Of a DNA stretch of 37,546 nucleotides, positions 1 to 37,546 are shown piece after piece (position 1 is the stretch's first letter; each line of letters starts with the position of its first letter). The notes below the pieces were generated by a model. That model saw only the letters and a program-made list of their open reading frames with translations. It did not search any database and was not told the origin of the DNA. A program made the position numbers and the translations under genes. Location of the stretch: contig JAGOUM010000025.1 in NCBI GenBank assembly GCA_018061265.1, positions 1 through 37,546 on the forward strand, in the 5' to 3' direction. This DNA comes from Rhodoferax sp. (GTDB taxonomy: Bacteria; Pseudomonadota; Gammaproteobacteria; Burkholderiales; Burkholderiaceae_C).

Positions 1-202
1 GCTCGGCAATCCATTGGTCGATCTTGGACGCTGGCCAGCACACGGCCCGACGGCCCAGTTTCAGGGGGCGCGGGAATTCTGGTGGGTTGCGATTGAGCAT
101 CTCATAAATCGCTGATTTTTTAAGCCCAACACGTGCCACCACGGCGGGCAGGCGCAGCAGGGTCTCGGCGGATGGTGCGGGCGGATTTACTTGGGCTTTC
201 AT
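1..202 (-). CDS. AlpA-family regulator (partial, 3' end off the window)
   Basis: This reads as an AlpA-type small DNA-binding protein, a MerR-like winged helix that in P4-like islands activates integrase or excision genes. The visible 67 residues start MKAQVNPPAPSAE and continue with LLRLPAVVARVGLKKSAIYE, then FPRPLKLGRRAVCWP and IDQWIAE. That is the family order: helix-turn-helix, the FP-x-P-x-KLG-R wing, the W-x-x-x-x-ID-W tail. The ATG (200-202) has a good upstream purine stretch (AAGGAAAG). The stop lies beyond the left edge. The gene is transcribed leftwards, away from the rest of the island shown here, and pairs functionally with the integrase at 20852-22057. The family call is secure; its target promoter is not known. 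Confidence 0.9.
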   Translation of the reverse strand, partial: MKAQVNPPAPSAETLLRLPAVVARVGLKKSAIYEMLNRNPPEFPRPLKLGRRAVCWPASKIDQWIAE

Positions 203-689
203 GTCTTTCCTTGCGTTGTAAACGTTAATGAACAGTGGAACGCTCTGTGGTTTAAAACCCCATTGGCCAACAAATCGCACGGTTTCTGACCTGGCGATAG
301 GGCACGGGACACGTCGTTCGTCACCATCCATATACGTGCGATGCGCAAGTCCTGCTTGCCCGGCTTGGCAGCGGCCTGGTTCAGACCTGCCCGCTGGTGA
401 TCTGGCCGAGGTGCTCGATCATGGCTTGCATGGGCGTCAGGCGGCTGGGAACGTAGCCGACCGCGCGTCTTTGAGGGACAGCATCCGAACTTGGCATGAT
501 GCAAGGGAAGAAACTGGTGTGGCCCCCAGAGCGCACGTTTGGGGATTTTGTCGATTCGTCAACCACTCACGTCAACGCCGAATACCCTAAACAAGGAAAA
601 ATCCAATCAGTAATGCTTGACTTCGTTGGTAGTCCCTGTCAGCTTGCTAAGGCAATTCCGGACCAGGTTCTGACACTCCGGAAGGGCCG

Positions 690-833
690 CTATCCTGTGT
701 TTGAAATTTGAAAGATGGCGTTGCCGGTAACCTGACCGTTGTCATCGACTTTTACGTGCCCATAACGGCCAACCAAAGTTTGAGACAGCAATCGTTCAAA
801 CCAGTGCATGCCAGTCAGAACGCTGACCCTCAT
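690..833 (-). pseudogene. Possible small ORF or gene relic (47 codons)
   Basis: The minus strand reads MRVSVLTGMHWFERLLSQ and ends near DDNGQVTGNAIFQISNTG before a TAG. In the same frame, upstream of a TAA at 852-854, a further fragment reads MERSRVTVLMRGFRLDLWRE from a GTG that follows a GGAGG sequence. Both pieces have a natural amino-acid mix and lie in one frame across one stop. They could be the remnant of one gene, or two tiny genes. No family was recognised. The alternative is chance open frames in a non-coding region. Confidence 0.25.
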
Positions 834-951
834 TCCCAGGGCACTACCTGGTTATTTCGGCTCTTGTGCGGTCACCAATTCCCGCCACAAATCCAGTCGA
901 AATCCCCGCATCAAAACCGTCACTCGACTTCTTTCCACGTCACTCCTCCGA

Positions 952-972
952 ATGCGACAGAATGTGTCGCAT
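952..972. promoter_or_regulatory. Perfect 8-bp inverted repeat (operator-like)
   Basis: The arms ATGCGACA (952-959) and TGTCGCAT (965-972) are exact reverse complements separated by five bases (GAATG). The spacing gives roughly one helical turn between half-site centres, as expected for a dimeric helix-turn-helix regulator. It lies 160 bp upstream of the first plus-strand gene. No matching regulator is encoded next to it in this window. Confidence 0.5.
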
Positions 973-1132
973 AAATCGGCCAAAAAAGCGTCAGCAACTC
1001 TTACCACCCAGACAATGACATCAAGCCTCAAGCACATGGGCTGAAGACTAAAAAGCACCTCAAACTAATCGGATCGAAGGTGACCACGCCAACATCCGCA
1101 ATATTTTCTACATCGACTAAACGGAGGTCACC

Positions 1133-1324
1133 ATGCTGTTTGCATTGATCGGTTTCACAGCTTTCAGCCTTTGTTATTACGGGCTGTGGACCTTATGGTG
1201 TCGTTATGCGCCGGACCTAATCTCACCCTCAGCACCAGGCTGGATCAGACGGCCCAACTTTTTCCTGTTCTTCTTTGTCACGCTGATTTTTGTCCTGATC
1301 TACCAAAGCGCGTCAAAAAAGTAA
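1133..1324 (+). CDS. Small two-helix membrane protein
   Basis: This is a 63-residue protein preceded by a strong Shine-Dalgarno (CGGAGGTCACC before ATG). A first hydrophobic helix spans about residues 1-25 (LFALIGFTAFSLCYYGLWTL) and a second about residues 42-58 (FFLFFFVTLIFVLIY). A short loop rich in Pro and Arg joins them and the tail is basic (SASKK). It is the first gene of a seven-gene plus-strand set and lies 56 bp before the YbjN-like gene. Function is unknown. Tiny membrane proteins next to cytoplasmic effectors can be sensors, toxins or anchors, but nothing in the sequence decides between these. Confidence 0.7.
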   Translation: MLFALIGFTAFSLCYYGLWTLWCRYAPDLISPSAPGWIRRPNFFLFFFVTLIFVLIYQSASKK

Positions 1325-1380
1325 CCCATGAACTGCATCTTCCTTGGGCAGGCCAAATGTCAACACATCGGAGGTAAACC

Positions 1381-1854
1381 ATGACACAACTGATCGAAGA
1401 AAAAGACGTGACCCCGGTCAACCTGTCGGTAGAACTGGAGCGCGCCGTCATCGAACACACCATGGATGACGACCACAGCATCTATGTCACGGAAGACAGC
1501 TGGTTTCCATTCTGGATTCGCATACACCAAGGCTCAGGCTATGTCAGCTTCAAGACGCATACCAACTTCAAGAAATCGTCCAACCGCCTGCAGAGGCTAG
1601 AAATTTGCAACGCGTTCAACAAAAACCGATTCATGCTGACCTGCTACGAATCGCAAGACCGCCTCTACTTTGACCATGTGTTGAGTTTTCGTGATGGCCT
1701 GCTGCGAGAGAACTTTGTCCGCAGTTGCCGCCAGTTCGCCAACAACATTGCTATTGGTTTCGCAGATACCGACCCGGACAACATCTTTGTCCTCAGGCCC
1801 GGAGTGACCGAGCCAGAAGACGAAACCGGTGACCAGGCACAGGGAGGCCAATAA
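1381..1854 (+). CDS. YbjN-domain-like protein
   Basis: The protein has 157 residues and starts after a good ribosome site (CGGAGGTAAACC before ATG). The central part (about residues 35-125) contains SWFPFWIRI, then SSNRLQRLEICNAFNKNRF, then a strand-rich stretch and LLRENFVRSCRQFANNIAI. This layout resembles the YbjN/DUF1790 family, whose fold is like that of type III secretion chaperones. The tail is acidic and probably disordered. It is followed after only 3 bp by the ADP-ribosylglycohydrolase, so the two are almost surely co-transcribed and may act together. The family call rests on pattern resemblance, so confidence is moderate. A binding partner cannot be named. Confidence 0.6.
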   Translation: MTQLIEEKDVTPVNLSVELERAVIEHTMDDDHSIYVTEDSWFPFWIRIHQGSGYVSFKTHTNFKKSSNRLQRLEICNAFNKNRFMLTCYESQDRLYFDHVLSFRDGLLRENFVRSCRQFANNIAIGFADTDPDNIFVLRPGVTEPEDETGDQAQGGQ

Positions 1855-1857
1855 GTC

Positions 1858-2784
1858 ATGACTGAAACACAACACAACAGAATCGACCGCGCACGCGGCG
1901 CCTTGCTGGGACTGGCCGTGGGTGATGCCATTGGCACCACGGTCGAATTTAAACCACGTGGCACGTTCACGCCTCTGACCGACATGGTGGGCGGTGGCCC
2001 ATTCAACTTGCAGCCAGGCCAGTGGACAGATGACACCAGCATGTCCTTGTGCCTGGGCCACAGCCTGGTGGCCAAAGGCTTTGACCTCAATGACCAGATG
2101 CAACGCTACCTGAATTGGCACGACAACGGTTACATGTCCAGCACCGGTCGCTGCTTTGACATTGGCAGCACCACCCACAACGCCCTGGAACACTACCGGC
2201 GCAGCGAACAACCCGAATCCGGCTCGGCAGATCCACACAGCGCTGGCAATGGATCCATCATGCGACTGGCACCGGTTCCAATCTATTACATGGACAACCG
2301 GACACTGGCCATCGACATGAGCCAAGCCCAGTCCAGAACGACCCATCAGGCTCCTGAGTGCCTGCAAGCCAGTGCGCTGCTGGCAGGCGTTCTGGTCAAT
2401 GCATTGCACGGCATGAGCAAGATTGACATGTTGATGGCCATGAAGCAGAACCACGCATCGTTTTCCGGTGGCTTGCGCGACATCGCCAACCGGCAGTTCA
2501 TGCGCAAGACGGTCGATCAGATTCGCGGCACCGGTTATGTGGTGCAAAGTCTCGAAGCGGCTTTGTGGTGCTTCTGGCAAACCGACAGCTTCAAGGATTG
2601 TGTGCTGCTGGCGGCCAATCTGGGCGACGACGCCGACACCACGGCCGCCATTGCCGGGCAGATTGCCGGTGCGTTTTACAGCGAATCAGGCATTCCATGG
2701 AAATGGCTTGCCATGCTGACCATGCGCCACGAGATTACAGCGCTGGCCGATCAACTTGCCGTAGGTGGCGTTTCAAGACCATGA
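1858..2784 (+). CDS. ADP-ribosylglycohydrolase (DraG/ARH family)
   Basis: This family hydrolyses ADP-ribose from modified proteins or related ADP-ribosyl substrates using a di-metal centre. The 308-residue length is typical. The metal-site motifs are in order: GDAIG near residues 22-26, WTDDTSM near 56-62, NGSIMR in the middle, and LGDDADTTAAIAGQIAGA near 253-271 with the paired Asp residues. A GGAGG ribosome site precedes the ATG, which follows the YbjN-like gene by 3 bp. No ADP-ribosyltransferase (DarT- or Tre-like) was recognised nearby, so this is an eraser without an obvious writer. Its substrate could be a product of a phage or host enzyme, or of one of the unknown neighbours. Confidence 0.92.
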   Translation: MTETQHNRIDRARGALLGLAVGDAIGTTVEFKPRGTFTPLTDMVGGGPFNLQPGQWTDDTSMSLCLGHSLVAKGFDLNDQMQRYLNWHDNGYMSSTGRCFDIGSTTHNALEHYRRSEQPESGSADPHSAGNGSIMRLAPVPIYYMDNRTLAIDMSQAQSRTTHQAPECLQASALLAGVLVNALHGMSKIDMLMAMKQNHASFSGGLRDIANRQFMRKTVDQIRGTGYVVQSLEAALWCFWQTDSFKDCVLLAANLGDDADTTAAIAGQIAGAFYSESGIPWKWLAMLTMRHEITALADQLAVGGVSRP

Positions 2785-4017
2785 ATGTGCACGGCGATCA
2801 ACGACAACACAGTTTGGCGTGTTGCGCCTGATACTGAAGCTGTTTCTGTCACACACACCAAGGACTTACCCATGACCACGTTGCCCCCCATGCACACACC
2901 GCCCCAGACTGAGGCGCCGCCCGATGACCTGCTTGCGCAAGCTCGCGAAGTCGTTCTGCGCAACCAAAATCCATCGGTCTCACTGATCCAGCGCCACCTC
3001 AAGATTGGCTACAACAGGGCACTGCGTTTGCTTGTTCAATTGGAAGGTGACATCGTCACCGCGCCAGATGCCAATGGTTGGCGCCGGATGCTGGAGTCTG
3101 GTGCTCGTTCACCGGACGACCCACAGTTCGCCGCAGAGCCAACACCGTACACACAGCCTTACGAAGTTATGGAAACCAGCATGGGCATGCATTCGCTCTC
3201 ACGTGAGGAGCGTGTTCGGCGATTGGCCAACAACCCGCCCATGGCGCTCGATGCCTACCTGCGCCGCCACCGGGAGACCTGCCCTGACTGGTTACAGAAT
3301 TTCAAAAAGGGTGACAAGTTTGACCGCGAGCAATTCTTTGGCTCACGGCTGGTGTATTACCCAGGCAGCGGGAGTGATGGGCACGCCGTCAAGCTGTTTG
3401 GCTCTACGCATTGCGCGCACTGCTTCGTGTATGTGGACTACCTGTTTGCGCAAGACAAAGTCAGAGCTGAGCTCGATGGAAAACTGGCCCATACTGATCG
3501 TGGCAGTCGCCCTTTTAAGGGCTATAACCAGTTGGCACGGCTGACCTTGTCACAAGCTGATCTGGCACCTGATGGCTGGACCCCGCATGTGCAGGGATTG
3601 GAGCGCACGCGCTCCAGCGACGACTTCAAACCCTATGCTTTCTTGGAAATTCTGGAACGGGATGATGAGCTGGGTGAAGAGCACGGTGCGCACCGCCTTG
3701 CCATCCTGTTTCTGGGGGCCGATGGCATTGCGTCGTATGACGCTTTGTTTTGCCAGGGAGACAGCGTGAGCCCTCCGTTCGCCGTGCTGATTCAAGAGCA
3801 TGGCTTCGGTGGCAACTACGACAAGTTTGGCCGAGGTGGCTTGCTGGATCGCATTGCGCAAAAGTGCCAGGTGTTCCCCAAGTTTCTGCTGGTGGCTGAA
3901 GGGTCAGAACCTTGGATTGGCTACGAAAGAATGGACAACTTGGGCGGATCCGTGGGTGGCATGCATGGCAACACCCGGTATTTGCATCAGTACGTAGAAG
4001 AACCTGATCAGTGTTGA
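2785..4017 (+). CDS. FtsK-gamma-like winged helix fused to an unknown domain
   Basis: The open frame begins at an ATG that overlaps the upstream gene's end, but the ATG at 2872 (MTTLPPMHTPP) has the better upstream AAGGA and is preferred, giving 381 residues. From that start, residues about 18-75 match the FtsK gamma winged helix: AREVVLRNQNPSVSLIQRHL, then KIGYNRALRLLVQLE, then the DANGWRRML wing. In FtsK this domain reads short oriented DNA motifs (KOPS). Here no motor domain follows. The remaining 300 residues are unfamiliar, with FGSRLVYYPGSGSDG, a CAHC pair, many aromatic residues and a Gly-rich end (GGSVGGMHGNTRY). A DNA-recognition head with a new effector or scaffold body is a reasonable inference, not a demonstrated function. 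Confidence 0.75.
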   Translation: MCTAINDNTVWRVAPDTEAVSVTHTKDLPMTTLPPMHTPPQTEAPPDDLLAQAREVVLRNQNPSVSLIQRHLKIGYNRALRLLVQLEGDIVTAPDANGWRRMLESGARSPDDPQFAAEPTPYTQPYEVMETSMGMHSLSREERVRRLANNPPMALDAYLRRHRETCPDWLQNFKKGDKFDREQFFGSRLVYYPGSGSDGHAVKLFGSTHCAHCFVYVDYLFAQDKVRAELDGKLAHTDRGSRPFKGYNQLARLTLSQADLAPDGWTPHVQGLERTRSSDDFKPYAFLEILERDDELGEEHGAHRLAILFLGADGIASYDALFCQGDSVSPPFAVLIQEHGFGGNYDKFGRGGLLDRIAQKCQVFPKFLLVAEGSEPWIGYERMDNLGGSVGGMHGNTRYLHQYVEEPDQC

Positions 4018-4041
4018 CCCACTGGGTTGGATTGAACCTTT

Positions 4042-4524
4042 ATGCCACGCCGCCTTGGACGTTTTCAGAAAGCATGTGTGGGCTGGCATGACGCGAATCG
4101 CGCCCGCTTTCTGGTTCCGATTCGCCTCAAAATGGTCAAGACTGGCAGTATGTTGATTCGCTTCATGAGCCATCCAGAATGCCTGCAGATCACCGCGCGG
4201 CCAGGCAATCTTGGCGTATGGGTTGTCTGGCAAGGAGTCATTTGGGACGCATTGCTTGACCTTGATGTGTTGCCAGTGTCAATCCGCCAAGGTTTTACCT
4301 GCCAACTTTGCAAGGCGCCCCCCAAATGTTGGCCCAGCCTGGAGGCGCTTTGGGCCGATCACCTGTTTGAGCCGTTTCTTGAGTGGGTGAATGAACACTT
4401 CGACAAGGCCGATGCCGTGCTGCTGTTCGGACGTGCGGATGCTTCCACCATGGCGCAGTTGCGTCAACGTGACCAGCCATGTATCCCCGACTCACTCAAC
4501 GTCACAGTTTGCCGCTTTGACTGA
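4042..4524 (+). CDS. Unknown protein with a CxxC motif
   Basis: This is a 160-residue protein of unrecognised family. It contains SMLIRFMSHPECLQITARPG, a tryptophan-rich hydrophobic strand (GVWVVWQGVIWDALLDLDVL) and a Cys cluster (TCQLCKAPPKC) that could bind zinc. The C-terminal half is acidic and helix-rich. The start is uncertain: the ATG at 4042 and in-frame ATGs at 4132 and 4150 all lack a strong Shine-Dalgarno, and the recognisable protein character begins near the 4150 start. It sits 24 bp after the FtsK-gamma-like gene and 12 bp before the next gene, so it belongs to the same transcript. Confidence 0.6.
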   Translation: MPRRLGRFQKACVGWHDANRARFLVPIRLKMVKTGSMLIRFMSHPECLQITARPGNLGVWVVWQGVIWDALLDLDVLPVSIRQGFTCQLCKAPPKCWPSLEALWADHLFEPFLEWVNEHFDKADAVLLFGRADASTMAQLRQRDQPCIPDSLNVTVCRFD

Positions 4525-4536
4525 AATCATCCAAAT

Positions 4537-5025
4537 ATGAACACTCCGCCAGAATCAGAAAATACCGTGCTTGATGACGAGGCCATTGCCCGTCTGAAAC
4601 ACATCAATGTGCAGCTGGATGCGCTGCAAACGCGGGTTCATGAAATTGCCAAGGCGTACCGCCGCCAAATCAGCCAGGCCGCCACGGATTTGGGTTTGCC
4701 GGAGGACGACCTTCGCATTGAAGCCGAATTGGACTTTTGCCTAAGCCCTACCGACCCGCGTTATGACCCTACTTTTGAGCAAAGTGACAACCGGGTTGCG
4801 AGCCGCACGCTGAATTGCCCGGAATTGCCTTACTTGCTCAACTTTGGCATTGATGAACCCTGCTCAGTCATTGGGCCACAGGGCTGGCTATTTCATGATT
4901 TGACTGAGCATGCCTATGGAGCCGATCAACCACAGGTCACACCAGCAGAGTTGCTTCAGGTTGGCGAAATCCATGTTGATGTGGTGATCCGGCACTCGGT
5001 TCAAATCAATCTGACTTCACTGTGA
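4537..5025 (+). CDS. Unknown acidic protein with N-terminal coiled-coil
   Basis: This 162-residue protein has no recognised family. Residues about 12-55 form a heptad-like helix (DDEAIARLKHINVQLDALQT continuing through RVHEIAKAYRRQI), suggesting a coiled-coil or a partner-binding helix. The rest is acidic with a likely beta-rich core (SRTLNCPELPYLLNFGIDEP, then GPQGWLFHDLTEHAYG). It ends in a hydrophobic strand (EIHVDVVIRHSVQINLTSL). The ATG has a weak ribosome site, which fits coupling to the gene 12 bp upstream. A gap of 182 bp follows before the ATPase gene, so this may be the last gene of the first plus-strand transcript. Confidence 0.6.
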   Translation: MNTPPESENTVLDDEAIARLKHINVQLDALQTRVHEIAKAYRRQISQAATDLGLPEDDLRIEAELDFCLSPTDPRYDPTFEQSDNRVASRTLNCPELPYLLNFGIDEPCSVIGPQGWLFHDLTEHAYGADQPQVTPAELLQVGEIHVDVVIRHSVQINLTSL

Positions 5026-5207
5026 AACCCAATGGTGTAAGGCGACGTGCAAATTTGACTCAATGAGCTACTCTTTTGAGAGCTACAAGCGCATACAAAA
5101 TTATGGATACAGGTTGATTCGTTGCATTTTTACGGAATCGACACCAACCGGCAGAATAATTTCTGATAAAACTTGATAATTAACGATAGTCACCGCAGGA
5201 GACGGCC
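5026..5207 (+). other. 182-bp gap upstream of the ATPase gene
   Basis: A small bulged stem-loop (AGCT-A-CTC, loop TTTT, GAG-AGCT; 5066-5084) lies early in the gap. It has no T-run and resembles short dispersed intergenic repeats that I recall from Comamonadaceae more than a terminator. The second half is AT-rich (for example TTGATAATTAACGATAGT), fitting a promoter for the ATPase gene, but no unique -35/-10 pair is called. Confidence 0.35.
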
Positions 5208-6416
5208 ATGTCCCAAACACCCGAACCCACCCAGGATCAGTTCTTTCATCGCCCCGAGCTGGCCGCCGCACTGGCCGATCAGGCGCTGGACACTTCGCTT
5301 GGAACCAGTGGCGGCATGTTTTTGGCGGCACCACGGCGCACAGGAAAATCGACCTTTGTGCGCCAAGACCTGGTGCCCGAGTTTGAGCGGCGCAACCTCA
5401 ATGTCATCTATGTGGACCTTTGGATCGACAAGACGGTGAACCCGGCGATTCATATCGCCAATGCCATCCGTACCGAGTTGGCACGCGAAGATGGGCCGAT
5501 TGCGAAAACGCTCAAAAAACTGACCAACATGTCCAAGCTGACGGTTGGTGCCTGGGGCAATGGCCTGAGTTTTGACCTCTCGCAGCTCAATCTGTCCAAA
5601 GATGCCACGCTGGCCGATGCGCTCAAGGCACTTTCCACCGCCAGTCAGAAAAAACTGATTCTGGTGATTGACGAGGCCCAGCATGCACTGACAACGGATG
5701 AAGGCATCAACGCCCTGTTTTCGCTGAAGGCGGCGCGCGACAGCCTGAACACCGATCCCGGTCGGTACGGCATGCAACTGGTTGCTACCGGCTCCAACCG
5801 CGACAAGCTGGCCACTTTGGTGAATGGGCGTGAACAGGCGTTTTATGGTGCCGACATGGTGCAGTTCCCCACCCTTGGCAAAGATTATGTGCAATGGTTG
5901 GTGGGACGCGCGAAACTCAATCTGGACATTGACTTGGCGACCGAGGTGTTTCAAAGCCTGGGTTCCCGGCCTGAGCCCTTTCGCAAAGCGCTGAGCCAAA
6001 CGCGGCTGCAACTGGCGGTCAATGCCGCTCAGGATGCCAATGCGATGCTGGCCAGCCTGGCTGCCAAAGGGGTTCGAGACTCCAAAACGGATTTTCTCAA
6101 CACGGTGGCCAGTTTGCCGCCGCTGCAGTCGGCCCTGTTGCGCGAGTTGGCCGCTGACTCTTTGCGGGGGCCGGATGTACGCCGCCCCGGCCTGTTTTCC
6201 GCTGCCATGAAGGCGCGTTTGTTGGCGCGGCTGGAGGTTGAGATGGGCGCGGCCCACGGGGTGTCGGTTGAAACACCGTCGGTGCAGAACGCGCTGGACA
6301 AATTGCGCGAAGAGAATTTTCTGTGGCGTTCGCAGCGCGGGTCTTATGCGGTTGAAGACGAACAGTTTTTAGAGTGGTTGGCGGAGGAGGATCAGGACTC
6401 GAAGGGAATTCAATAG
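5208..6416 (+). CDS. AAA-type ATPase
   Basis: This is a 402-residue P-loop ATPase. Walker A is APRRTGKST at about residues 41-49, Walker B is LILVIDEAQH near residue 150, and a sensor-like strand ending ATGSNRD follows near 200. The C-terminal 120 residues look like a helical lid plus winged helix (SVQNALDKLREENFLW, then GSYAVEDEQFLEWLAEE). The organisation resembles ORC/Cdc6-like or STAND-type ATPases that are common in defence islands and in transposition helpers. The ATG is preceded by GCAGGAGACGGCC, a strong ribosome site. A 182-bp upstream gap suggests its own promoter. The gene converges on the helicase gene ending at 6471. Partner and substrate are unknown. Confidence 0.82.
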   Translation: MSQTPEPTQDQFFHRPELAAALADQALDTSLGTSGGMFLAAPRRTGKSTFVRQDLVPEFERRNLNVIYVDLWIDKTVNPAIHIANAIRTELAREDGPIAKTLKKLTNMSKLTVGAWGNGLSFDLSQLNLSKDATLADALKALSTASQKKLILVIDEAQHALTTDEGINALFSLKAARDSLNTDPGRYGMQLVATGSNRDKLATLVNGREQAFYGADMVQFPTLGKDYVQWLVGRAKLNLDIDLATEVFQSLGSRPEPFRKALSQTRLQLAVNAAQDANAMLASLAAKGVRDSKTDFLNTVASLPPLQSALLRELAADSLRGPDVRRPGLFSAAMKARLLARLEVEMGAAHGVSVETPSVQNALDKLREENFLWRSQRGSYAVEDEQFLEWLAEEDQDSKGIQ

Positions 6417-6470
6417 TTTGCAAACCCAATTTAGACACAACACCTGTCCGCCGAGAAGATCGAATGTTGG

Positions 6471-9400
6471 CTAGTTGATATTCGGAACCGTCCTGAACGG
6501 GGTCTGGTTCAAGCCATCCGGTAGTGGGGCATCGGTACCTGCTAAATTGGAGTGTTCTTTTGCGTACAGTAGCGGCGCTAATCGAATCATCAGTCTGCTC
6601 CTGAGTTCCATGAGGTCGGGTTCGGACAACTTGAGGTCCTTCAGGTATTCGAGCAATTCACACTGCCCCGGCTGCCCAAACGCCAGGCGGTAAAGAGACA
6701 AAATCTTGAGCATTCCCGCGTAAACGTGATCCTCCCTACTCAGAGGCAAGAGCGGAACAATTCTTCTCAGCTTGGCGGTACCGTCGGGAAAGTGCCAGAA
6801 CGGAACCAAATCCGTCCTGTTTGGGACCAATGCAGCGGCGCCAAACAGATCAGACCAACCTTGATCGCAGCGCAACGTGGACTTGTAGCTTTCCACGACA
6901 CGCCGGCGCACCATATAAGACTGGTAGCGGTTGACACGTCCCTCCCTTTGCTCGATATCGATAGCATTCTCTGGCAAATTCCAATGCACAACATCGCTGC
7001 AATACCAGTGAAAGTCCAACCCCTCCTGACCGATCGACGTTGAAGTAAGCACAAAGGGGCGAAACGGCGAGTTGAAGCTTTCCCGAATGCTCACGACGCG
7101 TTTCAGGCCCGCCTCATCGCTGGTCTTTTGAGTGCCAAAAGGAACCGCGTAGTGGCAGCGAAGGTGGGTGTCGTCCTTCTGATCAACGCGCCAAAGCTTG
7201 ACGTTGGAGGGGTTGACGCCCAATGCGCTCTGGATGGCATCGACCGCCGCAGGAGCGTCATTGGAAGATGACAGCATAAACAGGTACTCGCTCAGCATTG
7301 CCTGCATCCCGCCATTCACGCAGTATTCGAGGATTCCATGCCAGTTCTTCCTCTTGGCAACCCTGCGAATAACCGCCCCCCCGCTCAGGCTGTTGAAGAG
7401 ACCCACGAACGATAGAGCCACCTTGCTTGCAAGACCAATCGGTATTTTCTCTTCTGGATAGGCTCCCTGCAAAGCCCGGTAAGCACAGACAGCGGGTGAA
7501 CCAATGGACAGCATAGCAAGGTAATGGGCAAGATCATCGGGCATTTCGCCCAATTTCTGTGGGTCTTTTTCGAATTGAGTTGCGATATCCGTCAACCGAC
7601 TGGTAACACTATCCGAGAGGTTCAACTTCCGCATCTCAGTCAGCCAGGCGTCGGACCAAAGCGTGCTTTTGCTGGCATCGGTATGAACTTTGCTATCAAG
7701 CAAGACAGGCGCAAGAAAATACCAGTGATTTTTTTGACCACCACCGCGATCAGTGGCTAAAGGCAACAGCAGCTCTTCGAAAAGCTTGGTTCGATCAGCT
7801 ATCAGCTGATCCAAAGGAACGTCTGCCTGTTCGAGTCTGGCATCAATAAGCACCTTCGACGGATAAAGCAGTGACCAGTACGCCAGATCCCCCGCGTCCA
7901 GCCTGATCATCCTGGAGGCTTCGCTCTGCCCATTATCCTCTTGGGAATCAACCTTGGAACCCTTCTTGCGCTTGAGAAAGTACCTGCTGTCACCCACACG
8001 CTTTCCCAAGGTCCGACGCTCCGACTCGTAGCTCAACAGGCCGCTCAACATTCGAGGGACCATCGCCCAGGCGGAAAACACAAGCGTCTTGCTGAAGCCG
8101 CCGTGTGCAGCGAATGGGCCTGCAAGTGGGTAGTGAGGAAGAGACGGTGGAACCCAAAGCAAAAGCTCTGGTCCAGGATTCTGGTCGTCTCCGAACAAGT
8201 GCCTTGTCAACATCCGGACCTTTGGATTCGGCGCATCTCTCGCAACGTTGAGCTGGAACTGATTGACCTTGTCTCGTGGAAGCCAAAGCTGTCGCGCACG
8301 TCCAACGGCGAGCGCCGCCACATCAGGATCGGTTTTAAACTGCCTAACAAGTTCGTCCTGCAACTTGTATCCAGTGCAGAACGTAAGCGGCCAAGCCGCC
8401 GACTTGAAGAACTCCATCATCTGCCCAGACATGCTTGTGCGGAGATTTTTCTCAAGTGTGACCACTAACCGATCAAGCTCAATGAAAGCTTGAATGTCAA
8501 GTGGCCTAAAGTCTTTGCATTCCAACTTGAGTTCATCCAACACATCGTCAACATTGGCAGCGATCTGGCTGCGTTCGGTTCGCGTAATTAGTGGACGAAG
8601 AATGTTTTCGACGTTCATCCTAGGCTGCTCGGAAAGTTGATCGACGGCAACATCCTTCTGCCTCAGTCGCAACATCTCGGACTGAAGCCGTTTCCGTGCA
8701 GGTTCGTATGCATCCAGCGGGACCAAATTCAAGAACGTCAAAATTTGCTTGAGACTGCCCAAGTGCCCCTGATCCACTTCATCGTCATTGGGTGTTGTCA
8801 CCGCCTTGAACGGGGTCGCGGACAGAAGCAGGACCTTGGAGCGCTGCTCGTTGTGAAACACCTGCTTGGCAATCAAGCCTTGATCGCTGTCTTCTGAATC
8901 CTCGATCAGTTCCTTGAATCGCTGAAACTCATCCAGGATAAACAGATCCGCACGCAGATTGGCGGCACAGCAGCCAACAAAAATCTGCCGAAGCCGACGC
9001 AGCACGCTGGCTTCATTGGGATTATTTTCAGTCATCCCCTGCATCGCAATCCTCCGGAGCAGCACCAACCAGGTTCCATCGGCGGGGCAGGCTTGGTCCA
9101 CAAGTTGGGCAAGCTTCGCACCAAACGCACCGACAATTTCTGGACATAGGGGAAGCAATTTGACGGTCGCAAGATCAGCATTCCATCGTTCGGTGTTCTC
9201 TACGCGGGCACGGAACAGGTCGGTAAGTCCGGCCTCAAGTCTCATCAAGTCTTGCTGAGCCAGTGACTCCGAGAAAACCCTCAAAATGGCCGCAAAAATG
9301 AGCAGACGCTCGCGCATATTCCCGCTGCCGGAGGTAAGGGAAAATGAAGTGCTCGGCGTCAACGAGCAGATCTCGAGTACAGCACCGTCGTCTTCATGAG

Positions 9401-9776
9401 TGTGTGATAGATCCACAACCTCAGCAAGCCGGGAAAATGATGGTCCTCGTACATATTTCGACTTGAGTTTCTCGGAAAAAACTGCCAGCTTCTTTCGATT
9501 CTCACCAGCAAGTGCCAGGTTGGAACAGATGTAGGTGACCCGCATCGGACGCGGCAGTGTCCACCCTGCCAGCAAACTGGCGATCACACCCCTCGCTACG
9601 ATGGTTTTGCCCAAACCGACTTCGTCGGCGACGAGCACACGACCCGAATGATCTTTCTCACCAAACAGACGTATGACCTCGTCGACCGTCGCACGCTGAA
9701 AATCTTTTAAACCACTCTGCGTCAAACGCAGCGCCTGATTCATTTCAATATTCCGCGGGGCGTCCAGTTTCCTCAT
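6471..9776 (-). CDS. Large SF2/SNF2-type DNA helicase (defence-type)
   Basis: This 1101-residue protein has a Q-motif-like start (GLKDFQRATVDEVIRLF), Walker A in VLVADEVGLGKTIVARG at about residues 47-63, motif II as FILDEFQRF near 280, and motif III as LLLSATPFKAV near 315. The C-terminal RecA domain carries TSTSIGQEGLDFHWY and QREGRVNRY near residues 915-945. Motif II is DEFQ rather than DEAH/DExH. Helicases of this build (related in style to SNF2-like DISARM DrmD and to stand-alone defence helicases) move on duplex DNA. No nuclease or methylase domain was seen in it. Its ATG overlaps the stop of the PLD gene by 4 bp (ATGA at 9773-9776), so the two are translationally coupled. A role in sensing or processing invading DNA together with the PLD protein is inferred. 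Confidence 0.9.
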   Translation of the reverse strand: MRKLDAPRNIEMNQALRLTQSGLKDFQRATVDEVIRLFGEKDHSGRVLVADEVGLGKTIVARGVIASLLAGWTLPRPMRVTYICSNLALAGENRKKLAVFSEKLKSKYVRGPSFSRLAEVVDLSHTHEDDGAVLEICSLTPSTSFSLTSGSGNMRERLLIFAAILRVFSESLAQQDLMRLEAGLTDLFRARVENTERWNADLATVKLLPLCPEIVGAFGAKLAQLVDQACPADGTWLVLLRRIAMQGMTENNPNEASVLRRLRQIFVGCCAANLRADLFILDEFQRFKELIEDSEDSDQGLIAKQVFHNEQRSKVLLLSATPFKAVTTPNDDEVDQGHLGSLKQILTFLNLVPLDAYEPARKRLQSEMLRLRQKDVAVDQLSEQPRMNVENILRPLITRTERSQIAANVDDVLDELKLECKDFRPLDIQAFIELDRLVVTLEKNLRTSMSGQMMEFFKSAAWPLTFCTGYKLQDELVRQFKTDPDVAALAVGRARQLWLPRDKVNQFQLNVARDAPNPKVRMLTRHLFGDDQNPGPELLLWVPPSLPHYPLAGPFAAHGGFSKTLVFSAWAMVPRMLSGLLSYESERRTLGKRVGDSRYFLKRKKGSKVDSQEDNGQSEASRMIRLDAGDLAYWSLLYPSKVLIDARLEQADVPLDQLIADRTKLFEELLLPLATDRGGGQKNHWYFLAPVLLDSKVHTDASKSTLWSDAWLTEMRKLNLSDSVTSRLTDIATQFEKDPQKLGEMPDDLAHYLAMLSIGSPAVCAYRALQGAYPEEKIPIGLASKVALSFVGLFNSLSGGAVIRRVAKRKNWHGILEYCVNGGMQAMLSEYLFMLSSSNDAPAAVDAIQSALGVNPSNVKLWRVDQKDDTHLRCHYAVPFGTQKTSDEAGLKRVVSIRESFNSPFRPFVLTSTSIGQEGLDFHWYCSDVVHWNLPENAIDIEQREGRVNRYQSYMVRRRVVESYKSTLRCDQGWSDLFGAAALVPNRTDLVPFWHFPDGTAKLRRIVPLLPLSREDHVYAGMLKILSLYRLAFGQPGQCELLEYLKDLKLSEPDLMELRSRLMIRLAPLLYAKEHSNLAGTDAPLPDGLNQTPFRTVPNIN

Positions 9777-11563
9777 TTCGTTGTCCCCAGGAATGTCTTA
9801 TATTGCTTCCACAAATGTTGAAATTTAACCGGTACTTTCACATTCATCGAATTGAGCCGGTTGAGCAGAATATCAATCCGTCTGAGCTGCTCTGGCTGGC
9901 GTGAAGCGCTTCGCAACAGTGACTCAAAGACCGGTCCACTGATCAGCTTGTTCAACGCCCCATCGCCCGCCGTATTGAAAGATCGGCTCAGGTCAATGCC
10001 AAACAGCTCTGCCCTATCACAATCCGGCTGCAACAGCATTTGAACGTAGGCCATGAACTTTTCCTGGCTATCGATCAACTCCGCGTAAATTTTCTGGTCA
10101 CGCCTGTCTCCACCTTCAATTTTCAACGCAGCCTTGACGATTCCCTCCCATGCCGCGTCAACGCCAATCACAATACGCAACCTAAGAAACGCGCTAATCT
10201 GGGTTGTGGCCATTCCGGACCAGACCAGCGGGGAAGAAAGCGGCTTGAATGAGCCAAACGAAATCTGCCCAACCTCGATTGCTGCGAGATGCTCTGGCGC
10301 AATATTTCTGAAGTCGGGCGAGAAACCAACTGAGCAGGTATAAGTATTTTCATCATCTGATCGGGCGCTAACCGTCCATTGCGTATTGATCAGTTGATGT
10401 ACAAGTTGACGGCGAACCTGGCTGTCAAGCGGTTCTTCAATTTCAGTCGCCGCCTCAAAGACATGGCGCACAAAGATCCCCGTTGGCTCTTCTGGAGACC
10501 CAACAAGTTCATGAATCGCCTGCTGGGGAGATAAATCGCTACCCGAACCGGACATTCGTAACATGAATTCGGTATTGCGTGGCAGCGCTGTTCCATCGCC
10601 TAGCGCTGCTGTCGTGGCATTTGCCGACCCGACATGCCAATGGGTTGTATCTCCGTTCTTGACAAAAATCGCCTTTGCATGAAGATTCTGAACCATGGCG
10701 TGGTCGAGATCATCGATATCATCCTCCCCACTAACAACGCGCTCACTGAGGCAATAGCACTCCCAGTCGGCAAGGCGGGCTTCACCGATGCGATTCATTT
10801 CTTCGGCGCGGCTGAATAACCAGCGATTTGCGGCCTTCGACTTCAGAAAATCGAGAGCTTTCGGGTGCAGAAACGGTGAAATTACAAGGATTGAATCGGT
10901 ACCGCGACCGAAGTTGATAGGAACGCGCCGATCATCCCCCAGCAGAGTTTCAAGCCGACCAAACCCAGGTGGCCTTGCCCATTGCACGAATGGCAACTCC
11001 TTTTTGAATGCCGAAAAGGCAACGGCAAAGTCCGGTGCTTTTGAAGCAAGTCCGGTCAAGAGGTCGATCAACCCATCGCTTTCCGCATTTCTTGCATCCC
11101 TAACCTCTCCCTCGAGGGTGACGGCCAGGTCCCAGCTGCGATCAAATGTGAGATTTCTTGAGAGGACAAGAAGCCGATAGCGCACCTTCTTCCTGGCATC
11201 GATGAAGCGAAGCAGCCAGATTTTTGGATGAAAAGAACTGAAAACCTCTCCCGGAACCACCGGCACAATGCAAGGCTCCAGGAGGGTGAAGAGACGGTTG
11301 AAGCTGTGCGGCGCACTGATGTTGCCCTGCTGAAAGAATACCTTTAGCCGGCCGCTCAGCTGGCCGATTGCTTCAAGCATGGCCATCTTCTCGCCCTTCA
11401 AGTCTCCTTCCAGTGTGCTGTCAAGGCATAGCGCCACTGGCAGGCAAAGCAGAGCGTCAAGATCGAGCGAAAATGTGGTTGCTATGGCATAGCTCAGTTC
11501 GAACCCGACAGGTGCGCGCAGGTTATCTCCGTAATCGATGCGATTTTGGTTTGGAACAATCAT
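9773..11563 (-). CDS. Phospholipase-D-fold protein (putative nuclease)
   Basis: This 596-residue PLD-superfamily protein carries two HKD-type half-sites. The first is SFHPKIWLLRF near residue 112 followed by LVLSRNLT near 137. The second is NLHAKAIFVKNGDTTHWHVG followed by SANATTAAL in the middle of the protein. In prokaryotic defence loci (for example DrmC of DISARM) this fold is usually a nuclease, not a lipase. The start chosen is the ATG at 11563, which overlaps the DUF6361 stop as ATGA (11560-11563) and gives the expected opening MIVPNQNRIDYGDNLRAP. A longer frame from 11641 would overlap the upstream gene by 82 bp and is less likely. The first half-site has H-x-K and S-R-N and the second H-x-K and GSAN, so catalysis is plausible. 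Confidence 0.88.
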   Translation of the reverse strand: MIVPNQNRIDYGDNLRAPVGFELSYAIATTFSLDLDALLCLPVALCLDSTLEGDLKGEKMAMLEAIGQLSGRLKVFFQQGNISAPHSFNRLFTLLEPCIVPVVPGEVFSSFHPKIWLLRFIDARKKVRYRLLVLSRNLTFDRSWDLAVTLEGEVRDARNAESDGLIDLLTGLASKAPDFAVAFSAFKKELPFVQWARPPGFGRLETLLGDDRRVPINFGRGTDSILVISPFLHPKALDFLKSKAANRWLFSRAEEMNRIGEARLADWECYCLSERVVSGEDDIDDLDHAMVQNLHAKAIFVKNGDTTHWHVGSANATTAALGDGTALPRNTEFMLRMSGSGSDLSPQQAIHELVGSPEEPTGIFVRHVFEAATEIEEPLDSQVRRQLVHQLINTQWTVSARSDDENTYTCSVGFSPDFRNIAPEHLAAIEVGQISFGSFKPLSSPLVWSGMATTQISAFLRLRIVIGVDAAWEGIVKAALKIEGGDRRDQKIYAELIDSQEKFMAYVQMLLQPDCDRAELFGIDLSRSFNTAGDGALNKLISGPVFESLLRSASRQPEQLRRIDILLNRLNSMNVKVPVKFQHLWKQYKTFLGTTK

Positions 11564-12762
11564 GCGAGTCCGATCTGGATATCTTTCAAAATAGTCCGAA
11601 CGTTTGACCATCGATAGTTCAATCGCCCCATACCTATCCATGTGTAATCCGGCGGCAACCGTTTCTTCAGCAAAGTTCTTTCCCCCTTATTCCATTCAGC
11701 CTGCTCTTTAACGAGCTGATCTAACAGGTCAACCTGCTTGCTCTCGCCCACCTCAGAGATCCATTTTTGGAGAAAAATTGTTGTACGACGGGGCAAACGT
11801 GCTTCCGTATCCGCTAACCAGTTATTCAGCATCCTTGAGTTCGATTGGACTGTGGAAATCCATTCCTGCCAGCTACTTTCATGGGATGCGACGAGATCAT
11901 CGCGCTCGTTGCGCCTGGCCAAAAGACAGTTGAATCGGAGATGAGCGCCGTAGATCAGCTCACTGAATTCCGCCGCCATTTTTAGCGTGTTGCGCGCTGC
12001 AGCAGAAAAAGCCAACTGCCTCTGCCCCCATTCTGCGAACAAATTGAAGTCGTGCCGACTGTCATCTAGTGCTTCATTCATCAGCCCATGCAGTTCAAAC
12101 TGCGTTGGGAAACTGTTGACCGGCCCCATGTGCAGGCGTTCAATCAAAAATGATGACTCCGAACGAGTCAACAGGATGCTCAAATTTTCGAACCACTCCG
12201 GTTCAAATCTGTCCAGTTTGACTCGGCTGAGTGGACGCAGCCCGTCTGGGTCGTCGTCCTCTGCTTGCTGCACGCAGCCAAACACAGGCTCAGGCACTGC
12301 GATTTCCCGCTGAAACTGGCCTAGGGAAACTGTCGTGTTGACAAGTCCCCAGACCCGCAAAGCCCCCCAGTAGACCGAGGATGGCAAGCGAGCGACACCT
12401 CCGGTGTCGATCTTTGTTGATCCAATGATGCCTGTTTCGCTCTCACCATGGAGTTTTGTCAGCACACGGGCCAGTTCGTTCTCTCGTTCACGCAGGTATT
12501 TGTCGAGTTTCGTTCTGCGTTGGTCAGATGTGCTGAGCAGGAGATAGTCCCGGATCATCCGTGGAACGGTGATGAGGTACTTCGCTCTCGTTTGAATCGT
12601 GGAAAATCCAGGAAACATCCGATCGGCAAAAGCATCGCGCAGCGCACCGATACCCAATTCGTCCAGCGTTCCAGGCTCATTGAGTTGACCCAAAACCTGC
12701 TTCACCCGATCCCGATCTGTCGAAGAAAAATCCACCCATCCGACCTGACTAATTAGGCCCAT
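11560..12762 (-). CDS. DUF6361-like protein
   Basis: The 400-residue protein opens MGLISQVGWVDFSSTDRDRV and continues with NEPGTLDELGIGALRDAFAD, RMFPGFSTIQTRAKYLITVP and RMIRDYLLL. This conserved N-terminus is the signature I associate with the DUF6361 family. The biochemical role of that family is unknown to me. The body has an acidic mid-section and helix-rich C-terminus with many Trp and Arg residues. The ATG at 12762 is preferred because GGAG lies nine bases upstream; the frame can extend to a TTG at 12777. Its stop overlaps the PLD start (ATGA). The fixed DUF6361-PLD-helicase order implies the three proteins work as one unit. Confidence 0.8.
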   Translation of the reverse strand: MGLISQVGWVDFSSTDRDRVKQVLGQLNEPGTLDELGIGALRDAFADRMFPGFSTIQTRAKYLITVPRMIRDYLLLSTSDQRRTKLDKYLRERENELARVLTKLHGESETGIIGSTKIDTGGVARLPSSVYWGALRVWGLVNTTVSLGQFQREIAVPEPVFGCVQQAEDDDPDGLRPLSRVKLDRFEPEWFENLSILLTRSESSFLIERLHMGPVNSFPTQFELHGLMNEALDDSRHDFNLFAEWGQRQLAFSAAARNTLKMAAEFSELIYGAHLRFNCLLARRNERDDLVASHESSWQEWISTVQSNSRMLNNWLADTEARLPRRTTIFLQKWISEVGESKQVDLLDQLVKEQAEWNKGERTLLKKRLPPDYTWIGMGRLNYRWSNVRTILKDIQIGLA

Positions 12763-12777
12763 TAAATTTATCTCCAA

Positions 12778-12895
12778 TCCAAGCTGTTTTCATTATTTTC
12801 ATTTGGTCATTCCAGCATCTTTCCAGCGGTTGAACACCGGCGCAACGCATACGAGTAGACAGTGTCAAAATGTAGAGGGTATCGAGGGCTCACGA
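12778..12895 (-). other. Gap between the AddA-like and DUF6361 genes
   Basis: This 118-bp gap is the only clear break inside the minus-strand gene train below the AddB-like gene. On the minus strand it contains a TTGACA hexamer about 95 bases before the DUF6361 start. No good -10 element was seen at 16-18 bp from it, and no hairpin with a T-run. Either the six genes are one transcript with a gap, or a weak promoter here lets the DUF6361-PLD-helicase triad be expressed alone. Confidence 0.35.
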
Positions 12896-15800
12896 TCAAC
12901 CTGCGGCCACCGCCACCATCTGCCCAGCCACCGGCAAAAACAACCACTGCCCCACCACCTTGCGCCCACTGCTGAGTTCAATCGCCTGGGCATAAGCCGC
13001 CAGTTGCCCGGCATAGTCACTGACCAATTCATCCCATTTGCCTGCCCCCAATGGCGATGATTTATGGTCAATCAGCACCCAGCCACCGGGTGTATCCAGC
13101 AGCAAATCAATCCGGCCATTCATGATTTGCCCGTTGGGCAGCTCCACCTTCACGGGCACTTCGGCCAAGGGCTTGCAGCCCGGCCAGTTTTGGCTGATAC
13201 AACCATGCAGCGCTTGTATTTGCCGGTGAACAGCCTCGGGGGCGATGTGACGCAACACGTCAAAGCCACGCAAAACGTTGCTGACTTCTGCCACGGTGAT
13301 GGGTTTGCTCACATCCGTAAAGCTGGTGGCCAGGCAGGCATGCAGGGCTGAGCCCAAGACACCCCACTCGATTTGCGCCGGGTTCGCCAAGCTGATGCGT
13401 TCACCCACCGCAATACTTTGGCCAGCGCGGGCGTCCACCCTGCTGGCTGCCGATGGGTTGGTGTAAAGCGGTAGGCGTGTGCCAAAGGCCTTGTCCGCAA
13501 ACCAGTAGACCGGTTGGCCTGCTTTTGGCTGTGGCTCACACTCAAGCGCGGGCGCCAACACCCAGTTCACAGTAGGCACTTGTTCGCCAGAAGGCAATTC
13601 AATGGCCGTGATGTCGTTTTCAGCTGAGGTATCTGATGGGCATAACCAATCGGCACCCAGCGACTCAAGCCAGGGTTCCTGCTTGGCGGTACTCAGGTGC
13701 GTCAACACCATGAGTTCCCGGGCGCGTGTCATGCTCACATACAGCAGGCGCTGCGCTTCAGCCGTGGCAGCGTTTTTGAAAGCGGTTGCGGTTTCAGTGG
13801 CCTCGATACGGTCAAGCACCGGGATGCCTTTGGCTTGTTTGCCGAACGGCCAGGGCCAATACCGGATGACGCGGTGGGCCAAGGGGTCAGAGGCCTGAAC
13901 CGCTTGGGTGGACACTGCGCTGATGCCCCAAAGGCGGCTGCGTGACTCATGGTCCAGATCTGCCAGGATGACCACCGGCCATTCCAGCCCTTTGGCGGCG
14001 TGGTGGGTCAGTAAACGCACGGCGTTGACACTGGGTTCAGCCTGCGCGTCTTGCTCTTCGGCAGCCTGGTTGGTCAACCAGAGCAACAAGCCTGAAATGG
14101 TTGCTGCCTGGCGGGTGCTGCTGCAGTTGTCTTCATACTGCGCCGCCATTTCCAGCAAGGTTTCCAGATTGGCCAAACGTTGTCGCCCGACGTTGGCATC
14201 TTGGCGCCATGCCAGCACGCGCTGTGATAACTGTCCCGCACTGATGACCCGTTGCAAAGCCTCCAGTGGGGACAGCAAAGGCAGTTCCTTGCGCAGTGAG
14301 GCCATCAATGACACCAGCGGATGGGCCTGGTCACCCGTTTCACGCCAAAGTGTTTTGCTGGCACCCTGCTGTGCCAGGTAGGTCAGGCGGTCTGCCAACC
14401 ATTCTTCCGGCTCGGCACCATCGGCCAGGGAAATGATCTCTGCCGTGGCCACCGTGTCTGCAGAGTCATTGAGTCGGCGCAGGCACGCCAATGCCAAAGT
14501 GGCTTCCGGCGTGGCCAACAAGCCTGGTCTGGAGGTGGCGACCGCCACACCGGCCTGGTGCAAGCCGGCGGCATATTCGGTGATCCGGCTGTGGCTGTAA
14601 CACAGGATGGCGATGTCACGCGCCTGCAGCTCACGGGCAAGCTGGGTGTCCTTGTCCGGAATCTGCATGCCAGATGCCAACAAACGGCGCACACCTTGGG
14701 CGATGGCGTTTGATTTTTCGGTGGCGTTTTTGCCAGAAACAGTCCAATGCGCCAGGGCGGGCTCTGCCAACACCTCTTTCCGCTGGGGTTGGAGGGCAAT
14801 TTCCTCTGAGGCCAACTCTGCTGCAAAAGTTTTGGTGAAGATGGTGTTGACCAAGTGCACCAAGGCCGGGCGTGAACGCCAGGAACTGCTCAGCACTTGC
14901 TTGCTGCCGCCCATGCTGGGCAGGGCTTGAAGAATGGACTGCATCAGCGCGGTGTCACTCCCACGGAAACCATAAATGGCCTGCTTGATGTCACCCACCC
15001 AGTAGGTATTGCGCGCCAACTTTGAGAGCTTCAGAAACAGGGCCAGCTGGATCGGGCTGGTGTCCTGAAACTCGTCCACCAACAACAGATCAAGTTCATC
15101 CTGAAGCACTGCCGCCACTTCGGGGTGGTCCAGCAACTGAAGCAGCAGGTGCTCTTGGTCGGTAAAGTCCACCACGCCCAAAGCGAGTTTGCGCACCCGG
15201 TAATGTTCCAGGGCGCCCTCGCAAAGTTCAAACATCAGCGTCAGGTACTGACGGATGTCTGCGTGCAGTTGCGGGTGTCCGTCACAGGCCCGTGCCAGGT
15301 CCAAAACAGGTTCAGCTAGCGGGAGCAACGCTTTTTCTGGGGCGTCTTTGGACAAGGCGACCCATTCAGACCAAGGTGGTGGGTTGTTTTTTAACTGGCG
15401 GGCAAATTTCTCAAGCTTTTCAATGAAGTTAGCGGTGTTTTTCTTGGGCTTGGCATCGGCCAGCACGGCATTTTTGAGTTGCGGCAAAGCCAGTTGAATG
15501 GCTTGGTACAAATCTTCGGTGAGCGTGGTCCGTAGCGGTGCAGAAAACTGCGCCAGCAGCTCATCTGCGTTGTATTGGGCAAAGCCTTGCAGTTGGGCGG
15601 CCGCAATGTTGTTGCCTCGCGCCTGTGAAACCAGGGTCTTGAGGTCCTGGGTCCAGTCCTCAATGCCCAGCAAATTAGCCAGGCGCGACAGGGTGGCAAC
15701 CTGCTGGCCTGTTTGTGCAGCGTGGATGGCTTCGCGCACCAGCACGGTTGCCTGACCGTCTTCAATGACTTGTTGACGCGTGGGCATGCCTGCTTCAAAG

Positions 15801-16066
15801 GCAAAGCGTTCCAGCAACGCGCCGCAGACGCTGTTGACCGTGCCAATACTGGCTTGGCCCATGGCGTTGGCCATGCCAATGTCACCCTGCTGCAAGAGGT
15901 GCTGACGCACGCGTTCTCGCAATTCTGTGGCGGCTTTTTTGGTGAAGGTGGTGGCCAGCACCCCTGCAGGTCTGACGTTGCCGTCTTTGAGCAATTGGCT
16001 CAGGGTCTGGGTCAGCGTAAAAGTTTTGCCGCTGCCAGCCCCGGCGCTGATGAATGTCAGACTCAT
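12896..16066 (-). CDS. AddA/RecB-like UvrD-family helicase with C-terminal nuclease
   Basis: This 1056-residue SF1A helicase-nuclease has Walker A SAGAGSGKT at about residues 7-15, motif Ia FTKKAATELRERV, motif II LLLVDEFQDTSPIQ near 325-340, WVGDIKQAIYGFRGSD just after, motif V LTHHAAKGLEWPVVI, and motif VI LLYVSMTRAREL near 775. The last 200 residues carry a RecB-type PD-(D/E)XK nuclease: GSALHACLA, GRIDLLLD, WVLIDHKSS near 1000 and YAGQLAAYAQAI. It should unwind and degrade DNA from ends together with the AddB-like protein encoded just upstream. The ATG at 16066 overlaps the AddB-like stop as ATGA (16063-16066) and is preferred over a TTG at 16081. This could be an island-borne AddAB-type repair enzyme or a defence effector. 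Confidence 0.9.
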   Translation of the reverse strand: MSLTFISAGAGSGKTFTLTQTLSQLLKDGNVRPAGVLATTFTKKAATELRERVRQHLLQQGDIGMANAMGQASIGTVNSVCGALLERFAFEAGMPTRQQVIEDGQATVLVREAIHAAQTGQQVATLSRLANLLGIEDWTQDLKTLVSQARGNNIAAAQLQGFAQYNADELLAQFSAPLRTTLTEDLYQAIQLALPQLKNAVLADAKPKKNTANFIEKLEKFARQLKNNPPPWSEWVALSKDAPEKALLPLAEPVLDLARACDGHPQLHADIRQYLTLMFELCEGALEHYRVRKLALGVVDFTDQEHLLLQLLDHPEVAAVLQDELDLLLVDEFQDTSPIQLALFLKLSKLARNTYWVGDIKQAIYGFRGSDTALMQSILQALPSMGGSKQVLSSSWRSRPALVHLVNTIFTKTFAAELASEEIALQPQRKEVLAEPALAHWTVSGKNATEKSNAIAQGVRRLLASGMQIPDKDTQLARELQARDIAILCYSHSRITEYAAGLHQAGVAVATSRPGLLATPEATLALACLRRLNDSADTVATAEIISLADGAEPEEWLADRLTYLAQQGASKTLWRETGDQAHPLVSLMASLRKELPLLSPLEALQRVISAGQLSQRVLAWRQDANVGRQRLANLETLLEMAAQYEDNCSSTRQAATISGLLLWLTNQAAEEQDAQAEPSVNAVRLLTHHAAKGLEWPVVILADLDHESRSRLWGISAVSTQAVQASDPLAHRVIRYWPWPFGKQAKGIPVLDRIEATETATAFKNAATAEAQRLLYVSMTRARELMVLTHLSTAKQEPWLESLGADWLCPSDTSAENDITAIELPSGEQVPTVNWVLAPALECEPQPKAGQPVYWFADKAFGTRLPLYTNPSAASRVDARAGQSIAVGERISLANPAQIEWGVLGSALHACLATSFTDVSKPITVAEVSNVLRGFDVLRHIAPEAVHRQIQALHGCISQNWPGCKPLAEVPVKVELPNGQIMNGRIDLLLDTPGGWVLIDHKSSPLGAGKWDELVSDYAGQLAAYAQAIELSSGRKVVGQWLFLPVAGQMVAVAAG

Positions 16067-18759
16067 GCGTCTTCTCCCCAACCGGCCAGCACCCGATAGT
16101 CGTTGTAATTTTGATTGAGGATGTCCATGGCCATGCCGTCCTCTGGCGCGGTTGAGTCATCGTTTTCTTCAAGAGCAACTTCGATCAAACCCTGATCAAG
16201 CTGCTGGCGGCGCCACTTCCACGAGATCAGAAAACGTTCCCATAAGTGGGCTGCACCTTCATCAGCGACATTGGCATTCTTTCTGACCAGTCGAGCCTGG
16301 GGAAAGAAGTCTTGATCTGTTGCCAACAACTCGGCACTGTTGAGAATAAAGTAGGCCAGCCGGGGCCACTGCCCAGTTTTTTGTCGCTGCAGTTCGCCAT
16401 AGATCGCCAACTGCAGATGACGGTTGAGAGCGAGCTTGTCTGGGTACTTTTTGCCGCCAGACCACTTCATGTCCACAATGGCTTGTTGACCGTCCTTGCG
16501 CGTCAACAGCAAGTCGGCCGATCCTGCAATCTTTCCGCCAACAAACTGGCCGCTGACAGTGACTTCGGGCTCCACCTTGATCACATGGGCCGCATGAAGT
16601 TGTGCACGCAGCTGTTGCATGGCAAAACACAGCTTTCTGCGGAAAGAGGCCAAATCCTCATTCCTGCCTGGCATCAGCAGGATGGCACCTTCGTCAGCAA
16701 TCAAGGTGTCAAACGCAGGCTCAAACCACTTCAGGAATTCTTCATTGCTCTGGGTGAGTGCGAAGGGCTCAGTCACATAGTGCTCCACCAGATGGTGGGC
16801 CAAAGTGCCGTACAGCAGGAAGCTGTCGCTGATGTCCAGAATGCTGCTGGCTTTGAGTGCCGCAGGGTAGGTCAACACCCACTGGTAGGGGTTGAAGAGA
16901 AAGGACTCCAGGCTGGAGAACGACTCGGTTTCCCGACGCGCAATGGCGATGGACGGGGGCAGTTGCCACATGCGTTTTTGGGCTGGCAGCGGCTGGTAGG
17001 GTTGTGCTGTCAAACCTTTGGGGTTAGCGGCTGCATCTGGGCTGGTCAGCAGACTTTCGAGTGCCTGGGGTTTGGGTGGATGTTGCTTGTCAAACAAGGA
17101 CTCCAGCATCAGCCACAGTGGGTGCAGCTCAGACCCGGCACGCGGCAGAATCAGGGTGAGTTGGCGCCTGGCCGCAGTGATTGGCCGTTGCCAGTGTTCG
17201 GCCTGTTGGCTCAACAAGTCTGAAATCGCAGGCAAATCAACACCAGCCTCACGCAAGCTGGTTTGCTCGCGCAGGGACCATGGGTAGGCGTTGGGGATGG
17301 ATTGCGCTTTCAACTGCCACCAGATGACATGGTCTGCCGCCTCGGTCGCCGCGCCAGGTGACGTGATGCCACGGCAAGCTCCCAACTCCGCCACCAAAAG
17401 CGGGTTGGCGGAACCACGCGACGTGGCCTGATCCAGCAAGGTTTGCAATTGTTGCGGGTTGATGCGGCTGTCACCCTGCAGGACCAAGGCTCGAAGAGAA
17501 CGCAGGCAGGTCAGGGTTTGTGACTGGCCGCTGATGAAGGCCAGACGCTTGGCCGGATCAGTTTCTTGGGTACGTCCATGAAAGTAGTCAGCCAAGGCCT
17601 GAACCCGTGTGATCACGGCTTCCAGAGGGGCACCCATGGCCGGTTCAAAATGATCATGTTCCAGCCAAACACGAATACGGTGGCGGACATGTTCCCAGTC
17701 ATAGTCCAATTTGGTGCAAGCGTCTTGGATGTCTTGCAGGGCCGTGTCCCAGGCTTGCCCTTGCCCCATTCCGGGTGAGCGCGTGAGCATATTGGCCAAA
17801 CGGGTTCGGGCCATGCCAGGTATGGGGCAGATGGGATGGGTCAAAAACTCCAGCAGCCCAATCAGGTTCAATGGATTCCACAACTGCCCCAATGCAAGAG
17901 GCAGAACCTGCAGGGCGGGTCGGGCTGCACTGCTCTGCGAGAAACCTTGACGCGCCTGTGAGGCCGCCGCCAGTGTGTCATCAAGCATGGCTGCGTCCGG
18001 GGCAAGTAATAACGTTTGGCTTGCTTGGTCAGGGGAAAGCTTGGCCAATTCGTCAGCGAGCCAGTTGCCAGCCAACGCCCGGGTTTCCGACTGAACGATG
18101 CGCAGTGTCCCGTCGTCTTGCCACTTGAGTTTGTGTGGCTGTTGGCCTTGTTCCAAGGCACATAACGCCCCTTGCACCTGCGCAAGCATGGATGCGTTTT
18201 GGGGTGTTTCAGAACTGATGGCAGGCACTGCACTTTGGGCTACCAGCGGCAGTGTTTGCAAAACCACCCGCCAGGCTTTGGGCCAGGTTGATAACTCGTC
18301 CAGCAGGGTGACACTGGCGATGCGCGGCTTGCGTACTTGCATTGCTACGTGGATTTGGTGAAGTCGTTCACCGATGCCGGGTTCGAGCGCAATTTGCGTG
18401 AGGCCTTCAAGCGCCGACATGTCACGCAGACGCCTGGAGGTGGCCGATGTCAGATCGGTACCGTGCCAACACCATCCATGCAGGTGCCATTGGTCGCGCC
18501 ATGCCAATAACGTGGCGGCTGTACCCAACTCGTCAACGAGAAAGCTCTGGTGGTAAAAGCGGGTAGGGCTATCAATTTGTTTGAGTCTTTGGCGGTACTG
18601 AAGGATTCGCTCGGAGGTTGGCGCTTCAATATGCAACAGCCCCAGTTGGGTTTCGAGTAAGTTGAGCATGCCCAAAGGGCCTGTCGTGATGGCATCGAGT
18701 TGCTTTTGATGGACCTCACGATGTTGGCCATCAAGTTCCAGCCCCAATCGAATTTTCAT
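16063..18759 (-). CDS. AddB-like PD-(D/E)XK nuclease subunit
   Basis: This 898-residue protein has a C-terminal RecB-type nuclease: GTLAHHLVEHYV, then GSADLLLTRKDG, AIVDMKWSGGKKY near residue 760, and HLQLAIYGEL. These supply the His, Asp, Asp-x-Lys and Gln positions. The long N-terminal part is helix-rich and AddB/RecC-like in arrangement. Two usual AddB features are absent: there is no Walker A at the N-terminus, and there are no cysteines after the nuclease, so the iron-sulfur clamp of classical AddB is missing. The ATG at 18759 has GGAG nine bases upstream, and the frame can extend to a TTG at 18810. Coupled by ATGA to the AddA-like gene, it should form a two-subunit DNA-end-processing enzyme. 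Confidence 0.85.
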   Translation of the reverse strand: MKIRLGLELDGQHREVHQKQLDAITTGPLGMLNLLETQLGLLHIEAPTSERILQYRQRLKQIDSPTRFYHQSFLVDELGTAATLLAWRDQWHLHGWCWHGTDLTSATSRRLRDMSALEGLTQIALEPGIGERLHQIHVAMQVRKPRIASVTLLDELSTWPKAWRVVLQTLPLVAQSAVPAISSETPQNASMLAQVQGALCALEQGQQPHKLKWQDDGTLRIVQSETRALAGNWLADELAKLSPDQASQTLLLAPDAAMLDDTLAAASQARQGFSQSSAARPALQVLPLALGQLWNPLNLIGLLEFLTHPICPIPGMARTRLANMLTRSPGMGQGQAWDTALQDIQDACTKLDYDWEHVRHRIRVWLEHDHFEPAMGAPLEAVITRVQALADYFHGRTQETDPAKRLAFISGQSQTLTCLRSLRALVLQGDSRINPQQLQTLLDQATSRGSANPLLVAELGACRGITSPGAATEAADHVIWWQLKAQSIPNAYPWSLREQTSLREAGVDLPAISDLLSQQAEHWQRPITAARRQLTLILPRAGSELHPLWLMLESLFDKQHPPKPQALESLLTSPDAAANPKGLTAQPYQPLPAQKRMWQLPPSIAIARRETESFSSLESFLFNPYQWVLTYPAALKASSILDISDSFLLYGTLAHHLVEHYVTEPFALTQSNEEFLKWFEPAFDTLIADEGAILLMPGRNEDLASFRRKLCFAMQQLRAQLHAAHVIKVEPEVTVSGQFVGGKIAGSADLLLTRKDGQQAIVDMKWSGGKKYPDKLALNRHLQLAIYGELQRQKTGQWPRLAYFILNSAELLATDQDFFPQARLVRKNANVADEGAAHLWERFLISWKWRRQQLDQGLIEVALEENDDSTAPEDGMAMDILNQNYNDYRVLAGWGEDA

Positions 18760-18867
18760 AGACCACTCCCATTTTTTTATTTGATTGGAACTCAGTGTGA
18801 CACAGCGCAATGTCTTCGCTGCCAGCAGCGTGGCTGCGGAAAACTTGCTTTCACCGGGAACGCACCG

Positions 18868-19872
18868 TCATGTTGGTTTTTTCGATGTCAATGCATCCAT
18901 CAGGCTCTCAGGCGCCAACACCTCAACACTGTCACCCTGGCTGCGAATCCACCAAACCAGCATGGATGAGTCGGTCAGTGTGGCTTTGAGTTCACAGCCT
19001 CCCTTTTGCCCCACATAGGGCGTGATGACCTGGTTGGTAGCCAACGGGGATTCGGCCAGCAGCACGGCCAATTCATCCTTGACCCACAGGTGAAGGGTGA
19101 TCTTGCCGCCGACGCCAAATGCAAATCGGCCGTTGTCGTCGTACGCTTGCAGGTCAAAGTCTGGAGGGCGCTGAAAACGCAGGTTGGTGCATTTGGCCGT
19201 TTGAATACGGTGCAACGCCAGGTTGCGGGTGTCGTCATAACCCTCAAACCGACAGGGCAGGAACATGCGCACGCCTTGTTGGGCCAGGCCCAGTGGCATG
19301 ACCTTGGCCTGGGTGCGCTTGCTGACAGCATTGGTGTAGATGATTTCAAGCCAGCAGTTGTTGTACAGCGCCTGGCTGACTTGCTCAAACACCTCAGGCT
19401 TGATTTTTGGCGGCAACATGGGCAAGGTGGTGCTGACCACGCGCACCTTGCTCAGCCACTCTCGGGCACGGGCCACGGCCTCGCCTGAATGCATGGGTGA
19501 CAAATTGCGCCGGGCTTGTTCAAAAAAACCTTGCAATGACTTCATCAATGAGACTGGCAGTTGGTGGTGCAGGTGCTGTTCGGCCAGGGTCATCAACAAG
19601 GATTCCTGCTCGGTCAAACCAGGCAGTGACAAGCCTGGTGCTGATTCTTTCCAGCGGTAACCATAGGGGCGCGAGCTGTCATCACGCTCAATGTCGAAGT
19701 GTTCACACAAGGATTCAAGCTGCCGCTGGATGGTGCGCATGTCACGCTCATACCCGGCCTCTTTGAGCTGGATTTGCAGTTCACGCGAGTCAATCTTGCG
19801 CTGGCGTGGGATGCGCTTGAGCAGCTCCAGGCTAAGGTGCAGCGTTTCAAGGTTGTCGGGGCGTCGCGGCAT
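18868..19872 (-). CDS. WYL-domain transcriptional regulator
   Basis: The 334-residue protein starts MPRRPDNLETLHLSLELLKR, with an N-terminal winged helix (residues about 5-75, RTIQRQLESLCEHFDIERD). A central WYL domain follows (WLEIIYTNAVSKRTQAKVMP, GLAQQGVRMFLPCRFEGYDD, LALHRIQTAKCTNLRF), and then the WCX extension at the end. WYL proteins of this BrxR/CapW type sit at the head of defence operons and act as repressors, probably responding to nucleic-acid ligands. It lies 108 bp before the AddB-like gene in the same direction. The start is uncertain: this ATG lacks a Shine-Dalgarno, whereas the same frame stays open to a GTG at 20142 preceded by AAGAGGAATTCATC. The 90 extra residues are unlike known WYL proteins. 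Confidence 0.88.
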   Translation of the reverse strand: MPRRPDNLETLHLSLELLKRIPRQRKIDSRELQIQLKEAGYERDMRTIQRQLESLCEHFDIERDDSSRPYGYRWKESAPGLSLPGLTEQESLLMTLAEQHLHHQLPVSLMKSLQGFFEQARRNLSPMHSGEAVARAREWLSKVRVVSTTLPMLPPKIKPEVFEQVSQALYNNCWLEIIYTNAVSKRTQAKVMPLGLAQQGVRMFLPCRFEGYDDTRNLALHRIQTAKCTNLRFQRPPDFDLQAYDDNGRFAFGVGGKITLHLWVKDELAVLLAESPLATNQVITPYVGQKGGCELKATLTDSSMLVWWIRSQGDSVEVLAPESLMDALTSKKPT

Positions 19873-20239
19873 GGGCAATTTTGCAGGCGAATCGACCAAA
19901 ATAGGCCGTGCCCTAGTGTATGGAGGTTTGCTTGTGTTTTTGAACGCCACGCACAGCATTGTTGCCTGGTCTGCGTCAAAGTGTGTCGCAGGATTTGGCG
20001 ATGTTTGATTGGAGGAGGAGCGTCTGCAGCGTTTGGCGTGTCTGTCGCCCCCATGAATCAGCACGCGCAATGCCCATAGACCAACGATGGGGGCGGTCTC
20101 CAGTGAACTTTGTCCAAACGGGAGACGACGACCTTTTGCCACGATGAATTCCTCTTGATGGAATTTAATTCAGAAATGGTCGATATCTGATTTGCCAACT
20201 GCCCAGATGATCGTGCGAGTAAGAATGTGAACGGCGGTA

Positions 20240-20374
20240 CGACAGGCGACACAACATACGCGACTGTCATTCTGACAGGCGAACCAATGTTGTCGGCGCC
20301 GACGCGACACGCAAATCGACACGCAAATCGACAGGCAAATTAAAATGCAACGACATGCGTGTTGACAGGCGAAT
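20240..20374. repeat. Series of 12-bp iteron-like repeats, consensus YGACASGCRAAT
   Basis: Copies are CGACAGGCGAC (20240-20250), TGACAGGCGAAC (20273-20284), CGACACGCAAAT (20305-20316 and again 20317-20328), CGACAGGCAAAT (20329-20340), CGACATGCGTGT (20351-20362) and TGACAGGCGAAT (20363-20374). Five of them fall into near-perfect 12-bp tandem phase. A further related GCAGGCGAATCGAC lies at 19883-19896, just before the chosen WYL start. The series sits upstream of the WYL gene and may be a multi-site operator. A plasmid-style iteron function is a less likely alternative. Confidence 0.65.
20264..20278. promoter_or_regulatory. 15-bp palindrome CTGTCATTCTGACAG
   Basis: The arms CTGTCA and TGACAG are perfect reverse complements around a 3-base centre. 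The right arm is also the start of one of the 12-bp repeats. The site is 122 bp upstream of the GTG at 20142 and is a good candidate for a WYL-dimer operator. Confidence 0.5.
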
Positions 20375-20440
20375 CAATTCATCAGCAGCGCGAGAGTGAC
20401 AGAAACTCACTGTGCAGGGTAAGGGCCTTGTGCCCACGTC

Positions 20441-20455
20441 TTTTGCGTCGCAAAA
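20441..20455. promoter_or_regulatory. 15-bp palindrome TTTTGCGTCGCAAAA
   Basis: The 7-bp arms TTTTGCG and CGCAAAA are perfect around a single central T. It stands apart from the 12-bp repeats and could be an operator for a different regulator. As a hairpin it has no room for a loop, so a terminator role is unlikely. Confidence 0.45.
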
Positions 20456-20698
20456 AACTTGGCATCGGCCCCCTGCTCAGGGCGTTGCCCCGAGACCCCA
20501 GTCAACCAGCGATAACCATGTCGCGCTTCGCTTGACGCGTCCATGCCTGGTGTTTTGCAAACCATTCTGTCGTTGGCAAGGCAGCACAGCAGGAAAGCAT
20601 GACCGAAACCGCGCGACAAGGTGGGCGAGCTGAAAGGGGCAGGGATTGGTGCAAAGGATAAACATGAATGAATCAACTTCATCATATGTAAATGCTCC

Positions 20699-20790
20699 CA
20701 CTTTGCCACCATCCCGTCCCCACTTTGCCCCCAACCCCAAACCACCCTCAAACCCGCATCCATGCTCGATTTTTGCCATTTGCCCCCACT
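20699..20790 (-). repeat. G-rich short repeats downstream of the integrase gene
   Basis: Read on the minus strand, this stretch has TTGGGGGCAAAGTGG (20721-20734 region), a variant GGTGGCAAAGTGG (near 20699) and AGTGGGGGCAAATGG (20775-20790). The shared core GGGGGCAAA resembles the TTTGGGGGCA pair on the opposite side of the integrase gene, in inverted orientation. They may be arm-type binding sites for the recombinase or an excision factor. Confidence 0.35.
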
Positions 20791-20851
20791 GCCCCTCCAA
20801 TTTCCAGCGGTAGCACCCGGGGTGCGGGTCAAAACATGCCTGGCGCGGCCA

Positions 20852-22057
20852 TCAAGCGACCTGCGTTGGCATCTTCAACACGTTTCCAGACTGGCGGCCA
20901 TCCAGATAGTCAGCCCACCATTGCATCACCTTCACCCGATCTTCAAGGTAGGTGCTTCGGTGGTAGGCGGCCCGGATTTCGTTTGCTTCTTTATGGGCTA
21001 GCTGGCGTTCGATCACGTCAGGATTCCAGCCACATTCGTTGGCCACCGTGGAAAACAGCGCCCTGAAACCATGGGCGGTTGCCGTGTTTTTGTAGCCCAT
21101 GCGTGCCAGGGCTGAATTGAAGGTGTTTTCACTCAGGGGCTTTGACGGATAGCTCGGGCTGGGGAACACCAGTTCACGCTTGCCGCTGAGTTTTTGCATG
21201 GTGCGCAACACTTCAAGGGCTTGGGTTGAAAGTGGCACCCGGTGCTCTACGCGCATCTTCATTCGCTGCGCCGGGATCGTCCACAGCGCCGCGTCAAGGT
21301 CGAATTCGGCCCAGCGTGCGCCGCGTGTTTCGCCCGGCCTGGTCGCCGTCAGGATCAACAGCCTCAGTGCGTGAGCCGTACTGGGATCACCGTCATAGGC
21401 GGCCAGCTTGGGCAGGAAGGCAGGCAGTTCTTTGTCAGACATCGCGGGCCGGTGCTGCACCTGCCGGGGTTGCAGGATTTCAGACGGAACCAGATCAAGC
21501 ATGGGGTTTGTTTCAATGCGTTCATGGATCACCGCCCAACGGTAAACCGCCTTGATCCGCTGCAACACCCTGCCCGCTTGATCGCTGGCACCCCGGGTTT
21601 CGATCAGCTTGACGGCCGCCATGATTTCGCCGGGCTTGATGGATGCCAGCGGCCGTGCGCCCAGTGTCTTGAAAATGTCCGCTTCAAGGGATGCCCGGAT
21701 ACGGGCAGCGGTTTCAACGTCCCACCGGGCGGCCTGGTGCTTCATCCAGTCAAGGGCAACCGCTTCAAGGGTGTTCACTGATTCGTGCACCGCCTTGGCT
21801 TTTTCAGCCTTGCGCAGTTCGCCGGGATCGCCGCCGTCTTTCAGCACTTTTCGGGCTTCATTGGCCAGGTCGCGGGCGCCCTTCAGGGTCACGCCAGGAT
21901 ACACACCAAAGGCAAGGCGCTTTTCTTTGCCGCCGTGTCGGTACTTCAAACGCCAGTAGCGGCCGCCCGCTTTGGTCAGTTCCAGATAAAGGCCACCTCC
22001 GTCAAAGTGTTTGCCGGGGTCGGTCAGGTTTCGTAGTTGCGCATCGGTCAGGGCCAT
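20852..22057 (-). CDS. P4-like tyrosine integrase
   Basis: This 401-residue site-specific recombinase integrates and excises the island. The DUF4102-type N-terminus opens MALTDAQLRNLTDPGKHFDG, followed by YLELTKAGGRYWRLKYRHGG. The catalytic domain shows the first Arg in LTATRPGETRGARWAEF, His-x-x-Arg in HGFRALFSTVANE, the second His in QLAHKEANEI, and the tyrosine region AAYHRSTYLEDRV. It ends VMQWWADYLDG, as P4-type integrases do. The ATG at 22057 is favoured over an upstream TTG (22117) because the family begins there. Its 5' end faces the island boundary and the EPS locus, so the attachment site should lie just to the right. No tRNA was found there. Confidence 0.95.
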   Translation of the reverse strand: MALTDAQLRNLTDPGKHFDGGGLYLELTKAGGRYWRLKYRHGGKEKRLAFGVYPGVTLKGARDLANEARKVLKDGGDPGELRKAEKAKAVHESVNTLEAVALDWMKHQAARWDVETAARIRASLEADIFKTLGARPLASIKPGEIMAAVKLIETRGASDQAGRVLQRIKAVYRWAVIHERIETNPMLDLVPSEILQPRQVQHRPAMSDKELPAFLPKLAAYDGDPSTAHALRLLILTATRPGETRGARWAEFDLDAALWTIPAQRMKMRVEHRVPLSTQALEVLRTMQKLSGKRELVFPSPSYPSKPLSENTFNSALARMGYKNTATAHGFRALFSTVANECGWNPDVIERQLAHKEANEIRAAYHRSTYLEDRVKVMQWWADYLDGRQSGNVLKMPTQVA

Positions 22058-22078
22058 GATGGGGGGTATCCTTGAGAG

Positions 22079-22100
22079 TTTGGGGGCACATTTGGGGGCA
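22079..22100 (+). repeat. Tandem TTTGGGGGCA direct repeat next to the integrase start
   Basis: Two exact 10-base copies (22079-22088 and 22091-22100) are separated by CA, giving a 12-bp period. A relaxed third copy may follow (TTTTGCGCCA). They lie just upstream of the integrase start and overlap any int leader. Binding sites for the recombinase or for int autoregulation are plausible. Confidence 0.5.
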
Positions 22101-22117
22101 TTTTGCGCCACTTTCAA

Positions 22118-22357
22118 AACAGACTCTAGGATTCATAAGGGCTGCAGCCGTGACTTCGGGTGCGGCCCCGGCACCAGCGCCTTCTAGGCTGGTTTGTTGA
22201 TTCCCCCTCCTCGCTCCGTTTCGTTATTTATTTCATTTCGTTGGGCAACACGCACAGTTTGTGGCCTGTGTTGTATGCAGGGCGTTGCCGCTTGCGGGTT
22301 TGTCGCGAGATAATCGCGACTCTTTTGAGCCGGTGTGCTCATGCTTGATTCCCATGT
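22118..22357. other. Junction region between the island and the EPS locus
   Basis: This 240-bp stretch between the integrase and epsL should contain the attachment site. No complete tRNA could be folded on either strand. It holds a bulged stem (ACCAG...CTGGT, 22173-22193), a loose inverted repeat CAACAC/GTGTTG (22246-22251 and 22268-22273) and the perfect hairpin at 22302-22320. The open minus-strand frame 22184-22393 is not supported by composition or a ribosome site. Confidence 0.45.
22302..22326 (+). terminator. Hairpin GTCGCGA-GATAA-TCGCGAC followed by TCTTTT
   Basis: A perfect 7-bp stem (22302-22308 and 22314-22320), five GC pairs, with a 5-base loop and a T-rich tail on the plus strand. 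This has the form of a Rho-independent terminator and lies 32 bp upstream of the epsL frame. It could end a former upstream plus-strand gene or act as an attenuator of the EPS operon. An operator role is the alternative. Confidence 0.5.
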
Positions 22358-23644
22358 TTGCCGGAAGTTGAACTCCAAGTGTGCCGAACCCAACCAGCCC
22401 TCGGGCCGACCAGGATCAGACCCACCCCTTTCGGTGATTTACATAGCGCGTCGGCTGCTGTCTGGCTGGTGGCCGCTTTGGGATTGATTTACGCCAAAGC
22501 GTCTCATGCCGACGACTGGCTGGTGCTCAAGGTCAGTACCGCGCTGGTGCATGACGACAATATTTTCCGCCTGCCCGCGGGCAATACCAGTGCCTTGATC
22601 GGACGCCCCAATGCCCGGGAACAGGTGTTTGTCGTGACGACCGACGCGGAACTCAAGTTCAGCCACAGCTTGCAGGCACTGGATATTGAGCTTCAGCAGT
22701 CCAGCGCGCGGCATGCCAATTTTGGGTATCTTGACAACACGACTCACAGCTATTCGGCGACATGGCGCTGGGCCTATTCGCCACGCATCCATGGCACGCT
22801 GAGTTCGAACCGCAAGGAAACCACAGACGCCTTCACCGGCGAGCAGGATTTCACCGAGCTGAATCAGCAGACCACCAGCACCACACGGTTGACCGGCATC
22901 TACGAGGTGGATGGAAACTGGCGGGTAACCGGTGGTGCAGCGCGGGTTTCCGAGCGCAGCCTTCAGGAGAAGCCTGGTCAAGTCGACAGCACTGCAACCC
23001 TTGGTCAGGTGGGTTTGGGTTATGTATTTGCCAGTGGTAACACCGCCAGTTACCTGATCCGTGAAGCCAGTGGAAAGTATCAGGGCAAGGTGTTGCCTTC
23101 GCCGGAACTGCTTGACGACCGTTTCAAGCAACAAGACCATGAATTGCGGGTGAGCTGGTCGATTGACGGCAAGACCACTGCGCAGTTGATGGCGATGTAC
23201 GTACAACGTCGCCACCCGAATTACCCCCAGCGCGATTACCGTGGCATGAATGGAGCAGCCAATCTGAACATTCAGCTGTCAGGCAAAACGGCAATGAATC
23301 TGGGCGTTTCGCGGGAGCTGTCCAGCTACCAGACCGCCAACTCCAATTTCAGCCAGGTCGATCGACTGGCCTTGGGCGGTGTCTGGTCGATTTCACCCAA
23401 AATGCAGGCCCGGGCCCGCTACGAGCTTGGTCACTGGAACTACAAGGGCACACCGACTGCGTCGACAACACCGTCGGTTGCACGAAAAGACATCACCCAT
23501 GAAACGGCGGTATCGCTGGAATGGCAACCCTACACCTTTGTGGCATTCACTCTGGCGCTGCAGAAGTCCATGCGAAAAACCAACCTGCCCGACCTGGATT
23601 ACGACAGCGAAATGGTCAATTTGTCTGCACAATTCATTTACTGA
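22358..23644 (+). CDS. epsL: EpsL-type outer-membrane beta-barrel protein
   Basis: This protein resembles EpsL of exosortase-associated beta-proteobacterial EPS loci, an outer-membrane barrel thought to help exopolysaccharide exit. A signal-peptide-like segment (SAAVWLVAALGLIYAKASHA, then DDW) is followed by VSTALVHDDNIFRLPAGN, typical of EpsL, and then by alternating amphipathic strands to a C-terminal aromatic residue (NLSAQFIY). The frame has no ATG. Only TTG at 22358 or GTG at 22379 precede the signal segment, leaving an odd 25-30-residue Pro/Arg-rich extension. The 5' end therefore looks altered, perhaps by the island next door. Mature-protein length and the strand pattern look intact. 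epsE follows after 36 bp. Confidence 0.82.
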   Translation: MPEVELQVCRTQPALGPTRIRPTPFGDLHSASAAVWLVAALGLIYAKASHADDWLVLKVSTALVHDDNIFRLPAGNTSALIGRPNAREQVFVVTTDAELKFSHSLQALDIELQQSSARHANFGYLDNTTHSYSATWRWAYSPRIHGTLSSNRKETTDAFTGEQDFTELNQQTTSTTRLTGIYEVDGNWRVTGGAARVSERSLQEKPGQVDSTATLGQVGLGYVFASGNTASYLIREASGKYQGKVLPSPELLDDRFKQQDHELRVSWSIDGKTTAQLMAMYVQRRHPNYPQRDYRGMNGAANLNIQLSGKTAMNLGVSRELSSYQTANSNFSQVDRLALGGVWSISPKMQARARYELGHWNYKGTPTASTTPSVARKDITHETAVSLEWQPYTFVAFTLALQKSMRKTNLPDLDYDSEMVNLSAQFIY

Positions 23645-23680
23645 CCCGCCTCAACCCACAGCCATTTTCGGCAGATTGCC

Positions 23681-24523
23681 ATGTTCAAACACATAAGCTC
23701 CGTCTTTCGATTCATCATTGCCGTTTTCTTTGTTGCAGCATCAATGAGTACACAGGCGAGCGCGCAAAGCAGGATGTCGACGCTGATGCAGACCAAACCC
23801 GACTATCAGCTGGGTGCAGGTGACTCCATACGTGTTCAGGTCTTTCAGAACCCGGACCTCACCGTGGAAACCCGGGTTTCTGAAAGTGGTTCGATCAGCT
23901 ACCCCTTGACGGGTGAGCTTGAGGTCGGTGGCCTGTCGCTGAGTGCCGCCGAGAGAAAGATCGCCGATGCGCTCAAACGCGGTGGGTTTGTGCAAAATCC
24001 GCAGGTGACCATCACCTTGACGCTTATTCGTGGAAATCAGGTTGCGGTGCTGGGACAGGTGAATCGGCCGGGGCGTTTTCCACTGGAAACCGCCAATACC
24101 CGCTTGAGTGACATGCTGGCGAACGCGGGTGGTGCTACCAGCACCGGCGATGATGTGGCCATTGTGGTGGGCAAACGCAACGGGCGACCGTTTCGCCAGC
24201 AAATTGATATTCCCTCCATTTTTCTGGAAGAAAAACTGCAGGACGATATTGTTCTGCAGGGCGGCGACAGCATTTACGTCCATCGTGCTCCCGTTTTTTA
24301 CATCTACGGTGAAACGCAGCGCCCCGGGGCGTACCGGGTTGAACGCGGCATGACCATCATGCAGGCACTGGCAACCGGTGGTGGACCCACCACGCGGGGC
24401 TCCGAGAGTCGGCTGCGTTTGCACCGCAAATCGACCAACGGCGGCGTGGTCCAGTCGACGCCCCAACTCACTGACAGCGTGCGCCCCAACGATGTGATCT
24501 TCGTCAACGAAAGCATTTTCTAA
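23681..24523 (+). CDS. epsE: Polysaccharide export protein EpsE (Wza-like)
   Basis: This 280-residue periplasmic and outer-membrane export protein has a signal peptide (FRFIIAVFFVAASMSTQASA) and a Poly_export domain starting YQLGAGDSIRVQVFQNPDLT. Two SLBB domains follow (VAVLGQVNRPGRFPLE and IYGETQRPGAYRVERGMTI), and it ends VRPNDVIFVNESIF. It forms the outlet for the polymer made by the downstream genes. No lipobox cysteine is seen, so it may lack the lipoprotein anchor of Wza. The stop is 9 bp before epsF, consistent with one operon. Confidence 0.92.
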   Translation: MFKHISSVFRFIIAVFFVAASMSTQASAQSRMSTLMQTKPDYQLGAGDSIRVQVFQNPDLTVETRVSESGSISYPLTGELEVGGLSLSAAERKIADALKRGGFVQNPQVTITLTLIRGNQVAVLGQVNRPGRFPLETANTRLSDMLANAGGATSTGDDVAIVVGKRNGRPFRQQIDIPSIFLEEKLQDDIVLQGGDSIYVHRAPVFYIYGETQRPGAYRVERGMTIMQALATGGGPTTRGSESRLRLHRKSTNGGVVQSTPQLTDSVRPNDVIFVNESIF

Positions 24524-24532
24524 GGCCACGGC

Positions 24533-25882
24533 ATGACGCTGCAACAGTTTTTTCTTATTCTGCGGGCCAAGTATTGGGTGGCGTTGCTGACGCTGGTTCT
24601 TGTGTCAGGGGTGGCACTTGCCGTCAGTCTGCTGACGCCCAAACAGTACGTTGCCAGTGCGGCGATTGTGATTGACGTCAAATCACCAGACCAGATCAGC
24701 GGGCAGATGCTGCAGGGCATGATGGCCCCGGGCTACATGGCGACACAGATTGACATCATCAACAGTGACCGGGTTGCCAAAGAAGTCGTCAAGCTGATGC
24801 GTCTGGACAAAAATGCAGAAATTCAAGCGCAATGGCAGCTTGCCACAAAAGGTCAGGGCGATCTGATTGACTGGCTTTCCGGGCGTTTGTTGAAATCCGT
24901 TGAGGTCAGTCCAAGTCGGGAAAGCAACGTCATCAGTATCAAGTTTGCCAGTGAAGTCCCCAAATTGGCCGCCGCCACAGCCAACGCTTTTGCACAGGCT
25001 TATATCAACGTCAATCTGGACCTGCGCCTTTCTCCAGCTCGCCAGTATGCTACGTTTTTTGAAGAACAAACCAAGGACGCACGAGCCAAACTTGAGGCGG
25101 CACAGGCCGCGCTTTCACAATACCAACAGGCCAATGGCATCACCTCTGCCGATGACGCACTGGATTTTGAAACCGCCAAACTCAACGAAACCAGTGCACA
25201 ATTGACCGCCGTCCAGGGTCAGACCACCGACAGTCAAAGCAAGCGTCTAACCGGAAAGGCTGACACGCTGCCAGAAGTCATGCAGAGTGCACTGGTCAAC
25301 GGATTGAAAACCGACATCTCCAGACTCGAGGTCAAATTGCGTGAAAGCAGCGTCAACTTGGGAAAGAATCACCCACAAATCACCGGCTACGAAGCCGAGT
25401 TGTTTGCCTTGAGAGCGCAGCTTGAAACTGAAATCCGACGCATCGCCAGCTCGATCGAGACCAGCTACCAGGTTGGCAAGGAACGCGAGGCACGTCTCCA
25501 AAGTGCTTTGGCGGCACAGAAAGCCCGGGTGTTATTGCTCAACAAACAACGAGACGAGTTGAAGGTGATGCGCCGGGAGGTGGAGTCGGCACAGCGCACC
25601 TTCGAGTCGGTGAGCCAAAGGGCGTCTCAGACCAGCATGGAGAGCCGTGTAACTCAGACCAACATCGCGATCCTCAACCCCGCCACGGTGCCGACTGTTC
25701 CGACCAAACCAAGAGTGGTATTCAACCTGGCCATGGCCGTGTTCTTTGGCACTTTGCTTGGCGTTGGCTTGGCGATTGGACTGGAACTGCTCAATCGTCG
25801 TGTCCGCAGCCCGCGCGACCTGTCGGAAGCGTTGGGTATTCCGCTGCTTGGATCGATCTCGCATGTGGGAGTCAAAGCATGA
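24533..25882 (+). CDS. epsF: Chain-length determinant protein EpsF
   Basis: This 449-residue Wzz/GNVR-type polysaccharide co-polymerase sets polymer length and links the inner membrane to the export channel. The N-terminal helix is residues about 14-36 (YWVALLTLVLVSGVALAVSL). A periplasmic Wzz domain and a long coiled-coil (residues about 170-370) follow. The second membrane helix is near 395-418 (VVFNLAMAVFFGTLLGVGLA), after the Pro-rich lead PATVPTVPTKP. The cytoplasmic tail is short, with the kinase supplied separately by EpsG. Its stop overlaps the epsG start as ATGA (25879-25882). Confidence 0.92.
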   Translation: MTLQQFFLILRAKYWVALLTLVLVSGVALAVSLLTPKQYVASAAIVIDVKSPDQISGQMLQGMMAPGYMATQIDIINSDRVAKEVVKLMRLDKNAEIQAQWQLATKGQGDLIDWLSGRLLKSVEVSPSRESNVISIKFASEVPKLAAATANAFAQAYINVNLDLRLSPARQYATFFEEQTKDARAKLEAAQAALSQYQQANGITSADDALDFETAKLNETSAQLTAVQGQTTDSQSKRLTGKADTLPEVMQSALVNGLKTDISRLEVKLRESSVNLGKNHPQITGYEAELFALRAQLETEIRRIASSIETSYQVGKEREARLQSALAAQKARVLLLNKQRDELKVMRREVESAQRTFESVSQRASQTSMESRVTQTNIAILNPATVPTVPTKPRVVFNLAMAVFFGTLLGVGLAIGLELLNRRVRSPRDLSEALGIPLLGSISHVGVKA

Positions 25883-26763
25883 CAGAACCTACTGAATCGG
25901 GCAATGTGATTGCCACGGGTAACCTGCGCTCCATTGGCGACATTCTGGTCTCGCATGGCAAACTGAGCTCCAAGGATTTGCAGAACATCCTGGAGCGTCA
26001 AAATCAGGACAAGGTGCCGTTTGGCGAGGCGGCCATTGCGCTAAAGCTGCTCGAGAAGAAAGATATCGACTTCGCGCTGAGTCGTCAATTTGATTACGCC
26101 TATCTGCCTGAGGCTGACAGGAGTTTGAGCCCTGAGCTGGTATCTGCCTACCAGCCCTTCAGTCGAGTCGGGGAAAACCTGCGCGCGGTTCGCAGTCAGC
26201 TGATGTTGCGCTGGTTTAATGTGGAGCCGCACCGCAAGGCGATAACCGTCGTCAGCCCTGGTGTTGCTGAGGGTCGCAGCTTTGTGGCGGCCAACCTGGC
26301 GATTGTGTTTGCGCAGCAGGGGCAGCGCACCTTGCTGATCGACGCCGACATGCGCGCCAAGCCTGCACGCAGCCAGCAGGCGCTGTTCAAGCTAGGGCCA
26401 GGGGCGGGGTTGTCTGGCATTTTGTCCGGTCGTTCAGGCCTTGAAGCTGCCCAACAGGTACCTGGCCTGCCCGGTTTGGCCGTCCTGCCGGCGGGTGCCG
26501 TACCGCCCAACCCGCAGGAATTGCTGGGGCGAGCCGGATTTGTGCAACTGATCCAGGAAGCTGCCGAACAGGTTGATGTGATCCTCATCGACACGCCCGG
26601 CGGCAATGCATATGCCGACGCAGAGATCGTTTCAGCACGAGCTGGCGCCGCTTTGATGGTCTCGCGCAAGAACCAGAGCCTGATTCATGAGACAACAGAA
26701 CTGGCCAGCCGTTTACAAAACAATGGCGTGGCGCTGGTGGGCTACGTTTTGAACGATGCCTGA
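25879..26763 (+). CDS. epsG: EpsG, BY-kinase-like partner of EpsF
   Basis: This 294-residue cytoplasmic protein has an N-terminal helical domain (ILVSHGKLSSKDLQNILERQ) like the GSPII_E N-terminal type, followed by a MinD/BY-kinase-like ATPase domain. Its P-loop region is VVSPGVAEGRSFVAANLAIV, Walker A' is TLLIDADMRAKPA, and Walker B is VDVILIDTPGG. The lysine of a classical GKS/T loop is replaced by Arg (EGRS). The C-terminus has no Tyr cluster. It should regulate polymer length with EpsF, either by kinase activity or as an ATP-binding switch. Coupled to epsF by an ATGA overlap; overlaps the next gene by 8 bp. Confidence 0.9.
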   Translation: MTEPTESGNVIATGNLRSIGDILVSHGKLSSKDLQNILERQNQDKVPFGEAAIALKLLEKKDIDFALSRQFDYAYLPEADRSLSPELVSAYQPFSRVGENLRAVRSQLMLRWFNVEPHRKAITVVSPGVAEGRSFVAANLAIVFAQQGQRTLLIDADMRAKPARSQQALFKLGPGAGLSGILSGRSGLEAAQQVPGLPGLAVLPAGAVPPNPQELLGRAGFVQLIQEAAEQVDVILIDTPGGNAYADAEIVSARAGAALMVSRKNQSLIHETTELASRLQNNGVALVGYVLNDA

Positions 26764-28291
26764 ACTGGATGACGCGATGCCACAGCGCGGCCAACATGAC
26801 CTGGTAAACCGCAGCATTCGGGCCGTTATCTGGAGCTATATCGGCGGCATCAGCCGCATCGTTGCCCAGTTGTTGATTCAGGTCTGGTTGGCCCGGGTTT
26901 TGGGGCCGGCTGTATTTGGTCAGTTTGCGGCGGTGCTGGTCGTCATTGGGTTTGGTTGGCTAGTGGCCGACTGCGGTTTTGGCGCAGCACTGATCCAGAA
27001 AAAAGATATCTCTGAGGCGGATATCAGCTTTGCGCTGGGCTGGATTCTGGTGCTTTCGCTGGCCAGTGCATCAGTTGTGATGCTATTGGCACCTTTTCTG
27101 GCCGGTGCCATTGGTGATCCGTCTTTGGCAGCACCGTTTATTGCGTGCGGCCCAATTATTGCGATTCAGGCAGTTTCCAACTTGAGTGTCTCGCTGATGC
27201 GACGTAATCTGGATGCCAAGCGGGACCAGATTATTCATGTGTTGGCCTACGTGATAGGTTTTGGCGGCGTTGCGGTTGGTCTGGCCATGATGGAGATGGG
27301 TGTCTGGAGCCTTGTCATTGGCTTTCTGGTCCAAACTCTGATCATTTTGCTGGCCAGTTATTGGATTATCCGTCATACCCTGCGGCCAACACTTCGTGGT
27401 GACGCACAGCTTGGTATTTTTGGTTTGGGAGTGCTTGGAACCAACCTGGCCAATCAGGCAATCGTCAGCGTTGACCGTTTTTTGATCGGCAGAATCTGGG
27501 GTATACCTGCGCTGGGCAACTATTCAGCGGCATCCAATTTGTCACAGGTTCCCATCGGCCTTTTGGTGAACTCGTTTCAGACAGTTGTTTTCTCTTCAGC
27601 CTCACAGGTACAGGATGATCCAGTCCGCTTGCGACAAGGCTACTCGGCCATTCTGACCCTGGCCAGCCTGGTGACGTTCCCCCTGGCTGCTGGCCTGGCA
27701 CTCAAGGCAGATTTCATCGTCCATTTGTTATACGGTGACAAATGGACCGAGGCCGGACCCCTATTTGCGGCATTCTGCGTCGCCCTGCCTTTCTCCGCAA
27801 TGCTGGCTATTTCGGGACCGATGTTATGGGCCGTCGGCGCGGTATACAAAGAATTTCGCGTGCAGATTCTTGTCGTCGCAACACTGGCTGCTGGCTTGCT
27901 AATGCTGTCAGACCAGCCCATCTCAGTGGCAGTGTGGTTCATTACGCTGGTCTATTTCCTGCGCTTTGTGTTGATCTACCTTGGTTTGGCGTCGCGTATC
28001 AACTTGCGCCACTACGATGCGATCCGGGCCCTGGCGGGTGGCTTGGCATTGGCTGCCGTGGTAATGGTCGTCGATTGGGTCACTGGACTGGCGATCCCAG
28101 CGCATCAACAAGGGCAGATCGCCTGGGTTTCAGCGCAAATATTCTTGATGGGTCTGGCCTGTATTGCGATGGTGCGCATGATGCCGACCCGGCTATTTGG
28201 CATTACGCTGAGTCGGCAGTTGCTGGACCGCACCTCTGACTCCAGATTCGCAAGTGTGCTGTGCAGCTTGCTCGGCCTGAAGCCTCATTGA
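26756..28291 (+). CDS. Wzx-type lipid-linked oligosaccharide flippase
   Basis: This 511-residue integral membrane protein has about 12-14 hydrophobic helices and is a member of the MOP/polysaccharide synthase family. It begins NRSIRAVIWSYIGGISRIVA, then LLIQVWLARVLGPAVFGQFA, the signature of this family. Conserved DRFLIGRIWGIPALGNYSA lies near the middle. It should flip undecaprenyl-linked repeat units across the inner membrane. The start is either ATG 26756, overlapping the epsG stop, or ATG 26777. Translation coupling with epsG favours the first. Confidence 0.9.
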   Translation: MPELDDAMPQRGQHDLVNRSIRAVIWSYIGGISRIVAQLLIQVWLARVLGPAVFGQFAAVLVVIGFGWLVADCGFGAALIQKKDISEADISFALGWILVLSLASASVVMLLAPFLAGAIGDPSLAAPFIACGPIIAIQAVSNLSVSLMRRNLDAKRDQIIHVLAYVIGFGGVAVGLAMMEMGVWSLVIGFLVQTLIILLASYWIIRHTLRPTLRGDAQLGIFGLGVLGTNLANQAIVSVDRFLIGRIWGIPALGNYSAASNLSQVPIGLLVNSFQTVVFSSASQVQDDPVRLRQGYSAILTLASLVTFPLAAGLALKADFIVHLLYGDKWTEAGPLFAAFCVALPFSAMLAISGPMLWAVGAVYKEFRVQILVVATLAAGLLMLSDQPISVAVWFITLVYFLRFVLIYLGLASRINLRHYDAIRALAGGLALAAVVMVVDWVTGLAIPAHQQGQIAWVSAQIFLMGLACIAMVRMMPTRLFGITLSRQLLDRTSDSRFASVLCSLLGLKPH

Positions 28292-28342
28292 TCGCAACAA
28301 ATTTCCCCAAGCTCGATGAATTGACAAGCAAATACTGATTTC

Positions 28343-29704
28343 ATGGATTTTTCTGTCTTCGTATCTGCCTCCGCAATCATTGCTGCCCTGTTGACGGGCC
28401 TAGCGCTGCCTATTGCCGTGGTCTTGACCTATAGCCGATTTGGTGTTGGCATCAGTATTGTTGTCCTTGCATTTATTATCGACACCATCACCATGGGTGA
28501 TATTGCCTTGGACCTTGGTCTGAAGTTATATTATCCGGATATATTTTTACTAATTCTTGCCACAGCTGCTCTAATCAGATACATAGTTCCAAATGACCGT
28601 CCCGCAGCCAGCGTTTTATGGTTTATTTTTTGTGCAATATTTTTATTCAGTACACTAACAGGATTGATGAGTTTTGGTTCTTCTGCAGGGGTGGATGCTC
28701 GTCCTTACTTCTATCTTGCAGCAGTTGGTCTTTATGGAATGGGATTTAAGATTGAGACCGAGCAACTTGATATATTATTCAAAGGAATGTATCTGATCAC
28801 TATTTTCCTGATCGGTTTGACATTCTATCGCTGGGCTGTTTATTTTATACCTGTCTCGAGTTTATTACCTCCAGGAGGCACTTACAACGTCGATGGCGCA
28901 ATTCGTGTTATTTACTCTCATCATGTTTTACTGATTGCTCAAGTTGGATTGTTGGTTGTTTTCTATTCTGGCTTATCCAAGGTTTTTTCTGTTTCAAGTC
29001 TGCTATCACCCCTGCTTGTCGGCATGGTTCTTGTTTTGCAGCATCGTTCTGTTTGGCTAGCAGCAATAGTTGGTACTTTTTTTCACTTTATTCTCGGACG
29101 AGACAAACTTCAATCCAGCCAACGAAAAGGTACTTTAATATACGTACTGATTGCTTTGCTCATTGCAGGTGCTTCAACACAGTTCAGCGATAGTTTGCAA
29201 GGTATTTCCAAACAGGTAAAATCAGGTGCTACTACTGCATTAGCCGCTGATGGATCTGTTGGTGAACGCCTGGAAAGCTGGCAAGAATTAATAAGAATAT
29301 GGATAAATGCTGGACCGAGATCTGTTCTGGTTGGACAAAGTTTCGGGGCTGACAATACCAGATACGTCACAAACGAACGTGGTGAATCAATTAAAATTGA
29401 TTACACAGCCCACAATTTTTATGTGCAAACTTTGTTCAATATGGGACTGGTTGGATTATTAACATATATTTTTATTGTTATCTATGCATTAAGTGGCTTA
29501 AAAACAATTCGAGAGAATTTATCAAATAAATCGCTCGCTGAAGCAATGATTGTCATCATTGTGACCCAATTGGTCTACTATATTCCCTATGGTGCAGACT
29601 ATTTTCAGGGATTGATACTTGGAGTCATCGTCGCCTTTGTCAATAAAAACAAACCATCAACTGCCTCAAAGTATAAAAACTCAATCTCTCCCTTGCCAGG
29701 GTAA
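28343..29704 (+). CDS. Wzy/O-antigen-ligase-like polysaccharide polymerase
   Basis: This 453-residue protein has about ten transmembrane helices and a large periplasmic loop near residues 285-365. The loop holds GERLESWQELIRIWINAGPR and is followed by TAHNFYVQTLFNMGLVGLLT, the conserved HN-x(4-6)-L-x-x-x-G region of Wzy_C/WaaL proteins. QHRSVWLAAIV is also typical. It polymerises lipid-linked repeat units in the periplasm. The coding sequence is visibly more AT-rich than epsE-G, as expected for a serotype-specific, exchanged gene. It stands 51 bp after the flippase and 4 bp before the GT9 gene. Confidence 0.82.
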   Translation: MDFSVFVSASAIIAALLTGLALPIAVVLTYSRFGVGISIVVLAFIIDTITMGDIALDLGLKLYYPDIFLLILATAALIRYIVPNDRPAASVLWFIFCAIFLFSTLTGLMSFGSSAGVDARPYFYLAAVGLYGMGFKIETEQLDILFKGMYLITIFLIGLTFYRWAVYFIPVSSLLPPGGTYNVDGAIRVIYSHHVLLIAQVGLLVVFYSGLSKVFSVSSLLSPLLVGMVLVLQHRSVWLAAIVGTFFHFILGRDKLQSSQRKGTLIYVLIALLIAGASTQFSDSLQGISKQVKSGATTALAADGSVGERLESWQELIRIWINAGPRSVLVGQSFGADNTRYVTNERGESIKIDYTAHNFYVQTLFNMGLVGLLTYIFIVIYALSGLKTIRENLSNKSLAEAMIVIIVTQLVYYIPYGADYFQGLILGVIVAFVNKNKPSTASKYKNSISPLPG

Positions 29705-29708
29705 GTAG

Positions 29709-30884
29709 ATGAAACAAGTTCTTAGACATCTATTGGATCGACTCATATTGCTGCTGGACGGCATTGCGATATTGGATTGGCCTTGCAAGAAGCATTCCAC
29801 TGATATCGCCATCATTCGTCTGGATGCGATCGGCGACTTCTCTGTCTGGCTGGACTCTGCCAAGGAATACCGTCGCATTTACCCATCTCAACGAATCGTC
29901 TTGATCACCAATGCCGCCTGTATAGAGTTGGCTCGCCACTTACCTTATTGGGATGACATTTGGCCGATCAACATGCACCGCCTGACAACGGATTTCAGGT
30001 ATCGCTGGTCAACAATGCGCCAAATTAGTCAGGCGCATTTTGCTTTGGCCATTCAGCCCGCCTATTCCCGCGATCTGATGCAGGGAGACAGCGCGTTGCG
30101 AGCTACAGCTGCCAGGCAGCGCATCGGATCTGTTGGTGACACCAGCAACACGCGGGCTGCCGACAAGACCATGAGCGACCGTTGGTTTACCAAGTTACTT
30201 GCCGCTCGGCAAGAACCCCTGATGGAGTTGCTTCGCAATGCTGAATTTATCAGCCAACTGACGGGTCAACCCTATTCGGCGCAACTGCCCAAATTGCCGA
30301 TCCTGGTAGTCTTGCCAGAAAACCTTCGCGTCAAGGGTGAATATTGCATCTTGTTTCCAGGTGCTGCCTGGCATGGCCGACAGTGGGACAAGAGTGCATT
30401 TGTGAGCGTGGGTGTAAACTTAAATCAACGGTATGGCTGGCAAATTGTCCTGTGTGGAGCATCAAGTGACCATGCACTTTGCAAAGCAATTTCAGAATCA
30501 GCCCCCATAACGTTCATGAACCTGGCAGGTAAAACCAGCTTGGCTGAACTTGCGGAGCTGATTCGTGCCGCGCGAATGCTGGTCGCTAATGAGACTTCAG
30601 CAGTTCATATCGCGACCGCTGTAGGGACACCAACAGTTTGTATCACCGGGGGCGGGCACTACGGACGCTTTGTGCCGTATCCGTCTCATTTGCCCGGGAT
30701 CAAACCAACCCTTGCAAGTTGCCCCATGCCTTGCTTCAACTGCAATTGGGTGTGCAATCAACCCCATGACCCATCGGGGCCGGTACCCTGCATTCAGGCC
30801 ATTTCAGTTCCACTAGTCTTGTCCATGGCAAATATGGCACTGAGTGAAAGTGGCTCCCCAGCATGTACACAAACCTCACTTTAG
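29709..30884 (+). CDS. GT9 (heptosyltransferase-like) glycosyltransferase
   Basis: This 391-residue GT-B-fold protein belongs to the ADP-heptose:LPS heptosyltransferase family. The N-terminal domain has IAIIRLDAIGDFSVWLDSAK. The C-terminal domain has ILFPGAAWHGRQWDKSAFVS, IVLCGASSDHALCKAI, NLAGKTSLAELAELIRAAR and LVANETSAVHIATAVGTPTV, which form the nucleotide-sugar site. The C-terminus carries several Cys residues (CPMPCFNCNWVC, then CIQAI) that may bind metal, a feature of some EPS-locus GT9 members. It transfers a sugar, not necessarily heptose, to the growing repeat unit. Confidence 0.86.
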   Translation: MKQVLRHLLDRLILLLDGIAILDWPCKKHSTDIAIIRLDAIGDFSVWLDSAKEYRRIYPSQRIVLITNAACIELARHLPYWDDIWPINMHRLTTDFRYRWSTMRQISQAHFALAIQPAYSRDLMQGDSALRATAARQRIGSVGDTSNTRAADKTMSDRWFTKLLAARQEPLMELLRNAEFISQLTGQPYSAQLPKLPILVVLPENLRVKGEYCILFPGAAWHGRQWDKSAFVSVGVNLNQRYGWQIVLCGASSDHALCKAISESAPITFMNLAGKTSLAELAELIRAARMLVANETSAVHIATAVGTPTVCITGGGHYGRFVPYPSHLPGIKPTLASCPMPCFNCNWVCNQPHDPSGPVPCIQAISVPLVLSMANMALSESGSPACTQTSL

Positions 30885-30930
30885 GTACAGTCGGTGCTGC
30901 TTTTAACGACTAACAATAAAGTGATCTGCT

Positions 30931-31800
30931 GTGGGTAAGCATTCAAAATGCCTGTACGTCGTTATGACGTGTTTTAACCGCAAGTCGCAAACCTTGGCGT
31001 GCCTCGAGGCACTCTTTAATAATGCGGTGGTTAGAAGCGGCGAGGTCGATATCCATGTTGTCGTGGTTGACGACGGAAGCACTGACGGGTCATCTGAGGC
31101 CATTCTTGGTGCGCACCCCACAGTCCAAGTGATTCGAGGTGACGGCAATCTCTATTGGTGCCGTGGAATGCATCGGGCGATTGAGGAAGCCCAAAAACAT
31201 CATTTTGACTATTTACTCTGGCTCAATGACGACACCTTGCTGTTCGAAGACGCACTTGGCAGACTGTTGCTTTGTGATGCCAATTTGTTGGCAAACTCAA
31301 ACAAACCACGCCTGATTGTTGGCAGTACCCATGACAAGACAAGTGGAATATTGTCGTACGGTGGTCAGGTGCGCTCACCCGGACTTCGACGCACGCGTTT
31401 TCAGCTGCTTGAAAACAAGAGCTCGCAACCGGTGCGCTGTGACACCATGACAGGAAATATTGTTTTGGTTCCCGCCAGCACACAATCATTGGTTGGGAAT
31501 CTTGACCCTACGTTTGAGCACGCCATGGGCGACACTGACTATGCGTTGCGAGCAGTGCGCCTAGGTGTCGAAGTTTGGGCCGCCCCAGGAGTTCACGGTA
31601 CTTGCAGCGACAATCCGGCGGAAAACACGTTCATGGATGCCAAGTTGCCACTTAGCGCGCGCCTCAAGTTGATACTTGGGCGCAAAGGCTTGCCCTGGCG
31701 TTCTTGGCTGGTTTTTACACAGCGGCATACCGGTATCTTTTGGCCATTGTATTTTTTATGGCCATACTTGAGTTTGATCCTTGGTCGCTATGGTCGTTGA
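30931..31800 (+). CDS. GT2 family glycosyltransferase
   Basis: This 289-residue GT-A enzyme has the N-terminal strand KCLYVVMTCFNRKSQTLACL, then DIHVVVVDDGSTDGSSEAIL (nucleotide site), and YLLWLNDDTLLFEDAL with the DxD-like NDD metal site. A third motif is MGDTDYALRAVRLGVEVW, including the catalytic-base region. This matches rhamnosyl- or galactofuranosyl-type GT2 proteins. The start is GTG at 30931. An ATG at 30964 would remove the first core strand, so it is unlikely. The donor sugar cannot be told from the sequence. Confidence 0.86.
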   Translation: MGKHSKCLYVVMTCFNRKSQTLACLEALFNNAVVRSGEVDIHVVVVDDGSTDGSSEAILGAHPTVQVIRGDGNLYWCRGMHRAIEEAQKHHFDYLLWLNDDTLLFEDALGRLLLCDANLLANSNKPRLIVGSTHDKTSGILSYGGQVRSPGLRRTRFQLLENKSSQPVRCDTMTGNIVLVPASTQSLVGNLDPTFEHAMGDTDYALRAVRLGVEVWAAPGVHGTCSDNPAENTFMDAKLPLSARLKLILGRKGLPWRSWLVFTQRHTGIFWPLYFLWPYLSLILGRYGR

Positions 31801-31832
31801 AAATTGAATAACATAATTTCATTGAAATAATA

Positions 31833-32930
31833 ATGAAATCAATAATTAAAGCAGTCATTATCACCAATGTTCCAGCCCCGTACAGAATTCCTGGCTGGCA
31901 GCTTATATCCAAAATGAGCGATATTAATCTTAATGTAGTTTTTTGCTCAAAATCAAATATTGATATCACCTTAAATTCAGATTCACTTGGATTTAGTGTT
32001 TATTATTTGCGTGGTAAATATCGAGAATATGGTATCCGATTTTTGCACAGTGATATTGGTGTTTGGGGTTTATTAAGTAAATTAAAACCTGATGTAGTTA
32101 TTACAACCGGATTTATTCCCACTTACCTATTTGCATTTACTTGGACTATTTTTCATAATATACCTCATATTTCTATGACTGATGGCACTATTAAATCAGA
32201 GAAAAATTTGTCATTTATCCACAAACTCTTGAGAAAAATTGTTTACCGGCATAGTGCTGCTTTTGTCGGTGCCAGCAAAGGTTCAATGGAGCTATTTGAA
32301 AAATATGATGTCGATGCATCTAAAGTGCACCAATCATCTCTTTGCGTGCACAATCAGAATTTTAATTTACCTGACACCGAAAAGGTTAGCGACTTTCTTT
32401 TCAGCGGCAGGTTTATCGATTTGAAAAATCCTATTTTTGCCATTCAAGTTGCTGCCGCAACTGCCAAAATTCTCGGTCGAAAGACCACCCTTGACATTCT
32501 CGGGCAAGGCGAGAAGGAGCAAGAGATACGCACCTTTGCCGATTCAGTGAAAGATCATGTGGTCGTAAGATTTTTAGGATACTTGCCACAACTTGAATTA
32601 CCTAGCGTTTTTTCGAAAGCTCGAATTTTTTTGTTCCCAACAAAATTCGATTGTTGGGGCTTGGTGACCAATGAAGCATGTGCCGCTGGGTTGCCAGTTT
32701 TAATATCCCCTCATGCGGGTGCTGCCGACGAATTAGTAAAAACAGGTGTCAACGGCTATGTGCTGAAGCTAGATGTCAATATTTGGAGTGAGGCCGCTTC
32801 GCGGTTACTCTGTGATAAAACTTTGTATACGCAGTTCTCAAGGCAAGCAAGAGATATGTTAAGTGCCTATAACTTTGAAAATGCTGCTGCCGGACTTGCC
32901 GCAGCCATCCGACAAGCTGCTGGTAAGTAA
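31833..32930 (+). CDS. GT4 family glycosyltransferase (AT-rich)
   Basis: This 365-residue GT-B enzyme has N-terminal VIITNVPAPYRIPGWQLISK, typical of GT4 proteins with a PAPYR motif. The C-terminal donor site is FDCWGLVTNEACAAGLPVLI, carrying a D/E-x7-E variant in which Asp replaces the first Glu. DFLFSGRFIDLKNP marks the start of the second domain. Base composition is much more AT-rich than the flanking GT genes, suggesting separate acquisition. The gene overlaps only the non-preferred start of the next gene. Confidence 0.86.
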   Translation: MKSIIKAVIITNVPAPYRIPGWQLISKMSDINLNVVFCSKSNIDITLNSDSLGFSVYYLRGKYREYGIRFLHSDIGVWGLLSKLKPDVVITTGFIPTYLFAFTWTIFHNIPHISMTDGTIKSEKNLSFIHKLLRKIVYRHSAAFVGASKGSMELFEKYDVDASKVHQSSLCVHNQNFNLPDTEKVSDFLFSGRFIDLKNPIFAIQVAAATAKILGRKTTLDILGQGEKEQEIRTFADSVKDHVVVRFLGYLPQLELPSVFSKARIFLFPTKFDCWGLVTNEACAAGLPVLISPHAGAADELVKTGVNGYVLKLDVNIWSEAASRLLCDKTLYTQFSRQARDMLSAYNFENAAAGLAAAIRQAAGK

Positions 32931-32973
32931 CTCCATCGATACTAAGTTTACCCACACATATCAACCCAGCAAT

Positions 32974-34122
32974 ATGAAATGCCCGATATTGATCGCCACT
33001 ATATTGCGACCAAGCGGCAGCACAGGTGTTCAGAGTCACGTACAAAGCGTGCAACGTTGGCTACAACAAAGCGGACGCCGGAGTTTGATAGTGACACCCT
33101 TTCAATCTCCTAAGTGGCAGTTTTACCCAGCACTTGGAATTAGACGCGTCTTGGACCTGCTAAGTCCAACTGCTGGAGTTTGGTGGTATCGACGAGGACA
33201 TGGCTTTTTTCTGGGCTGTGCACTCACCAGGCTTTTGCGAGATGGCGCGCCTTGCATCATTTATGCCCAATGTCCTGTGTCGGCTGCAGCCGCAATGGCC
33301 GCCCGAAAGTCGCCATTGCAGGTGATTGTGACAGTCGTTCATTTCAATGAATCACACGCCGTCGAGTGGTCCAACAAGGGAGCAATCGCTTTGAATGGAA
33401 GTTTGTTCAAAGCGATTCAGAAAATGGAGTCCCAAGTCCTGCCTAAAGTCGATGGCCTAATTTTTGTTTCCGAGTTTATGCGCCAGCTTATCCAGGTCAG
33501 TGTGACCCCGTGCAGGCAGATACCATCTCGGGTGATTCCAAATTTCACCAATGATCAGACTCAACTGCGGCTCAATTTGCCGCGAAGCGGTTTGATTACG
33601 ATTGGAACACTTGAGCCGCGAAAAAATCATCGCTATGCGCTGGAAATCGTCTTTCAGACCAAACTATTGGGACAACCTTTGTCATTGACAGTGGTCGGCC
33701 ACGGGCCAGACCGTGCCGAACTCGAAAATCTGGTAGCTACGTGGGATATCCAATCTCAAGTGCACTTTACTGGCTTTGTTGCCAATGCCGCCAGCCTGAT
33801 GTCGTCGCATCAAGCCTATCTGCATGTCGCCAAAATGGAGAGCTTTGGCATTGTGCTCATCGAAGCAATGTCGCATGGCCTTCCAGTTTTTGCGGCGCCC
33901 GTAGGTGGAATATCTGAAGTGTTTTGCAATGGTGTCGAAGGATTACACATTCCATTGAATGATGCACGGGCAGCAGCAGTTGCCATTTTGCGGTGGATCA
34001 ATGATGCCGAGCAGATGCGCAGCGCTGGCGCTGCTGCTCGCCGTACGTTTCTCGAAAAGTACGAGGCCACCAAGGTTGGCACCAAACTGGTCGAGTTTCT
34101 GGATGAGATTGCCGCACGATGA
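32974..34122 (+). CDS. GT4 family glycosyltransferase
   Basis: This 382-residue GT-B enzyme starts MKCPILIATILRPSGSTGVQ. The second domain has LITIGTLEPRKNHRYALEIV, LTVVGHGPDRAEL and the donor-site E-x7-E in MESFGIVLIEAMSHGLPVFA, followed by APVGGISEVFCNGVEGL. The ATG at 32974 is preferred because it opens the first core strand and avoids a 68-bp overlap with the previous gene, although the frame extends to 32863. Its stop overlaps the next gene as ATGA. The donor sugar is unknown. Confidence 0.88.
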   Translation: MKCPILIATILRPSGSTGVQSHVQSVQRWLQQSGRRSLIVTPFQSPKWQFYPALGIRRVLDLLSPTAGVWWYRRGHGFFLGCALTRLLRDGAPCIIYAQCPVSAAAAMAARKSPLQVIVTVVHFNESHAVEWSNKGAIALNGSLFKAIQKMESQVLPKVDGLIFVSEFMRQLIQVSVTPCRQIPSRVIPNFTNDQTQLRLNLPRSGLITIGTLEPRKNHRYALEIVFQTKLLGQPLSLTVVGHGPDRAELENLVATWDIQSQVHFTGFVANAASLMSSHQAYLHVAKMESFGIVLIEAMSHGLPVFAAPVGGISEVFCNGVEGLHIPLNDARAAAVAILRWINDAEQMRSAGAAARRTFLEKYEATKVGTKLVEFLDEIAAR

Positions 34123-35303
34123 GCACGCCTTACCGAGTGCTACTCGCACACAACGTTTATCAGCAGGCAGGAGGCGAAGATGCGGTCGTGCAGGCCGAGA
34201 TCGACATGCTTCGCCAGCGAGGCCACGCGGTTGAACTGTTTTCCCGCCATAACGACCTAGTGCGCACTCTACCGGCATTGACAGTGGCGATGCAAACCAT
34301 GTGGTCCCATCAAAGTTCCCAAGATTTTGAACGCCTAATTCAGACCTTCCAGCCGGATGTGGTGCACGTTCATAACACCTTGGCAATGATCTCGCCCTCG
34401 ATTTATTGGGTGGCCAACCGTTTCAGGATTCCGGTCGTACAGACGCTGCACAACTTCCGGCTTCTTTGCCCCCAAGGAAATCTATTCAGAGAGGGGTTGG
34501 TATGTGAGGACTGCCTGGGTCGACTACCTTGGCGTGGTGCCATGCGTGCCTGTTATCGGGAATCAGTTGCCCAGACCACAGTACTTGCCGGTATGCTGAT
34601 GTTTCACCGAGCCATCGGGACCTGGCAGCACAAGATCACTCGATATATCGCGCTCAATGAATTCTGTCGTGCCAAATTTATTGAGGGTGGATTACCGCCT
34701 GAAAAACTGCTAACCAAACCTAACTTTGTGAATTTTCCTGTATCGGTGTCGACAGCACGCGATGGATTTCTTTTTGTCGGTAGGCTGTCGCATCTTAAAG
34801 GTGTGGGCGTATTGGCGGATGCAGTCAATGAACTCACCAGCCCGTCAATCCGAGTAGCGGGAACAGGGCCAGACGCAGGGCTGCTGCAAAATCAGGTGGG
34901 CATTGAACTGCTGGGACCAATCGGGTTGACCGAAGTACGGGTTGAAATGACCCGAGCCACGGCCTTGATTCTGCCCAGCGTGTGTTACGACAGCTTTCCA
35001 CGCACACTTGTCGAAGCCTTTGCATGCGGCTTGCCTGTCATCGCAAGTCGCATGGGGTCCCTACCAGAGCTGATTCAGGACGGTGTTACCGGGCTGCTGT
35101 TTGAGTCTGGCAACGCCTTTGATCTTGCCGAAAAGATGCGCTGGGCTCAAACCCACCCTGATGTTTTGGCGAAAATGGGGCAGAACGCCCGCAGACAATT
35201 TGACTTACATTATTCAGAAGAAGAAAACTACAGGCAGTTGATGTCGATCTACAAGGAAGCCATTCAAGCCGTTGCGTCGGAGTCCCATGGGAATCAGCGC
35301 TGA
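34119..35303 (+). CDS. GT4 family glycosyltransferase
   Basis: This 394-residue GT-B enzyme opens YRVLLAHNVYQQAGGEDAVV, the common start of a GT4 subgroup in EPS loci. DVVHVHNTLAMISPSIYWVA and VVQTLHNFRLLCPQGNLFR follow, then a Cys pair (VCEDCLG) near residue 128. The second domain has GFLFVGRLSHLKGVGVLADA and the donor site near CYDSFPRTLVEAFACGLPVI, where Asp replaces the first Glu of E-x7-E. Coupled by ATGA to the preceding GT4, and overlapping the next gene by about 17 bp if that starts at its ATG. Confidence 0.88.
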   Translation: MSTPYRVLLAHNVYQQAGGEDAVVQAEIDMLRQRGHAVELFSRHNDLVRTLPALTVAMQTMWSHQSSQDFERLIQTFQPDVVHVHNTLAMISPSIYWVANRFRIPVVQTLHNFRLLCPQGNLFREGLVCEDCLGRLPWRGAMRACYRESVAQTTVLAGMLMFHRAIGTWQHKITRYIALNEFCRAKFIEGGLPPEKLLTKPNFVNFPVSVSTARDGFLFVGRLSHLKGVGVLADAVNELTSPSIRVAGTGPDAGLLQNQVGIELLGPIGLTEVRVEMTRATALILPSVCYDSFPRTLVEAFACGLPVIASRMGSLPELIQDGVTGLLFESGNAFDLAEKMRWAQTHPDVLAKMGQNARRQFDLHYSEEENYRQLMSIYKEAIQAVASESHGNQR

Positions 35304-36084
35304 AATTGTTGGCCCGCCTGATGCGGGTGACCGCCGCGCCGAAGTTTTGCTCGGCGTGCCTGTCGACGCGGTCAGCGGTTCAGATGCAATTGGCATCATC
35401 TTGTCTTGGGCCAAGGCACGGGCCAGTCGCTATGTGATTTTTGCCAATGCCCACGTCGCTGTGACGGCCAGCCAGGACACCGAGTTTGCGTCCGTCGTTC
35501 GCTTGGCGGACTTGACGCTACCCGATGGGGCACCGGTCGCCTGGATGCTTCGCAAACTGGGATACCGACATCAGGAACGAGTCTGTGGTCCAGACCTGAC
35601 CTGGGACTTGCTGATGCAATGTGAGAATATCGGATTACCAGTTTATTTTTATGGCAGCTCTGAAGACACTCTGAGAAAGTTGACCGATCGTGCGCATGAA
35701 GCCTACCCCAATCTCAATATTGCTGGCACCGAGTCACCACCATTTAGGCCATTGACGGCTGAGGAATATCGAGCCACAACCTCAAGAATTAACGCCAGTG
35801 GTGCGGCTTTGGTTTTTGTTGGCTTGGGCTGCCCCAAACAAGAGTACTGGATGCGTCAACAATGTGGACATGTCCACGCCGTCATGCTCGGTGTCGGTGC
35901 GGCGTTTGATTTCCATGCGGGTACGATTTCACGCGCACCCGCATGGATGCGTCGAAATAGCCTCGAATGGTTGCACCGTCTGGCCACGGAGCCCAAGCGA
36001 CTATGGCGACGGTACCTGGTGACCAACAGCTTGTTTGTGTGGGGTGCATTTCTTCGGTTGCTTCAACAAAGGCGTAACAGTTAA
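35287..36084 (+). CDS. WecG/TagA/CpsF family (GT26) glycosyltransferase
   Basis: This 265-residue protein (from the ATG at 35287; a TTG at 35272 is also open) has the GT26 pattern: VLLGVPVDAVSGSDAIGIIL, ANAHVAVTASQDTEFASVVR, ADLTLPDGAPVAWMLRKLGY, RVCGPDLTWDLLMQCENIGL, VYFYGSSEDTL, LVFVGLGCPKQEYWMRQQCG, and VMLGVGAAFDFHAGTISRAP. The Asp in LPDG is the proposed catalytic base. These enzymes add ManNAc, ManNAcA or related sugars to lipid-linked intermediates. The stop shares a base with the next start (TAATG). Confidence 0.93.
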   Translation: MGISAEIVGPPDAGDRRAEVLLGVPVDAVSGSDAIGIILSWAKARASRYVIFANAHVAVTASQDTEFASVVRLADLTLPDGAPVAWMLRKLGYRHQERVCGPDLTWDLLMQCENIGLPVYFYGSSEDTLRKLTDRAHEAYPNLNIAGTESPPFRPLTAEEYRATTSRINASGAALVFVGLGCPKQEYWMRQQCGHVHAVMLGVGAAFDFHAGTISRAPAWMRRNSLEWLHRLATEPKRLWRRYLVTNSLFVWGAFLRLLQQRRNS

Positions 36085-36809
36085 TGATATTGACCTCCTG
36101 GGACGACGGACATCCGCTTGATCTTCGTATTGGTGAAATGTTGATCAAACACGGATTAGCCGGCACTTTTTTCGTCCCGATTCAAAATCGGGAGGGTGAT
36201 GCGGTGATGACTGGCGCCGAAATGCGCGAACTCGACAGTGCCCATGAAGTCGCAAGCCACACACGCACACATCGTTACCTGCTGAGTTGCTCGAGCTCGG
36301 ATGCGCTCGCGGAGATTGAAACCGGCAAACAACAACTAGAGGATTTCTTAGGCCACAGCGTCGAGGGGTTTTGCTACCCTGGTGGTAAATTTGACCAAAA
36401 AATCTCGAGAATGGTCAGAAACGCAGGTTTCAGCTACGCCCGGACGGTGGAGAATTTGCGCATCGATTTTGGACAGAATTTATGGGAGATTCCCACCACC
36501 CTGCAGTTTTACCCGCACGGCCCAAGCACACTCCTCAAAAACTCGGCCAGACATTGGGCATTCTCAAAGCCCACCTTGATTTTGCCGCGGTTTCGACACA
36601 GGGACTTCTTTGCATACGCCAGATATTTGGCTCAATATTGTGTGAAATCCAAGGCAATATTTCACCTCTGGGGGCATAGCTGGGAGATTGAAGAGTTCGG
36701 CCTTTGGGCCGAACTCGACAATTTTTTCGACTTCTTGGGTGATCTACCCTGTCCGTCCCAAACCCTCAGGTCTGCAATCAAGTCACACCGCAACTGGACC
36801 GACTCATAG
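36084..36809 (+). CDS. NodB-type polysaccharide deacetylase
   Basis: This 241-residue carbohydrate esterase family 4 protein opens MILTSWDDGHP, where the Asp pair supplies the base and a metal ligand. The metal His pair is in EVASHTRTHRYL, followed by FCYPGGKFD and late FHLWGHSWEIEEFG, which carries the final His. No signal peptide is visible, so it is probably cytoplasmic and acts on a sugar-nucleotide or lipid-linked intermediate before export. It is the last plus-strand gene, 12 bp from the convergent beta-helix gene. Confidence 0.9.
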   Translation: MILTSWDDGHPLDLRIGEMLIKHGLAGTFFVPIQNREGDAVMTGAEMRELDSAHEVASHTRTHRYLLSCSSSDALAEIETGKQQLEDFLGHSVEGFCYPGGKFDQKISRMVRNAGFSYARTVENLRIDFGQNLWEIPTTLQFYPHGPSTLLKNSARHWAFSKPTLILPRFRHRDFFAYARYLAQYCVKSKAIFHLWGHSWEIEEFGLWAELDNFFDFLGDLPCPSQTLRSAIKSHRNWTDS

Positions 36810-36821
36810 AGCACCCAGCAT

Positions 36822-37546
36822 CTACTTTACGGTTGGTGGTATGGCTTGTGCACGCAAGCCAATACTCTTGAACGGGATGGCCTGAAAACCTGGCAGCGCA
36901 AACGCCGGCGAGCCCGATTGCAGCGTCAAATCCAGATTGGCTTCATCGACAAACCCGGGATCCTGGTTGCTGATGTTGTTGGCAAAGGTCTTGAACCAGA
37001 CGGTATGCTCCAGCCCGTGGATCCAGGTCGTGTTGGCATAACCCACATTCAAGGCAAACTCGGTTCCTTGCGGGTACAACCAGGGGTTGCCATTGTTGCT
37101 GGTGATCACAGCCCAGCTGTTGGGAATCGCAGCTGCCTGCGGATAACGGCTAGCCCAAGGCTCTGCCTGATAGTTAAGTGCTTTGAGGCCGTCGAGTAAA
37201 GCCCCATTGATCCAATCCGTTGTCTGGTCCTTCCACCATTGGTAAGCCCGCGCATCGGTGTTGAATGCCGTGCCGTTACGCGCCAGCACATTGTTGGTGA
37301 TGAGGTTGTCGCGGCCACCACTGCTCTGAATTGCATTGCCAGCGACGCGGTACACCACGTTGCCGCGCACCTCAATGCCGCTGACAGCATCATCAAGGTA
37401 AACCCCGTGGACCGCATCACTGCTGAAAATGGAGCTGATGTTGTGTATGAAGTTGTTGGCAATGACGTTGCCTCGCGCACCCCAGTCGCGCCCGGTATAG
37501 ATGGCACCTGCATCGCCCGTGGCCGACAAAACGTTGCGGATTTCAT
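36822..37546 (-). CDS. Right-handed parallel beta-helix protein (partial, 5' end off the window)
   Basis: The visible C-terminal 241 residues contain repeated Asn-rich turns typical of a parallel beta-helix: ARGNVIANNFIHNISS, GIEVRGNVVYRVAGNAIQSS and GGRDNLITNNVLARNGTAFN. Then comes a non-repeating cap rich in Trp and Asn (YQWWKDQTTDWINGALLDGL) and the end GLRAQAIPPTVK. Such proteins in EPS loci are usually secreted polysaccharide lyases, epimerases or adhesins acting on the polymer. The frame is open to the right edge, so signal peptide and active site cannot be judged. It is convergent with the deacetylase gene. Confidence 0.85.
   Translation of the reverse strand, partial: EIRNVLSATGDAGAIYTGRDWGARGNVIANNFIHNISSIFSSDAVHGVYLDDAVSGIEVRGNVVYRVAGNAIQSSGGRDNLITNNVLARNGTAFNTDARAYQWWKDQTTDWINGALLDGLKALNYQAEPWASRYPQAAAIPNSWAVITSNNGNPWLYPQGTEFALNVGYANTTWIHGLEHTVWFKTFANNISNQDPGFVDEANLDLTLQSGSPAFALPGFQAIPFKSIGLRAQAIPPTVK

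Follow-up and report, generated by a model that had tools for sequence, protein, structure and literature searches.

What is encoded by a run of six genes, all facing one way on an island of a Rhodoferax species, in which an AddB/AddA-like helicase-nuclease pair (AddBA) stands directly upstream of a DUF6361 protein, a putative phospholipase D (PLD)-type nuclease and a large helicase? We analyzed the stretch of 37,546 nucleotides that holds it (the window; contig JAGOUM010000025.1), in which ORF calls and translations place six minus-strand ORFs at 6471 to 19872, adjoining an integrase gene (Table 1). The original prediction of six same-direction genes with three ATGA overlaps on an integrase-bearing island was borne out, the overlaps joining addB to addA (16063-16066), zacA to zacB (11560-11563), and zacB to zacC (9773-9776). 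The other junctions are gaps, of about 108 bp from the WYL gene to addB and 133 bp from addA to zacA. The WYL ORF extends to 20142, with candidate ATG starts at 19872 and 19959. Pfam upheld the predicted domain names (WYL with WCX, PD-(D/E)XK in AddB, UvrD with PD-(D/E)XK in AddA, DUF6361, and helicase). The PLD name stood in part: the protein had no Pfam match at E 0.01, but it has HxK...HxK...GSAN motifs, which we take to be those of PLD, and matches the PADLOC model of ZacB. Promoter and terminator scans gave no more than the shuffled level.

Table 1. Features of the locus, with positions in the window.
Feature	Positions	Strand	Evidence or remark
AAA ATPase gene, convergent with the operon	5208..6416	+	island backbone shared with L004, 90% identical
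ZacC, SF2/SNF2-like helicase of Azaca	6471..9776	-	PADLOC ZacC 6.3e-266; helicase motifs; Pfam helicase
ZacB, predicted PLD-type nuclease of Azaca	9773..11563	-	PADLOC ZacB 1.4e-146; HPK/HAK/GSAN motifs
ZacA (DUF6361), Azaca subunit A	11560..12762	-	PADLOC ZacA 3.4e-96; PF19888 1.6e-23
Gap from addA stop to zacA start, 133 bp, seam between both modules	12763..12895	-	
AddA-like, UvrD helicase and PD-(D/E)XK nuclease	12896..16066	-	Pfam UvrD 1.5e-46, PDDEXK_1 1.1e-7
AddB-like, C-terminal PD-(D/E)XK nuclease	16063..18759	-	Pfam PDDEXK_1 3.5e-15; GSADL-x-DMK
WYL/WCX-domain transcription regulator	18868..19872	-	Pfam WYL 4.4e-8, WCX 4.8e-10
Tyrosine integrase, right edge of the island	20852..22117	-	Pfam Phage_integrase 3e-22, Arm-DNA-bind_3 3e-23

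The downstream half has a name. The zacA, zacB, and zacC genes stand in Azaca order with overlapping starts and near full-length PADLOC model matches, and by these matches the DUF6361-PLD-helicase triad is Azaca (ZacA/ZacB/ZacC), a system that PMC10952713 attributes to Millman et al. 2022. The literature passages seen contained no mechanism for Azaca. The suspicion of a defence-like design was right. The suggestion that no named system combines all six genes holds for the union, which no model match here names, but not for the triad. Two helicase-nuclease modules are present as proposed, UvrD with PD-(D/E)XK domains in AddBA and helicase with PLD-type motifs in ZacC/ZacB. The ZacB motifs are intact, as are those of ZacC (Walker A GLGKT, DEFQ, SAT, and QREGRVNR), and the catalytic residues presumably lie where we assigned them within these motifs. 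Sequence searches found no solved-structure relative of ZacA, ZacB, or ZacC, an AlphaFold2 model of ZacA from the window sequence alone had a mean pLDDT of 34, and a viral contig collection yielded no relatives of ZacA or AddB. For the upstream genes, the PADLOC scan had no match to AddB, mainly generic UvrD models (GajB) for AddA among the best 25 of 49 families, and two generic WYL models plus a weak Cas3c match for the regulator. We read the six genes as an AddAB-armed variant of Azaca headed by a WYL regulator, an anti-phage locus, and put the probability of this at roughly 0.55.

We assessed recurrence in 24 genomes with a DUF6361 match. Three were dropped before the count, G272 and G1352 because their contigs were too short and G1305 because its match was weak and no Zac was recognized. 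The other 21 genomes were assessable, with at least 7.9 kb visible upstream of zacA; downstream, the visible sequence was sometimes limited, to 0.3 kb past zacC in G983 and some 4 kb in G888. Blastp searches (E 1e-6) with five queries each for AddA and AddB placed AddBA beside ZacABC in 9 of the 21. The six genes do stand together elsewhere: the order WYL-AddB-AddA-ZacA-ZacB-ZacC is fully co-directional in 5/21 (the window, G726, G1029, G924, and G1264) and has a divergent WYL gene in 2/21 (G1371 and G1369). In G726, G1029, and G924, the stop codon of addA overlaps the start codon of zacA (gap -1); at locus L041 the annotated gap is 115 bp and the computed value of -23 reflects an ATG inside addA. 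AddBA is divergent from Zac in Sphingomonas NIC1 and G1395, and downstream of it in Methylocystis. This gene order is beyond chance, since it recurs in distant genomes. The G726-type AddBA was found through ZacA searches only, and so its tie to Zac is one of ascertainment. Azaca lacks AddBA in the other 12 assessable genomes, where nine large unlabelled ORFs at eight of the loci were neither AddA- nor AddB-like by Pfam. One of these ORFs, upstream of zacA in G1163, encodes a helicase (AAA_11/AAA_12) that also has an RNase_H_2 domain.

Among plasmids, at least 13/45 Zac records have AddB no more than 7 kb from ZacA; partner counts are lower bounds, drawn from 60 of 64 AddB matches and from 60 rows in each of four further listings. 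Seventeen records hold both genes among the matches listed, and 13 of these have them within 7 kb, compared with about 1.1 expected at random placement and a maximum of 8 close pairs in 1e6 simulated runs. The six-gene order with a divergent WYL gene occurs on two plasmids (Bradyrhizobium 195 and Niveispirillum). No AddB is nearby in 32/45 records among the matches listed, a number that includes 17 Cronobacter records counted as negative with no Cronobacter among the AddB matches listed and one record read directly. The original prediction had hinged on whether the triad and the WYL-AddBA set are rarely together, and the outcome is intermediate, since each is also common alone. As a control, AddB was within 15 kb of ZorA in 1/24 plasmid records among the matches listed (Fisher p 0.025 for Zac against ZorA plasmids, with near-clonal records in both sets). 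For SngB, at least 8/695 plasmid records have AddB at a distance of 3.3 kb or less, with 60 of the 695 SngB rows listed. The phage record MT835507 (L061), which carries AddBA, also has a type I restriction HsdR-like gene and is probably bacterial in origin.

Three unlike AddBA subfamilies occupy the position upstream of zacA. Within one ZacC clade of 16 rows, AddBA is present in 12 and two unlike AddA subfamilies interchange, as seen in AddA and ZacC trees that are quick searches with no bootstrap, the AddA tree leaving out four of five f79 rows. The ZacC of G983 is nested with that of Niveispirillum, with no AddBA in 10.8 kb upstream and a contig that ends just past zacC. Two careful trees with fewer rows required at least four changes of the Zac label among labelled rows and at least six of the AddBA label, respectively; the quick AddA tree required two changes of the Zac label, a count of little weight because it is set against two Shango rows only. 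The same arrangement in unrelated bacteria with different enzyme pairs suggests, at the level of sequence, that Azaca and AddBA work together. AddBA is dispensable to Azaca, given the 12 genomes and 32 listed plasmid records without it, and adjacency alone is no proof of joint action because defence genes cluster anyway.

The strongest alternative, which we rate below our main reading but whose odds do not exclude it because the two overlap, is that AddBA serves as a plug-in of general use: a portable stand-in for RecBCD that many end-making defence systems recruit, with Azaca as one client. AddBA lies on the same strand beside Shango-type genes in Phaeobacter G2 (SngABC by PADLOC) and Methylorubrum, and the close AddB-SngB plasmid pairs agree with this. 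Zorya type I follows AddBA in Nitrosospira L006, AddBA is divergent from BREX in Sinorhizobium, and it adjoins multiubiquitin-ThiF-DUF6527 genes in R. etli 8C-3 and Agrobacterium. A published study further reports that the synergy of Druantia III and Zorya II requires intact RecBCD (PMC13192584). However, the AddB rates are unequal between Azaca, ZorA, and SngB records, and defence islands assemble all such genes anyway. The widest form of this idea seems to us rather doubtful, namely that a portable AddBA end-degrader, a RecBCD substitute divergent enough to escape the RecBCD inhibitors of phages, passes between bacterial islands and plasmids and is recruited as a second stage for break-making systems (Azaca above all, Shango, Zorya, BREX, and multiubiquitin operons) and as a near-standard replaceable part upstream of zacA in one large Azaca clade.

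Somewhat less probable than the plug-in is that two independent neighbours, WYL-AddBA as a self-sufficient unit for defence (or for maintenance of a plasmid or island) and Azaca as another, share the island and perhaps a promoter with no cooperation. AddBA without Zac is common (Variovorax, L002, L004, L092, and L093), and the genes after addA vary among the kin of the window AddBA: L002 has short toxin-antitoxin-like genes there, L004 has no zac, the window has Azaca, L006 has Zorya, and L005 has a YbjN-M41 gene. Base composition also sets the two halves in the window apart, with a GC of 0.52-0.53 in zac versus 0.57-0.59 in WYL-AddBA. The nearest relatives, L004 and L002, carry AddBA without Zac, which is missing at the addA seam in L004 and, up to a contig end 0.8 kb past addA, in L002. 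From these sequences the AddBA-Zac union in the window looks recent, and a recent insertion fits because the modules differ in GC and stand 133 bp apart. The integrase and left-hand island genes were not found in any of four congener regions (each covering some 12 kb on the upstream side of the exopolysaccharide gene at the flank), and DNA comparison of these regions with the whole window matched the exopolysaccharide genes alone. A search for attachment repeats gave a single 14-base match and nothing further, and no tRNA was found in the window. Against independence stand the constant gene order immediately ahead of zacA, with a stop/start overlap in three genomes, the refilling of the slot with dissimilar AddBA subfamilies inside a single ZacC clade, and the 13 close pairs among the 17 listed plasmids with both genes.

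The window pair has the feature set of an AddAB-type enzyme, a UvrD motor and a PD-(D/E)XK site in each of the two subunits. The AddA motifs GAGSGKT, DEFQD, and GRIDL-x-DHK and the AddB nuclease motif are intact; AddB lacks Walker A and the C-terminal Cys cluster and contains no CxxC. Fe-S cluster cysteines are a trait of the AddB of AddAB, and the Cys pattern was present in 15/37 AddB rows. The AddB profile matches the nuclease domains of 7sjr, 6ppu, and 4ic1. The strict nuclease pattern was found in 30/32 AddA and 36/37 AddB rows, and helicase motif II in 32/32 AddA rows. Both AddA rows missed by the strict pattern are Zac-linked: the G726 type has a looser ILD...DHK form (5/5), and the short Sphingomonas NIC1 protein (991 aa) has no nuclease motif, which is present in its near-identical G1395 relative. 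The genome that holds the window carries recC, recB, and recD as neighbours on contig C216, and AddB was found in 0/59 other relatives searched; hence the pair is accessory. That it could be the ordinary repair enzyme of the host, lying beside Azaca by accident, is very improbable: its AddA keeps all helicase and nuclease motifs but scores 207.1 bits against a housekeeping equivalog cut-off of 707.65 (TIGR02785) and 179 against 860.75 (TIGR02784), and recC-recB-recD elsewhere, the absence of AddB from the 59 other relatives searched, and the integrase next door all speak against it. On the sub-cut-off AddA score and the separate recC-recB-recD we reject housekeeping AddAB. AddB has no NCBIfam match.

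How might an AddAB-armed Azaca work? The WYL protein would keep the operon low until infection. ZacC, as a dsDNA motor, and ZacA may find foreign or replicating phage DNA, which ZacB would cut as a PLD nuclease; AddBA would then enter at the ends and use its pair of nuclease sites to degrade the two strands. We infer, as had been proposed, that AddBA would degrade ends made by ZacB/ZacC, which fits the motifs seen. Many phages block RecBCD, and we propose that AddBA is carried despite RecBCD for this reason, as a divergent AddBA may escape such blocks. A recurring, replaceable AddBA partner suggests that Azaca either makes linear DNA ends or acts on them. If AddBA serves several systems, defence islands would owe some of their modularity to a shared end-degradation step, which would explain a second such enzyme in RecBCD cells.

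The original prediction had likened the PLD protein and SNF2-type helicase to DISARM, which consists of DrmD/DrmA/DrmB with a methylase and includes a PLD protein. An SNF2-type helicase is common to both, but the triad matches Azaca: in PADLOC, ZacC has weak DrmA/DrmD helicase-domain matches and nothing stronger from DISARM, the DrmD equivalog scores 47.9 bits against a cut-off of 610, and the eight window proteins scanned gave no DrmB or DISARM methylase match, which rules out DISARM membership. With AddAB, AdnAB, and RecBCD, the upstream pair shares the two-gene layout, the UvrD-type helicase, and one PD-(D/E)XK nuclease per subunit, but its AddA falls below every curated AddA/RecB cut-off listed, its AddB differs in the features given above, and the pair is island-borne in a RecBCD-positive genome. 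Druantia III-Zorya II, as described in PMC13192584, is likewise a helicase-nuclease defence that relies on RecBCD-type end processing, but it uses host RecBCD in trans, whereas the window carries AddBA, a putative cooperator, within the operon. Azaca itself corresponds to the three downstream genes in content, order, and overlapping starts, and the window differs from it in that WYL, AddB, and AddA form the head of the operon.

The last three genes of the six-gene operon were identified by PADLOC as the anti-phage system Azaca (E-values of 3.4e-96 for ZacA, 1.4e-146 for ZacB and 6.3e-266 for ZacC). ZacB carries HxK and GSAN motifs and ZacC has SF2 motifs. The ATGA overlaps that the original prediction had placed at three junctions (16063-16066, 11560-11563 and 9773-9776) are present at exactly these positions, and gaps of about 108 bp and 133 bp separate the WYL gene from addB and addA from zacA, respectively. 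AddA has a Walker A motif, DEFQD and a GRIDL...DHK nuclease site. AddB contains a GSADL...DMK site, and a motif check of the window protein found neither Walker A nor a Cys cluster. Its profile matched nuclease domains in the PDB entries 7sjr, 6ppu and 4ic1, two UvrD/REP-type helicase complexes and one small protein, which we take to be AdnAB and a Cas4 protein. A separate set of adjacent recC, recB and recD genes lies on contig C216 of this genome (5626-14584). Of 60 relatives searched for AddB, one was positive, the window's own genome, and AddA scored far below the curated AddA and RecB cut-offs. Together these observations identify the AddBA pair as an accessory enzyme.

Features of the window around the operon
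Feature	Position	Strand	Remark
YbjN, ADP-ribosylglycohydrolase, FtsK-gamma-domain protein, AAA ATPase, two genes without Pfam match	1381-6416		left part
Helicase (ZacC)	6471-9776	minus	
PLD protein (ZacB)	9773-11563	minus	
DUF6361 protein (ZacA)	11560-12762	minus	
AddA-like	12896-16066	minus	
AddB-like	16063-18759	minus	
WYL regulator	18868-19872	minus	ORF to 20142
Tyrosine integrase	20852-22117		upstream of operon
Exopolysaccharide cluster	22358-36809		export, chain length, flippase, O-antigen ligase-like, glycosyltransferases

Genomes were sampled by the ZacA family PF19888. It had matches in the window's order (2 of 399 genomes), in its phylum (5 of 398) and in the orders of genomes G726 (7 of 311) and G646 (13 of 316), giving 24 distinct genomes over the four samples. 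Two were dropped because their contigs were too short and one because it had no recognisable Zac genes. AddBA adjoins Zac in 9 of the remaining 21 (8 of 20 without the window): the window, G726, G1029, G924, G1264, G1250, G1371, G1369 and G1395. A WYL gene occurs in seven of these nine, heading the operon on the same strand in the first five and divergent in G1371 and G1369. The loci of G1250, where the closest large upstream ORF encodes an aminotransferase, and G1395, where AddBA is divergent from Zac, yielded no WYL gene. An extra UvrD-like gene separates addA from zacA in G1369. In all three of G726, G1029 and G924 the stop codon of addA overlaps the start codon of zacA (gap of -1), reading TGATG in G726. 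No AddBA was found beside Zac in the other 12 genomes (G646, G582, G614, G983, G1093, G888, G964, G1253, G1163, G1309, G1190 and G1294), and a Pfam search of nine large unlabelled ORFs from such genomes revealed no overlooked AddA or AddB.

The pairing also occurs on plasmids. ZacA is present in 45 PLSDB records, and among the AddB matches listed AddB lies within 7 kb of it in 13 of the 45. These include Bradyrhizobium 195 and Niveispirillum, with a divergent WYL gene; Agrobacterium, Shinella, Rhizobium and Mesorhizobium, with multiubiquitin-ThiF genes upstream; Methylocystis, with AddBA on the downstream side of Zac; and Sphingomonas, with a divergent arrangement and a short AddA. The Zac genes of G726, Niveispirillum and Methylocystis were confirmed by PADLOC. 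ZacA and AddB occur together in 17 records, and in 13 of these they are at most 7 kb apart, against 1.1 expected and a maximum of 8 in a million trials under random placement, a test of uniform chance with general clustering of defence genes outside its null. With one record per genus-level lineage the count is 8 of 9 against 0.54 expected. As a control, among the AddB matches listed AddB lies within 15 kb of the Zorya gene ZorA in 1 of 24 plasmid records. The pairing of AddBA with Azaca is real and repeated. On Shinella and Agrobacterium plasmids (L041 6320-23879, L034 11520-29072 and L043 6332-21132), multiubiquitin-ThiF-DUF6527 genes stand immediately before AddB-AddA-ZacABC, possibly as a ubiquitin-like arm of the locus, and a DNA methylase gene follows in two of the three.

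AddBA pairs of the same kinds also adjoin Shango, Zorya type I, BREX (in divergent orientation) and multiubiquitin-ThiF-DUF6527 genes. Among 86 AddB places listed, partners within 15 kb were Zac in at least 13, SngB in at least 8, ThiF in at least 14 and WYL in at least 14; SngB lies within 3.3 kb of AddB in at least eight plasmid records. Shango-type genes for a TerB protein, an ATPase and a helicase precede AddB-AddA on the same strand in Phaeobacter sp. G2 (L057 5987-21397), where PADLOC confirmed SngA, SngB and SngC, and likewise in Methylorubrum extorquens CM4 (L104 5564-17924). On a Nitrosospira metagenome contig (L006 478-13155), a Zorya type I operon comes directly after window-type AddB-AddA. 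The WYL protein is of a generic kind; a relative in Sinorhizobium (L105) heads a BREX locus. A DEAD/DEAH helicase of about 950-1113 residues (L057 18062-21400, L105 19069-22407, L054 16608-19946 and L138 17047-19902; 85-90% identical to the L057 copy) matched PADLOC models only weakly; two loci have it immediately behind AddBA, and in the other two it is tail-to-tail with ZacC. The unverified 'Bacteriophage sp.' record MT835507 (L061 8594-26525) has WYL, AddB-AddA, AAA ATPase and type I restriction HsdR-like genes and is probably a bacterial defence island. Several small genomes of 1.6-2.3 Mb (family f79; L094-L099, L067, L072) also have AddBA of the window's broad type, possibly as their ordinary repair enzyme.

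The AddA tree is split into deep subfamilies, and Zac-linked AddA falls in four places: the window, in a clade of Rhodoferax and L002 pairs; Methylocystis; the Bradyrhizobium 195-typed family; and the G726-typed family. On the ZacC tree the AddBA label takes 8 changes against a shuffled mean of 12.3, a value as low in 4 of 500 shuffles, suggesting that AddBA beside ZacC was partly inherited and partly regained. One 16-row ZacC clade has AddBA in 12 rows, seven of Bradyrhizobium type and five of G726 type. Because rows were gathered through Zac and AddB searches, the proportion of paired loci in the trees is inflated. Both types occur in each half of this ZacC clade, which indicates that the slot before zacA has been refilled by an unlike pair. 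We regard this refilling as the best evidence that AddBA and Azaca may function jointly.

In the window the pairing looks young. In Rhodoferax contig L004, AddB and AddA are 73 and 83% identical to the window's and lead, without intervening Zac genes, to the same AAA ATPase gene (90%). Contig L002 has WYL-AddB-AddA (86, 81 and 85% identical); behind them come short genes that by eye resemble a toxin-antitoxin pair and a duplicate of the addA 3' end, after which the contig stops. Since no Zac follows these AddBA pairs as far as the contigs go, and GC in the window is lower in the zac genes than in WYL-AddBA, Azaca was probably placed behind an older WYL-AddBA unit in this lineage. In L002 (11034-12086) the repeat is a 172-bp stretch, 91% identical and about 0.7 kb downstream, flanking the short genes, which points to a possible insertion hotspot at the end of addA. 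The left part of the island looks like a mobile backbone, because three of its genes, the AAA ATPase gene that converges on the operon, an unassigned gene and the FtsK-gamma gene, have relatives in L004. Beyond the integrase lies the exopolysaccharide locus, which congeners also have; in four of four congener regions fetched, the integrase and left-hand island genes were absent alongside it, and exopolysaccharide genes were the sole DNA matches to the whole window. This cluster has low-GC stretches (0.41-0.48) at 28-33 kb.

Overall, our analysis suggests that the locus is an Azaca variant, often with a WYL regulator, whose AddBA partner is recurrent and replaceable, and cooperation between AddBA and Azaca is likely. 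Some PLD proteins are nucleases, SF2/SNF2 proteins act as motors on dsDNA, and AddAB-type enzymes enter at DNA ends and degrade both strands. In the simplest joint scheme, ZacC and ZacB would cut DNA and AddBA would then degrade it. Titles and abstract openings, mostly outside subscription journals, yielded no description of a WYL-AddBA-Azaca union, which leaves its absence from the literature unproven. Azaca, with a PLD-like domain, is credited to Millman et al. 2022 (PMC10952713), ZacC is included in a helicase tree (PMC12278908), Pseudomonas island hotspots contain Azaca (PMC12629846) and a CRISPR WYL gene is mentioned (PMC9981886). Another report describes a synergy of Druantia III and Zorya II that requires intact RecBCD (PMC13192584). 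It offers a published parallel for defence relying on a RecBCD-type enzyme, whereas here the enzyme is encoded within the operon.
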